Positions 1 to 64,000 of a stretch of 64,000 bases of DNA are shown here, piece by piece. The notes beneath the pieces were generated by a model. It was not told the origin of the DNA. It did no database searches and was given only the letters and a program-made list of their open reading frames with translations. The stretch is taken from NCBI GenBank assembly GCA_032768795.1, contig CP136491.1:1922001-1986000 (forward strand), given 5' to 3'. Made by a program: the position numbers and the translations under genes. The stretch's first letter is position 1; every line of letters starts with the position of its first letter. Origin of the DNA: Tremella fuciformis. Lineage: Eukaryota; Basidiomycota; Tremellomycetes; Tremellales; Tremellaceae.

Positions 1-1317
1 TCACGCACGCGCACGGCCCTGCCCACTTCGTTGAACTCGACCAGCGTGGACATGGGCAGTCGCCACCGTAGGAACGGCTCGATTTCGTCTGCTAGGGCCG
101 CTGCGAGTTTCTGGGCGTATGACCGTGCGCCCGATTCCAGTGACCCGGCGGAGGAGGCCGAGTCGGATCGCCTGCGGCTCCCACGGCGCGTGTGCCGACG
201 CCCCCGTGGCGGGGGGCATGGGGACAGGAGAGCAGGCAGGATGCTGAGCGTGACGACGCTGTGGGTTAGTATGAGACGACACATAGGGGGGCGTAGAGAC
301 GCACTGGTCGATCTTGCCCGAGTGATGCCCGTCTGTCGATCAGTCTATCTTACTCTCTTATCGAGAGGAGGGGCCCACCGAACGTCTCCATCGCGCCGAG
401 GTCGCGCACCTCGCTGCTCACGTCCCACAACTTCCACCATCGCCGCCTTTGCCTTGCTCCGCTCCCACCACCCCCGCCGCTCTCCGTGAAACCCTTCTCG
501 CCTGACTTGCCCTCGTACCCTTTCTCCTCATCCATCATCTCCGCACGCACCATACTCTGCCGCGCGAACGCCGCGAGCTCCCCGACGCGCCGCGCAACGC
601 TCGCTGGGCAGAACGCAGGTACCCGGATCTGCGCACACGCAACGAGGTTGAGCACGATAAAGTGCGCCACCATGTGCGTCCGGCCGGATATCTGCACCAA
701 CGGGTGGTCGTAGACTGCTCCTCAGCGCGCGCACGCTCTCGCGCGTGAATCGGCGTACTGCAGTCGCCCTCGAAGAACCGCTCAGCCAGCACTCTGATAT
801 CCGCCCCGCGCTCCAGCGTGTCTGCCTCCCCGCCCTCCTGCATTTCCATGCCTACTTCGCCCCGGTACAACACCCGGTGAATCTCCATCAGCAGCCGCAG
901 CATCTCCACGTGCCGCACGTCCAGCTCCATCTCCATCTCGTGCACCCCCGCCGCTGCGCTACCAGCCAGCGACAAGCCCGTGATGGGCGACGCGAGCCCG
1001 AGCGCCGGCGCGTGCGCCCGGCCCCGCCCGTACAGCTGTAAGAACGATGAGTGCCGGCGTCCAAGTGTCGATGTGCTGACGCTAAAGCGCGAGTCGTGCC
1101 GCGTGGGCAGGTCCAGCGTAGATGTGCGCAGTCCGTCAAGGTGCGAGTATGACCCCGGCGCAAGTCCGGGTCCAAGAGCCGGCGGGGCATCGAGCGGCGA
1201 GGAGGCGGTGGAGAGTGTTGGGTCGGGTTCTGCATCGGGTTCGGCTAGGAAGAACTGCGCTGCTCGCCGGCGTCGACCTCGGCTGGGCCGCGGCGCGCCC
1301 AAGCTGGGCGAGGTCAT
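1..1317 (-). CDS. NTF2/SnoaL-like hypothetical protein, 3' end beyond window
   Basis: Reverse-strand gene that runs off the left edge, so its C-terminus is missing. Start chosen at the ATG ending at 1317. Exons 759-1317, 354-714 and 1-258. Intron 715-758 is 44 nt (GTACGC...CAG). Intron 259-353 is 95 nt with GTAAGA donor, ACTAAC branch point and CAG acceptor. Splicing joins three separate open frames into one of about 390 codons. The N-terminal half is low-complexity (Arg, Ala, Ser, Pro). From about codon 150 it becomes globular, with FFEGDC, then YDHPLVQISGR, then a hydrophobic HMVAHFIVLNL stretch. That order resembles SnoaL/NTF2-like folds found in many uncharacterised fungal proteins. A Gly/Arg-rich linker follows, and then a segment with FLRWRLP. 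The fold is inferred from pattern only and no function can be assigned. Confidence 0.6.
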
Positions 1318-1948
1318 GCTTGTTGAGCAGTAAAGACGTGGACGAGTGGCGAATATGGATGAGAAGTGGTTCGGTGTGGGACGGCGGTCCGGTAACGATG
1401 ACGTTAGGCTGCTGCTGAATCCCCACCACACCGGAATCCGCGACTAGGGATACAGTGAGAAGGGATACGACTAGAGTTTGATCGACGCGTGATGACTGCA
1501 CCGAGAGCAGTGAGGTAGAACTTTATAGCTACGGAGCAAGCTCAACAAGATGGTGGTGCCCCGATCTACTGACCGTCAACCCGGATCACCCGGCTTCTCG
1601 CCGGCACCTCTCTATTGATTGCCTCCTGGGCAGCTCAGCAGCCATCGAAGACCGTGCATGCCAGCTACCTGGCTGGCGTCCGAAGTCTCATACGACCCAT
1701 CGCGGGGTGTTGCACCTATTCAAGTGGCGTGCTGTCAATCTGATACAAGTAGGACATGTCCGCCAGCGATCTTCGGTCACGCCCAGCTACAGACAGCCGG
1801 CAATGTCGGATATAAGTGCACTTGGTCTTATCTCCGACCAGTGTTCCCTGGGATCAGCTCTCCCACGGGTGCTTCGCTGACTGCTCGTCTCGCTGCATTC
1901 GAGACCTGGCTTTGGGTAGTGAAGACCTCAACTCGCCCATCTAGCACC
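1318..1948. promoter_or_regulatory. Shared divergent upstream region
   Basis: A 631-bp gap between the start codons of the NTF2-like gene (-) and the L28e gene (+). No convincing ORF lies here. It must hold the promoters of both genes; the part nearest 1949 is the likely ribosomal-protein promoter. No individual site is recognised with confidence. Confidence 0.4.
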
Positions 1949-3001
1949 ATGTCCGCCGACCTTCAGTGGCTCCTCGTCCGCAAGTGGAACTCGTTCCTCG
2001 TCAAGGGCGGTAACGGCCCGGCGTTCTCCAAGGAGAAGGTGAGTTGGGGACGACAATTGTCAAGGGCAGATGTAGTATCGGGGGAGAAGCGAGGAGAGCA
2101 GCGAAGGAGGAGGTCAAGCTGCATACTTGCCCGACCGGAATAGGGTCGTGCTGCCGGACGAGCGGCTGAGAGAGCCTTTCGACGAAGGGGAATGCGTTGG
2201 CGGATTGGGAGGAAATCAAGTCAGGCGGGGCGACGCCAGGCGGATGACGCCGGTGGAACTCGTTGGAGTGAACCACCCACGAAACCCGCTGACCATCAGG
2301 GCAACCTGCTCAACCGCCACTCGCACAAGTACTCTGGTCTCGCCAACTCCAAGGTGCTCAACATCTACCCCCACACCGACGGCTCCATCTCCATCACCAA
2401 GGTGAAGAAGGACGCCAAGCCGAACCAGGTTAGTTCTCGCCGGGACGTCCCTGACTGGCGAGAGACGAGGTCATCGGGCAGGGCCCATGCTGTGACCGCG
2501 CCGCGCGTCTTGTATACGAGACCGAGACTGACCCCAGGTCGCCTCGTCCCGCTCGCACACCACCCTCCGCCGCTCCACCGGTCCCCGCAAGGCCAACAAG
2601 ATCGCCGCCGCCGAGACCGCCGGCAAGAGCTACCGTGGCGACCTCCGCCAGGTGAGCCCCCTACCTCCCTACCCCAGCCCCGCAGCCACGTTAGAACTCC
2701 CTGGACTCCCCATGAAGGGCGAGCGTATTCGGTCTGCCATATAGACCACTCCCGTCCTTATCCGCGCCGAGCCGCTCGCCACGGCCAAGCGCTATGTGCT
2801 GGGCGGGAACACCCCTCTGTGCAGTTGCATTTGCAGGGCTGACTGCAGGCCGCTGTCGCTCGCGCTTCCGCCCTTGCCCGCGCCAACGCCCGCACTGCCA
2901 ACCCGCCAAAAGAGTTCCCGCCCAAGTCCCGCGGCAAGAAGGCTGCCGCTGGTGCTGCCCCCGCCAAGAAGGCGGACGACGACACCATCGAGCTCGACTA
3001 G
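1949..3001 (+). CDS. RPL28: 60S ribosomal protein L28e
   Basis: Cytosolic large-subunit protein eL28, 161 aa. Exons 1949-2038, 2300-2428, 2538-2651 and 2849-3001; all three introns are phase 0 (261, 109 and 197 nt). The first exon starts MSADLQWLLVRKWNSF, which matches the eL28 N-terminus. Exon 2 carries NLLNRHSHKYSGLANSK and exon 3 carries SRSHTTLRRSTGPRKANK, both family hallmarks. Exon 4 gives the AVARASALARAN helix and a Lys/Ala-rich tail ending in an acidic DDDTIELD. The protein is slightly longer than usual because of this tail. S. cerevisiae lacks eL28, so its presence agrees with a basidiomycete. Long introns relative to the neighbours are common in ribosomal-protein genes. The least certain border is the acceptor at 2848; a reading with a small extra exon inside the last intron cannot be excluded. 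Confidence 0.92.
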
Positions 3002-3207
3002 GTGCCGGGCGTGTTGTAGTATAGCACAGGGCTGTACGGCTATGCATTGCGTCGTGATTCTACTCGAGTAGCCCTTAGACTCTTGAAATGGTGCAGACAC
3101 GTGGTTTTGATTCCGCCTGCCAGCGGGCGAGCGCGTCACGCTGTGAGAGTTGGCTATTGAGCAGCTGTATTCGTTGTATCTATCGCATACCAGACGCGGC
3201 CAGCACA

Positions 3208-4175
3208 ATGGTGAGTGCATGTCGAGACAAGAGGCAGCAGGGCATCAAGCAGGACGGCGTTCGGACAGACTGGCCTCTCCCGCGGCCAGCAATGCTGCAC
3301 ATTCCGGCTGCGCTCCCAGACCGAAGCTAGAGACATGCTGCACTCAGTGGCCCCGACGTCAGAGGATCCCTGACGCTGACCCCAGGCGAACCTCTCGCTA
3401 TATACAGTCACAGCCCTCCTGCTGCTCGACACCGAAGGCCAGCGCGTCCTTGCAAAATACTACGCACCACCACATCAGGCCCATCCGGGCGGAGGGGTCC
3501 CGTCTGAACTAGGCGCAGGGGCCGGCGGACCCGGCATGGGCCTGACGACGTTGAAGGAGCAGAGGACGTTTGAGAAGGCTGTCTTTGAGAAGATCCGGAG
3601 GGGCGGTGGTGTGTCACAGATCTACAGCGAACACGAGCGGCGTAGCTGACCGTGCCCTTTTGCGCCTCTCAATCACTACCATCGCCCTCGTTGTGCGCAC
3701 CCCTCTCCCTCTATCTGCTCTCGCTCGCCGCATCGCTTCGCGTGTACAGGCGAAATACACCCGCTCCCTCCCCACCTCGTCCTCACTCGCACCACCACCG
3801 ACCTGCACTTTGTCCTCGTCGGGCCCCTCGCCACCTCCAACGAGCTCATGCTCCAGCTGACCCTAACCGCCTTCCACGACGCCGTCAGCCTTCTCCTGCG
3901 CGGACAGATCGAGAAGCGCAACGTCCTAGAGGGCTTGGATCTCGTCTTGCTCGCCGCGGACGAGACGATCGATGATGGAATCATCCTCGAGACTGACGCT
4001 GCCGCAATTGCTGCGCGTGTGTCGCGGCCGAAAGCCGACACGACGGACATTGTCATCAACGAGCAGACCATCATGAGTGCATGTGAGTCGCGCAGCGTGT
4101 GCAAAAGGTTCGGTTGGGCTCATTACAGATTCGACACTCAAGGAGAGGGTGCAACAGCGCATTGGCCAGCTCTAG
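3208..4175 (+). CDS. RET3: Coatomer subunit zeta (zeta-COP)
   Basis: Small subunit of the COPI F-subcomplex, which coats Golgi-derived retrograde vesicles; 201 aa, normal for the family. Exons 3208-3210, 3386-3608, 3750-4082 and 4129-4175. The first coding exon is only the ATG, followed directly by GTGAGT; exon 2 then begins ANLSLYTVTALLLLD, the zeta-COP N-terminus. The longin-like core continues with GQRVLAKYY, EQRTFEKAVFEKIRR and FVLVGPLATSNELMLQ. The C-terminal part has the LEGLDLVLLAADETIDDGII block. It ends in a short helix, LKERVQQRIGQL. A Gly/Pro-rich insert near residues 35-55 is longer than in yeast. At the 3608 donor an alternative GT three bases upstream would remove one Gly. The beta'-COP gene lies at 24.7 kb in this same window. 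Confidence 0.92.
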
Positions 4176-4537
4176 ACTTTACGACCCTTTCATGCACATT
4201 GCACCTACGGCTTTCTCATTTCGTCTTTCTGCCTGACCTTTAGACATCATGGGCATCTGTAATGTGAGCAAGGCTCTAACATGTGTGAGTCTGCAGCTGT
4301 CAAAGGTCGATGACCAGTCTTTTTGCGCTCTTGCCCCGCACTGGGTCTTCCCGAGACCAGCTTTGCTCACGCACCGAGTGAGTCTTATAACGTGCTTCCG
4401 CGCCAGCGACTCTAACCTAGCTTTAACGTTCCCATCTGCCAGCCACTCGCTCCGCTTGGCGTTCAAGATATCATCAACGATTGGGACACATTCCCCGGAC
4501 CGGCTATATATCTGTTGACCAATTCCCAGTACACCCG
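4176..4537. other. Intergenic, no gene seen
   Basis: 362 bp between zeta-COP and the orphan gene. Short open stretches exist (for example from 4249) but have no conserved pattern. A 5' exon of the downstream gene could be hidden here. Confidence 0.4.
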
Positions 4538-5785
4538 ATGTCGACAATCGATCCCAAGAGCGATGTCTTGGCGTCTTGCACAAACACACTCAGTCTGCAG
4601 GGTCCACCACCATCCATCGAGAGGATGCCCGTCGGCCATAGAGTAATCTTTGCCAGTGCTGTCGCGACCGCGCGTAGAAAATCAGACCCAGTGGGCACTG
4701 CGACTGAAAGCACGAGACTCAGGCAGCAGCCGGGATACTTATTGAGCTTTCCCATAGGATTCACCACCCCTGGCGGCCGGAGTGGAATGCTCGACGGTTC
4801 CGCCTTAGAGGAAGTCGTCAAAACGGTTGTCAAGCCACTCATGGCTGACGTAAATTGGTCTCAAGGGACGCGCAACTCCATGTTCCGCCAAATCGAGCAG
4901 TGTGCTCGCGATCTTTACGCACAGCAAGGGAACACACTGTTTCCTGATGCCGGCGAGACGACGGAATCCACCACTCGCAAACCCAAGTTGAAGGCGCGCC
5001 AAACAACGCAGGACCAATGGACAATCCGTGTCCTACCGGAGCAGTTTGAGCTTGGTCTTGGGTCTGGAGAGCGTTTTCTCGCCAATATCTGGGTGGAGTC
5101 CATGTGCCCCGTCGGCCCGGAGAACCCGGACGGCGGCTACTCGGGAGGATTTGGCATCGATGAGAAGCAAACCAAGGTCTCACCCAGGATCTGGTTCGAG
5201 CCGTCGTCTCGCGCGCTGAAGATTGATTACCGGATGTCAAACCGCGTCGTAGCGCCGACTCGAGGTCCCGAAGCTGAAGTCAAGTGGGATTCGACAGGTC
5301 TGTTGAGTCAAGCCTATAAGATGCGTCTCGCCCGTCTGGTGACGGACAAGCTTCTGTCTCAAATGGGGGACAAGCTGGGTCAAGTCATGACAATATGGGC
5401 CTCGCAGGCTTCCCAGAATTTGCGCTCCCGACATGGGACCGAGACACCTGACCGTGCCTCGCTTGCGGCGCCGGGTACTCACAACGATGCCGAGGCAGAG
5501 ATGTCAAGCAGCAGTGTCGCCGCTAGTGATCGCGCCCGAAGTGACGCAATTGAGCTCGATGCGCCTGAACATGGCGATGTGCGTGAGCAGATGACCGAGC
5601 TTTTCCGTAAGAGCCACGAGTTTCTCGTTCGGTGTGATCCCAGAGACGACATAGAGCCGGACAAAGACCGTACGGCGCCTAGTACCTTTGAGCCTGTATC
5701 GTATACGCGCCATCTGGAACCTGAGGAATTTGGCCCCGTCAGTCGGATTTGCGTCAACATTGTGCCACGCAGTGATGGACACTAA
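4538..5785 (+). CDS. Orphan family protein, copy A
   Basis: Uninterrupted frame of 415 aa from ATG 4538; the frame also extends 19 codons upstream to another ATG at 4481. I do not recognise the family, but a clear paralogue lies at 20221-21324. Shared blocks in the same order are: an N-terminal (E/V)VVK...P helix; the MFRQIEQ motif (about residue 115 here); a central beta-rich region (KIDYRMSNRVV here, RLEYLTTDKVT in the paralogue); a helical LARLVTDKLLSQMG block; and a C-terminal SHEFLVRCDPRDDIE motif. The end VSRICVNIVP matches ISVTIEVIP. No signal peptide or membrane segment is seen. Codon use is like the neighbouring host genes. Probably a lineage-specific cytosolic protein; no function is proposed. 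Confidence 0.65.
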   Translation: MSTIDPKSDVLASCTNTLSLQGPPPSIERMPVGHRVIFASAVATARRKSDPVGTATESTRLRQQPGYLLSFPIGFTTPGGRSGMLDGSALEEVVKTVVKPLMADVNWSQGTRNSMFRQIEQCARDLYAQQGNTLFPDAGETTESTTRKPKLKARQTTQDQWTIRVLPEQFELGLGSGERFLANIWVESMCPVGPENPDGGYSGGFGIDEKQTKVSPRIWFEPSSRALKIDYRMSNRVVAPTRGPEAEVKWDSTGLLSQAYKMRLARLVTDKLLSQMGDKLGQVMTIWASQASQNLRSRHGTETPDRASLAAPGTHNDAEAEMSSSSVAASDRARSDAIELDAPEHGDVREQMTELFRKSHEFLVRCDPRDDIEPDKDRTAPSTFEPVSYTRHLEPEEFGPVSRICVNIVPRSDGH

Positions 5786-6571
5786 AGGTGATCCCTAACG
5801 CTCTGCTCAATCTGCGCAAGAGACCCAGACACACTAGATCCACATGACTTAAAGCTTCCAGCTCCCATCCCTGGTTCATTATTTCCACCACCCACACCAC
5901 TATCCCCAAAGATTGCCCATTAAAAAACACATCTTTGACAAAGCCTTGACCCTGACCCATTGGTCCTCATGTGAGTTAATAGCATAGCTTGCTCCTGTGA
6001 TACAGTCTTTTCCAGTGCCTGATAACTCATACAGACTCTTTGTGAAATACAGCCTGACTTGCACATGCACTTTTACACAGGCCATTGCCATTGTTGAGAT
6101 CATTGCCTCATCCCTGATATCACAGAGGCTGTAGAATATTGCAAACCCTGCTCTCTGTGTATATGCAAATGCTCGAGGAAATGGCCAAAAGTGGGACACT
6201 GCTTGGTCATATCTTCTTGTTGCACGTCAAAATCTGCAAAGTGAATCTTGCAAAGGATCCATGACAACAGCCATGGTCTAGACCTGCTCTGCTCCTTCCA
6301 TCCCTAGCCTCCACTTGCCTTATTGCATTGCTTCTTTTCAGATATAAAACTTTTCCACCAAAAGCACTGCCAGTCCCATGATCCAACACAAATCATCTCA
6401 TCCCCACACAGAGTTGACATCTGTGTCTTCCCAGACAGCGCTGCTTAGCTTCGTTCCGCCAGAGTCATAGAGATGGCAACACATAATACGTTGTCAAACT
6501 CGCAAGCAAACACACCAAGTCATTCTTCTGGCACCATGCTTGAGAGCAACAACACCCGCTACCTTGATGCC
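5786..6571. other. AT-richer spacer, start of the mobile-element island
   Basis: Composition changes sharply after 5790 and no conserved ORF is found. Only short frames exist on both strands. This marks the left border of a 14-kb island that ends at the paralogue beginning 20221. Confidence 0.5.
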
Positions 6572-7148
6572 TGTCATGACTTGCAATACCATGACAGGGG
6601 CCGGCCAAAATCTGAGACACGGCTAAGACAGTAGAACTATTTTTGGAACAAGACCCTGAAACCTTACAGAGACAGAGATAAGGAATACTCTAAGAAAGGT
6701 TGTAGAACACTCTCAGAGCACTCTCAGAGCACTATCAGAGCACTCTCAGAACACTCTTAGAGTTTTCTCTTAGAAGATACTCTTAGAACGCACGTAGAAC
6801 ACTCTTAGAAGATTCTAAGAGTATTACTCAGATAAGACTCTTTGTACGCTCTTAGTATGTTCTCAGAACACTCTGAGATCACTCGTAGAACAGATGTTTG
6901 CCACCCAGTCCTTGCTCTTCGAGCAGAACTGAAGTGTATAAAAGACTGGCCCATCCGGTGTCAAAGTCTTTTCCCCAGCAATGGATCTTGTGTCTTCTCT
7001 TCACACAAAGTCACTCAGTTGGTCTTAACCCAACACTTCAGTCCCCTCAGTACCTAAGGCAGTCATCAAGCTCTACAAGCCAGAGACTAGTCCCCTTCAG
7101 TACCCAAGGCAGACCTCTCGCTACCGCAGACTACCCGCAGGCGTGACA
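6572..7148 (+). mobile_element. Solo LTR related to the intact Ty3/gypsy element
   Basis: 577-bp element that begins TGTCATGAC and ends GGCGTGACA. It is flanked by a perfect 5-bp target duplication, ATGCC (6567-6571 and 7149-7153). Its last ~170 bp (from AGCAATGGAT at 6977) match R-U5 of the intact LTRs with about four differences. The upstream part (U3) is unrelated to the intact U3 and carries an 11-bp tandem repeat. A TATAAA box at 6937 precedes the presumed RNA start by 40 bp, as in the intact LTR. No internal gag-pol sequence adjoins it, so it is best read as the product of LTR-LTR recombination. Confidence 0.85.
6703..6895. repeat. Degenerate 11-bp tandem repeat inside the solo LTR U3
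   Basis: Several near-perfect copies of ACTCTCAGAGC (best at 6703-6763), then decaying copies with TTAG in place of CAGA down to about 6895. It lies where promoter elements of an LTR would sit. Confidence 0.75.
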
Positions 7149-8005
7149 ATGCCCCTTCAGTTGATGACACATGATCCCCCCTCTCCTTTGTGACAGGGAA
7201 AGCTGTGACAGTTGGTCAAGTGTTAGTCACATGTTGGCCATGTGAGAGATGTTTGCCATGTGTGTAGGTCATTGAGGGCATGGCCATCATGACAAATAGC
7301 CTTTGCAACTCCAGAGTGCCAAACCCTTTGGGTTTACAATGACATTGACAGACAGAATCTGGTTGATGTCTTCAAGTCTGTTCAATGACATTGGTGATGC
7401 ATCTCGACAAAACTGGTGCGTGACACCAAGAAGTTGCCGACTGGTTTGTTGAGGAGGCTAAGCTCAGCAAGCTTGAGAGATTCTTTCTGTTGAAGACCTG
7501 TTGCCCGCTCAGCACTTGCTATGAGCGATGAGGAGCAACAGGAGACAACATCCTACAAGATTGTCAAGGAACAGCATTATGGTCAGAGTTTTACCAAGTT
7601 CAGCTTGTGGCATGCTGTGGCCTTGTTGTCACGTCGGACGTGACACCGCCACCTTGCAAGCCTATATGTACCACAAACGGCAAGTCTCGGTCAGACTCGG
7701 GTTATCGTGACCCTTTTGGTGCAGTGGTATTAGCTGGACAGTGCAATAGCTATGTGGTAGTTTATTTGCATTGTTACACTTGTCAAGGCTTGGCAAACTT
7801 GTTGATGTTAGTCAATCCTTGTCATTGCCCAGAGATTTGAGAGTATTCTCCTGATTCCAACGCATCTGAGATTATTTCAGAATGTGTCATTGCCATTTAC
7901 TTCATGTCACATTACATTTCATAGGTTCCTACACCAATTTGACATATCATAGTGGTCGCCCTGCCCCCCCATTTCCCCTAGCCCTTCCCCTTCACCTGCA
8001 ATGCA
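7149..8005. other. Spacer upstream of the orphan ORF
   Basis: 857 bp. The only notable frame is 7521-7643 (+), about 40 codons starting MSDEEQQETTSYK. It could be a 5' exon of the following ORF, but no clear splice link was found. Otherwise nothing is recognised. Confidence 0.3.
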
Positions 8006-9601
8006 ATGTCGACTGTCAAATTTGCTCCACAGTTTTACATGAGATCGCCAATCAACCCCAGCTCAAAAATCTTTCTGCACCCTGAGGTGATGCCTTATTT
8101 GATAGAGCAGATCTTAAAAGGATGTTGGCGACAATTTGCATCTGCATGGCAAAAGAAAGCATATAAATACGCTGGAGTCCCAGTGTTGCTTAAGTCTGCA
8201 AACATAATCTTGGGACTTTCCACCGCAACCAATCCTATCATGGAGGCCAGTTGTGATGCACACAGCGCAAGTTATGCCACAGCAGAGGGCAGCATAGATC
8301 AGGCCTGGTCTGACAGTGTTTATGACCTTGTGCAAAAGATGGATGCCAAAAACAATACATCTGCACGCTTACAACTGATTCAAGAAATGGATCTTGATCA
8401 ACCAGACAACTATGCCTACTGTGATTTTGAAACACTATATCAACAAGCTGTAGAGAATGGTTTGACCTTTTCATTGGTAGGGGGCCATGTCACCGTATTT
8501 ATGCCAGGCATCTACATTCAAAAACGCACCAGGGAAGAGAAGCAAAGAGAACTTGATCACATCGGACAGAATGTCAGGGCAGAGCTGACAGCCCGCTGTG
8601 TTCATAGGATGTCCTCCAATAGAGAGAAAACAACAGGGACCTATGGGCTCCCCGTCCTGACCAATGTGATTTCAAGAGCAATCACTTGTTACCTGAAGAG
8701 CACAGACAGTTTTTGGTCTTGTCAGGAATCTCCAGTTGCTGAAGCCTTCAATTATGACAAAATTCCTATGGAATCAGGCAGCTCCCACACGCAGAACAGC
8801 CGGCTGAAAGAACTGCTGCTCAAATTTCCAAAAGACTGGGAGTGTATTAAGTCAATTCCCCCGGCACGGTCCACCTGGATACTTTCAGAAGGCATGACTC
8901 AGCCTCCTGGGAGTCTTATGGGAATCTCATCTACATGTTCCAGATTAACCCATGAAGATGTGCTGAATTCAGTAATTTACATTACACAGGATTTAAATAG
9001 GAGAACCCACCAACTGAAAGCCGTAATGGCAAGCAAAGGGTACAGAACCGTGGAGGACCTAAAGTTGCAAGCTGAAAATCACCAGAGACTTCTGGCCAGT
9101 GTTGACTCAGGCCAACATGTGATTAAGTTCAAACAGGAGAATGCGTTTTTACAGGGTCATCTGCGGAAATGGCAAGCAGGATTTCCGCAAGATGAGTGTG
9201 GGGATATCAGCTCAGTCCAGGAGAAACATCCCGCTTTGGCCAATCAGGTACACTCAACATTAAGTCAGAATCAGCAAAGAAGCCTTAATCGCTTCTGCCC
9301 AGATCCACCCTTGGGACCAGTAGATCAAAATGTCAGTGGGATCTCTGATGCACCCCTATTTTACACATACAGAGATAAGTCTCTGAGAGGCAAATTGAAC
9401 TCCTTGGACGCTGAGATCAAATCGATTCTGTGCAATGATTCATTCTCAATAGAGTTGATTGACTACAATTATCCACTTCTGGATGTCTTCAGCAAATACA
9501 TTGATGAGGAACTATCCCAGAAAGAGCAGCCTCGCAGACTCAACGTCAAGAGATTTCTGAAAGACCACAAAGCACAGAAGACTCTAGAACGTCAATTCTG
9601 A
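8006..9601 (+). CDS. 531-aa orphan ORF in the AT-rich island
   Basis: Single uninterrupted ORF in an otherwise gene-less AT-rich stretch. It starts MSTVKFAPQF and ends LERQF. No domain is recognised: no DDE/integrase, helicase, reverse-transcriptase or zinc-knuckle signature was found. Visible features are a hydrophobic N-terminal half (KSANIILGLSTATNP), a long helical region around residues 330-400 (LNRRTHQLKAVMASKG, LKLQAENHQRLL), and a charged C-terminus. Codon use is much more A/T-ending than in flanking host genes, which suggests a different origin. It lies between a solo LTR and a dispersed repeat. It may be cargo of a mobile element or a gene of a mycovirus-like or transposon lineage; this is a guess. 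An upstream exon is possible. Confidence 0.55.
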   Translation: MSTVKFAPQFYMRSPINPSSKIFLHPEVMPYLIEQILKGCWRQFASAWQKKAYKYAGVPVLLKSANIILGLSTATNPIMEASCDAHSASYATAEGSIDQAWSDSVYDLVQKMDAKNNTSARLQLIQEMDLDQPDNYAYCDFETLYQQAVENGLTFSLVGGHVTVFMPGIYIQKRTREEKQRELDHIGQNVRAELTARCVHRMSSNREKTTGTYGLPVLTNVISRAITCYLKSTDSFWSCQESPVAEAFNYDKIPMESGSSHTQNSRLKELLLKFPKDWECIKSIPPARSTWILSEGMTQPPGSLMGISSTCSRLTHEDVLNSVIYITQDLNRRTHQLKAVMASKGYRTVEDLKLQAENHQRLLASVDSGQHVIKFKQENAFLQGHLRKWQAGFPQDECGDISSVQEKHPALANQVHSTLSQNQQRSLNRFCPDPPLGPVDQNVSGISDAPLFYTYRDKSLRGKLNSLDAEIKSILCNDSFSIELIDYNYPLLDVFSKYIDEELSQKEQPRRLNVKRFLKDHKAQKTLERQF

Positions 9602-9747
9602 CACTGTATAGCACACAAGACAGGCTTCTGTGGGATTGCATGTGCAAACCATTTGCTTGTAGGATATGTATATTTGAAAACTTGACTCGTTGTCAGATGT
9701 CTTGATACCTCTGCCTCTGTCCAAGTGCCTGTGACTGGGTGACCGAG

Positions 9748-9831
9748 TGTAGTGGACCGCCCCTCTGACGCTCTGCCTGTCCCTACATGACTGGAAGAAA
9801 GCCCTACGGCCTCTGACTTTTCCCCTCAGCC
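9748..9831 (+). repeat. Dispersed repeat, copy 1
   Basis: 84 bp that recurs in reverse orientation at 12893-12983, with roughly 90% identity by eye (common core GTGGACCGCCCCTCTGACGC). The family is unknown. The two copies enclose about 3.1 kb. Confidence 0.7.
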
Positions 9832-10393
9832 AACAATCAAATCGACAACAACTGGCATGACCTAACAAGCTGCTTAGAGCGACAGGAGCACAGTGTCATG
9901 TCAGCAATGTCTCCATGATCACCAACGCACGCCTACCACCTTCGTCCCAGTCCAGCATGCCTGTCAGACACATGAGCATATTGTTGACCCTCAGGTAGTT
10001 TCAACAAGCCTCGAGTAGTCTCAACAACTCTAGAGCTCAAGACTCATTGATGGTGTTACAAGGAGAGAGCTGTTACGGCCTGGCTAGCTGCTGCCCAGGA
10101 AGGGTTGAGCTAGCAAGGGTGGATGATTGACGGGTGGCAAGTGATTGCCGCGGATACTCTTCAGCAGCACTAGGGCTAACTGGAAGCAGTGGTGATGAAG
10201 AAGGGAATAGTGGGAGAGCTCCGGACGATGACTGAAGATCCTGGACTTGCTTATAGAAGAGCAAGCCAGTCAAAGTATCCGGTGATGATGGGTTGCTGAC
10301 CTGAGTGGAGGATCAGGTAGACTGATGATGGGTGGCAAAAGAGATGAGAGGTAACAATGAGATATTGGATCCTTGAGGTCAGAAGGGCCTCAA

Positions 10394-10409
10394 GGGGGGG
10401 GGGGGGGGG
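10394..10409 (+). repeat. Poly-G tract (16 G)
   Basis: Uninterrupted run of 16 guanines, prone to length error in sequencing and to slippage. Confidence 0.9.
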
Positions 10410-10799
10410 TATTTATCCCCAGAGCTGGGTTTGCCACCCAGCTCCTGGAAGGCTATGGAAAGCTATGGAATAGTATGAACTGTCCAATCAGATAAATGCC
10501 TCAATGATGTCACATCATGAGGGATTTATCAACCAATCAGATTCCTCTTCTAGCGCAGCTTTGCTTACTCAGCATTCCCATGATGTCATTTGACCCTGAC
10601 ACCTTTGTACCTGGATTGTACATTGTGTCGTACGTCGTGGAAGATTCCATGGGTGGCAAGCCATGGAAGATCATGGAATGTGGTGGAAGGTTGAGTGGCA
10701 AATCCAGAGAAGGTCATAGAATGTTGTGGAAGGTTGCCACTGGGAGCTATGACACCAAAGCAGCACCACGACCGAGCAAGACCGAGTCAAAGGAACGTG

Positions 10800-11410
10800 A
10801 GTCGAGCACTTGTCGGCGCTCGCCAAAGCTCGCCGCAACTCGTCGAGACCGACCCACGCAAAATTACCGCATTTGTCGGACAAAAGGATGCATCTCTTGC
10901 ACAGCTAAGTCCCGTTGTCGCCGCAGCTCTCGTCAACAGCAAAGAGCTCTTCGAGACTCGCCGTGCTCGCCATGCTCGCCTTCAAAGAACAATAGGCCTC
11001 CTTGATGCTTGCTCAGCGAGTTCGCCGGATGCGGCGAACTCGACAAAGGGAAACGAGACCACAATGGGCTCAACATGGGCGAGCCAAGGGCTCGCCAAGC
11101 TCGCAGAAACAGAGTCACAGAGACGATAGGACGGGCTGAAGGATACATAAGGCTCGCAGAGCCCTCGTAGAACTCCAGTACTCTCGCAATTGAGTTGCAT
11201 GGGACTACTCCCTCACTTACTCTCTCTCGCTCCGTCCCGCCGACAGCTGCTAAGGCCTAGCACTTGTCGGTCCGCCTTGCCTTGCCTCGCCTTGCCTAGC
11301 CAACTTTGGCTACCCTCGTTGACACTCGTTGAGACTCTGCGAGCCCTCCGAGCCCCTTGCCCTCGCCTTCCCTCTCCTAGCCTCGCCCAGCCTCGCCAAA
11401 GTTGAAGAGT
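10800..11410. repeat. CTCG-rich low-complexity region
   Basis: Many irregular copies of CTCGCC, CTCGTC and CTTGCC-like words without a fixed period. Confidence 0.6.
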
Positions 11411-11479
11411 CTCGGTCACCCAGTCATGGCCCTTTGGACAGAGACAGAGAGGTAGCGTGACATCAGGACTGGGTCATGA

Positions 11480-11721
11480 CAAGAGCCCGAGGCGGTGCAG
11501 AAGAGGGCACGGGTGATATATATATACAAGTCCTCACCCATGGACCGTCCTTGGCATCGTGGCATTGAGTCCCATGGATACAAAGTAACGACGCAGCCGT
11601 GTTGTTGGCGCACAAGAGGCTGTAGGGTACACCTTCTTGTGGAGAACAGAGATAGATCGACAGAGAGCACATGTGAGAGGGCCCATCAGTTGACAACCGG
11701 CCTGGCCCTGTCACAGTCATG
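11480..11721 (-). repeat. Dispersed TATA-containing repeat, copy 1
   Basis: Read on the minus strand it starts TGTGACAGGGCCAGGCCGG and includes a TATATATATCACCCGTGCCC block. A diverged second copy lies in the opposite orientation at 13068-13305. Both start with TGT(G/C)AC and hold a TATA stretch about 190 bp in, so they may be LTR fragments or a MITE family. Confidence 0.65.
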
Positions 11722-12892
11722 CAAAGGTCTAGAGATGAAGGGATTGACACAGTGGTGAGCTGTATGTCACATAAGGCTTGCCAGGCCGATCTCAAATCTG
11801 AAGAGTCGCAAGGGATGTGAAACACACAGGCTTGGTTTAGGCTTCCTCGGTCCCAACACCGCCACTTGCTAACTCGGCATAAACGCGCACTTTCCTCTTT
11901 TTGTTTCTGGGCAATCTTGCTTGAGCAACTTGGCATACCTAGTGGCAAACTTAGACAAGCATGTCCACTTCTGACGCTTTCCTAGACGGCGCTGCTTGCC
12001 AGGAGTCCGCTCACACGCTTACTCTAATGGGCATCCCGCCCTCGCTTGATCAGCTTTCAATATAGATGATTAGGACCTTGAAAACTCAGATTCATGGATT
12101 GTGTCATGACTGCACCTCAGGCAGAACAGCTGCATGATGTCATGACTATGATCAGATCCCAGCCCAACCTATTACCTCGGGTCATCAACTTGACAACATC
12201 ACTTCTCCGACCTATGATGTCAGACATCGACTGTAAAGGTTCAGGTCAGCTGTGTAGAGAAACAGCCTACCTTCTCCTCACATATAATAATGCCAGCCTG
12301 TAAGATAGCTGTGGTGGGTTCCTTCGCGATAGTCAATGTCACACAGAGCAACACTAGTAAGTAAGTCAGTTAGGAAAAGTAGAGGGCAGAGCCAAGACTC
12401 TGAGAGAGAGAGAGAGGATTGAAGAAGAGTGGGGAGTCGGGAGTGAAAGAAGTAGGAGAAGAGGAGGTGATGATGGGTTCTCTCTCTCAGGCCTGGTTTA
12501 TCTACATGAAAGTCAGGCTGAGGAATCTACGGAGTACGTACGGTGTACGTAAGATATCGTGGCGCGGCTGAGAAGTACGGAAGGAGAATCTACTACAAGA
12601 GGAAACTATTCTACGGGAGACACGGGGAGGAAACGGGCGTGGCTTAAGGGTCTGCTACGGATTGTCCAGACATCAGCCGTATTAGTGTGAGTGGAGCACA
12701 ATTGTCAAATGGTGCAGGATCAGGCATGAGAGCTGAGGATCCTAAGTCGGATGGTGTGTCGGGTAAGGTCGTATTGTATCGTAGGTGGGTCCGAGGTGAG
12801 CCAGGCTGTGATTTGAGCGTCAGGCCTGAGGATGGTGGATCGGATACGGCGTCAGGTGTACTCGTGGGGATGTCGGTTGATGTCAGATTGAA
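11722..12892. other. Non-coding island sequence
   Basis: No convincing gene. A short GA microsatellite is at 12402-12417. Confidence 0.45.
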
Positions 12893-12983
12893 TGTCGGCT
12901 GAGGGGCAAAGGCAGAGGCCGGAGGGCTTTCTCCCAGTCATGTAGGGGACAAGCAGAGCGTCAGAGGGGCGGTCCACTACATC
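12893..12983 (-). repeat. Dispersed repeat, copy 2
   Basis: Inverted partner of 9748-9831. Confidence 0.7.
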
Positions 12984-13067
12984 GACTGATGTAATCACTT
13001 CCTCGCTATTGATGAGATGAAGCTCCAACTGTTACTTTAAGAAGTAATTGCGACATGAGGATTCCGA

Positions 13068-13305
13068 TTGTCACGGGGCCAGGCCGGTCGTCGACTGATG
13101 GGCCCTCTCACACGTGCTCCTTGTCGATCTGTCTCTGTGCTCCACGAGAAGGTGTGTCCTACAGCCTCTCGTGCGTCGACAACACGGCTGCGCCGTTACT
13201 TCCTATCCATGGGACTCAATACCACGGTGCTAAGGATGGTCTACGGGTGAGGGCTTGTATATATATCACCCGTGCCCTCCTCTGCACCGCCTTGGGCTTT
13301 CTCCT
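13068..13305 (+). repeat. Dispersed TATA-containing repeat, copy 2
   Basis: Inverted, diverged partner of 11480-11721. It lies 245 bp upstream of the intact retrotransposon. It may be the 5' part of the old LTR that the retrotransposon interrupted (see 19950-20192), but this could not be proven. Confidence 0.6.
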
Positions 13306-13340
13306 TGAAAAACCATCGACGAGGCTCGAGCTCTAGAGTC

Positions 13341-13400
13341 GCCAAGGCTACTCGAGCGTCGTTGAGGCTACTCGAGCGTCGTCGAGGCTACTCGAGGATC
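13341..13400. repeat. 20-bp tandem repeat, three copies
   Basis: Unit GAGGCTACTCGAGCGTCGTC with small changes; the GGCTA block recurs every 20 bp at 13346, 13366 and 13386. Confidence 0.75.
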
Positions 13401-13549
13401 GACGATAGGCTCACGTGTCTGACAGGCGTGCTGGGCTGGAACAAGACTCGTAGGCGTGCTTTGGTGATCATGGAGGCGTGGCCAACGTGACACCGATGTA
13501 GGTTCGATTCGATATGGAAAACAGTTGGATGAACATGAAAAACATGGAT

Positions 13550-14058
13550 TGTCATGACTCGTGATAAGGAAAAGGAGAAAACATGACTCATGGAATGATG
13601 TGTTATTTGGAGAACGTTTATCAGTTGATTAGTCAGCCTCCACCTTGCTTAGTAAGCCTCCACCTCTGAGGCATTTTCCCTATTGGCTAGTTCAAAGAGC
13701 TTAGTCAGCCTCCACCTTTGAGGCATTTTTCCTATTGGCTAGCTTGTAGTTTCCCACGGTGGTCTAAGTGAGGCATTTATCTGATTGGTCAGTAAATCCC
13801 TCACGACCCCTCTTTAATTAGTCCTACCTTTTAGATGTGAAGGGTATAAAAGGAGGCCTCATCTGGCCCTTCCCCCCTTCTTCTTCAGCAATGGATCTTG
13901 TGTCTTCTCTTCACACAAAGTCACTCAGTTGGTCTTAACCCAACACTTCAGTCACCTCAGTACCTAAGGCAGTCATCAAGCTCTACGAGCCAGAGACTAA
14001 ACCCCTTCAGTACCCAAGGCAGACCTCTCGCTACCGCAGACTACCCGCAGGCGTGACA
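13550..14058 (+). repeat. 5' long terminal repeat
   Basis: 509 bp. U3 includes two related blocks with the words CAGCCTCCACCT and GAGGCATTTT(C/T)CCTATTGGCTAG. TATAAA lies at 13845-13850. The presumed R start is at 13887. Confidence 0.95.
13845..13896 (+). promoter_or_regulatory. LTR promoter and presumed RNA 5' end
   Basis: TATAAA at 13845. The decamer AGCAATGGAT at 13887-13896, about 42 bp downstream, is the exact complement of the primer-binding site. This suggests that transcription starts at or near 13887. The same TATA-decamer spacing (40 bp) occurs in the solo LTR. Confidence 0.7.
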
Positions 14059-14060
14059 GT

Positions 14061-14070
14061 ATCCATTGCT
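14061..14070 (+). promoter_or_regulatory. Primer-binding site of self-priming type
   Basis: Two bases after the 5' LTR lies ATCCATTGCT, which pairs perfectly (10/10) with AGCAATGGAT at the presumed 5' end of the element's own RNA. In Tf1 of S. pombe the first 11 nt of the transcript fold back and prime reverse transcription; the layout here is the same. Confidence 0.75.
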
Positions 14071-14479
14071 CAACCCCTTTAGTCCTTGCTCGTCCCTCGT
14101 CCTCTCGTCAACAACATTTTCGCATTTTTGCCACCCAAGGCTTTCCCGCGGTTACCCTCGACACCTCTGGCAAAAAGATTATTCTTGTCACCATTGTGAC
14201 TTGAACCAAGGACCTCTCGTCATCATCAATTCTACTTTCAACAACACCTTCGATCACTTCGACACTATCATCACCCTTGTCGTCACCATCATTTGGGTGC
14301 TCATCACCATCAAAAACTCGATCCACCCTCGACTTTAGGAATCATTTCTACATAGTAGAAGAACTTCATCTAAGGCCCTCCTTCTACTTCCTTTCATCCC
14401 TATCATCACCACTCCCTTACAATCCTCTCAGATACCCAAAAGCTCCTGCTGACACTCAGATCACTCCATCCCTGTCACC

Positions 14480-15499
14480 ATGGAATCTGACAACGCCCAG
14501 CTCAATGCTGAGCAAGCGTTGCAAGCACAGCACGACATGATCCTACAGCTGCAGGCTCAGATCAATGCCCTTCAAGCCACCAACAACACCAGGCCTGAGC
14601 ATGCTAAGGAGCCAAAGATCTCTCATCCACCGCCTTTTAATGGCCGTAAGGATCAGACTTTGGAGTTCCTAGCCAAGTGCAACATGGTCTTTGCTGTTCA
14701 ACCTCGTACCTACGCCACCGACATCACTCGTATTGCCTTTGCGACCAACCTCCTGAAGGAAGAAGCCTACCGATGGGTCTTACCTTACCTTGGCATGGAT
14801 GCAGAGGATCAGCCCTCTTGGCTCCATGACTGGGAGGACTTCCAAATCGAATTTAAGAAGTACTTTGGCGACGCCAACTTGGCTGAGACATCTCGTTTCA
14901 AGCTACGCAACCTCCGACAGACAGGATCAGCCAGTCTCTACGCCACAGAATTCCAGCGCCACGCAGCCTATGTGCACTGGAACAATGAGACAAAGAAGCA
15001 GAACTTCTTTGATGGCCTCAAGGATGATGTCAAGGATCGACTCCTTGCCCCTGGCAAATTCAAGGACTACGAGGCTTTGGTCACCGCCGCCATTGAGTAT
15101 GATGACCTTCTCTATCAAAGGCGACGCACAAACAACAACCCTCGACCTCAATTCAACACTCAGCGCCCCATCAACAGCATCAACTACCCACGCTCTGGCG
15201 CTACAACTACAAGGGTCAACACCTTTGTCCCGCGTACAACGACTACGACATTCTCTCCTACTCCCATGGAGATTGATGCTGCTCAGACACGCCAGGCCTA
15301 TGGACCAATCTCTCAGGCTGAGCGTGAGCGACGCATGAAGGAGAACCTCTGCAACTATTGTGGCAAGCCTGGTCACAAGGCCTTTGAGTGCCGTGCTGCT
15401 CAGCGACGCCGTGAGCAGAGGGCTCAAATCAATGCTGCCACCAAGGTCACCACTATTACCTCCGACAACAAGGCAAAAAACACGCAGCCCCAGGCCTAA
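14480..15499 (+). CDS. gag: Gag polyprotein of the Ty3/gypsy element
   Basis: 339 aa from ATG 14480; stop TAA at 15497-15499. Forms the virus-like particle. A short coiled-coil (residues about 5-32) is followed by the retrotransposon gag core with YRWVLPYLG, WEDFQIEFKKYFGD and the LRQTGSASLYATEFQR motif. A Pro/Thr-rich linker leads to a single CCHC zinc knuckle, CNYCGKPGHKAFEC. The basic tail follows. The last codons include the slippery sequence at 15475-15481, so a fraction of ribosomes should continue into pol. Confidence 0.93.
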   Translation: MESDNAQLNAEQALQAQHDMILQLQAQINALQATNNTRPEHAKEPKISHPPPFNGRKDQTLEFLAKCNMVFAVQPRTYATDITRIAFATNLLKEEAYRWVLPYLGMDAEDQPSWLHDWEDFQIEFKKYFGDANLAETSRFKLRNLRQTGSASLYATEFQRHAAYVHWNNETKKQNFFDGLKDDVKDRLLAPGKFKDYEALVTAAIEYDDLLYQRRRTNNNPRPQFNTQRPINSINYPRSGATTTRVNTFVPRTTTTTFSPTPMEIDAAQTRQAYGPISQAERERRMKENLCNYCGKPGHKAFECRAAQRRREQRAQINAATKVTTITSDNKAKNTQPQA

Positions 15500-15534
15500 G
15501 CGTGCCCCCACCTCTGGGGCTCTCAAAGGGGCAC
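15475..15534 (+). promoter_or_regulatory. Programmed -1 frameshift signal (slippery heptamer plus pseudoknot)
   Basis: A_AAA_AAC at 15475-15481 in the gag frame (codons GCA AAA AAC), 15 nt before the gag stop. Slippage by -1 enters exactly the pol frame. After a 4-nt spacer, stem 1 pairs AGCCCCAG (15486-15493) with CTGGGGCT (15514-15521), 8 of 8. Stem 2 pairs loop bases GTGCCCC (15502-15508) with GGGGCAC (15528-15534), 7 of 7. Together these form an H-type pseudoknot. All pairings are read directly from the sequence; function is inferred from the analogy with retroviral gag-pro/pol sites. Confidence 0.8.
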
Positions 15535-18500
15535 AAAACGGTACATCACACACAACATTGGATAACGGCAACATCGCTTCAGTCAACAATACTTCCCGCT
15601 TCACCCAAGGATCACCTATGCCTTCCCATCACGCTCAAGTATGGGAAAACCAACTACGACACACTTGCTATGATTGATTCTGGTGCCACAGCCAGCTTCA
15701 TCAACGCAAACTTCCTCAACACTACGGACATACCAAGGATACTCAAGGATGAGCCTTTAGAGGTCTCAGTCATTGATGGACGTCCAATTTCTTCTGGCGC
15801 CATCACACACCACACCGAACCCATCACCTTGTGCCTTCCAGGTCATGAAGAGACGCTCTCTCTTGACATCACATCACTCGGCACATACCCCATCATCCTT
15901 GGCCTACCATGGCTCTCTCGGCACAACCCAAGCATTGATTGGTCCCGTCAGACCATCAAGTTCTCCTCTTTGCCCTGCCTGGAGCAGTGCAGCAGGTCAG
16001 ACACACCTGTAGAGGCAGATTCTGCTCCTCAGTCACCAAGGAACCCTCGAAACTCAAGGAACTCAAGGACCCCAAGGACACCAAGGAAAACGAGCTCAGG
16101 TAACCTGCCCAGCACCAATGCTGCAGGTACGCCATCACCCAAGGACACAAACAACAACACCCACGGAACAACAACCTCGACCCCAAGGATATCACTCATC
16201 AGTGCCTCTGCCTTCCGGACAGCTATGAAAACGGCAGAGATCTATGGCATTACCACTACGGCTCAAGTCTCAGGTCTCATCGACCCTCGACCTGCTCAGG
16301 AAGACGATGACGACACTATGGAACCCGACCTTCAGCAACTCAAGGAAATCATCCCCGCGGACTTCCACAACCATTTGGAAGTATTCAGAAAGTCCAACTC
16401 CGATAAGCTTCCAGAGCACAGTGCCTATGATCATGCCATACCACTTGAAGGCAATGCGCAGCCCAAGTTTGGTCCGATCTACAGCCTCTCTGAAGTAGAG
16501 CTCAAGGCTTTGGACGAGTACCTCAAGGAAAACCTCAAGAAAGGATTCATACGACCAAGTTCAAGCCCAGCTGGCTCTCCCATCCTCTTTGTCAAGAAGC
16601 CAGATGGATCCCTCCGACTATGCGTTGACTACCGACAGCTCAACAGCATCACCAGGAAAAATCGCTACCCACTCCCATTGATACAGGAATCTTTGGATAG
16701 GCTCAAAGGAGCTTCATGGTTCAGCAAAATCGACCTACGTGCCGCCTACAACCTCGTCCGCATTGCCAAAGGCGATGAATGGAAAACGGCATTCCGCACA
16801 CGCTATGGACACTACGAATACCTTGTAATGCCTTTTGGGCTTACAAATGCGCCCGCGTCATTCCAAAATCTCATCAACGACGTCCTCAGAGACTTCTTGG
16901 ATGTCTTTGTCATTGTATATTTGGACGACATCCTCATCTTCAGCAAAACAAAGGACGACCACATCGATCACGTCAAGCAAGTCTTGCAACGACTGCAAGA
17001 GCATCACCTTTGGGCTAAGGCAGAAAAGTGCACCTTCTTCAAACATGAGGTTGATTTCCTAGGCTACCTTGTCTCTGACAAAGGAGTCAGAATGGACCCT
17101 CACAAAGTCGAAGCTGTCACCAACTGGCCACCGCCAAAATCTGTTCATGATGTTCAAGTCTTTCTTGGCTTTGCCAACTTCTACCGACGTTTCATCAAGG
17201 CATACTCCAAGGTCACGGCACCCCTCACACAGCTCCTACGCAAAGGAGTCAATTTTGAATGGGGCAATACAGCAGAAAACGCCTTCGACACATTGAAAGC
17301 TGCTTTCACCAGCGCTCCCATCCTCCAGCACTTTCAACCAGGGAAACCCATCGTCATGGAGACAGACGCATCGGACTTTGCTATTGCAGGCGTCCTGTCA
17401 CACACCTCAGAAAATTCCAAGGAGCTTCACCCCATTGCATATTACTCCCGGAAGCTTCAACCAGCGGAACTCAACTACGAAATCTACGACAAGGAAATGC
17501 TTGCCATAGTGGAAGCATTCAAACACTGGCGACCATACCTTGAAGGAGCAAAGGAAATTACAGTCTACACCGACCATAAGAACCTGGAATACTTCACGAC
17601 ATCAAAGGTGCTCAACAGACGACAAGCACGTTGGGCAGAACTCTTAGCAAACTTTGACTTCAAAATACACTACCGACCTGGAGAAAAGATGGGCAAACCC
17701 GACGCCCTGACCAGGAGGTCAGACCTTCAAGGGGGGAGTAGAGCTGCAGAAGCACCTCCACATACACTCCTCAAACCAGGACAATTCATCATTGGCGCCC
17801 TCACACCTACCGATACTTCCGACACCCCAGTGAAATCCGACTTGATGGCAAGAATAGAGCAACTTCAGCCTGAGGACCCTGTCCTTAAAGAGCTTTTGCC
17901 TTATCTGCATCATCCAGATCGACCTGTTCCCAGCACACTCCAAGGAAAAATCAAGGACTTCAGCCTCGACAACAACATCATCCGATACAACAAGAAGATC
18001 TACATCCCGGATAACTACGACCTCAAGATTGACCTGCTTCATCAGAGTCATAACGCACCTACCGCAGGACACTATGGTCAACTCAAGACCTACCAGCTCC
18101 TCTCCCGACACTATTACTTCCCAGGAATACGACAATTCACCAACACCTATGTGGACGGTTGTCACACTTGCGCACGGAACAAGGTACCTCGACACAAACC
18201 CTATGGCCCACTACAACCACTCCCAATACCAACAAAACCTTGGCAATCAATATCTATGGATGCCATTGTCAAACTACCGACTTCCAATGGCTACGACTGC
18301 ATTATGGTCTTTGTTGATCGCTTCACAAAACAAGCCCACTTCATACCTTTCAAGGAAGAAGGCTTTGATGCGCCCAACCTGGCCACAATGTTCAGACAAC
18401 ACATTTGGCGACTCCATGGACTTCCTAAGGACATTGTCTCCGACCGCAGCCCAATCTTCAACTCTCAATTCTGGCGAGCCTTTGTCAAAGGACTAGGCAT

Positions 18501-19428
18501 CACACCAAACTTCTCTACGGCCTTCCATCCACAATCAGATGGACAGACAGAGAGAGTCAATCAAGTCTTGGAACACTACCTACGATCCTTCTGCGACTAT
18601 GATCAAGCAAATTGGTCATCACTCTTGGACTTAGCAGAGTACAGCTACAACAACTCTGTTCACACATCAACAAAGTTCACACCCTTTGAAGCCAACTATG
18701 GCTATCATCCCAACGACACACTCTCGCCATTGCCATCCTCAGAGACCCAGACAGTCCCAGCAGTGGACTCACACCTTGGCACTCTGCGCTCCCTACACCA
18801 AACACTTGCCGACAACATCAAATCAGCACAGGAGCACTACACCAAATTCTACAACCGGAAAATCAAGGAAATCACCAACAAGGACAAGCCTTTGTTCAAA
18901 GTTGGCGATCAGGTCTTCCTCAATCGCAGGAACATACAGACCTTGCGACCATCTCTCAAACTGGATCAAAGGATGCTAGGGCCCTTCAAAATCATTGAAG
19001 CAACGTCATCTCCTCTGGCATTCAAACTTGACCTCCCACCATCAATGGCGATACATCCAGTCTTTCACGTCAACCTCTTGGAGCCAATGCGCAAGGGTCA
19101 TCCTCAGCAACCACAGGACCCTCCACCGCGCATTGAAATCAATGGTCAAGAAGAATACATTGTCGACCGCATCCTGGATTCACGCATCAGCTCAGACAAT
19201 GGTTATGACTACCTTGTCAGCTGGAAGGACTACTCCAGTGCCCACAACTCTTGGGAACCCTGGGAGAATGTTCATCACACCACGGCCTACAACAAATTCC
19301 ATCGACAACACCTAAAGGATCCTCAACATCATTTCCCTCCAACCAGAGCACACCGCCAAGCTCCAACTCAAACAAACACCAAAAGATCTGAACGCAGATC
19401 ACCAAGGCTCAGAGGACTTCGCCCTTAG
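15481..19428 (+). CDS. pol: Pol polyprotein: protease, reverse transcriptase, RNase H, integrase, chromodomain
   Basis: 1315 codons read in the -1 frame after the slippery site. No ATG begins this frame (the first conventional alternative would be GTG 15502), which supports frameshift expression. Domains in order: aspartic protease with IDSGATASFI (about residue 60); reverse transcriptase with LRLCVDYRQLN and the catalytic VYLDDILIFS (about residue 480); RNase H with METDASDFAIAGVL; integrase zinc finger (H-H-C-C, ending CHTCARNK); integrase core with the three acidic residues in MDAIVKLP, VSDRSPIFNSQFW and the Glu of DGQTERVNQ; a GPY/F module (RMLGPFKI); and a C-terminal chromodomain EEYIVDRILDSR...YLVSWKDY...NSWEPWENV. 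Nothing is missing or broken. The chromodomain probably steers integration to particular chromatin. Confidence 0.95.
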   Translation, partial: HAAPGLSVPPPLGLSKGHKTVHHTQHWITATSLQSTILPASPKDHLCLPITLKYGKTNYDTLAMIDSGATASFINANFLNTTDIPRILKDEPLEVSVIDGRPISSGAITHHTEPITLCLPGHEETLSLDITSLGTYPIILGLPWLSRHNPSIDWSRQTIKFSSLPCLEQCSRSDTPVEADSAPQSPRNPRNSRNSRTPRTPRKTSSGNLPSTNAAGTPSPKDTNNNTHGTTTSTPRISLISASAFRTAMKTAEIYGITTTAQVSGLIDPRPAQEDDDDTMEPDLQQLKEIIPADFHNHLEVFRKSNSDKLPEHSAYDHAIPLEGNAQPKFGPIYSLSEVELKALDEYLKENLKKGFIRPSSSPAGSPILFVKKPDGSLRLCVDYRQLNSITRKNRYPLPLIQESLDRLKGASWFSKIDLRAAYNLVRIAKGDEWKTAFRTRYGHYEYLVMPFGLTNAPASFQNLINDVLRDFLDVFVIVYLDDILIFSKTKDDHIDHVKQVLQRLQEHHLWAKAEKCTFFKHEVDFLGYLVSDKGVRMDPHKVEAVTNWPPPKSVHDVQVFLGFANFYRRFIKAYSKVTAPLTQLLRKGVNFEWGNTAENAFDTLKAAFTSAPILQHFQPGKPIVMETDASDFAIAGVLSHTSENSKELHPIAYYSRKLQPAELNYEIYDKEMLAIVEAFKHWRPYLEGAKEITVYTDHKNLEYFTTSKVLNRRQARWAELLANFDFKIHYRPGEKMGKPDALTRRSDLQGGSRAAEAPPHTLLKPGQFIIGALTPTDTSDTPVKSDLMARIEQLQPEDPVLKELLPYLHHPDRPVPSTLQGKIKDFSLDNNIIRYNKKIYIPDNYDLKIDLLHQSHNAPTAGHYGQLKTYQLLSRHYYFPGIRQFTNTYVDGCHTCARNKVPRHKPYGPLQPLPIPTKPWQSISMDAIVKLPTSNGYDCIMVFVDRFTKQAHFIPFKEEGFDAPNLATMFRQHIWRLHGLPKDIVSDRSPIFNSQFWRAFVKGLGITPNFSTAFHPQSDGQTERVNQVLEHYLRSFCDYDQANWSSLLDLAEYSYNNSVHTSTKFTPFEANYGYHPNDTLSPLPSSETQTVPAVDSHLGTLRSLHQTLADNIKSAQEHYTKFYNRKIKEITNKDKPLFKVGDQVFLNRRNIQTLRPSLKLDQRMLGPFKIIEATSSPLAFKLDLPPSMAIHPVFHVNLLEPMRKGHPQQPQDPPPRIEINGQEEYIVDRILDSRISSDNGYDYLVSWKDYSSAHNSWEPWENVHHTTAYNKFHRQHLKDPQHHFPPTRAHRQAPTQTNTKRSERRSPRLRGLRP

Positions 19429-19436
19429 AGGGGGAG
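19427..19436 (+). other. Polypurine tract
   Basis: AGAGGGGGAG just after the pol stop and 4 nt before the 3' LTR; the expected primer for plus-strand DNA. Confidence 0.65.
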
Positions 19437-19440
19437 CTCC

Positions 19441-19949
19441 TGTCATGACTCGTGATAAGGAAAAGGAGAAAACATGACTCATGGAATGATGTGTTATTTG
19501 GAGAACGTTTATCAGTTGATTAGTCAGCCTCCACCTTGCTTAGTAAGCCTCCACCTCTGAGGCATTTTCCCTATTGGCTAGTTCAAAGAGCTTAGTCAGC
19601 CTCCACCTTTGAGGCATTTTTCCTATTGGCTAGCTTGTAGTTTCCCACGGTGGTCTAAGTGAGGCATTTATCTGATTGGTCAGTAAATCCCTCACGACCC
19701 CTCTTTAATTAGTCCTACCTTTTAGATGTGAAGGGTATAAAAGGAGGCCTCATCTGGCCCTTCCCCCCTTCTTCTTCAGCAATGGATCTTGTGTCTTCTC
19801 TTCACACAAAGTCACTCAGTTGGTCTTAACCCAACACTTCAGTCACCTCAGTACCTAAGGCAGTCATCAAGCTCTACGAGCCAGAGACTAAACCCCTTCA
19901 GTACCCAAGGCAGACCTCTCGCTACCGCAGACTACCCGCAGGCGTGACA
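19441..19949 (+). repeat. 3' long terminal repeat
   Basis: 509 bp; no difference from the 5' LTR was found on reading. Followed by the TGGAT target duplication. Confidence 0.95.
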
Positions 19950-20192
19950 TGGATGCGTGAAAAAGATATATTCCCTGTACTTTCTTCCGTAGTTCTCTTT
20001 TCTCCAGCAATGGATCTTCTTTCTTTCCATCGATCAGTCACACAGTTGGTTCTAAACCAACAACCACAGTTCCCTCCTGAGTTGTCTTCTTGCTTTACGA
20101 GCCAGAGACTAGCCCTATCAGTACTACTTCATTAGTACCGCGGCCCTCAGTCATCCGGTCGGTTTCAGCCACCAACCCCACAGCGCGTGACA
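19950..20192 (+). mobile_element. Truncated older LTR (R-U5 relic)
   Basis: Contains AGCAATGGATCTT, a diverged CAGTTGGTTCTAAACC block, GAGCCAGAGACTA, and ends GCGCGTGACA. These are the same landmarks in the same order as R-U5 of the intact element, but with many differences. The intact element inserted within it, so its 5' part must lie before 13550. It ends 28 bp before the start codon of the next gene and may have supplied that gene's promoter. Confidence 0.75.
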
Positions 20193-20220
20193 GATTGAGT
20201 ATCTCGACCAATGGGCATAC

Positions 20221-21324
20221 ATGCTCACTATCCCTACCCATGTTTCCATTTGCGAGCGGGAGTTTGGCATCCTCAACGAAGCAGCACAGAAGCAGCTTGT
20301 TGAAGACATAATCAGACCGTCTTTGTCCTTGCTTTCGACCGAGGACACCTTGTCGTTTCATCTCGAAGGCGGCTGGACCCAAGACAGACGAAATCGCATG
20401 TTCAGGCAGATCGAGCAATACGCGAATACCTTGTATGAGAAGCAGGACGCCCGACTCCTTCCTCGCGAGGACGTCACCGTGCATCGCACGCAGCCTGCCC
20501 TGATACATGCCAATCAACGGGAGGCTTTTGGCCGGCCAGCTATCTCCAAATACCGCCTGAGGGTGAATATCTATGGCGAAATCGAGTCCCCGATCGGGAT
20601 CCGGTCTGGGACAGTGCAAGCTTTCGATGACATGAAGGCCCTCAGTCGCATGAACGCCGGAGCCTTGACCAGAGACCACCACGGTTCTGTGGAAGTCGAC
20701 TTCAAGAAGGAGGACAAGACACTTCGTCTGGAGTATTTGACGACGGACAAGGTCACCAGTGTCCCTGCACTTGGCTACAATGGCCATTTTGACCTGTCTG
20801 AATCCTCGTCTGAGGTAGGATTCACCGACAAGGCCTTGCGCGAGCGCGTGGCTCTTTCTCTGATGCAGGAAATTCTGACACCTGATCAGGATGGACTGCG
20901 GAATGATCTCAATCACTTGGCCACAATATACCGTGGAGAGGTCAATGCAAGCTCACCCATACCCCCAAATGAGGTCAATACAGTTAACGACCCCACTCTC
21001 CGCGAGGTGGTGAAGAGCATTGTCAAGTCCAATCATGCCATCTGGCCCACCCCGCCGCGCGCAAATCACAACGTCGACAACTCTATGCTCAGCCGCGTCG
21101 AGGGGCGCCTTCTTGAATTGTCCCAAAACAGCCATAAGATGATCGTCCAGTCTGACCCCCGCGACGGAATCGAATCACTGGACTTGCGCGTGGAGACTGA
21201 TCCTGCGCAGCTATGCGAGCCGGTGCATATGACGCGTGATGTCGACGACACCGCGTTTGGGGACAGTATCGATAGTATCTCTGTCACGATTGAAGTTATT
21301 CCGGACCCGGACCCCGGCCTGTAG
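20221..21324 (+). CDS. Orphan family protein, copy B
   Basis: 367 aa in one open frame; paralogue of the gene at 4538-5785 with the same motif order: LVEDII.P, MFRQIEQ, RLEYLTTDKVT, a helical RVALSLMQEIL block and SHKMIVQSDPRDGIE, then VTIEVIP at the end. It has a shorter N-terminus than copy A and lacks A's Pro/Ser-rich leader. Identity is low by eye (perhaps 25-35%), so the duplication is old or the family evolves fast. Its start codon is 28 bp downstream of an LTR end, so its native upstream sequence has been replaced by retrotransposon DNA. A start within a lost upstream exon is possible. Function unknown. Confidence 0.65.
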   Translation: MLTIPTHVSICEREFGILNEAAQKQLVEDIIRPSLSLLSTEDTLSFHLEGGWTQDRRNRMFRQIEQYANTLYEKQDARLLPREDVTVHRTQPALIHANQREAFGRPAISKYRLRVNIYGEIESPIGIRSGTVQAFDDMKALSRMNAGALTRDHHGSVEVDFKKEDKTLRLEYLTTDKVTSVPALGYNGHFDLSESSSEVGFTDKALRERVALSLMQEILTPDQDGLRNDLNHLATIYRGEVNASSPIPPNEVNTVNDPTLREVVKSIVKSNHAIWPTPPRANHNVDNSMLSRVEGRLLELSQNSHKMIVQSDPRDGIESLDLRVETDPAQLCEPVHMTRDVDDTAFGDSIDSISVTIEVIPDPDPGL

Positions 21325-21704
21325 CAGACGGCATTGTGATTCTCTTCGTCAAGCCCTGTAAAGGTCATGTTATCTACCGCTGGATATCTGTTTAATTTCG
21401 TACACATTTGCACTTTGTCTCTTAATCGTACCAGGATCCACTCACAATGTCAGCCAGAGCGAATCGGCAGGCTGCGCACGAGCCGCAGCCTCTGAGCATC
21501 AGGAGCGTAAAGAGACTATCGCGACCCGTCAGACTAGTCAAAGATCTGGTTCTTCTAGGCTTGATGCCCGACCCGTCTCGTATTGTCGTGTACGATGAAC
21601 CCGCGCTCTCCTCTTTTACGGATGAAGATATGCCATGCACAGATGTCCAAAATGAGCTGACTGTATGGTCGGGACGTGTAACTCTACGAAACTCCACCCT
21701 CCGC

Positions 21705-24276
21705 CTAGTAGCCTGAACGTGAGCTCGTGATTCACAGACTCGAGTGCGCACTCACTCCTGCCGAACATGGTCCAGCTCTTGGCCTTCTGTCCACACTGGA
21801 TGCACTTCTGGTTCTCGCCGTCCGGGAAGGGCCCGAATCGCTCCTGGTCGAACGGAATGCACAGAGATTTGGCACCTGCCGAAGGAGCCTTGGCGTCCTC
21901 AGCAACGCCCTTGTTCGCCCTGCATGTCAGCTGCTGCGTGCCACAGCTGAACTTGACCACTCACTGGCTCTTCGACCTCTCCTTGATCTTGTCCTCGCAC
22001 TCCTCAATCTCACACCACGGAACGACGAGAGCGCATTTGGCATCGAGGCTCGGGACAAACTGGTCCCACTCTGTGCACGTCTTGACGTGCTTGTCAAAAG
22101 TAGTCTGTGCCCGCAAGAGCATATCCTTTTGAATCTGGTCCAGGTATTTGCTGATGGTCGTGGCGATGTCGGTGAGGGGAATGGACTCCTTGTGGTTGTC
22201 ATATCGACGCACAAGCAAAGTCGAGTCACTCGCAATATCTCTGGGACCAAGCTCGAGCCGGATAGGCACCCCGCGCATCTCCCAGTCATTGAACTTCCAC
22301 CCAGGCGTGTAGCCTTCCCTCAAATCTGCCTTGGCCCGGATGCCACCCGCCTGCAGAGTCTTTTGCAGCTTGTGGCACGCGTCGTAGATGGTGTCGTTCT
22401 TGCCTGCCTGTTTCGACAGACCGACGGGCACGATGACGACCTGTTGAAGGGCCACTCGAGGGGGAAGTACCAAACCTTGGTCGTCTCCATGTACCATTAC
22501 CATGACACCGAGAGTACGTGTCGACAGACCCCACGAGTTCTGGTAAACGTAAACCGGGTCGGTAATGTTCTTGTCCGGAGACTCGACCGTGATACCGAAC
22601 ATTTTGGAGAAGTTCTGGCCCAGATGGTGTGATGTACCACCCTGAATACCGCGTCCTGTAGTCGGGATGAAGCCCTCAACAGTCGTCGTGTAATCACCAC
22701 CGGCAAATTTCTCCTTCTCGGACTTCTTTCCAGGGATGACAGGGACAGCAAGGAGATCGGTATAGACTTTCTTGTAGAGTTCGAGAATATCAAGGACCTC
22801 CTCCTCGGCCTCCTGCCTGTCCAAGAAAGCGGTGTGACCTTCCTGCCACAAGAATTCTCGAGTTCGCAGGAATGGCTGAGGGTTTTTGAATTCCCATCGC
22901 ACAACGGAATTCCACTGGTTGAGCTTCAAGGGCAGGTCACGGTGAGAGTGGATCCATTTTGCGTAGTCTATAGATCAGCACAGCAGGTCCTCGCTGGTTG
23001 GAGTCGCATACAAGGGTACATGACGGTTTCTGAGGTTGGGCGGATAGCGATGTGCTCTTCGAGATCAGATTCTCCGCTGCTGTTCAGTACTGGAAGACTT
23101 GAGAAGCATCCCGACTCACGCCTTGGTTACCCAAGCGACTTCAGGCGCGAATCCCTCGATGTGGTCCTTCTCCTTCTCCAATGTTGACCTCGAAACGAAC
23201 ATCGGGAAGTAGCAGTCTTCTACACCCAGCTTCTTGATCTCGGCATCGAACCAGTCTACGGGTCAGCGAGAATCCAGAACAGGGTACCCGTTCTTCTTGT
23301 GCATCTGACTCACTTGTGATCTCCTGCCAGATCGAGTACGACCAAGGACGAAGAATGTAACAGCCAGAGACGTTGTAATATTCCAGCATCTCGCCCTTGA
23401 TCAGGACCTGACCGTTAGCCGTATACCCGGACGACGAAAACGACGAGGTCGAGACGCACGTCGGTGTACCATCCGGGGAAGTTCTCGTCCTTCTTATACT
23501 GAATGGCCATCTCGTAGAGTCCGTCGTCCTTCTTCACCGGGGCGTTGGGGAGTGCCGCAGGCTTCTCCTTGTCCTCAACCTTCTTTGTCCTGCAGATCAG
23601 AACAGAAACACGAAGGGGAGTCCTGGTCCGACGCACGGAATTTTCGGCTCAGCGGCACTGGCAACGGCAGCCGCAAAGTCGAGCACCTTGACTTCCTGGC
23701 CATTCTTCCCAAGACCTTCGATCCACAATTTCAAGTCCTTGCCCTTTACGAAGACGGTGGTCGAGCTCTTGCTGAGATGCACCGCGTACTCTTCTTCGGA
23801 ACTTGCCAAGCTCGAGTCAAGGACGAAGATGACATTCTCAGGTGAAGGCGAGGAGATAGAGAGAACCGAGACATCGTCCGCGCTCTCAGCTGAGGGAAGG
23901 ACCTCTTTGACCAAGTCAAGCGAGGCCAGGCGAAGCTCTTTGAGCTGAAGCTGCGTTGCCAGGGCGGACGAAGGGGTGGACGAAGACTCGGCAGCGACGA
24001 GAAGGACAGGAGTGGGGGTAGCGGTCTTTGAGGTCCTGGGCTTGAAGAGCAGCTGCAAGTCAATTGCCGTCCGAGCGCGTTGATCAAAGGAATGTCACTG
24101 ATGTCGACTCGACTCACAGTCTTGGTCAATGCAACACCTCCCTTGCCAGCCTTTTCCAGCTCTGTCTTCCATTCTGCACCGCCTTTTACAGGGGCATGTT
24201 CGATGACATCCGAGTGGGAGATGGACAGCTTCTGCAATCGACCAACGATTTCGGAGTCCGTGACACCGGTGGTCAT
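21705..24276 (-). CDS. Prolyl-tRNA synthetase, cytosolic (eukaryote/archaeal type)
   Basis: Charges tRNA(Pro) in the cytosol; 725 aa. Nine exons: 24118-24276, 23637-24052, 23460-23589, 23314-23407, 23120-23255, 23012-23079, 21965-22967, 21756-21919 and 21705-21712; all introns are 40-65 nt with GT-AG ends. The N-terminal part (about residues 55-190) is a YbaK/ProX-like domain ([37 protein letters not shown]), as in fungal enzymes, related to editing deacylases. The class II core follows: [29 protein letters not shown], motif 2 [32 protein letters not shown] and motif 3 [13 protein letters not shown]. The C-terminal zinc domain ends [18 protein letters not shown]; the last two residues come from an 8-nt exon that restores the canonical GRSY end. 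It is divergent from the beta'-COP gene. Confidence 0.95.
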
Positions 24277-24721
24277 GTTGGCGGTGGCAAGTCTGAGTGC
24301 GCTTATATACAAGCGTTCCGGTTTGACGAGCGTATGAGAGAGGTGGAAGAGCTTTCTGTATGCCAGGGAGCTCTTCAGCATGTACGAGCACACGAGGCTA
24401 AGTGTGTCGAGTCGAATACGAATAGAGATCTCAATGTCAGATATCTCCTCGCTGCCTGTCGACTTTTGGTCTGCTTCAAGTTGAAGCAACGTTATCAATC
24501 AGTCGCGTGGTTCTGGGTGAAGAAATCTCCACGTCATGCATTCCTACAACGCTGCCACGCCCTCCGCGTCCACCGTGCATTCACCTTCACAGTTAGTCTT
24601 GACACTCGTCTACCATTGCTCTCTTTGCATTGCGCTCGTACGGCAGGGCCGCTCACGGGGACTTGCTACAGGCGCGTCGGACCATATAGGCATATTGTTG
24701 GCCGGAGGAAGTGCAGACAAC
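24277..24721. promoter_or_regulatory. Divergent promoter region, prolyl-tRNA synthetase / beta'-COP
   Basis: 445 bp between the two start codons. It must hold both promoters. No specific site is recognised. Confidence 0.45.
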
Positions 24722-27700
24722 ATGGTGAGTCTCCGACCTCTTTCCTCTCGGGCGCATCCATGGTCTATGCGCTCTGGCAACTCGACGAGAGCGCGTCACT
24801 ACAGACGAGAGCTGACGAGCAGCCGATGCTTCTGGATGTTCAGGTGATTCATTCGACTTTGCCTCCTTGTGGAAGCTGACGAAGGCAGAGAAAGCTTCTT
24901 GCGCGTTCGGATCGAGTGAAGAGCGTCGACTTTCACCCGACCGAGCCACACGTCATCTGCGGTTTATAGTATGTCACTGGTCGTCCAATTGAGATGGGCT
25001 AACGGACAAGCAATGGTCAGGTGAAGATCTGGAACTATGAGTCACAGACAGATCTCAAGACGTTCGAAGTAACGGATGTGCCAGTGCGGTGTGTGCGGTA
25101 CATCGCCCGAAAGAACTGGGTCAGCTTTCTTCGCTCTGTTGGGGCAAGCTCACCCCTAGTTTGTCTCTGGTTCGGACGACTTCCAACTACGCGTCTACAA
25201 CATTTCCACCGGCGAGAAGATCACCTCATTCGAAGCACACCCCGACTACATCCGATGTCTCACTGTTCATCCCACGCTCAGCCTGGTCTTGACTGGCAGT
25301 GACGACATGACGGTGAAATGCTGGGACTGGGATAAGGGATGGAGATGTGTCCAGATCTTCGAGGGACACACACACTACATCATGGCTTTGGCTATCAACC
25401 CGAAAGATCCGCAAACGTTCGCCTCAGCGTGTCTGGATCACACCGTCAAGGTGTGGTCTCTTGGAAGTCCGGTACCCAATTTCAGCTTGGACGCGCACGA
25501 GAAAGGCGTCAACTACGTGGACTACTATCACGGAGGCGACCGGCCGTATTTGGTCACCACTGGTGATGATAGGTAAGATATTTTAATGTATCGACAGCCG
25601 ATGGCTTATTGCAGACTGGTCAAGATTTGGGATTACCATTCGAAATCCTGCATACAGACCCTTGAGTCGCACACTGCGAATGTCTCTTTCGCCATCTTCC
25701 ACCCGTCTTTGCCCATTATTCTTTCAGGCTCAGAGGATGGGACGATCAAGATCTGGCATTCGTCGACATATCGTCTTGAAAACACCTTGAATTACGGTCT
25801 TGAGCGAGCCTGGTGTGTTGCCTACCGCAAGAGCGGCAACGACGTTGCGGTTGGGTTCGATGAAGGTGCTGTCGTGGTCAAGGTGAGCAGGCGTGCGACT
25901 CGATGGGCAGCCGTTGACTCTTTAGCTCGGACGGGATGAGCCATCCGTTTCCATGGACACGTCCGGCAAGATCGTCTACGCCAAGAACACGGAAATTCTC
26001 ACTGCCAACGTATCGAATGTAGGAGCCGACGGTACGCTGAGCTTGCAACGTCGGGGCGCAAAAGGCTGATCATGCAGGCGAGACAGTAGAAGACGGACAA
26101 AGACTCGCCGTACCCCTACGAGATCTCGGCACCACCGAAGTGTACCCCCAGTCCTTGCAGCACTCTCCAAACGGCCGTTTCGTTACAGTCTGCGGCGATG
26201 GCGAATACATCATCTACACCGCGCTGGCGTGGAGAAACAAGGCGTTTGGTCAGGGTACCTCTTTCGCCTGGGCCGGCGACTCCAACACGTATGCAGTACA
26301 GGAGGGCAAGTCGAAGATCCGGGTGTACCGCAACTTCAAAGAACGACCAAACTTCATCAAGTCTTCCGGTACATGGGCGGTAGAGGGCGTACATGGTGGA
26401 ACACTGCTTGCCGCACGTGGCAACGGCTTTGTCATGTTTTGGGACTGGGAGACCGGAGCTGTCGTCCGACGGATCGAGGTCGATGCCACATCAGTGAGCT
26501 GGAGCAGTGGAGGCGGCCTGGTCGCCATCACCAGCGAGGACACCTTCTACGTTTTGCGCTTTGACCGGGATGCGTATACCGCCAAGGTGGACAGTGGGGA
26601 GACGATTGGTGACGAGGGCGTTGAAGAGGCTTTCGAGCTCGTCGCCGAGGTGTCAGAGGCGTGAGTTGCCAAACAAAGTATGCGCCTCCGCTGACAACCT
26701 AGTGTCAAGACCAGCAAATGGGTTGGCGACTGCTTCATCTACACCAACTCGACAAATCGCTTGAGCTACCTCATAGGCGACCAGAGTCATGTGATCAACC
26801 ACTTCGACCAGTTCGTGCCGCCCTTGACGCAAGTATCTTGGCTGACGTGCAGGGGCATCTATCTTCTGGGCTATCTGCCGGCACACAACCGCGTCTACGT
26901 CGCTGACAAGGATATGGGAGTATACTCATATGCTCTGTCATTGACGGTCGTGGAATATCAGACGGCCATCTTGCGAGGCGACATGGAGGCGGCCGAAGCC
27001 ATCCTGCCAACCATACCGAACGACCAGAGAAACAGAATAGCCCGATTCCTTGAGGCCCAGGGTGAGTGTTTGCGATATTCTCGTCGTCCGGTGCATGAGC
27101 TGACGAGGTAGACCTAAAGGAACTGGCTTTGAGCGTGTCGACCGACCCAGACCACCGATTTGACCTCGCCATTGGTTTGAACGATCTCGAGACTGCGCTC
27201 ACACTCGTCCGTGCTGCTCCGGAAGCCGGGTCTCAGGCAAAATGGAAGATTGTTGGCGACAAGGCACTACAAGCTTGGCAGATGGATCTCGCCCAGGAAG
27301 CCTACACCAAAGCCGCCGATCTACCTGCCCTTCTCCTTCTGTACACCTCCTTGTCCGACCGGGCCGGCATACAGTCTCTCGCGGAGCTCGCTGTCAGCAA
27401 AGGGGCGAACAACATCGCATTTGCCGCATACCTCCAGCTCGGCGACTCGCAAGCATGTGTCGATCTCCTCGCAAAGACTGGCCGATTACCCGAGGCCGCC
27501 CTGTTTGCACGGACGTACAAGTCCGATGCAATGACTCCTGTCGTGAAGAGCTGGAAAGCTGAATTGGAGGAAGGAGGCAAGGGGAAACTCGCTGCGACTA
27601 TCGCCGATCCGAGTGAGGACACCGTTCTGTTTGAGAGCGAGTCAGGAGTTCCGGACGGCGAGGGCAGCGGCGTGATGGTAGAGAAGCCTGAGAGCCCCGT

Positions 27701-27999
27701 AGATGAGAGCAAGGGTGTGGTTGAGGGGGTTGTTGAGAAGGTGACGGAGCCGGTTGCGGAGCTTGCAGAAAAGGTGAAGGAGCTGGCGGTTGGCAACGGA
27801 GACGGTGAGTTTCTATGGCCAGCCCCCCCCCCCCCCTCCTTTTTGGAAAGTGAGACGTGAGCTCACAGTATCAGCGGCAGAGCCTGAACCCGAGAGTGAA
27901 GCACCGGTGACTGAGCCCGAAGAACCACCAGCTGCGGCCGCACCGACACCGGCGACAGGTGGAGGAGGCGGGAAGAAAAAGGGCAACAAGAAGAAGTGA
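24722..27999 (+). CDS. SEC27: Coatomer subunit beta' (beta'-COP)
   Basis: WD-repeat subunit of the COPI outer coat that binds dilysine cargo; 921 aa. Exons 24722-24724, 24823-24843, 24889-24968, 25011-25119, 25160-25572, 25615-25882, 25926-26031, 26078-26660, 26703-27061, 27112-27804 and 27869-27999. The first coding exon is the ATG alone and the second only 21 nt (PMLLDVQ). Exon 3 begins RKLLARSDRVKSVDFHP, the family N-terminus. A first WD40 propeller (residues about 10-300) includes SGSDDFQLRVYN, TGSDDMTVKCWDWD and SGSEDGTIKIWH. The second propeller and the alpha-solenoid follow, with WVGDCFIYTNS, HFDQFVP and the LALSVSTDPDHRFDLAI junction. The tail is acidic and ends in a Gly/Lys-rich stretch. 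At the last acceptor, a choice 6 nt downstream (27875) is equally possible. Confidence 0.95.
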
Positions 28000-28141
28000 T
28001 CTTCTGATGACTTTTCCTCTTACGACCCGGATCATCTTGACGACACCTTTCACCCTCCGTACACAGACCGACTGGCATGCAAGGCATATCATTAGCGATG
28101 GGAGAGATTATGCATGATGACATGCTCGTGACCATGGCTGC
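28000..28141. other. Short convergent intergenic gap
   Basis: 142 bp between the stop codons of beta'-COP (+) and the dynein light chain (-). It holds both 3' UTRs; nothing else was seen. Confidence 0.5.
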
Positions 28142-28920
28142 CTATACGACTCGAAGTGCCCAGGCCACACAGACGAATATGATAGTATCGTTTGACCACA
28201 TCTCCTGGACCGCCACGTCTGTTTCTTCCCAATGACACGACATGTCTGCTCTGCCTCTCAGCGTCAATCGGCACGGAGGCGCGGCGACAGCTCACCTGCC
28301 TGCTTGACCTAGGTTCTCGGATAATGTACATGTGACAACATATTTCCAGCCTCTCGGCTCGATCTCCATCATACGAGCTTTGACCCTCTGCGCCTCAGCG
28401 ACAAATACAGGAAACCAGGGTGACCAGAACAGACCTCGGCGACCTCCTTAGAGTACGAGGCCATCTTTGCCTTGTCGGCGCTGTCCCACCGTGCGCCTTG
28501 AAGCGTTTTTGCGAGTGTCTGGGATCAGCGATGGTCAGACGAGAGACCGACAAGGCGGACAGATCTCATATACGGTCTCAGCTGGTCCTCGGGGTATCTG
28601 TTGTGAGTCACAGCTCTTCGCCCAGTATCAGGATACGAGGCTACCGAAGGGAAGTAGCGAGGTGGACTGACTTTTGACGCGGTGGCGAGGACGCAGAGGA
28701 GCGCGGTAGAGGTGGTGAGAGCGCCCCATTCAGCCTGGAGCTCGAAGCTGCACTGGCCATGTCGGGACTCTCCTGCTTGCTGGCCGCCCGCTCCTGCTCT
28801 CGCAGGTGGCTATAGTATGTTTGAGGGTCGTAGTAGGCGGAATGAGTGAGATGATTGAACACGATGGACGCTCGGTTCGCGCGTTTACCGACGACCAATT
28901 CACGCGTCCTTCTCGTCCAT
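28142..28920 (-). CDS. Tctex1-family dynein light chain
   Basis: Predicted 162-aa protein found only by joining six small exons: 28904-28920, 28672-28809, 28561-28597, 28435-28518, 28296-28393 and 28142-28256 (introns 38-94 nt; phases all consistent). The first 50 residues are low-complexity (Ser/Ala/Pro). The Tctex1 domain follows: YPEDQLRPYMRSTLAKTL, a charged helix (DKAKMASYSKEVAE), and the strands RGWKYVVTCTLSEN, CHWEETDVAVQEMWSND and TIIFVCVAWAL at the extreme C-terminus, which is the order of the DYNLT fold. Such light chains bind the dynein intermediate chain and cargo. Whether it is the main cytoplasmic Tctex1 or a TCTEX1D2-like form cannot be told. The donors of exons 3 and 4 (GTCCGC, GTCTGT) are weak, so these borders are less sure. 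Confidence 0.78.
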
Positions 28921-28941
28921 CTTGCCATTCACCTTCATCCC

Positions 28942-30246
28942 ATGTCCCGACATCCCTCACATCCCACTGCGGAGCCCTCGTCAGCAGCACATCAGCGCCA
29001 CCTCACCTTTCCCCCGTCCACCTACACGCACTCGAACCCGCATTCCGGCCTGCCGACTCCACCCTTGTCGAGCTCGACTTCGGCGCCCCCGGGGCTGGGC
29101 GACGACCCGTGGCAGCCTCTCGTGCATCCCCAGCCTGTGTTGCACCCTGCCTACGCCTCTGCAAAGCACGGCGCGATGGACGAGCAGAACCTGGCGAGCC
29201 TGAGCGGGTCGCTGCATAGTAGCTGGGGCAATCTGGGGGGCTCATGGCGCTCGTCCGGGCATCTCGTTGACGACCGCGATAAAGCGATCGTCGGGCTGCC
29301 TGTGTACCCGGAGATTGTCCCGCCTCTGGCGCTTGGCAATGGCCTAGGCAAGGGCAAAGGCAAGGAAGTGGACAGGGGTGCGAATGCTGCGGATATGGTT
29401 CTGACTATTGCCAAGGTCATGGAGAGCAGCAAAGGCAGAGACAAAGTCTTGGTCCGTCCTCAAACCGCACATGAACATATGCTGATTCGCAGAAAAGCGT
29501 GCAGTACTCGCTCAAGACGTATCTTTACCTACTCTCGCTTGTCGCCCGAGTGCGACCGCTCTCGCAGTACTTACAATCCAACTCGAAGAGGCTCCGGATA
29601 TCCGTGGCCGGCCTCTCTCTCACGCGAAAATGTCTCTTGCTCCTCAACCCCCTTCACCCTCTTGCGGCACTCATGTCGCCGGCGCCGACGTCTGCTCGCG
29701 AGATGCTCGAACATCTTATCGATCTCGTCGGGGCAATATCAGACGACGTGTTCTGTCTGTCGAAGCTGGGTATACTGGACAGGCGGAAAGGTCGCATTGC
29801 CGACAGATGGTCGAAGTGGGCCTCTCTTTCCATGCCTCAGTCGAAGTAATGTGGCTGACGTGAAGTCGCTTTTGGCTTCTGACAACTGTCATCGCCCTCT
29901 ACCGGCTTCATGTGAAGACCATCCCGCGAATACGAGCGGTCTCGAAGGAGAACGAGTCGTATGGAGACTCGCCGGATATCCTACGCGCGGAATGGACAAA
30001 CCGCAAATTGCTATCTGACCTGATCTTTGTTTGTAAGTGTGGTCAGCATGGCTCTATCGGGTTGTGCTGAGAAAAAAGCGTATGACGTTTTCGACTTGAG
30101 CTGGCTTCGGGAGCCCGTGCAGTGTCTGTCGGGTCTGACGGCAGCCCTGATCAGGTATGTCAGCCTAGGTAATCCCCCTCTTGAAGCTAATCTGTAGTAC
30201 CGGGAAATTGTATAACGAGAGCTGGTCATCCCTCGGCAAGGGATGA
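28942..30246 (+). CDS. PEX11: Peroxisome division factor Pex11
   Basis: Peroxisomal membrane protein that bends membrane during peroxisome proliferation; 374 aa in five exons: 28942-29451, 29493-29815, 29866-30032, 30079-30154 and 30198-30246. The Pex11 core starts at about residue 150: KVMESSKGRDKVLKSVQYSL, LKTYLYLLSLVARV, SLTRKCLLLLNPLHPL, LIDLVGAISDDVFCLSKLG, then RFWLLTTVIALYRLH (membrane helix) and the YDVFDLSWL block near the C-terminus. The N-terminal 100 residues are Pro/Ser-rich and not part of the family; the downstream in-frame ATG at 29176 is an alternative start. With the upstream ATG the gene begins only 21 bp from the divergent dynein light-chain start. The acceptor of exon 4 (AAAAAAG) is unusual; an alternative phase-0 pair exists. 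Confidence 0.88.
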
Positions 30247-30398
30247 AGGAGAGTAACAAGCTCAAAAATGCATCTCGCAATGAAACGGTCTCGAGTAAGG
30301 CCTGCGAGTCATACTCGGGCCGCCTCCTCGCTCCGTCACAGCGGCTGCAGCAAGGACCATACTCACTGGCCCCGACTGGCTCACGGCCTTGATTGATG
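30247..30398. other. Convergent intergenic gap
   Basis: 152 bp between the Pex11 stop and the first small minus-strand gene; nothing recognised. Confidence 0.4.
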
Positions 30399-30848
30399 CT
30401 ATGGACTTTCCTTGTTGTGACTGATGGTACATCTCGCAGAACCAGCGCCGCCATCGTCAGCCTTTCCCGCAACTTGAAGTTGCTCTGGCGTCAACCCGCG
30501 CTGCATTCTTGCGACACCCTCATCGGGATTCTCTAGACTCCGATGACCAATATACGGCCCGCTCGAGAGCTGTTTGGCGTCTGCAGCGCTGGTTCCGACT
30601 ACTAATACAGGCTCATCACCGCTGCAAGCCGGTCTGCTTGGCAGGTACGCTGTGGACTTTTCGTCGGAGCTTGGGGGATCGTTTCCCCACGTATCGACAC
30701 GAGGGGGATTGTCCAGCCGGGTGGCAATATCGACCAGTTGCGGCACGATTGTGGCCCGATCGGAAGTTTCATCAGTGCTCAACTCGAATAACTCCATGGA
30801 CTCGACGTTTAGCATCGCTGATTCTGTTTTGCCTTGTTCTGTGGGCAT
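30399..30848 (-). CDS. Small orphan protein 1 of the minus-strand array
   Basis: 149 codons in one frame, starting MPTEQGKTESAMLN; an internal ATG 11 codons later is possible. It is rich in Asp/Glu/Ser/Pro with no membrane segment and no recognised domain. It is the most downstream member of a head-to-tail run of about twelve small minus-strand genes. The acidic, Pro-rich N-terminal half (STDETSDRATIV, DNPPRVDTWGNDPPSSDE) is similar in character to its neighbours but lacks the dileucine and PPxY motifs. The last 20 residues may be intron. Assignment as a gene is tentative. Confidence 0.35.
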   Translation of the reverse strand: MPTEQGKTESAMLNVESMELFELSTDETSDRATIVPQLVDIATRLDNPPRVDTWGNDPPSSDEKSTAYLPSRPACSGDEPVLVVGTSAADAKQLSSGPYIGHRSLENPDEGVARMQRGLTPEQLQVAGKADDGGAGSARCTISHNKESP

Positions 30849-31318
30849 CGTTCAATGTACCTGACAATGTAATTCACAAATAAGATTATCAAGCTTCTTA
30901 CGGTCGCGGCGTGCGGAATATGCTTCTTTAGCTGTCAATCGGTGAAGCGAGTGACGCTGAAAGGATAGACACCTATTCTGGCCACTCATGCAGCTTCGAG
31001 TTTGTTGTCCTGGTCACGGTACAAAAGTAGGAGAAAGGGAATATGTCGATGTGCAATCACTCTTGCATTTAGATTCGGTGAAGCTGTGCAATCTTCACGC
31101 CTTACTCCTGCCGAGCCCAGAATATCGTTGAGGGTGATGTCGGTGACTCGAGGTAAAAGGCCACGAGCGATCGTGCGTCGTGGCATCTCTTGTTAGCCGA
31201 GTACCTGAGTGCGCCCGCACATATCAAGAAAACAGTGCATAGAAATCATCAGATGGCTTGTGGCAGCGATGGGAATATTGTCATAGGAAGAGCCGCTGTG
31301 CCATCTCATATCAGACCG
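30849..31318. other. Intergenic in the small-protein array
   Basis: 470 bp; short frames only, nothing recognised. Expected to hold the promoter of orphan protein 1. Confidence 0.4.
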
Positions 31319-32056
31319 TTATGTGTCGCTGTCCCCAGACGGGGGGCTCAAATGAGCCCACTCGGGTTGAGACTGCCCGATTATAGAACGGGTATCCACC
31401 TTCTTGAAAAAACAAAATCCGGTCGCGGTGTGCTCTGGGCAAATTGCAGCAGCGACAATGGAACCGACGATTGCGACGCCGATCCCGCCCACGATAGTCA
31501 CCGTAATGCAGGTTATCGTGGCGAAGAATCCCGCATCGGCGACGGCGGAACAGCACCTCCCACGCGAGCATGGGATGTGTAGAGTTGGCCTAGAGCGATG
31601 GGCGCGGGCCGAGTCAAACCAGGATCGGAACTGGTCGTGGGCGTCAACGTTCTGCTCTTCGTTCGGATTCAAGGGACCAGGTAGGTAGACGTTGAGGGGC
31701 TCCGTCACCCCTTCAGTCAATGTCTCATGACTGGGCTGCAAGGAGGAGCGTCCGCCGTCCGCAGGCGAGATAGGCGAGAGAGGCGTACTGTTGAGGTCTG
31801 TGGCAACTTGAGTGTATGGTGGCGGAGGCGCATAGTCCACCATCGAGTCATCGGTCTGCGTCTGCGTGCCAGGTCCCCCGGCTCTCATTTCGTATGAATG
31901 CCATTCTTGTTGACCGCTTTGGGGAACGCCAGTGATGGGACGCAGTTCAATTTCCTGCGTAAATGCACCGTTTCGCCCCCCCACCAGCAGTGTCTCGCGA
32001 GTTTCCCCTACCGCTCGGCTGATGCGAGTGACTGATTGAATATCGCCTTTCGTCAC
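31319..32056 (-). CDS. Small orphan protein 2: dileucine, PPxY and one membrane segment
   Basis: 245 aa from ATG 32056. It has an acidic dileucine near the N-terminus (ETRETLLVGG, residues about 18-27), followed by EIELRP. A PPPPYTQ motif lies near residue 80; this is a PPxY element, the ligand of Nedd4/Rsp5 WW domains. A single hydrophobic segment (TITCITVTIVGGIGVAIVGSI, about residues 180-200; shown minus flanks) is framed by cysteines (CSRGRCC before, CPEHTATGFCFF after). The core GGIGV recurs in orphan protein 4. The long N-terminal part is disordered in composition. Topology is probably N-terminus cytosolic with one membrane span. No known family is recognised. Confidence 0.6.
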   Translation of the reverse strand: MTKGDIQSVTRISRAVGETRETLLVGGRNGAFTQEIELRPITGVPQSGQQEWHSYEMRAGGPGTQTQTDDSMVDYAPPPPYTQVATDLNSTPLSPISPADGGRSSLQPSHETLTEGVTEPLNVYLPGPLNPNEEQNVDAHDQFRSWFDSARAHRSRPTLHIPCSRGRCCSAVADAGFFATITCITVTIVGGIGVAIVGSIVAAAICPEHTATGFCFFKKVDTRSIIGQSQPEWAHLSPPSGDSDT

Positions 32057-32556
32057 TCACATAGATGTTAGGTGTATCATTTGGTGCCATGTTGTTGAAG
32101 TCTTGGTCGGGGCGAGTTGTAGAAATGCAACAGGCAGATATGTCGCAGGCGCAGCGTGTGGGGCATATAAGTGAAGAAAGTCAGTGGCAAACTTCGCCCT
32201 TCGTTCTTTGCTTGGATGAACGGAGTGGGAGCTACCTTGCGTTTGGCGAAGCCGAGGTGCAGCTTTCACCCTCTTTATTTTCGAATCCATGAGAGTGCTT
32301 AGTCCACTCCACATGACAATTTACAAACATTCCGCCATCTCATATGAAGCTGAAGAGCCCGTCTGCAAAAGCTTGATGAGAGTTAACATACAGGGATTTT
32401 TGAAATGACATCCCTTGTGACTGCAATCTGGTATATGGCGAGCGGTGCAGATGGCCATGGACTGCAATGCTATCATGTTCTTGATTTGCCACGAGAGAAA
32501 TGCATATAGCTCAGTGTACAGGACGACCACTTCATGTGATGAAACTGTACAGTCAA
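32057..32556. other. Intergenic in the small-protein array
   Basis: 500 bp with short frames only; promoter of orphan protein 2 expected near 32060-32300. Confidence 0.4.
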
Positions 32557-33078
32557 TCACCTGTAGGAGCAAGTGCTACTTTGAAGCATAGACCCCGCCC
32601 AGATACCTAGGATTCCCGCGGCGGCTGCGCTACACACTCCTAGATAGAGATCGCGGATGGTCTGTTTGTACGGTTCCAGAAGCTCCTCACCGTAGTCACT
32701 CATGCCGGGCGCATTGGCGGATGCCGAGTGCTGCGAGCGAGCAGCGTGAGCAGCCGAGACCAGTTCTTCTATCTTCCGAACAAGATTGTTCACGGAGTGT
32801 TCCAGCCTGGCAATACTGCCAGTCAAAGCGGCGAGACTGCTAGCATTGGATTCATGGCTCTGTTGAATGAGGGTCTCTGATCGCGTTTTCACTTCGTCTA
32901 CTATGCTGCGCAGGTCAAAGTCCGATTCTTGCACTTCGTAGCCTTTGCCTATGGTTGTGCTTGGCGGGGTGTTTATCTCGGACGACAGGTCGCTTGCTGA
33001 CCCTTGGTTCTCAACAGAACCCCGTCTGGCTGGACCCGCAGCGTCTGAGTAATGCTTCGTGGACGCGCTTTGACTCAT
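32557..33078 (-). CDS. Small orphan protein 3: coiled coil plus C-terminal hydrophobic segment
   Basis: 173 aa from the ATG ending at 33078 (MSQSASTKHY); the open frame extends 34 codons further upstream. After a Ser/Gly-rich N-terminus comes a heptad-like region (residues about 70-125: LRSIVDEVKTRSETLIQQ, IARLEHSVNNLVRKIEEL). A moderately hydrophobic C-terminal segment follows (YLGVCSAAAAGILGIWAGSM), then a short Cys-containing tail. The layout (soluble coiled coil, C-terminal anchor) resembles tail-anchored proteins. It does not share the dileucine or PPxY motifs of its neighbours. Function unknown. Confidence 0.5.
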   Translation of the reverse strand: MSQSASTKHYSDAAGPARRGSVENQGSASDLSSEINTPPSTTIGKGYEVQESDFDLRSIVDEVKTRSETLIQQSHESNASSLAALTGSIARLEHSVNNLVRKIEELVSAAHAARSQHSASANAPGMSDYGEELLEPYKQTIRDLYLGVCSAAAAGILGIWAGSMLQSSTCSYR

Positions 33079-33530
33079 CTTGCTGGAAGGTTTGACCAGT
33101 AATGCAAACTCGGAGGAGCAAGACCAAACAGGGCCCTCGCCTGCGTGGCAGTATGTGCATGCGAGTCTCGACGCCCCCACTCACCACTTAAATCGAAGGC
33201 ACACCTTTGGACTTGCATGTAGCAGGATGCCGGCCTTGCTACTTGTGTTATTGCAAAACGACAAGCGGTGCACAAGGCCGAGTGCGTCTTCACTTTCATC
33301 AAACCTCTCTCGGAGGAGCGGCGTCGAAGACAGCGTTGCCCAGCCTAAGAAGGCTGGTGGGACTGTTTTGACGGTCGGTCATCGCAAGCGTACTTGCGTG
33401 GAACCGCTCCATGAAGCAGAGGTTTCTGAGAGTGCGCAAGTTGACGGACCTCAACGAATGTCAGGTAATGAAGCCCGTATGTTCGCAGCGATGCACTACG
33501 TTGACATGGATGACACATCACGCCGACCGA
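33079..33530. other. Intergenic in the small-protein array
   Basis: 452 bp; nothing recognised beyond chance ORFs. Confidence 0.4.
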
Positions 33531-34184
33531 CTATCTGTCATCCTGAGCAGAGTGATTAGTAGCGTGACTAGCAGCGTGACTCGCGAATGCGAGACCCACT
33601 CCTATTCCACCGACGAGTGTAACGATTACTATGATCGTCCCGTATCGCACTAAACGGCCGTCTGTCCCATCAGACGACCAGTGTCGCAAGCCTCTGCTGG
33701 CGTCCGACGTATGCGAGTGAACGCTCGGACGGCCCCCGCCGCCGGGAGCCTGGGTAGCGTAGCCTATGGACACATCATCGGCGGCGATGTGTCCAGGCTC
33801 GCTGTGCTGAACAGACTCTGGATGTTGAGAGGTTACGTCCCAGGCAAAAGCGGGTGACAGGCGAGGTCTCGCTCCCGCATTGCCGCCCGAGTATGTCCTA
33901 TCGGGATAGTCGTCCGGCATCACGAACGAGGGCATGCTGGTATATCCCGAGTCTACTCCCAGTGCGGTTCTTAGATATGCAGGCTCTGGGCTTTGAGGTT
34001 CGTATGGGGTGTCGTGTTGAGGCTGAAGCCAGTAGTAGTCATAGGGAGGTCGAGGGGGGACTGGAGGCGCCTCAGGGCTACTGGGCGCGCTATAGCTTCT
34101 CGGATAGGAGGTCCTCGGATAGTAGGGCCCATAGTTCCAGCTAGCAGAACGGTTGCGGCGCTCAGAATAGCCTTGATGATCCAT
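33531..34184 (-). CDS. Small orphan protein 4: Pro/Tyr-rich with GGIGV membrane segment
   Basis: About 217 aa from ATG 34184 (MDHQGYSERR); a start 10 codons upstream also exists. The first 80 residues are Pro/Tyr/Ser-rich (PPVPPRPPYDYYW). Near the C-terminus a single hydrophobic segment, YGTIIVIVTLVGGIGVGLAF, precedes a His/Ala-rich tail. The segment shares the TxVGGIGV core with orphan protein 2, and both have it close to the C-terminus, so the two genes look paralogous despite unrelated N-termini. A Gly run (GGGG) and His pairs lie before the segment. No known family is recognised. Confidence 0.55.
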   Translation of the reverse strand: MDHQGYSERRNRSASWNYGPYYPRTSYPRSYSAPSSPEAPPVPPRPPYDYYWLQPQHDTPYEPQSPEPAYLRTALGVDSGYTSMPSFVMPDDYPDRTYSGGNAGARPRLSPAFAWDVTSQHPESVQHSEPGHIAADDVSIGYATQAPGGGGRPSVHSHTSDASRGLRHWSSDGTDGRLVRYGTIIVIVTLVGGIGVGLAFASHAASHATNHSAQDDR

Positions 34185-35113
34185 AACTGCGAAGCACAAC
34201 GTAGGCTTTATCACGAGTCTGCGCTCGAAGCAAGTGCTTTTGACAGGGTCGTCAATCCGCGCTCGCTTACTCAGAGAGTAGCGCCACCCTGCAGGAAGGC
34301 GAACTCGCAGATCCTTTCGACGATGACGAGCAGCTGCTGGGTCGGTTTTGCAGCAGGGGAGCCGAGTCTCACGCTCATGCTGTTGGTCGGATATTGACTC
34401 ACAGGCAGGTGGAAACCTCGTGGGGCGGAGCCGGCTGCGATTGATCTCGCCGGCGGCTTTGGATTACTTGCACACCATATTCCATTGCAATGAGTGGAGC
34501 TCCTTGTTCTTAGTCAAGCACGAACAGATACGCTCGCAAACCTATCTGCACCTGTTGAACGGAAAGAAGCTTTTCTGGGGAGCACAATTCATATCTGCGG
34601 TTCGCCGCACAGTGTTCTCAATCTTGGCAGCCCCAAGTACGCTGAAAGATAGAAGTCAGCTTCCTGCGGGATGAGCATTGACTTGTCGCCCAGATTTGAG
34701 CGAGGTTGTGTAGTCCCAGGTCCTCACAGACTTTCCCAACGAGCAGGCAGAGCAGGGGTGCGGGGTTTCTTAGATGGCTGTGAGGCGCTATCATGGCTCT
34801 CCGAAGAGGCGTGGTCGTCGTGGACAACCATTACATGATGCAGAAACTCGGGGTCGGCATGGAAGACCCTAGCTACCAGATTGGGCTGCACAATAAACGC
34901 CGTACGAGCCTACACTGCTCAATACTAGCAACACTGTTCCCCCAGCAAATCGCTGACAAGCGCGGACAGAATGCTCCTGCTGCTTACGGGATCTACCCTC
35001 AAAGTTGCTGGCCAGCGACCCATCGGCGTGGCACGCCCATGGCGCCAGGGCCTCCAGGTCCGTGAGTTGGCAGGCAGCCTGTCGGCGTACGGCGAGGACG
35101 TTGAAGAGATCGA
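34185..35113. other. Intergenic or unrecognised
   Basis: 929 bp. A minus-strand frame at 34869-35117 includes a hydrophobic stretch (GGTVLLVLSSVGSYGV) that could be a membrane-spanning exon belonging to the next gene, but no consistent splice was found. Confidence 0.35.
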
Positions 35114-35547
35114 TCATACTGGGACCCTGGGGAATTTTGCGCGGACCTCACGACGGTCATCGAGCCCGCACCCCATGGTCTCTGAGCGTCCGATGGGCTT
35201 GCTTGATGACGCCAAGAGTCTCGAGGCTACTCGCCTTCGACTGAGTCGCCGAGAGCGGCGCCGTGGCCGGGCTGCAGGCACTCACGGGTGTGGGAAGTTC
35301 TGAGAAGATCCGTCGGTGCGTTTATGCGTCTATCGATCCGGCTGTCTGCATACGTAGGGGGCGGCGCTGGGATCCCCATTACTTCGAGAGAGTCGCCGCA
35401 CCCCGATTGTCTTCGAGAAGCCGGACTCTGGAGCTCATACGGCCCAGGTTCGTTTCTGAAAGTCGGCTCCAAGTCCTGGCGTGCGACCAACTTAGGTCGT
35501 TGTGCCCGCTTGGGGCCTCTCGCATCCTTCGATATGCAGTAGTGGTG
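35114..35547 (-). CDS. Small orphan protein 5 (5' end not located): PPxY
   Basis: Two exons can be joined with consensus signals: 35286-35547 and 35114-35226 (intron 35227-35285, GTGAGT...GTAG). The frame has no ATG, so a first exon must lie upstream of 35547, where a CCTCTAG acceptor is present. The visible part has GPYELQSP, then a PPPTYAD motif (PPxY), then a Ser/Arg-rich tail ending FPRVPV. The PPxY sits in the same disordered setting as in orphan proteins 2, 6, 9 and 11. A third exon with a membrane segment (near 34.9-35.1 kb) is possible. Confidence 0.4.
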
Positions 35548-36155
35548 CTAGAGGAAGATATCGAGTGTGAGTCGATTTAGATGGCGGGTTGTGACCTGAT
35601 GAGATCCGTACGCTGAGTGTTGTAAAACCTGCAGCCGTCGATGTAGGACCAGACCAGATCCCCAAGCACAAGGGAGGGTGCCTAAATGCGGCATCGAGTG
35701 TTCTAGGCCCTGTGCCTCCCTTACAATATGCAACTCACGCAACCGAGGCCACTTCTGGCTGTCAGGTTCTGGACATGCGAAGTCTTGGGATGTCCGATGA
35801 AGGCTTCGCTCAGCCAGACTCCGAAGGCTTGGCAGTTTAATGAGGGGATTCTGACTAATATGGCTCAGCGCCAACCCGAAGATACGATGCCCATATAATA
35901 GAGTTTCCAGGTAGAGGAAGAGGTTCTGAAGGTGGTCAGAACCTATGGGCCGGTCTTACGGACAATCGCACGGACCACGTGATGTTGTGGCGCATCTGTC
36001 CAAAGTAATTCCAACTGATCAGTTGATGGCTTCTGCGAGTTTTAGGCGAGCAGCTCGGTAGCATTGTAAGTGGTGGATGGGAGATACATTTACATAACAA
36101 GCACTATATATATATACCCAGAACAGTCTGCGAGCAAGAACGACCAGGCCAGGTT
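35548..36155. other. Intergenic or unrecognised
   Basis: 608 bp. Probably contains the missing first exon of orphan protein 5. A minus-strand frame here has an LRR-like look (WPRLRELHIV), but it is too short to call. Confidence 0.35.
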
Positions 36156-36689
36156 TCACTCGGAAGGGCAAATGCAGCATGCGAGTTCGCGTCCAGTCTT
36201 GCCGACCGCACGATAGACACAGGTGTCTTTCATGACCTCTTCACAGGTCACTCCGACTGTCCTGCCGGTCACCGTGCATTGATCATCCGCTATGGTGCGG
36301 TACTGCTCGGCCCCGGGACCAAGTTCTACCGCGCACACCTCGTCGGGACACTCTCGCGACTCGCTCCGCATCTCCGAGTGAGGGGCATATGCCCGGTTAA
36401 GCATTCCGCCTCGTGCCTTGCTTCACCTGGTCAGTGCTTGTTGGGGCAGCCTTTGTAGCGGAATACTTTCTTGGCTCTCGGCGACAAAGTCGACTTGCTC
36501 CGTTGGGGGGCTGGTAGTATACTTTGGAGGTGGACGTAGCGATGGCGGAGACCCGTCGACGGTGCTGGCGCCATCTGGATTATCGTTGGCCTGATTCTCT
36601 TCTAGAAGTGGTTGTTGCTCCGCACTTCTGAGATCTCCCTCGTGCGACTGAGAGTCCCGGACGCTGTCAGTCGAGGGCTGGGTGTCCAT
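36156..36689 (-). CDS. Small orphan protein 6: dileucine, PPxY and Cys-rich C-terminus
   Basis: 156 aa in two exons, 36427-36689 and 36156-36363 (intron 36364-36426, 63 nt, GTGAAG...GGAG). Start MDTQPSTDSV. An acidic dileucine EQQPLLEEN (residues about 25-33) is followed by PPPKYTT (PPxY, about residue 55) and ESIPLQRL. The second exon is Cys-rich, with eight cysteines including a terminal CCIC. The cysteine-rich end and the I-P-L block are shared with orphan protein 7. The modular layout is a disordered signalling-motif N-terminus and a small disulfide-rich or metal-binding C-terminus. No known family is recognised. Confidence 0.55.
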
Positions 36690-37318
36690 AGTATCTCGGT
36701 TGTTGATTGAGTGAAGTGGTAAAAGAGAGACGTGAGCATTGTTACACCGCTGAACGGGCATGCATACCGAAACACCCCGTGAGCGAAGGCAAGAGGAGCT
36801 TGTCAAAAGATTACACACCCTCGTAACATCTCCTTTCCGTTAAGACCTCATGAGCGGGAAGCCCAAATTCCTTGCTTCTTGCTGGAGAAGGACAAGCGAC
36901 GCGGACTGTACGACCACTTGTACCGAGGATCGCTCATGAACTCTCTTGTGAACACGGGTCCGCGGTAAGTTGCCCCTGCAAGGCACCCGACCGCCTCTAA
37001 TGACGCGGGTTCAAGTGACGCTTGAGCCGCGCACTCCTACAGGATCGCTCGCTAGAGGTTCTGTGGTCTGCAGCGGAAGCAGTCGATACGCTTGGCCGGT
37101 CGGCCGCGACTGGTCCGCTGAGCTGGCTGGATTGGCAGCCTTTGACGAGGCGGACCTCGCATGTTCTCACCTACTGTAGTGACCTTTCGCAGTCAAGCGT
37201 CTAGGGAGGACCCTCCACCCCTGCCAGCTGAGCAGCCTGGGATCTGGGGAGTGACAGAATGCTTCATGCACAGAGCTATAAGTTGCGTAAAGCAGAAACA
37301 ACATGGACGGCGAATGTT
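36690..37318. other. Intergenic in the small-protein array
   Basis: 629 bp; nothing recognised. Confidence 0.4.
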
Positions 37319-37843
37319 TTATCGCCCACAGCAAAGGGCTGGACATCCTTCTCGGCATGTATGCCCTATATGCGTAGGGCAATCGTTGCACACCGTGTCT
37401 CTGAACTTCGAAAGATCTTCCACTGCGGGCTTGGCGAGGCAGGTTGCCGCACGGTCGAGTGCAGCCGAAGCCCCACCTCCAACGATTGCACCACACACGC
37501 TCGAGTCCATCGGCTGTTGGGACGCATACGTATCCGTGACAGGTTCCCGACTCTGAGCCGCATTGTGCATGGTCTGCGGGGCGTATGGGTTCTGGTCACC
37601 ATTGGCACAGGTGCCGCAATCTTGTCGACGTAGCCGCCCATGCGGACAGGATCCGCGTGCTAAGGTAGCAGAATCACGGGAATCGTCCTCATCATCCCGG
37701 TCGGCGATTTTGGCCATCATTTGGTCAAAGTGAGATTGCGAGCTCGGATTTAGGGAGCGTAGGGGTATCGATGCCTCGGGCTCATTGCCAAGCAAACGAT
37801 CCGTTTCCTCCGCGTCCGTCGAAGGCTCATTGCGAACGCTCAT
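37319..37843 (-). CDS. Small orphan protein 7: dileucine, CxH-CxxC and terminal CC
   Basis: 174 aa in one frame from ATG 37843. An acidic dileucine EETDRLLGN (residues about 12-20) is followed by EASIPLRSL. A C-x-H-x7-C-x2-C motif, CPHGRLRRQDCGTC, lies near residue 65. The C-terminal 60 residues carry six more cysteines and end CPALCCGR. The same CxH...CxxC motif occurs in orphan proteins 8 and 12, and the same terminal CC in 6 and 12. Four ligands spaced like this could bind one zinc ion. No membrane segment is seen. Confidence 0.6.
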   Translation of the reverse strand: MSVRNEPSTDAEETDRLLGNEPEASIPLRSLNPSSQSHFDQMMAKIADRDDEDDSRDSATLARGSCPHGRLRRQDCGTCANGDQNPYAPQTMHNAAQSREPVTDTYASQQPMDSSVCGAIVGGGASAALDRAATCLAKPAVEDLSKFRDTVCNDCPTHIGHTCREGCPALCCGR

Positions 37844-38541
37844 ATCGTGGCAAACAGATGCCTGGAGAGAAAAGGTAGAAAGACAGGGCGAAGTATGTAG
37901 ATATCTATGTAAGCACGATCGTTAGCTTCTCGCCCATTTGTACGTCCTGGGTGTTCTCGTTTAGCAATCGTTTCACAAAGGTCCAGTGACCCTTTCATCT
38001 TGCATGACCTATGATTTGATCATCGCAAGCGATGTCGTCAATCATGCCTGCCAGTAAGAAAGGAGAGACGCGAACAAGCGATGGCTTGGAGCGTTTCATT
38101 TGGGAATTGTCGAGCGGTCGCTTGCCAACACACAGTGAGGCTGTCATGGATGAGAAGATGCCTCCATAGAAGAATGTTTTCAACTGAATTTGCGAAACAT
38201 ACGTCAGTGAACCGAGAGCATTGAGTTAGACTCTCGGTGTCATATTCCTGGCAGGTTTGAAAAACTCGCAGCGTGTCGGGCTCTTGCACATTGCTCACAA
38301 GAGACCGCGAAGAGAGTAGACCAAACGGGGACGAGAAGCTGTTTTGAACGGCGAGGGATCATATATTTTCCTACTTAACAGCATCACATTTCACAATGAT
38401 CATCACGAGCGGGTATGCACTCAGCAACAAGGAGTGTTCACTCTGCTGATGGTCTCTCTTCACAGGTGCATAAGCATGCTTCAAGAATGAGGTTCTTGTA
38501 CGTGAGAGTGAGAGGCAATGTATAATTAAGCTGAAAACATG
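37844..38541. other. Intergenic in the small-protein array
   Basis: 698 bp; nothing recognised. Confidence 0.4.
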
Positions 38542-39243
38542 TTAAAGCGTATGAAGGTCCAGTGTGTCTGAGATAGGGATTACCACAGAGTTTGACCCGA
38601 GGCGGAGGACGCCTTGAGGAGGTGAGTGGTCGAGGCGGCGCTGGCGTGCGTCCGTGGTTTCTTCTGGACAGCGCGGAAACCATCCGCAATTATCATAACA
38701 GTCGGTATCGACGTCGTTCCCATCGTTGGGCTCGGAGTCCCTGTCCGGACTGAGATTGCGTGCAGTCGAAGGGTCAAAGGCTGAGGTACTGCCGTCGGGC
38801 AGCATCGGCGGGTGCCCATTGTACGGCTCTCGCCTAATGTTGGGGTTCTCATCCGTGTTCCCAAGATGAGAATCCTCACTTTGGTCAAGAGGCAGAGGCG
38901 GCGGGTGAGTTGATCGATCTGTCTTGCATCGATCGCAGCTCGCCACTTGTATGTGGTGAGTGCAGTAATCCTCCGGCTTTCGGCTGCTATCGACCTTAGC
39001 AGCCAGCATGGTATCCATAGCGAGTTGCGGATTAGGAGAAGTGTAGGTTCCCTGAAGAAGTGGGGTCGCCTCGTCAGACCTTGTCCGGCTGTGCGCTGCT
39101 GGGACGCTCTCGGATATGATCGCTTGAGACGAGCACGTCCTCAAAGTGGCGGATCGACTATTTACGAGATCTTTTTGCAGACCTCCTATGACGTGTGTTG
39201 CAACTTTTAGCAACGCTGTACTTTGTGGAAAGGAACGAAACAC
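38542..39243 (-). CDS. Small orphan protein 8 (start uncertain): dileucine and CxH-CxxC
   Basis: The open frame of 233 codons begins with GTG, so the true start is probably in an upstream exon (a spliceable ATG frame exists at 39207-39392). Visible motifs: RSDEATPLLQG (acidic dileucine, about residue 60), then CTHHIQVASCDRC (C-x-H-x6-C-x2-C, about residue 93), a Pro/Asp-rich middle, and CYDNCGWFPRC near the end. The order matches orphan proteins 7 and 12. The C-terminus lacks the CC motif and ends in a hydrophobic VVIPISDTLDLH stretch. No function is recognised. Confidence 0.5.
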   Translation of the reverse strand: MFRSFPQSTALLKVATHVIGGLQKDLVNSRSATLRTCSSQAIISESVPAAHSRTRSDEATPLLQGTYTSPNPQLAMDTMLAAKVDSSRKPEDYCTHHIQVASCDRCKTDRSTHPPPLPLDQSEDSHLGNTDENPNIRREPYNGHPPMLPDGSTSAFDPSTARNLSPDRDSEPNDGNDVDTDCYDNCGWFPRCPEETTDARQRRLDHSPPQGVLRLGSNSVVIPISDTLDLHTL

Positions 39244-39432
39244 AGAAGAAGTCTCAAACGGTAACCCGGTTTGAAAATCGCATTTTCACCAATGCCCCAA
39301 CACGCAGAGCCAAACCTGTACCTATGCATGCCAGAAGAGTCGCTTGCGAGAATGCGAGCCGAAAAAGCTGACATGAGGTGCCGAGCAATCATCTATGCGT
39401 CTCGCTCCGTGCGTTGAAGCCGGTCCAAGTAG

Positions 39433-39969
39433 TTAAGCAGACGCAGAAATCGCCGAACCTTCTGGATCATCGCGAGCAGCCTCTAACGATTCTTCTCTTT
39501 GGACCGCCGAGGTAGATGGCTCTACAACGCAGAGGGGCGGCATGATGCCTGCGTCCACCAAGGTGTCTTCGGGTTTCTGGGTCGGAGTAGATTCTCGACT
39601 TGATTGCGAGCTCACTTCAGCGACCGAGACGACAACGTTTGTATCTTCCTCCCGGGGCGTATATTGGGGAGGGGCCTCTTCTACAGGTCGTTCTTCCTCC
39701 TCCCCACACCCGTCTGTCCCAATGGCATATACAGTATTGAAGGTGAAGTATCTTTGGAGGAGAGCCGCTCGTTTGGCGGTAGTGCCACCTAGGTCTCTCG
39801 TGTTCGCGCTCGGCGGAATTGGCTGCCGAGTGCCTGTGCCCGACGAGTCCACTGAAGGAGTTCCGGGAGTGTGAAGAGCTCTGTGCGAGGAAGACCAGGT
39901 CGGAGGGGGCATCTGGGTCCCGCGGCTCATCCCGGAGCTGCATTCCTGATTGACATTCGTTGCCGGCAT
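39433..39969 (-). CDS. Small orphan protein 9: PPxY
   Basis: 178 aa in one frame from ATG 39969. Composition is disordered (Ser, Thr, Pro, Glu). EEAPPQYTPREED (about residues 95-108) is a PPxY motif next to an acidic run (EEEERPVEE). A KRAALLQRYF segment lies upstream of it. No cysteine cluster or membrane segment is seen. It fits the array by its PPxY motif, strand and size. Confidence 0.5.
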   Translation of the reverse strand: MPATNVNQECSSGMSRGTQMPPPTWSSSHRALHTPGTPSVDSSGTGTRQPIPPSANTRDLGGTTAKRAALLQRYFTFNTVYAIGTDGCGEEEERPVEEAPPQYTPREEDTNVVVSVAEVSSQSSRESTPTQKPEDTLVDAGIMPPLCVVEPSTSAVQREESLEAARDDPEGSAISASA

Positions 39970-40509
39970 CTCGGGGAAGAGGGGGATCTCTCCTGCTGAG
40001 GGAAGCTTTGGAGTGTACGGTTCGCCACAGAGAAGCAGATATCGGATCGGAAGATAGGTGAGGGGAAAATGCTGTCGGTGATCAGGTCAGGAGGCCGAGT
40101 TGAGTGGACGAGACAGGGGTGCGTTATTTCCTTTGTGGGGGGAGAGACATGCGACTCGGTTGAGATTGGCCGCCCGCAGGAGGCGGTGATGTATGGAGGG
40201 GTGGCTTTGCACACTGCCGCGTACTTGAGCTGCTTTGCTTGAGCCAACGTCAAAGACGAAACAGACGGAGTTGTTGGCGGGCACGCCCAGAGACTCGCCC
40301 ACGCCACATTTCTTATATTTCCCGAGGTCATGGACGATTAGCCGTCGGTCACATCTTATCTGGAAGCCCGACCAGAGAGCGAGCTAGCTGTGTTCGGCTA
40401 GCTTGGGTTAGAAATTGCTATTCTTGAGCAGCGTAAACTATTCAGGTGAGAGCTCAGAGCATCAATTAGCTGCATTGGGTATGCACACATTTGAAGTTAA
40501 TTCTCATGA
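39970..40509. other. Intergenic in the small-protein array
   Basis: 540 bp. A minus-strand ATG frame (39927-40331) crosses it but overlaps orphan protein 9 and has no shared motif. Confidence 0.35.
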
Positions 40510-41384
40510 TTACTCGTCGCACACGTCGAACACCTCTAGACATTGGTCCAACGACTGAAAGCGGTCCGCTACCGAGCTTCCCAGCTCGAGGCTCTGATGC
40601 CAGCATCCGTTCTCCCCGTTCGTGGCAGGAGAACCTGTCCGAACTTCGCGAGTGGTTTCGTCAGGCGACGCGTCGCTCGACCTACTCATGGTGCACACTT
40701 CATTTGTGGCGCTCAGACATGGATAAGTGAGCCAGGAGCGATCTGACACGACGACCTGCTGCGTCCCCAAGCTCATCGGTGAATGAGACCTGTATGACTG
40801 TACAATGGGAGGTCGTACCCTACTCAAGGTGGACTGGGGGCACTCGGAACTCACCACAGCAGTCAAGATATTCGTAGGGGCACTCTGCTGGGAGGTAAGA
40901 TCGGGCGTGAGTCGTATCGTGGGAGCAGCTGGAGACACGGAACGGCCCTCCCCAGACCCAAGGCGCTGACCACTGGGGTACCCCGACTCTTGACCAACAC
41001 TTCCCTCCAGAGGCCGGAAGCTCGGCTCCGCGTTGTGTATCTCCTCGGCCATCAGATCCGTAAGTTTTGAGAGGGTTTTCTTTCGACTTGGCGGCATCAT
41101 CTCCGGGATTCTGCGCAGTTACCCTTGTGATCAGAGCGCTTGGGAAGCACGCACTTACAAGTGACGGTGCCACCAATGAGTAGAGGGCAGACAGTCCAGG
41201 ACGAGAGGATCAATTGTAGAGGCAATCTGGAAATGGTCGAACAGAGATGCGGCCTTCTCTCTGCGTGCTTCGGAGCTAAGCATGCGGAGAAGACGCAACG
41301 ACTGTGGACATCCAAAGCATTTCCAAGGGCTACAAGGGATGCCTCGAGACCGACGACAAATACGAAGACAAGTGGAAGATGCAT
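40510..41384 (-). CDS. Small orphan protein 10: two hydrophobic segments and a long disordered tail
   Basis: About 272 aa in two exons, 41155-41384 and 40510-41110 (intron 41111-41154, 44 nt, GTGCGT...GCGCAG). The first exon encodes two hydrophobic segments (PLVFVFVVGLEASLVALGN and PLQLILSSWTVCPLLIGG) separated by a Cys/His-containing loop. The second exon is a cytosol-like Ser/Thr/Pro-rich tail with several cysteines, ending LEVFDVCDE. The first segment could instead be a signal peptide. It lacks the dileucine and PPxY motifs. No known family is recognised. Confidence 0.45.
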
Positions 41385-41504
41385 GAGCAGCGGAAGTGAA
41401 GAGAAGAAGTGATACGAAGTGGTGCATCCAATACGTCGGAAGTGGGTAGCGGGGTCCGTACAGTATGCAGTGCGCGCGAAGAGTTCAAGTTTGTTCGGCG
41501 ACCT

Positions 41505-42131
41505 TCAACTTTGACGGTTGCGCCCGACCATATTCGCGACACTGGACCAGCCATCGGAGATTGCTTGCATCGTTCGCAGGTCGGGATGACCCCAGCGCTC
41601 GCAGGGACCCTCCATGACCGCCTCGATTGGGCTGAAGCAGGGATCAATGAACGCGCATAAGGCCTGCTCTATGGGTCCATCTTGGCTCACTTGTGTTGCG
41701 GGATCAGCCTGCATGGTCATTTGTGGCGGACTGCTGTATACGGCCGAGCCGGACATCCCTTGGAGTGGGGCCAAAGTGTTAGACTCGATAACACCGGGAC
41801 CACGTATGACTTGCGAGTCTTGATAACTGGGCGGAGGTTCGATTGAGACTGACCTCGGCGCTTCTGACAGAGTTGCAGCGAGATTATCATAGTATTCCTG
41901 AGCCTCGTCACTCAAGAAATAAGTGTCGGGCGCAGTCTCCGTCTGGGGTCCGCGGGGTCCGCGTGATTGAACCGATGCGATAGCCCCATTTGGAAGAATG
42001 TACTGGGAGTAGGTGGGAGGATTCCCCTGCGGAGGCTGAGAGCTGCGGGCAGCAGAGCTCGCGGTGACAGTTGCAGCGCTGCGAGTCCTACGGCTCCGGT
42101 GGCGGCGATCAGGATTATTTCCAGTACTCAT
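41505..42131 (-). CDS. Small orphan protein 11: two PPxY motifs
   Basis: 208 aa in one frame from ATG 42131. An Arg/Ser-rich N-terminus (RRHRSRRTRS) is followed by two PPxY motifs: NPPTYSQY (about residue 38) and EPPPSYQDS (about residue 98). Tandem PPxY is typical of Rsp5/Nedd4 adaptors, which bind several WW domains at once. The C-terminal 60 residues contain CAFIDPCFSP and PCERWGHPD. No membrane segment is seen. It is the best-supported candidate ubiquitin-ligase ligand of the array. Confidence 0.55.
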   Translation of the reverse strand: MSTGNNPDRRHRSRRTRSAATVTASSAARSSQPPQGNPPTYSQYILPNGAIASVQSRGPRGPQTETAPDTYFLSDEAQEYYDNLAATLSEAPRSVSIEPPPSYQDSQVIRGPGVIESNTLAPLQGMSGSAVYSSPPQMTMQADPATQVSQDGPIEQALCAFIDPCFSPIEAVMEGPCERWGHPDLRTMQAISDGWSSVANMVGRNRQS

Positions 42132-42766
42132 CTCCTGATCAGTTGATTAGAACAAAGAATAACGACTGTCTAAGATAGTCCGATGTTTGATTCAGCACTC
42201 GCGTGGTCTTTGAGCGTTCTGGCTGGTAGAGTATTGGCGGCGATGTAGTACACAGAGGTGAGGCTCGCCATGTTCTTATACATTCACTTGGACGGAGAAG
42301 GCCATATGACTTCCCCGTTTTACTCCTTTGTCAGCCCAGAATTCGAAACAACTCAAATCAGATGTCCGCTTGAAGGCGTGAGTCAGGAGTTTAGAAGGCA
42401 GACTGAGCGGCCGCCCGCATGGAACACGGAAGAACCATCGAGAGTCTATCACTAGCTCCATGTGATGATGCTGGGTCGTCTAAACAGCCTTTCATACGAA
42501 CAAACAGTTTCATACGAACAGCCCCACGTGAGTAGACAACGGGGCCTGGGGTAGGGTAGTTAGGGCGTTGTGCGACCCTCGCGCCCAGGCCAATGTATCA
42601 CCACATTGAATATACGCTCATCTCAGTGACCCTTAATTACTGTGTAGAATTTACGTTTCGTGCCACTGAGCTTGTCCTGCCGACCTATCTCGCTCGCTCC
42701 TGGTTAGCTGGGAGGGCAAGGAATGTATATGCATAGGCACATATGACTTGAAGTAAGGGTGCCGGC
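42132..42766. other. Intergenic in the small-protein array
   Basis: 635 bp; a short direct repeat CATACGAACA(A/G)(A/C) near 42495-42525 is the only structure noted. Confidence 0.4.
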
Positions 42767-43343
42767 CTATTGGCTACCAGTCTGAAATACAAAGATCGTG
42801 TTCGGGTCCCTGTTCATATCGGCCTCTGATGGCCCTCCAGTGTCGGGCACACAGCAGAATTTATAGATTCCCGTGCCAATGCAGTTCGTGAATTTTTCGG
42901 AATTGCGACGGATGTCGTTCGCAAGTGGCTCCAACGTCAACATTGGATCATCCCTGACGCATTCACTGAATGTACTCCGAGCCGCGTGCAGACCGTCTCG
43001 TACACCTGAGGCACATCCGGTCACTGTGCCCCACACCAGGGGCAGTCTGCATCTGGTCCGGCGGAGTGTAGCCCGCATCATCAAGTGCGGGATGGTCTGC
43101 GGTGTCAGCGTCACCATGGAACCGAGGGGCGGGCTGTGAGGCATAAGCACGCGGCTGATTGGGTCGGCACGTCGGGCAGGCCGAAGTAAGCAGCCCATGG
43201 TGACATCGTGCTGTTGCCACGGAGCTGTCGCCCGGAGCCCCCATGGAACTCAACTCTATGTCGTACGCCCTTCCCGAGAGAAGGGTGTCATTCTCCCGTG
43301 GCTGTAACTGGGATACTTGGTGGTGACCTTGGTAGGTGCTCAT
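42767..43343 (-). CDS. Small orphan protein 12: dileucine, CxH-CxxC and terminal CC
   Basis: Starts MSTYQGHHQV at 43343. RENDTLLSG (acidic dileucine, about residues 16-24) is followed by DIELSS and then CHHGLLTSACPTC (C-x-H-x6-C-x2-C, about residue 47). The N-terminal frame must switch near 43.0 kb to a second frame that encodes CASGVRDGLHAARS, NCIGTGIYKFCC and ends VFQTGSQ. Either a 31-nt or a 60-nt intron would join them; the latter is the more plausible length. The order dileucine, CxH-CxxC, terminal CC is the same as in orphan protein 7, and the two are the clearest paralogues of the array. Confidence 0.55.
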
Positions 43344-43993
43344 GCTGATTCGGGGGAGATAATGATTTGAAGGATAGTTTAAAGATAAAGGTCTCGAGGA
43401 GAAGGACGCTTCATAGCATCAGAGGATCGGACACTCCCTTGACGATTGCAATTGGCAACAAAGCCTGCTGTTGGCTGCGTAGATACCGCAATTTGCACCG
43501 CCGAACGCCGGGTTGCCAAGATTCACCCGGCGGCTGAAAGTAGATGGGGGGCAAACCTCGTGTTTTTGGTCATTCGCTCGATCAATTTGGCTCGTTCTCT
43601 CATCATTGCCGATTCTCAATGTCGGAGATCTGATGATAGGTTTCATGGGAGCATACCACATCGCACTTCTCTACCTCTGCCGGACCGAGATGCTGCGCAT
43701 GAACAACGGCTGAGACTTAAAGAAACTAAGTGATCCGTACCCGTGGATGACCGCTCCAACAGAGGACGGTTGGGTGAATCAAGGACACGGTCTTGCGAAG
43801 AAACTGGAAACAAGCATTGCACATGCATGAGGCTAAGACCGGCCATATTTGCTCACACTCGCACTGTTACAAGAAAGTTTTAGCATGAAGCGGAATCAAG
43901 AGACGCAAGATTCTTCTCCGAGACGGATATGTGCATTTCACATCTAAGTCGTTTCTTCGTTCATCGATGAATTTCTAAAACAGAGGTGATAGG
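43344..43993. other. Intergenic
   Basis: 650 bp between the small-protein array and the RTA1-like pair; nothing recognised. Confidence 0.4.
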
Positions 43994-45108
43994 TCACACC
44001 GCTCTCCACGTCTGCAACTTGAACTCCTCGCTTGGATCCTGAGGCCCGGAAGCGGCACGTCCGTACACAGCGCGAGGGCGGAGGTAAAGCGGCGCCCAGA
44101 TGACGGTCCAAGGAGCGATGGCGAAGAAGAGCGGGAGTGCGTCAAGGCAGTAAAAGTAGACTTCGGTGGACTGGAGGACGCCGTCCCAACCCAAAGCATA
44201 CTCGGCCACACGGTAGCCATTTCGGATCTACCCGTCAGCATATGTCGAAGCGAGAAAACAAAGAAAGGGACTTACGAGGAAACCGACACAGCTCCAGGCG
44301 AGCTGCGCGTATAGTGCGCGCCAGTTGGTGCGCCAGCTTTCGCCTTTGCTGATTTCCAAAACGAGCGGGCGGGACTTGGTCTTGATCCAGAACGTAATGG
44401 TGAGGAGGGTGAAGAGGGCGAACGAGATGAGCTGGAGGATGATACCGACCATGGCGATCTGACTGATGAGCCCGACTGATGTGAATCACGCAGATGGGCT
44501 CACTTTCGTACCGATGTTGCTCATGTTGGCATCCTTTGACGCGCTCAGTCCGCCACCTCCGGCCTGAATCCAGAAAGTGATCACATCACTCCAAACGAAG
44601 ATTCGGGCAATCAAGCGGGGAGGCAGAAACAGGCAGTCGACCGCGCCGAGATGCTCGGCCAAGCGCGGAAGGAGCATATAGTTCTGCGCAAGGAACGCGC
44701 ATGGCGAGAGCAGGATGAACTGCAAGGTCAGCTGTGTCGTTCACCGGCCAGTACTGATGATCTCGTACCAGTGTGGATCCAATGTATATTCCAAGCGAGT
44801 GCGGACTGAAGTGCGAGCCAATGCGTATGCCGTACCCGACGGCCATACAGGTCGTGCCGATTGTGATTGGCAACATGTACCTCATCCCCTGCCGCGCGAA
44901 ACCTGTTGTCAGCCTCAACGGCCGATTCGGATACGAGTCAGGCTCACGGATCCAGTACACCACCGCGAGCGCGCCGAAGAGGGCGAGGGCCACAATGGCC
45001 ACAACGAGGTTGGGCACATAGCCCGAGCTGCTGGTCAGCGAAAAAGTGCCACTGGAAAAAAGGTGCCACGCACATTCCCGCCCGTTGATCAGTCTCGGAG
45101 TCGGACAT
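43994..45108 (-). CDS. RTA1-like seven-helix membrane protein, copy 1
   Basis: Member of the fungal RTA1/RSB1 family (lipid-translocating exporter-like), 308 aa, with a short soluble N-terminus. Exons 45074-45108, 44769-45027, 44504-44719, 44276-44458 and 43994-44227; introns 45-49 nt. Family marks: GYVPNLVVAIVALALFG (helix 1), YGIRIGSHFSPHS, LSPCAFLAQNYMLLPRL, the SDVITFWIQAGGGGL block, AMVGIILQLISFALF, WRTNWRALY, and RNGYRVAEYALGWDG...STEVYFYCLDALPL at helices 6-7. In yeast, relatives are induced by sterol or sphingoid-base stress; no regulatory site is recognised here. The tandem paralogue is upstream (45749-46870) with the same intron positions except for one extra intron. Confidence 0.88.
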
Positions 45109-45748
45109 GCTGTGACTTGTCTCGCTGAGTATTGGTGCAGAAGAATGTGGTCAAAAAGAGGCTCTGACGAGGCTGCGAGTGCTGTAGTGTTGCGATGCGA
45201 TAGGAAAGCGTTGGTCTAGACGCGATATATATGTTTGACTACCCCAGCTCCTTTATCGGCGACGGACCATCGGAGTCTCCGTCGGTGACTCCGAGTGACC
45301 ATGATTGCACGCCAAGCCTCGTCGGAGCGCCCATTGCTTCGCAGCAGGATACATATGCACCGCTTTGGATCAGCTGAGCGCCTCTGCACCGCCCACCTTG
45401 ACCGGGGCCCGCGAGACGGGAACGCTGAAGTCGGTGAGAATCTCTCGGAGAGCCCTTTATCATTACGATCTCACGTGACCGCTCAAACACCGCGCGCCGA
45501 AGAGATCATCGCATTGCAATTCTGGTAGTCTGGGCTTGTTCGGACAGTCCGACATGTCGAGGCATGGCGTCGTTCGGCGACAAGGTATGGTACATGTTCT
45601 AGGATCTCTGCGTCATTCTACACTGCTTTCTCTTACACGGCACAATGGCGTCGGATTGTCCTGATGTCGTCCATCTGGTCTCGCTTCTATAGTGTCTGAT
45701 TGGGTCTAATTGCTGGACCGCCATGGGTCGGGCGCCGGGACAGATGTG
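45109..45748. other. Intergenic between the RTA1-like genes
   Basis: 640 bp. It contains an imperfect dyad ATCGGAGTCTCCGTCGGTGACTCCGA near 45269-45294 (read as CGGAGTC...GACTCCG). Otherwise nothing. Confidence 0.4.
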
Positions 45749-46870
45749 TCAGGCCGTTGTTTTGCCCCACGAGGTGCTGCTTTCATTCGTCGAAGAGAGG
45801 GGGATGGGGCTCTCCCTGAACTGGAGGTATCTCGGCGCCCACAGGATGGTCCACGGCAAGATGGCGAGGAAGAGCGGGATCGAGTCGAACACGTAAAAGT
45901 ACCACTCGGTCGAGTTGAGCTTGCCGTTCCACCCCTCGGCGTACTCGGCAGTGCGATACCCATTGCGGACCTCACTAATCAGCCTTGAAACGGGCAGAAC
46001 TTTCGCAGGGGTACGAGGACTGACCAGGTAGCCGATACTGCTCCAGCCCAGCTGGAAGAACAGGACGCGCCAGTTGGTACGCCACGATTCGCCCCGCCCG
46101 TGCGCGATGACTTGGGGTTTGGAACGTGCCTTGAGCCAGAAGACGATGATGAGCAGTGTGAAGAGGCAGTACGACACGAGCTGCGCGATGATCCCAATCA
46201 TGGCGATCTGGACTCAGCTCCGGAGGCACCGGCCACGAAGCCACTCACGGTCGTCCCAGTGTGCTGAGTGCTGGGGTTGTCCGAAGTGGTCAGACCCTGT
46301 CCTCCGGCCTGGATGGCGAACGTGAGGATATCACTGATGACGAACACCCAGCCGATAATACGCGGTCGAAGCAGTAGAGAATCGCTCGCTCCCAGATGTT
46401 CAGCGAGCCTCGGCAGAAGGACATAATTCTGGGCCAGAAACGCGCAAGGCGATAAAAGGGTGAACTGGAGATCAGTTTCCCGTGTCATATGGAGACAAAG
46501 GAACAGTGGGGGACTCACAAGAGCCATGGCGATGTATACGCCCATGCTGGCCGGGGAGAAGTGCGTGGCTATGCGGACGACGAAGCCGATAGTCAGGCCG
46601 GTGGTACCCATGAGGATGGGCCACATGTATCGCTGGCGGCCGTTGCGGAAGAAGTCTGAGGTCAGCCGTGAGCGACAAGTTGCAATCTCGAGCATGACTC
46701 ACTGAAGAAGAAGGTGAGGGCCAGCGAGCCAAAGACTACGACGCCAATGATCGCCAGAGGAAGGTTCGGCACATATCCCGAGCTGCACAATGAGCCACTT
46801 GTGGATCGACCAGCGAGACTCACATGGGGTCGTCGTCAGACTGGACTGGTTGCGTCTGGTTGGCGGACAT
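45749..46870 (-). CDS. RTA1-like seven-helix membrane protein, copy 2
   Basis: 294 aa, tandem paralogue of the gene at 43994-45108. Exons 46824-46870, 46703-46782, 46519-46655, 46249-46464, 46025-46207 and 45749-45970; introns 41-54 nt. The N-terminus MSANQTQPVQ contains a possible glycosylation site (NQT). Shared blocks: SGYVPNLPLAIIGVVVFG, LSPCAFLAQNYVLLPRL, SDILTFAIQAGGQGL, AMIGIIAQLVSYCLF, WRTNWRVLFFQL, RNGYRTAEYAEGWNG and STEWYFYVFDSIPL. The extra intron in helix 1 (46656-46702) is absent in copy 1. The C-terminal tails of the two copies are unrelated. Probably a plasma-membrane or vacuolar protein; substrate unknown. Confidence 0.88.
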
Positions 46871-47408
46871 TTCGGCGTGTGTTGGGAGACCCAGGTCAGG
46901 CAGCTGAAAGGTCGCCGGTGGCAATGAACGGCGGGGAGCACCGGGGAGAGCAGTTTCGGCAACACTTATACCTCGACCTGCTCAAAGGCGCCCATCGTCA
47001 GACACGGTCTACAAGCCCGCGTGAAGGGGAAGGCGGTGCCCCCCTGCCCTCTTCCCACGGTTAGTATGATGAGAATCTGGACCACGACAGTGTAGTCGGC
47101 AAGGCCGCTCCTTTGTGCAGGAACAGCCACCACCATTCAATCCCAGTCACGCAACCAACGTTACTTTGAGAGGCGTTGCCGACGGGCCCACCTGCCCGCT
47201 CATAACTCATCGTCGAACCAGCAATTTGTAATCCCAAACAAGAGGAACGGTCAGTTGAAAGGAATGCTGTGCTAAACAAGCCCATCCGTGCCAAGCCCCG
47301 AATGGCCGAGGTTGCACGGAGCGAGTCGTGCCTGGGACATGTCCGAGATCAGTCCCGCCGGCTGGGCCGAATGCATCATACATGCGACTTGACACTGTTA
47401 TGCTACTG
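46871..47408. other. Intergenic
   Basis: 538 bp; holds the promoter of RTA1-like copy 2 and the 3' UTR of the SET gene. No gene is recognised. Confidence 0.4.
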
Positions 47409-49274
47409 CTACTCCAGCGCCTCTCCTGCCTCGATACGGAGGAGAAGGGCCTTGCACAGCTCGAGTTGTTCTTCCCATAACATACTCACCATCCCTACAG
47501 CTCTTTCCCGATCGGGATCTCCACGAGCCCCATCCGGCGCGTCACTGAGTTTCATCAGACGGCGTAAGGCCGCCTTGGACTCGGCCACCACCTCCTTGCA
47601 CAGCTCTATCAATGTGCTGCGCACCAATCCCTCATTCTCAGGCGAGACATATGTCACGGCACCCCGCTTGATCGCATCCAGCTTGCCTGCCTGTGAGGCG
47701 GTGAGGTGAAAGACGCGCAACGTCATGAGCAGGGTGTGGGAGGGCGCAATGGGAGCTGGCTGCGCATGTATGGTGTTCTTGCTGCTCCGTCAGCTCTTCT
47801 CATCTCTTGCACGAATCCAGCTGACCGCCAGCACCCTATGGCTTTCAGCACTTCCTCCTTTGCTGTCCTCGTAGACACCTTCTCCCACCGTTTGTCGACG
47901 TATGGCCCAAAGTCGACCTCGGCGTACTTGGCATCGACCCAGCCCCTACTTGAAACTGAAAAGCCGTTCAAAATCCCTTGACCATCCGGCTGTGACGTGT
48001 CCACCTTGCGCTTCTTGCTGGGCCCGGCTTTCCCTTTACGCCGCTTGCCAGACTCGTCCTCCTCCACTATCGCCTCTTCTAGGAGAGTACTGGGCTGGTC
48101 ATCCGGCAATGAACCTCTCGGAGCTTCCACAAAGCCGTACTCGCTGAGCAGGGTCGCGCTCGAGTGACTACCGTATTCGAAAGTAACCTCTTCTCCAGCT
48201 TTCAAACCGCCCGAGGGAGCAGTCAACCGGAAGGCGACCTTGCCGGGAACGACATGCCATTCCGCCCGTTGTCCAGGTCTCCGCAGCACCGAAGCACCAG
48301 CGGTAGGTACATGGGTGGGATTGTTGGATATGGACTGAGAAGAGTGGTTGATCATGTCGAGCAAAGGCACCAGGGTGTGGTTGTACACCTCGGGCGGGTA
48401 CTCCGGCAAGCCGAGGGGGATAGATACAGTGCGCGTGTTGACTGAAAGTCAGCGACAAATGGATTCACGCGTGGTAGTGAGCGCATACCGTTCAGCCAGC
48501 CCCAGAGAAGGTCGTCATCGGTCACCTTGTTGGCGAGGCCGGTGGAGACATATGGTTCTGCACGCTGCACAGGGTGTCATCACTAGGCCTTAGCTGGGGC
48601 TTAGCAGCCGTACTCACCAGTACCCCGCGCAATACCTCACTGTCGTCCTCGTATCTCTGCTTGACCTTCCCCACCCTCTCACGCGCAGTCGGGGGTAAAT
48701 AGCCCAACAGCGCATTCCACCACGTCCACGTCTCTCCAGGGATAGTATCTCTGCCTTGCTCGGAAGGCGAGAGCGCCCATGTTAGAGGATGCCATGACCG
48801 AAAAGCTTGCGGCAGACTTCGCACATATGATGTCCATTCATCTTCGTATCCGTTCTGCCGTGCAAGTGCCAGATACAGCGTGAGGAGCTGAGTCGTGTTG
48901 AGCCGAACAGCAGCGGAGGCGCGGGGCTTTTTAGTGTAGTGTGTCGAGCGATGTGGTTGAGGGAATAGAGAGGATGGCAGAGAGGGTGTGGGTTTGAGCG
49001 TCAATGGGTTGAGCAGTGCCCCGGCCGGGATCTCAAGTAGCGTCTCGCCTTCCTGCTGGTAAATCCAACGTCGAGTAGTGGACAAGCTGTAAGGAGACGT
49101 GCCTTGAGATCTTGAGTGGTGAAGAGGCCTCTGCCAGCACCTGGTGGTCAGATATATCGTCCGTGAGCGCGATGCCGACCCACCTGGGACATCTCGTGGC
49201 TCGAGCAAGCAGACGAAGCCCTCGTAGCTCTTGAGCCAAGAGACGAATTCGGCCCATTCGCTTGCTTCCGACAT
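47409..49274 (-). CDS. SET-domain protein lysine methyltransferase (SETD/RKM-like)
   Basis: 540 aa; the SET domain is split by an inserted helical region, as in ribosomal-protein methyltransferases (Rkm) and SETD3/6-type enzymes. Exons 49184-49274, 49103-49140, 48618-49055, 48489-48564, 47813-48441 and 47409-47759. Intron 49056-49102 has a GC donor (AAG|GCACGT). SET motifs: GAGRGLFTTQDLK and GETLLEIP at the N-terminus, NHTLVPLLDMINHS (the NHS S-adenosylmethionine-binding motif), and GEEVTFEYGSHSSATLLSEYGF with the catalytic Tyr region. A lysine-rich stretch GKRRKGKAGPSKKRKVD in a loop after the SET core looks like a bipartite nuclear signal. The C-terminal helical domain is like the Rubisco-LSMT substrate-binding domain. 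Substrate unknown. Confidence 0.85.
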
Positions 49275-49577
49275 GCCGAGCCTCGTCGTGTGTTATGAGA
49301 GGTCTTGGGAGTAGTGTAGGTGCATACCGGCTTGCTGGCGGTGAAAGAGAGTGGATTTGAGTAGGCGACCGATACAATGCACATGGAGACTGGAATAAAG
49401 AAGCAAGAAGCAACATCGGTGTCGTTTCTTCGGAACCGAGGGCGGAGCCCCGCGGAACGGTGATGATCATACACGAAAGGACGCTGCTGAGCAGTTTCCG
49501 TATGACATTGACATCCCTTTCATCCCACGGGAACATCGCACCCGTTTGAATCCAGCAAGACCCGAGGTCGGCTCGTC
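49275..49577. promoter_or_regulatory. Divergent promoter region, SET gene / phosducin-like gene
   Basis: 303 bp between the two start codons; no specific element is recognised. Confidence 0.4.
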
Positions 49578-50516
49578 ATGGTCAACCCGAATGAAGATAC
49601 CGAATTGTGAGTCCGCCCGCACCGCCATATGTGCTTCAGCTGAAGAGCAGTAACGATGCGCTTCGCGCACGAGGCATTCTGCCCCCCAAGCCCCCATCAC
49701 GTTCCCCATCACCCGACATACCCCATCTGAGCCAGAGCGACATCACCCACGCCCTCGCTGCGCACGCTACGAAGGACCAGCTAGACGAGCTGCTCGAGGA
49801 TGAACAGCTGGACTCGGACGACGAAGGGGTGTTCGAGGCGTACAGACAGCGCCGGCTGGCCGAGATGCGCAGAGAGGAGAAGCGGGGCCGGTTCGGATCC
49901 GTCATGCCTCTGGGAAGGGAAGACTTTGTGCGCGAAGTTACAGAGGGGAGCAAGCTGTCGCCAGACGGTGTGCCAGAAGCGGCTGTAGGGGATGATTCGG
50001 ACGAAGAAGAGGCCGAGGGTTCGAGGGGCAGGCTGAAAGGGACGGGCGTTGTTGTGTTCCTTTACAAAGACTCGTATGCCTGTCATCTATCAGCAAAGGT
50101 CGGATGAGCTGATAGCTAGGATACCCCTATCGCAGCACCTCGCACCTTTGTTGGGTCAACTCGCCTCAGCCCATCCCTCGACCAAGTTTCTCAGCATCCC
50201 CGCACATCTGTGCATACCCAACTATCCCGATCGCAACGTCCCCACGCTGCTCATCTATCGTAATGGCGAGATCACGGGCAATGTCGTTGCTGGCCAAGGA
50301 CTGAGTGGGATGAAGACGACCGCGAGAGAGCTGGAGGCGCTGCTGTTGCGGTCCAAAGCCCTCGAAAAGCTTTCGGACAGTCTGCCCTCTGGACGGAGAG
50401 ACGATGATGGGGATGAGGGGGATGGTGAGAGACAAGGGGTGGGTATGGTGGGGAGCAGAGGGAGCAAGGTGCGTCGAGGAGGGGGCGATGATGACGATAG
50501 CGACTTTGATATATAG
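49578..50516 (+). CDS. PLP2: Phosducin-like protein (thioredoxin-fold chaperonin cofactor)
   Basis: 282 aa in three exons, 49578-49606, 49651-50073 and 50120-50516 (introns 44 and 46 nt). Phosducin-like proteins of this class assist the CCT chaperonin in folding tubulin, actin and cell-cycle proteins. Evidence: the N-terminal DTEFNDALRARGILPPKPP motif, the acidic helix region DELLEDEQLDSDDEG, and EAYRQRRLAEMRREEK with FGSVMPLGREDFVREV. A thioredoxin-like domain follows, with VVVFLYKDSIPLSQHLAPLL, KFLSIPAHLCIPNYPDRNVPTLLIY (shown in two parts in the protein) and GLSGMKTTARELEALL. The C-terminus is acidic and Gly-rich and ends DDDDSDFDI. The gene symbol follows the yeast orthologue most similar in the N-terminal motif and is not certain. 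Confidence 0.88.
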
Positions 50517-50709
50517 CATCAAGACGACATATCGGATACGTCACCAAGACTCTTTAGATTTCACTGACCTCTGATCCAGTCCTGAGGCTCAGAGGTCGGG
50601 AGGCATTACTGACAATGATGGCATCCCTGTGCCATTGTGTATCACAGATATGCTGTATCGATAAAGTCCACTGTCCTACGGATGATAATATAGATCTCGA
50701 CTCGCCTCC
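50517..50709. other. Convergent intergenic gap
   Basis: 193 bp between two stop codons; nothing recognised. Confidence 0.4.
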
Positions 50710-52380
50710 TTAAATACCAGCGGCCGTCCTTGCCGCCCACATCATCCCCGCAAAGCTCTGTGCCTCTGGCGAATGCAACGTCGGGTCATCGGGATACACG
50801 ACCCACCCGTACGTTCCCAAGGGATCAACGACATGTGTCGCCCACCCGTCGTCGCCTATCTTCGCCATTACGCCCTCCCATGCGGTCTCGGCACCCTGAG
50901 TGAGGACGTCGACCGCGTACTCTGGGCAAAGGACGTGAAAGCGATAATACGCGGCCACGACCGCTGCTGTGCCCGAGACGTCGCCAACGGCAAGCGTCGT
51001 GTTGCTCTGCAGCATGTAATTTGGGATCAGGTTGTCGGACTGGCCTCAGTTTCTCTCTTCTGATCACACTCCGGATGAGGACAACTCACGTCCAGCTGCT
51101 GCCACAGCGAGTTGAACACCGGAGCGGCTTGTTGTTTGACTTTTGTCACGTCGCCAGAGAATGAGCCTGTCTGACCTGCGGCATCGATGCTCGCAAGCTG
51201 CGCTCAGCCTAGAAGAATTTTGACATTTGGCCTGGAGGGCACTGACCACTCGCATCAACCCGTACAGCATCCAACCATTGCCCGTCGCCCAGAATCGCGC
51301 ATCCCAGTCGTTCACATGCCGGAAGAGGTTTTCGTCCGTATCAAGGAGTGCGGACGACTCGAGGATCCACTGTTCTAGGCCAAGCTGGAGGAGTGTGTTG
51401 TCTGAAGCTGCCAGTCCGAGATCTCGTATGTGAGCTTTCTTCTAATTGCCTTGTCTCAAGCTCACACGCAGGGAAGGGCGGGATCATGTATCCCATATCC
51501 GCCCACAGCTCAAAGTACCCGTCACGCTGGCTGATCGTTCCTATCCGTCAGGCCCACTCGCATCAGAAGGAGAGCAAGACTTGCCGTTGTCTGACGTGCT
51601 CCCGCTTTCCAGGTACGACAGCTGATTTCCCACTGCCCACGCGTAATCTGCGCCGCTTCGTGCGCCATCGATCGTTGTGTTGAGCGACTCGATCAGCTGC
51701 CCAGCAATGTAGGCCGCCGCACCGAGGGAAGCAGGGTCCCCGAGAGCTCCGTCACCGGGCACTAACGCCTGTGGCTTGAGCGGGACAGGCGCAGTATTGG
51801 AGAGGTATATCGACACATCGTCCGGCGTCGTCGCGCCTAGCGATGAGGGGGAGCCGGTCCAGTCGTATGACTCCATGGTCGCGACAAGCACCTCCAGCAT
51901 CGCCTCGGGGAGGTCGTTGGAAGATATGCTGTCTTCCGGACCTTGGTAGGCGAAGGGCGAGAGGGAGGGGTAGTACAGCTCGACTAGAGCGTTGCAGAGC
52001 GTGCCGAGTTCCCATGAGTGCGTCGAGATGGATATTGCGTTTTGCATGACGGATGGGAGTAGGTCGGTCAAGCGGGTATAGGAAGAGGAAGTGATCTGCG
52101 CATTGGGGGTTACGGATGGTAGGCTGACCGACGGAGGGCTGTAGCTTTGCGTGCTAGTCGTAGACACGGTGGTGGTCGAGGTGATTGAGCTGGTCGTAGG
52201 GGCGCTTGTGGGAGCTGTAGCCGAAGTGCTGCTTGTCGTGCTTGACGCGGACCTGGTAGAGGTGTACGACAGTGTCGAAGACTGCATCTCTCTGTGGAGC
52301 AGAGCAAACTCCCGACCACGCGCATGGGGGGCCGCGGTCACCCCCAAGCTGACCAACAGGCCCCAGTAGACCGCCAGCAT
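50710..52380 (-). CDS. Secreted six-hairpin glycosidase-like protein (GH88/GH105-like), copy 1
   Basis: 494 aa. Exons 51585-52380, 51466-51540, 51247-51422, 51090-51197 and 50710-51039. The first intron (51541-51584) has a GC donor (AACG|GCAAGT). The N-terminus is a signal peptide (MLAVYWGLLVSLGVTAAPHA), then a Ser/Thr-rich stretch of about 60 residues that is likely O-glycosylated. The catalytic-like domain is an (alpha/alpha)6 barrel pattern: SWELGTLCNALVELYYP, DYAWAVGNQLSYL, WADMGYMIPPFPAY, NDWDARFWATGNGWMLYG and GTAAVVAAYYRFHVLCP. The order resembles unsaturated glucuronyl/rhamnogalacturonyl hydrolase-like fungal proteins; the exact substrate class is uncertain. The tandem paralogue 52921-54718 has the same five-exon structure. 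Confidence 0.75.
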
Positions 52381-52920
52381 CTCGCCGTCTTCAAAGAGCG
52401 TGGGTCAATTAGCTAAGTGAATAGAATACGAGACAGAGAACCAGCACGGTGTCACGGCGAGGGTAAGCTCATATACATGTTGCTACGCGTCGGTAGGGGC
52501 AGAGGCGCTGCGCCAAGACAAGGGGTCAACAACGGAGCGATGATGCGCCAACTCGATTGCACGCTGGAGGCCGAAAGGAGTGGCCCCACATGCTTGAGCA
52601 CAGCTGGGTCATGTGAGAGCACCGTAGATGAACTGCTTGCTTAGTATCTCTGTGAAACGCCTTTGAGGGGGATTGACGCCGAGACGCCCGGTCGGTGGGT
52701 GCCTTGCGCAGCTTGGCGCCGATGCGATGGCCCGATCGCACATGCTCGTCGCGTCCGCTGGAGGACAGGTCGTAGGTGGAGCACACATAGATACACAAGG
52801 TATGGTAGTATGATTGATTGTGCGAAAGACTGTTAAAGTTGGTGTTGGGAGGAATGAGTCTACGGAATCGGCAGTCGACAGCAAACTATAAATTGAAATG
52901 TCCTCCCAGCTGCCAGTCGC
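52381..52920. other. Intergenic
   Basis: 540 bp between the two glycosidase-like genes; nothing recognised. Confidence 0.4.
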
Positions 52921-54718
52921 CTAGATCCCCGCGACTGTCCTTGCTGCCCACATCATACCGATAAAGCTCTGTGCTTCTGGCGAATGCAGAGTCGGGTCGT
53001 TGGGGTAGACGACGAGGCCATAGGTGCCCATCGGATCCACAACGTGTGTTGCGAAGCCGTCGTCGCCCACGTAGTTCACAACCCCGGTGAAGGCGGCGTC
53101 GGCACCGCTCGATAGGGCGTCGGTGGCGTATTCCGGGCAGAGGGTGTAGAAGCGATAGTAAGCGGCAGCGACCGCGGCTGTACCGGCCACGTCGCCAATG
53201 GCGAGAGTAGCGTTGTCTTGCAGCATGTAGTCAGGCAGGAGGTTGTCGGACTATCACGGTCAGCTGGTCGAAGCTATGTCTGTGGTATGTGGTGACTCAC
53301 ATCGAGCTGCTGGAAGAGGGACCCGAAGATTGCGCTCGCTTCCTGTTTGGCTTTCTCAAGCTCGGGGGGTGTTTGTTTCGCAGCCTCGAAGAGAGCAATC
53401 TGCGGGATAAGCCGCAATCACGGACCAGCATTGCCCGCCTAAGCACTTACAAGCCGCACCAGTCCAAGCAGCGCCCAGCCATTGCCCGTGGCCCAGAAAC
53501 CGTTGTCCTGCTGGTTGATGTGGCGATACAGGCTCTGATCTGTGTCGAGCAGTGCTGATGTCTCCAGCACCCACTGGTCTAGGCCGAATTGCATAAGGGA
53601 GTCATTGTGAGCCGACAAGCCGAGGTCTGCTGTGTCAGTCTCACCGACCTGTCAGTGCAAAAGATGGAGTGGCTTACACGTGGGGACCGGAGGGATCATG
53701 TAGTTCATGTCTGACCACAATTGGAAGACGCCTTCGCGCTGTGAGATGGTTCCTAAGATCTCATTAACCATTGCAAACACAGTAAGCGACGAGACAAACC
53801 ATTTGACGAAGTGACCCCTTCTCGAAGATGCGCGAGCTGGTTGCCGACTGCCCAAGCGTAGTCTGCACCAGACTGAGCACCGTCGATGGGAGTCGAGACA
53901 TTCTCGATGAGATGTGCCGTGATCCAGGCTGCAGTGCCCATTGCTACGGGATCGCCGAGCGCCTGATCATTTGGACTGAGCGCCTTGGGCCAGAGGCGCA
54001 CTGGTGCAGTCTCAGTGTCCAAGTAAATCCAGAGATCGGTCGGCGTCGTTGCGCCCAGGGAGGACGGCGAGAACGTCCAATCGTAGTCCCACATACTGGC
54101 GACCAGGACTTGCAAAATCGGGTATGGTTCGTCGCCGCCAGGATCGGAGGAATCGACATAGGAGAATGGCTAGACGAGGGGGTAGTAGAGCTCGGCGAGC
54201 GCGTTGCAGAGTGTACCGATCTCCCAGGAGTGTCGGGAGATCGCGACGGCGTGGGACATGACATTTGGAAGGAGGTGGGTTAGGCGGGTGTATGCTGGCG
54301 ACGTAATCTGCGCGTTGGGTGTGACTGCTGGGAGGCGGACGGACGGGGGGATGTAGGCGGTCTGTGACGCGGCCGACGCGGTGGAGGCAGGCGAGGTAGA
54401 GGAGGACTCCGTGCCAGTGGCGGTGGGGGACTCGGGATTAGTGGAGGAGGAGACGCTCTGCGTGACCGATGTTTCCTCGGTCGAAAAGGAGGACGAGAGT
54501 GTGCTGCCCGAGTCGGCTGACGACGAGGTCATGGAAGACGAAGACGTCGAGATGGTGGCTACTGAGGTGGCGAGGGCCGTGTTGCTGTTCGTGACGAAAG
54601 CCTGAGCCCCTCTTTCGACAAGCCCGGCTTTGCCCACGACGGCGGCAGCACCGGAAGTTCCGGCATTGAGGGCTAGGGCATATAGCACACCTGCCAACCA
54701 CGATGCTTTGCCGCTCAT
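52921..54718 (-). pseudogene. Six-hairpin glycosidase-like gene, copy 2, with one in-frame TAG
   Basis: Exons 53800-54718, 53678-53752, 53451-53626, 53301-53399 and 52921-53250; the intron positions match copy 1 (introns 47-51 nt, all GT-AG). Signal peptide (MSGKASWLAGVLYALALNAG), a long Ser/Thr-rich stretch, and the same domain blocks: SWEIGTLCNALAELYYP, DYAWAVGNQLAHL, WSDMNYMIPPVP and NDWD replaced by NQQDNGFWATGNGWALLG. In exon 1 the frame is interrupted by TAG at 54170-54172, directly after the ALAELYYP block, where copy 1 reads a normal codon. Everything downstream stays open and spliceable, and the residues resume at PFSYVDSSD. So either this is a very young nonsense allele or a base error; splicing around the stop keeps no frame. 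The upstream product alone would be 182 aa. Confidence 0.7.
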
Positions 54719-55278
54719 GGTGCAGTCAGCGGTCTTGGTAAAGCTGTGAATTAGAAGATGTTAGATGGCAAGTGAGCAAGCTTGGAGCCATGGGCCCACA
54801 AGGGACCTTTGTAGACGTCACGATTCGTCAGGAAGGCCATTCCTCAAGCGCAGGAGCAACCGCCTGACCCTCGGGGATCGCCATGAAAAGATTGACAAGC
54901 GCGATGATGAAACGCCTTTTGACCTCGTTCGGTGATGCGGACGAGCCCGAGCCGGGCCCGACATCCCAGGAATCAGCAGCTCGTGAGTACGCTGCCAAGC
55001 CTCTAGCGACTCTTTCCTAGCTCCCGAAAACATGTTGCTGCACACCGCAAACGTAACTACTATGTTTCCGGCGAAGCACGATGACCATTAAGTGGGGGGG
55101 GGGGATACAAATTCACGTTGTCGATGACCGGTTAAGAGAAGAGGCCGGTTGGGAGAAAGAAAGAGGCATTGACCAACATCGCCTCTCCCTTCTCTCTTCT
55201 CTCCATACTGCTTGATTGCGAGGCCCAACTTTGCCCACTCGACATCGTTCAGGCTCTCAGAGATACTCAAGAGCCACA
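54719..55278. promoter_or_regulatory. Divergent upstream region, glycosidase copy 2 / Fox2
   Basis: 560 bp between start codons; contains an 11-base G run near 55094-55104. No oleate-response element could be assigned with confidence. Confidence 0.4.
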
Positions 55279-58200
55279 ATGGGGGGATCCTCGAACGACT
55301 CGCTCGATTTCAAGGGCCTCGTGACAGTTGTCACCGGCGCAGGGAGCGGGATCGGGCGCGTGTGAGTTTGCCATTCAATCTCCTGATGCCGAGGCCATAG
55401 CGCTTCATAGCGCGTGGGGAGCGTCCAATTGCTCACTGGGCATCTCCTACGATCAGAAGAAGCGGTCGAGTGTGCTGACCACACCAGCTATGCTCGCTTC
55501 TTCGCTGCCCGAGGGGCATACGTCGTCGTCAACGACGTCTCTGCCCAAGCGGCCCAGGCAGTAGTCGAGGAGCTAACCAAAGGTCAGCTGTTTGACAGTA
55601 GGGGACATACGAGCTGAGTGAGGAGGCGGGGCGAAGGCTGTCGCTGCCCCTGGGTCGGTCGCGGAAGGCCAGGTCATCATTGATGCCGCCGTCAAAGCTT
55701 TTGGGACCGTCCACATCCTCGTCAATAACGCGGGCATATTGCGTGAGATCAACCCTGACACGGTAAACAGTTCCTTGGTAGGTTGACGCTCAGGGGATAA
55801 GTCCTTCAAGAACATGTCGGATCAGGACTGGGATCTAGTCACTCTTGTGCACTTGAAGGGCGCGTACTCTTGCTCCAGAGCATGCTGGCCAATTTTCCGG
55901 AATCAGAAGGTCAGTTGCAAGGCTTCTGCACACGAGAGGCGAAGCTCATGTTCAGTTTGGGCGCATCATCAACACTGCATCTGCTGCAGGACTGTATGGA
56001 AATATGGGACAGGCCAACTACTCGGCCGCCAAGAGTAAGTTGACCTTCCTTGCAAGCAAGATAAAGCTTATATGATTAGTGGGATTGGTTGGCTTCACCA
56101 AGACACTCGCTCGCGAAGGGGCAAAGCACAACATCAAGACCAATGTCATTGTGCCGATGGCGGCTTCAGCGATGACCGAAACGATCATGCCCCCAGAGAT
56201 GCTCAAGGGACTCAAGCCTGAACACATTGCTCCACTCGTCGGGGTACTCACCGCCAAAGGGGTGAGCAATCTCGTACCATACAGGAAACGACTCATGGCA
56301 GGGACCCGATGTCAACGGACGCATATTTGAACTCGGGGCAGGATTTTATTCTGAAGTTCGATGGGAGCGATCACGGGGTGCGTGGTACGCTTGAGTCATT
56401 ACAATGCTAATGGCAGGTGCTATCTTTCGCACTGACGAATCTTTCACACCGTCTGCAGTCGCCAGCAAATGGCCAGAAGTACAGGACTTTACGAACCCCG
56501 AGCATCCCGCCAATTCTGAGGAGGGAGATATGATGGTAGGATTGACTGTCATTGCGGTCGGCTTCCTGGCTTATGTGAAAGGGATGGTTGAGACAATCCA
56601 AGTCGAAACCACCAAGCGAACAGGTATCGCCGGCGATTGAATTTAAAGGCAAGACGGTCATCATCACCGGTGCCGGGGCCGGTCTAGGGCGAGCATACGC
56701 CCTGATGTTCGGCAAGCTAGGAGCGAACGTCGTCGTCAATGATGTAAGCCAGCAGGGTGCGGAGAGCGTGTGCAAAGAAGTTGAAGCGCGTGAGTTGCTC
56801 TCTCTGATTAATCCCCGCCGCTCATGTATAGTCGGAGGCAAGGCGGTCCCAGCTGTTTGCTCAGCAGAAGAGGGGGAGGCCATCGTCAAAGCGGGTGTTG
56901 ACGCATTTGGGTCGGTCCACGTCTTGATTGCCAATGCCGGGATCCTTCGTGACAAGTCTTTTATGGGTATGGACGAGAAAATGTGGGATCAAGTCATTGC
57001 GGTGCATCTGCGGGGCACGTACAAGGTCAGCTTGAATCTCAATGCCGTTCAACAAGCTGAGATCAGTGTTGCAAGGCCGTCTGGCCGATCTTTCAGAAGC
57101 AAAAGTATGGTCGGATCATCACCACTGCTTCGCCGAACGGTATTTGTACGCTAGGCCCGTCTTTGCGTGATATTTTCCTGATTGCCAGATGGCACAGCTG
57201 GACAGGCGAACTACTCGACAGCGAAGGCGGCGCTTATCGGCCTGACGCGAACCCTTGCAATTGAGGGTGGCCGGGCAGGCATCATGGTCAACTGCATTGC
57301 GCCCCGAGCTGGTACTGCAATGACTGCAACCGTGTGGCCAAAGTGAGTGGCTGGCTGCTCCATGAGCCTCAGCTGAGACCTCAGGGACATGCTGGATGCC
57401 ATGAAGCCTGATTATATTGCGCCCATTGTCGGCTTCCTTGCCTCTGACAACTGTGACTTTTCAGGTACTTTGTACGAGGTATTCGGTGGGTACTGCGCCC
57501 AGGTCCGGTGGCAGAGAACGTACGGGTACGTCTTGTTCCCCGGCCACAAATCCCGAAGCTAAGTTCAGCGTTTGCTTCCCCAACGACCGCGAGATCAAGC
57601 CAGAGATGATCGCGGCCAAATGGAAAGAGATCACCACTTTTGGTCAGCCGACTCATGATCTTCGAGGTCACAACTGACACTCAGATGATCGAGCGACCCA
57701 CCCAACTTCGGGACCGGAAGCTCTTGAGCAGATTATGGAGAATTTCTCCAACCTCGCAGCTGAGGGTGGCTCGGCACCACCTGAGAGCCGAAGCGATAGC
57801 TACGAGGATTCTGAGGATACCGAGGATATCAAAGCTGCGAAACGCTCTTCGCCTGATCCAGAAGAGTATACCTTTACAGAGCGGGATGTCTTGTTGTACA
57901 ATCTCGGGGTTGGTGCCAAGGCGAATGAGCTGAAGTGGACTTATGAGAATGCGGATGATTTCGGGGTACGTTGCAGAGTTGCAGGACTGCATTATCACGA
58001 CTGACTGTCAGGCTCTACCTACCTTCGGCGTCATACCCCAATTCGGCTCATCATCCTCGATGTCCATGGACTTTGTGCCCAATTTCAATCCTGCCAAACT
58101 CCTACATGGAGAGCAGTACCTGCGGATTCTCGGCCCCATTCCTACTTCTGGAACTCTCGTCAATCACGTCAAGTTGATGGAGGTGTTGGACAAGGGCAAG

Positions 58201-58821
58201 ACGGCCGCCGTCACCGTCAAGGTCGACACTGTCAATAAAGCCTCTGGCGAGAAGATCTTTGAAAATCAAAGCACCGTTGTTCTGCGAGGTAGCGGCGGTT
58301 TTGGAGGCAAGAAGGAGGGCAGAGGTTTGTCACCTGATCGAAGATGCATCCGGAAGCGCTGACCAGAAGATCGTGGTGCAGCTTCTGCCCTCAATGCCCC
58401 GCCCAAACGAGCGCCAGATGCCGTCTTGGAAGAGCAGACCACTGCTGAGCAAGCTGCCTTGTATCGACTTTCGGGTGACTACAACCCGTTGCATATCGAC
58501 CCGTCCTTTGCGAGCATGGGCGGGTTTCCTAAACCCATCCTGCACGGATTGTGCTTTATGGGCATTGCCGCCAAGCACGTCCTCAAGACATTCGGCCCGT
58601 ATGAAGATATTAAGGTGCGATTCGCAGGGACTGTCATCCCAGGTGAGACTCTGCGTACCGAGATGTGGAAAGAGGGGGAAAAGGTCATCTTTGGCGAGTA
58701 TCTGCTATCTCCTGGTCCGTCTTCGAGCTGAACTTTAGTGACAAAAGTCAAAGAGCGTGACGCGCCGGCATTGAGCAATGCGGCGGTAACCCTTGTGGCT
58801 GGTGTCAAGGCAAAGCTGTGA
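55279..58821 (+). CDS. FOX2: Peroxisomal multifunctional beta-oxidation enzyme (hydratase/dehydrogenase)
   Basis: 904 aa in 18 exons: 55279-55361, 55488-55582, 55623-55742, 55794-55909, 55956-56034, 56080-56261, 56302-56377, 56417-56535, 56582-56789, 56832-57025, 57067-57139, 57189-57342, 57385-57525, 57569-57642, 57685-57965, 58012-58324, 58370-58693 and 58739-58821. It performs the second and third steps of peroxisomal beta-oxidation. Two short-chain dehydrogenase domains in tandem: [19 protein letters not shown]; then [19 protein letters not shown]. The C-terminal 2-enoyl-CoA hydratase 2 (hot-dog) domain has [13 protein letters not shown] and ILHGLCFMG. The last three residues are AKL, a PTS1 signal for peroxisomal import. 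The last intron (58694-58738) has a GC donor (TTTG|GCGAGT): no GT donor gives the needed phase, and joining yields the family sequence [20 protein letters not shown]. Confidence 0.93.
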
Positions 58822-58940
58822 TCGGTGGTGTTATGGTTGTAGAGCAGAATGTATGTACAGCAAGACTCATATCGTGTCTCAGGTCTCCTATGCATGTTCT
58901 AGGGATACAGATGGGGTCCTCGTAAGGCGAGATGAGTCAA
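58822..58940. other. Convergent intergenic gap
   Basis: 119 bp between the Fox2 and mannosidase stop codons; nothing else seen. Confidence 0.5.
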
Positions 58941-61796
58941 TCAGTTCCAGACTTTTCCAGGAAGAAGAGGGGGTTTCGGCCTGTAATTGGGATCCCCACC
59001 GCCTCCGCCCATACCTTTCCCACCCGTCCCCGTTCCCACTCGACCACCACCACTACCAACGCCACCCTTGCGCTGGACGTACGGCTCCTTGGCCTGGCGG
59101 ATCATCTCGAAACGTTTCCATTTTTGCGCGTGGGTGCCCTGTCCACGGACCCCGAGTTTCTGTTTTTGGCTCTTCGTGAGTGAGCGATGAAGACTGGAGC
59201 CACCCGGGACAAGGTCGGGCGTGGCGATGAACGGGTGTGCCTCTGTTCGTCAGCTCGTCCGCCAATCCTCAATGAAGGAGCTGACCGGTATTGAGGACGT
59301 AGTCGTCGAGCGAGAGCAGGTCCGGTTCGCTCTGCAGCAAGAGATGGTACCTGCGGTCAGCTCATCGAGTCCGAGGACCGAGGGAAGGAGAAGACCCACT
59401 TGAAGGTCTCGGCAAAGGCAAAGCTCTCCATATTGTCGGTATGCTTGATCGGCAACCGTGTGACATCCTCAATGGACGACACGCCGCCGGCGACCTTGGC
59501 CGCGTTGGTCCATGACACGAACATCTGCCAGCCCTTATCTTGCCACTTCGTGTCGCCCGTCAGGCGGTACCTGAAGTCAGCATTGTCCGCTGGACGGATC
59601 GGGCGACAGAGGGACGGCTCACATGTAGAAGACGCTCTCGATATTCTCTGGCCGGTTGATGCCCCTCGCACTGACCTTCTTGACTCCGGGCGGGACACCA
59701 CGGATCTCCGAGCGGTACTGCACAGGCGAAGGGTCCGATCTGCCCCCGTCCTGAGGAAGCACAGGCATGTCGTCGCGGTTCCACCGCAAGACGTTCTCCC
59801 TGTCCCGGTGCATGAGCGCAAAGTCGATTTGGTAGGGCTCATGGGCGATATACGGATGGTGCGGTCTCTGCTGGAACGTGACGTTGTCCATACGTAGTGG
59901 GTCGTCAGGCGGGAAGAATTCGACGACTTCGGGTTGCAGGCCCGTGGGCGTGCTGGCCGACAGCCAGTAACACGACTGCGTGAACCGCTCGGCGTCTCGC
60001 ATGTCTTGCTCTCTATTTGGCAGCAGGCGCGCGCCGAGGCCGAGCATGGCGCCGGCGAAACTGGTGAGGTGCTCGATTTCCGGTATGAGGCGGCCGTTCT
60101 CGAGTTTGCCGAGAGCAAGGATGGGTACGCCGGGGACGATACCGACCTCGACGTACAGCAATTCTTTCGCCGCGTCGATCGACCGCGCGTAGATGTCCGC
60201 ATACTGTTGCGCGGCGGGTGTGGCGCCAAGCAGCTTGTACGTCTTGATCAGGTACTCGTAGTAGCTGTCGGCGAGCCCGCCGAACGTCAGACCGCCATGC
60301 ATGGGCTGGTTCAGCGCGTGGTCGGGCTGGAACCACATGGGCAGCAGCGGTTTGTGCTGTCCACGGGGAATGACTCGTTGTTCCAGGTAATCCATTGCGC
60401 GCTGAGCAAGGTCATGCCATTTGCGATCACCTGTCAGTTGTCCCAGCCGCATGAGCTCCAGTGTCATCGAGCCGACCTCGGCAGCCGAGACTGTGGACAA
60501 CCTGTATCCCTCATCCGCCTTGCCCGGGTCGATACGGCCAGCAGGAAGCCCGGACTCGGTCTCGAATGCCCGGCCTAGAACGTGTGCAAGGTCCACTGCA
60601 CGCTCCAGCATGAGCGTGTCGCCGGAGAGATCATGGGCACCCAGCAGGCCGCCGAGATACCGGATCCCAGTCTCAAACACCGGCAGACCGACCGCGCGAT
60701 CTCGCAGCATGGCCCATGCCTGTGCTGGCTCGTCCGGATCATTGCGTCCCGAATCAATCAGATCCTGCGATATGAAACCCCGAGACCAGTCCCGCCCGTT
60801 GACCCAGTGAAAGTTGAGCTGGTTGACGTGGGGTCGGCACAGATCGTACTCGTCCGAGAAACCCATCACGAGGAGCGTGTCCAGCGTATCGACTATGGAC
60901 GCTCCCCAGTTGTTGAAAGGGTCGCTGGGCTTTAATGAGACCGGCTTGAGCTCGTCGTGGCCTGAAGCTCAGCTGATCCGGCGCCTCAGTCAGCAAATGC
61001 GCTCACCCCACGCATGGTCCTTGTACGCCTGCCACGCATACGCGAACCCACGTCGGACCGCCTCACGCCTCTTCTCGCGCAGCTGTTTGCGGCTCGCAGG
61101 CTCGGTATGGCTATCAAAGCCCTCCCACTGCACTCGCCGCACTTCGCCCCGCGGCTGACTATTCCAGTCTTCCCTGCCCACCCACGTTCGAGAGAAAGCC
61201 TCGTCGGATATTTTGAAAGCCCCTTGGGGCTCGTCATGCTCAACATCTTCCTCTGAGATGATCTCGTCAAGCTCCGAGTCGGGAAATGGGTCGAACGCTG
61301 GAGGGCGAAACCATGTCTCTAGGTCTACCTCTGGAAAGAGCGTGTCGGGGTCGGCAAGGTCGCGCTGCCGCGGATCGCGGGGGGCCAAGCCTTTTTGTAT
61401 GCGATTGGGGTAGAAGTGATCCCCGTACTCGTCGACCACATAGGCGTCAGAATCGACGTTGCCTTCAGACCAGACTGCCCCATCGTCCGCATCGTCGTCA
61501 TACGCACCCCATTGATCTCCCCCTGCACCATCGTCTTCCCAAATTTCGTCCAATCGATCTGGCGGTCTGTCATCATAGGGAGACGGAGGACGTCGGCCGT
61601 GAGGTGGACCGCCTGCTGGTGGTCCTGAGAGATAGACGAACGCGCCCAGACTCAGCGTTGTCAGGAGAATCAAGCGTGCTCTGCGAGCAAAGAGGCGCTT
61701 CACCAGAGATGTCGGCGTGGAGGATCGTGCTGAGCCCGGCAGCTCAGGATCGTACGAATATGCCGAAGGGTGAATCTTGGGCGACATGCTGGGCAT
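58941..61796 (-). CDS. GH47 class I alpha-1,2-mannosidase, type II membrane protein
   Basis: 888 aa from ATG 61796 (a second ATG three codons on). Exons 61007-61796, 59623-60961, 59400-59570, 59286-59350 and 58941-59242; introns 43-52 nt. Trims alpha-1,2-mannose from N-glycans in the ER or Golgi. A cytosolic tail of about 35 residues precedes one membrane helix (LILLTTLSLGAFVYLSG). An acidic Asp/Glu-rich stem of about 200 residues follows, unusually long for the family. The catalytic barrel begins RREAVRRGFAYAWQAYKDHAWG and has GASIVDTLDTLLVMGF, ETGIRYLGGLLGAHDL, SLTLE-like EVGSMTLELMRLGQLT, HLTSFAGAMLGLG and RPENIESVFYMYRLTGD. It ends with NTEAHPF, whose Thr is the calcium ligand. The tail after it is Gly-rich and basic. 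Confidence 0.92.
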
Positions 61797-62469
61797 TAGG
61801 CCGGTTGAGGCACTGCTTAGATGCGAAGAGAGTGGAAACAAACAGGTCAAAGGGGAGACTATCAATGGCCGTGGGGTTGGGTCGTATACGTCGTACTTTT
61901 CCTATCGTTCAAGTATGTTACTGGGCCAGCCAGACATGTATGTCGAAATGCTTGTACCCCTTCAACGTGAGGCTCTACGTTGCCAGGCCCAGAGACGATA
62001 TTGTGGAGAGGAGAGCGCAGTGCGGTACCGGTCCGTGGTCACGTTACTATGGCGGGCCGGCGGCCTCATATTACTTTCTGAGTGGCGATTTTTACCTTTC
62101 CATTCAGACTTGTCTTCACTTCCATTTTTTACGCGTCATATGCATGCTACGGCCCTCAAACCAGCACCAAACGAATCAGTGCATCATTCTACGCGTCGAT
62201 AGACCCCAAAAACGCCTCTGGACGACGTGTGGAACGTTGTTAAATGGTGGGTTGAATGATCGCTCGGGGAACGAACAAAACTGACATTCAAGACCGACAT
62301 ATCGTCACTCTCTGACCATGAGATCGCCTGTATCCAGCAGAATGTTGCCCACTATGCCTCCCAGGCCACTCTCTGGGTCGACACGAGCCCCCCACAGCGC
62401 GACCAGACCGCTTTACCCCGTCTCATCGCCTCTATCACCTCCCTCATCACGGATCTTCGGGCTGTCGAG
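61797..62469. other. Intergenic
   Basis: 673 bp: promoter side of the mannosidase gene, then (62258-62469) a frame open into the integrase gene but without an ATG. Confidence 0.4.
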
Positions 62470-63566
62470 ATGGCCCTTCCTGCTCAGGTGTTTGTGCCGC
62501 TGCACATCCACCTGACACACGTGCAGGACATGCTCAAGGACGCCCAGAGGTCCGCAGACACCCTCTTGGGCAAGAATTCCATGCGGACGGCACATACGCT
62601 GGAGTACAGCGGCGTCGCCGGCCGTCCAAGGATCGTCTGCTCAGAGCAGATGATTATCGATCTACATGACCTCGGTATGACCGAAAGACAGCTTGCAAGG
62701 CATCTAAACATCTCTCGGGCCACCCTCCAGAGGCGCAAGCATGCCCTGGGCTTGAGCAACAAGCCCCAGGAGGCTTTATTGGACTTGCAGGTGCAGGCGG
62801 TGAGCATCACCTTCTGGTCTCCGTCGATCATTACGGGCCACCAAAGCGTTTCTGACTCGCAGGAAGTTGATAGATGTTGGAAAGAGGGCGGTGGAATGGA
62901 GGGATATCGTCTGGTCATGGCTGCCTTTGCAAGGAAACGCTTATCGGCCACCAGAGCTCAAATCCGACAGGCCATCCATGACCTGGACTCAGACGAGGCT
63001 AGACGCCGCTTTGCTCAAACGACCACCAGGAGGGTCTACAGCGTCCCATTTGCCAACAGCCTGTGGCATATCGACGGCCATCACAAGCTCATTGACGCCA
63101 AGATCGTCATACACGGCGGGATCGATGGCAAGTCCCGAAAAGTCGTCTTTCTAAAGGCTAGCACAAACAATCGAGCTGCGACGGTCTTTGAGAGCTTCCA
63201 GGCCGCTGTCGAACGCTGTGGGCTGCCCAGCAGAGTCCGCGGAGACTATGGGAAGGAGAATCTTGAGGTCAAAGCGTTCATGGAGGCCAAGCGAGGTAGG
63301 TCTGACGGGCCAAGGCTGGGCTGATTGTTACAGGCCGCGAACATCATGCGTTCATCCAAGGCCCATCTACACGGAACCAGAGGATAGAACGCTTCTGGGT
63401 AGACCTGCAGTGGCGGTGTACATTCCGATATCGCCTGCTCTTCGATCAGTTCAAGGAGAAGGCCATCTTGAGTGTCGACAACCCCTTCGATCTTTGGTGT
63501 CTTCACCTGTGCTACCTCCCAATGCTCAATGCGAGCCTTGTGTCACGCCTGGGCTCCCTTGGGTAG
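62470..63566 (+). CDS. Integrase-core (DDE) protein with N-terminal helix-turn-helix
   Basis: 331 aa from ATG 62470 in three exons: 62470-62799, 62863-63295 and 63334-63566. The same frame is open upstream to 62258 without an ATG, so a 5' exon may be missing. Residues about 55-100 (GRPRIVCSEQMIIDLHDLG, MTERQLARHLNISRATLQRR) form a DNA-binding helix-turn-helix. The integrase core follows with all three catalytic acids: Asp in LWHIDGHHKLI, Asp in VRGDYGKEN, Glu in RNQRIERFWVDL. The family (GRP..., HIDGHHKL, RGDYGxEN) is the intron-bearing integrase-core group common in basidiomycetes and animals. It may be a transposase gene or a domesticated one. No terminal repeats pairing around it were found in the window; a dyad-repeat cluster lies 230 bp downstream. 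Confidence 0.78.
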
Positions 63567-63798
63567 TGACAAAGGAGGAACGGAGCAAGAATGTTGGGGC
63601 TGTAACCCAACGAAGTCGTCACTGGCTCGTCGAGCAAGGACACGGACTAGGAGGTTCGACTCCGGCGAGGTCGAACTTGACCGAATGGAATCGGACTGGG
63701 ATGAGGGACTGGGACTGGAGGGGAAGTCACTGGGAGATGTGAAACTGATCCATCGCTGGGGCATCTACGAGAGAGTCGCGGGTTTATATATACAATAG
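63567..63798. other. Intergenic
   Basis: 232 bp after the integrase stop; includes a Gly/Asp-like ORF shadow and a TATATATA stretch at 63785-63792. Nothing recognised. Confidence 0.4.
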
Positions 63799-64000
63799 GC
63801 GTTCAGGTGAACGCCACAGGTGTTCGGGTGATTGTTCGTGTGAACAATCAAATACTACTTCTTCTGGAAGGCGTTCATGTGACCAAAGGGGGTCGGGTGA
63901 ACGCTGCTTGCGTTCAGGTGAACGTGGCAGGCATGTCGTCCAAGGCTAGTGTTTGTTCAGGTGAATGGGACCTGTGTTCGAGTGAACACTTGGGTGAACA
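63799..64000. repeat. Cluster of GTTC-N4-GAAC dyad repeats, running off the window
   Basis: At least six copies of a dyad with consensus GTTC(A/G)NGTGAAC: near 63801 (within the perfect palindrome GGCGTTCAGGTGAACGCC), 63834, 63872 (degenerate), 63912, 63955 (one arm changed) and 63976, plus half-sites such as GGGTGAAC. Spacing is irregular (about 30-45 bp). It is adjacent to the integrase-core gene and could be a set of transposase-binding subterminal repeats, or a binding array for a dimeric protein. Confidence 0.75.

Follow-up and report, generated by a model that had tools for sequence, protein, structure and literature searches.

A minus-strand array of lysine-poor, motif-sharing orphan genes with a possible role as ubiquitin-ligase and coat adaptors

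About twelve small genes, all on the minus strand, lie in a block of some 13 kb at 30.4-43.3 kb of the window, by which we mean the whole 64-kb stretch of DNA analysed. We regard this block as a largely real array of tandem, lineage-restricted protein-coding genes that includes some passengers. The data support a local set of diverged orphan proteins that share short motifs and comprise nine of the twelve genes, and the array holds at least two subgroups. The proteins are also poor in lysine and rich in cysteine, a new observation that goes beyond the first-pass annotation. Our leading interpretation, held tentatively and at somewhat less than even confidence, is that they are orphan, lysine-poor adaptors, partly membrane-attached, which recruit an Rsp5/Nedd4-type ligase and coat adaptors to sort partner proteins. 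The excerpts available to us from the literature on meiotic drivers, spore killing, Rsp5 adaptors, tandem orphans, dileucine and PY motifs and lysine deserts do not describe this array.

Layout and coding status of the array

The host genome measures 28.1 Mb in 11 contigs, with the window on contig C2. The array genes (g1 to g12) and their flanking genes are as follows.

24.7-28.0 kb (model), plus strand: coatomer alpha/beta'-type gene with COPA/B domains, on one flank of the array
30399..30848, minus strand: g1, 149 aa, without any of the four shared motifs
31319..32090, minus strand: g2, with a putative 34-nt first exon and 49-nt intron; LL, IEL, PPxY (PPPY) and a hydrophobic stretch common to g4, long enough for one segment or two at most
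32557..33078, minus strand: g3, 173 aa; hydrophobic, Ala/Gly-rich C-terminal segment with no detectable relation to other array segments
33531..34184, minus strand: g4, 217 aa, zero lysine; hydrophobic C-terminal segment
34869..35547, minus strand: g5, exons 35547-35286, 35226-35172 and 35118-34869 with two putative introns; start and first exon uncertain, with 35874-35596 possibly an alternative first exon; PPxY (PPTY); g4-like, moderately hydrophobic C terminus (1.44 vs the 1.6 cut-off)
36156..36689, minus strand: g6, exons 36689-36427 and 36363-36156 with a putative 63-nt intron; dileucine EQQPLL, PPxY (PPKY), IPL and a C-terminal Cys cluster
37319..37843, minus strand: g7, single exon, 174 aa; dileucine ETDRLL, IPL, CxH..CxxC and 8 Cys within the final 70 aa
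38542..39102, minus strand: g8; dileucine EATPLL and CxH..CxxC; no ATG upstream of the dileucine in the open frame, hence a missing exon or a pseudogene
39433..39969, minus strand: g9, 178 aa; PPxY (PPQY)
40510..41097, minus strand: g10, 195 aa; Cys-bearing C terminus, without any of the four shared motifs
41505..42131, minus strand: g11, single exon, 208 aa; two PPxY (PPTY, PPSY), zero lysine
42767..43343, minus strand: g12, exons 43343-43006 and 42965-42767 with a putative 40-nt intron; dileucine ENDTLL, IEL, CxH..CxxC and a C-terminal Cys cluster
44.0-45.1 kb (model), minus strand: RTA1 gene 1 (PF04479), on the other flank
45.7-46.9 kb (model), minus strand: RTA1 gene 2 (PF04479), on the same flank as gene 1

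A Ty3/gypsy element with a chromodomain is also present. Together with the RTA1-like genes and the spliced gene models it is consistent with a fungal host, whose intron style suggests that it may be a basidiomycete. DNA repeats common to array genes (10 direct families of 18-32 nt) were chance-like, and the best upstream 8-mer, common to 10 of 12 genes, was equalled in 2 of 30 shuffles and therefore gives no signal.

The first-pass annotation had placed all candidate genes on one strand, and this holds: all eight stop-free frames of at least 200 codons in 30.0-43.5 kb belong to the minus strand. The eight fall in eight different array genes, and sequences simulated at order 1, 2, 3 and 5 (300 runs each) yielded at most seven frames of that length. 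At a length of at least 150 codons the counts for positions 30001-43500 are 14, some of them overlapping, on the minus strand and 2 on the plus strand. The synonymous codon bias typical of neighbouring genes is absent from the array genes, none of which was retained by a gene finder that had been trained on 264 kb. When the start penalty was relaxed, the same program returned short minus-strand pieces, including parts of g12, g10, g8, g7 and g6, with scores of up to 3.8; plus-strand pieces scored no higher than 1.8. Coding status is nonetheless favoured because PPxY and the CxH pattern are confined nearly to the sense frame and because g2 and g4 resemble each other as proteins.

The proteins had been said to match no known family, and profile searches agree: neither Pfam nor NCBIfam gave a match over cut-off for 10 raw array ORFs, no wtf model was among the weak Pfam matches listed, and four array gene models had no Pfam match at E<=1. 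A search of 5.8 billion proteins covered three of the twelve, g7, g2 and g11, and returned only the window's own protein for g7 and g2 and nothing at E<=10, self included, for g11. Within the host genome, queries with g7, g2, g4 and g11 found themselves and three weak hits, one each on C1, C6 and C3, by a method that depends on shared words and that diverged copies elsewhere may escape. These hits were rejected as array copies, because their open frames look sulphate-transporter-like, serine-rich and transcription-factor-like and do not resemble the array.

Motifs, kinship and composition

Four patterns were counted, namely PPxY, the acidic dileucine [DE]xxxL[LI], I[EP]L and C-x-H-x6/7-C-x2-C. 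Their counts exceed those of composition-preserving shuffles, a comparison that overstates significance as the motifs were picked from the array data themselves; the other five frames, 13 gene-poor gaps and 60 neighbouring genes serve as controls free of this bias. PPxY, reported earlier for g2, g5, g6, g9 and g11, was confirmed in these five of the twelve proteins (6 sites, two of them in g11), and hardly occurs when the array DNA is read in its five other frames (0, 0, 0, 1 and 1 proteins); the 13 other gene-poor gaps together hold 1 site vs 4 in the array. The CxH-x6/7-CxxC pattern likewise recurs where it had been described, in g7, g8 and g12 (3/12), is all but missing from those five frames and turns up in none of the 60 neighbouring genes; PPxY is present in 6 of these genes and an early dileucine in 8. 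I[EP]L is found in g2, g6, g7 and g12. The proposed N-terminal dileucine stands for g6, g7, g8 and g12, starting at model residues 24, 13, 11 and 17 and so within the first 70 residues in all four strict cases, but its frame control is less clear: the two other sense frames hold it in 1 and 2 proteins, making it the weakest motif of the set. In four of the array genes all four patterns are missing. What did not survive is the claim that these modules follow a fixed order, because PPxY and CxH never occur within one array protein and g6 has its I[EP]L behind PPxY.

The C-terminal membrane segment or cysteine-rich end that was also proposed is borne out in part. Hydropathy reaches at least 1.6 in three of the twelve proteins (g2, g3 and g4), with one C-terminal stretch each, while g5 stays below the cut-off; the last 70 residues hold 8 cysteines each in g6 and g7 and 5 each in g12 and g10.

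Sequence comparison indicates that g2 and g4 are very probably paralogues by way of their C-terminal hydrophobic block. In the shared block V-T-x-V-G-G-I-G-V all 8 shared residues use different codons, every one differing at the third base, and across the whole alignment 34 of 44 identical residues are encoded by different codons. The in-frame score is 76, vs 25-41 for the eight other frame combinations. This pattern fits protein-level selection with saturated silent sites, and it also implies that g2 and g4 split long ago. The C termini of g4 and g5 are suggestively alike. Other whole-protein similarities within the array do not rise above frame-shifted controls, and a five-protein alignment failed to line up the modules. 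Of the local family put forward in the first-pass annotation, what stands is that nine genes (g2, g4, g5, g6, g7, g8, g9, g11 and g12) are tied by at least one module or by the g2-g4-g5 end, and that g2 and g4 are very probably paralogous; a single family of twelve is not supported, and outside g2, g4 and g5 the ties are at the level of motifs. No tie to other array members was found for g1, g3 and g10.

The best-surviving alternative, which we consider possible but less probable than the adaptor reading, is that the array is a cluster of unrelated young orphans, arisen de novo or decayed, whose motifs arose repeatedly in Pro/Ser-rich disorder. The lack of synonymous codon bias, the three queries without relatives, pairwise scores that are mostly at control level and the missing start codon of g8 all suit it. 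It sits poorly, however, with the protein likeness of g2 and g4 over saturated third positions, with motif counts above both the shuffles and the other frames, and with the confinement of all four strict dileucines to the first 70 residues.

Lysine makes up 28 of 2140 array residues (1.3%), compared with 4.7% in the 60 genes predicted nearby. Arginine hardly differs (6.6% in the array, 6.2% in the neighbours), and cysteine is raised about threefold (2.7% vs 0.9%). Per protein, the lysine difference is marked (Mann-Whitney p = 9e-6, 12 vs 59), with less than 2% lysine in 10 of 12 array proteins vs 10 of 59 neighbours. The longest lysine-free run spans the whole of g11 (208/208 aa) and g4 (217/217) and most of g2 (212/240), but only 37/173 in g3 and 56/149 in g1. 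There are 2 lysines in g2, 2 in g9, 3 in g6, 5 each in g3 and g1, and 7 in the 281 residues of the longer g5 model. Part of the depletion may be owed to base composition because the antisense frames are nearly as poor in AAA/AAG (1.5-1.6% vs 1.4% in frame); the other sense frames hold 3.1 and 2.3%, and the non-coding part of the array's strand 3.1%.

A candidate adaptor role and its competitors

The host genome holds 8 WW matches above cut-off. Three of them share one open frame on C3 with the first part of a HECT domain (profile positions 2-146 of 306); by these predicted domains the frame encodes an Rsp5/Nedd4-type ligase. A ubiquitin-adaptor role for the array, which gains from both the lysine depletion and this resident ligase, is plausible from the sequences, and we infer a role in trafficking. 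Structure prediction gave a pLDDT of 43.6 for g7 alone and 40.2 for g2 with g4. The array products would be mostly disordered, lysine-poor tails, held on membranes by the hydrophobic C-terminal segment in g2, g4, g3 and perhaps g5, and possibly anchored in g6, g7 and g12 by a Cys-rich end that is lipidated or binds metal. If exposed to the cytosol, the tail could recruit the WW domains of the resident ligase through PPxY and engage AP-type coat adaptors through the acidic dileucine. The adaptor would then couple a membrane partner to both the ligase and a vesicle coat and so direct this partner to the endosome or vacuole, and the scarcity of lysine in the adaptor would protect it from ubiquitin, allowing it to act in trans and not as cargo. 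Alpha-arrestins (ARTs) are comparable adaptors, which recruit Rsp5 to cargo in membranes; the array proteins searched differ in having no Pfam match over cut-off.

Lysine deserts are reported to be prevalent among disordered ubiquitin-system proteins, in some of which an added lysine raised ubiquitylation (PMC10169902). Yeast Sna3 is reported to be a small membrane protein with a PPxY that binds a Nedd4-type ligase, requires this motif for endosomal targeting and is itself ubiquitylated on a lysine (PMC2171029). Adaptors acting in trans are preferred over self-ubiquitylated cargo because lysine deserts mark ubiquitin-system proteins and Sna3 needs its lysine, a preference tempered by the lysines in the longer g5, g3 and g1. 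The opposite view, that these are small Cys-rich or membrane stress proteins in which PPxY only marks Rsp5 vacuolar cargo, as in Sna3, seems unlikely. The raised cysteine content, the C-terminal Cys clusters of g6, g7 and g12 and the PPxY-dependent targeting of Sna3 would suit such proteins. Unlike Sna3, which uses its own lysine (PMC2171029), the array proteins are lysine-poor and of no known family, although the absence of lysine from g11 and its scarcity in g2, g9 and g6 weigh little, as a few lysines would be enough. If the adaptor reading is true, the array is a test case for short motifs wiring disordered orphans into ubiquitin and coat machinery, and for whether lysine loss permits ligase recruitment without the recruiter's own destruction.

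The DUP240/COS proteins of budding yeast are tandem, fast-evolving, small and membrane-associated, with two membrane segments. The array is likewise tandem and looks fast-evolving, with small and in part probably membrane-attached products, but a two-segment match was not seen in it.

A conflict locus like wtf of Schizosaccharomyces is a possible reading that we consider quite improbable. It would comprise poison and antidote members, those with PPxY made harmless by ligase-driven sorting to endosomes, and its turnover would stem from meiotic or allelic conflict. Both are lineage-specific, and wtf proteins are reported to have PY motifs in N-terminal tails before membrane segments (PMC10721834); orphan proteins in an array, and a PPxY tail ahead of the hydrophobic stretch in g2, recall this. 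However, wtf products are multi-transmembrane and act as toxin and antidote (PMC10721834), whereas hydrophobic stretches occur in only three of twelve array proteins, one each. Nor was there a Pfam match over cut-off or a further genome copy with the four queries, and the dileucine and CxH-CxxC modules belong to the array; by sequence, the array does not appear to be a member of wtf. Less probable still is a conflict system independent of wtf, in which membrane-attached lysine-desert proteins of the array would use their short motifs to hijack both the Nedd4-type ligase and coat adaptors, with PPxY and CxH-CxxC types opposed, for example as antidote and poison. Were the array also a conflict locus, fungal selfish genes would have exploited PY-motif sorting more than once.

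Repeats in the window and on its flanks

13550-19949, plus strand: Ty3/gypsy element encoding RT, RNase H, integrase and a chromodomain

The two LTRs of this element are each 509 bp long and identical at 509 of 509 positions, and the same 5 bases border it on either side (flanks read by eye). Because the LTRs are identical and the bounding bases the same, the insertion is very recent. To either side of the window, at roughly -64 to -38 kb and +64 to +74 kb in script coordinates, there are more gypsy pol gene copies, which are diverged, together with LTR-like pieces, one of them 510 bp with 98.6% identity.

Tandem pairs near the orphan array

43994-46870, minus strand: tandem pair of RTA1-like genes, adjoining the array of small orphan genes and on the same strand
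51541-54760, minus strand: two secreted-looking Ser/Thr-rich proteins in tandem

The Ser/Thr-rich proteins are closely similar to one another across approximately 105 residues (score 308), and a Pfam search at E<=0.001 returned no match for them.

Array genes possibly present in other assemblies

The protein database entry for array gene g2 (P0002) gives three contigs, the longest of 6544 bases, and that for array gene g7 (P0001) gives one of 995 bases; therefore, other public assemblies may contain Tremella fuciformis or a close strain.
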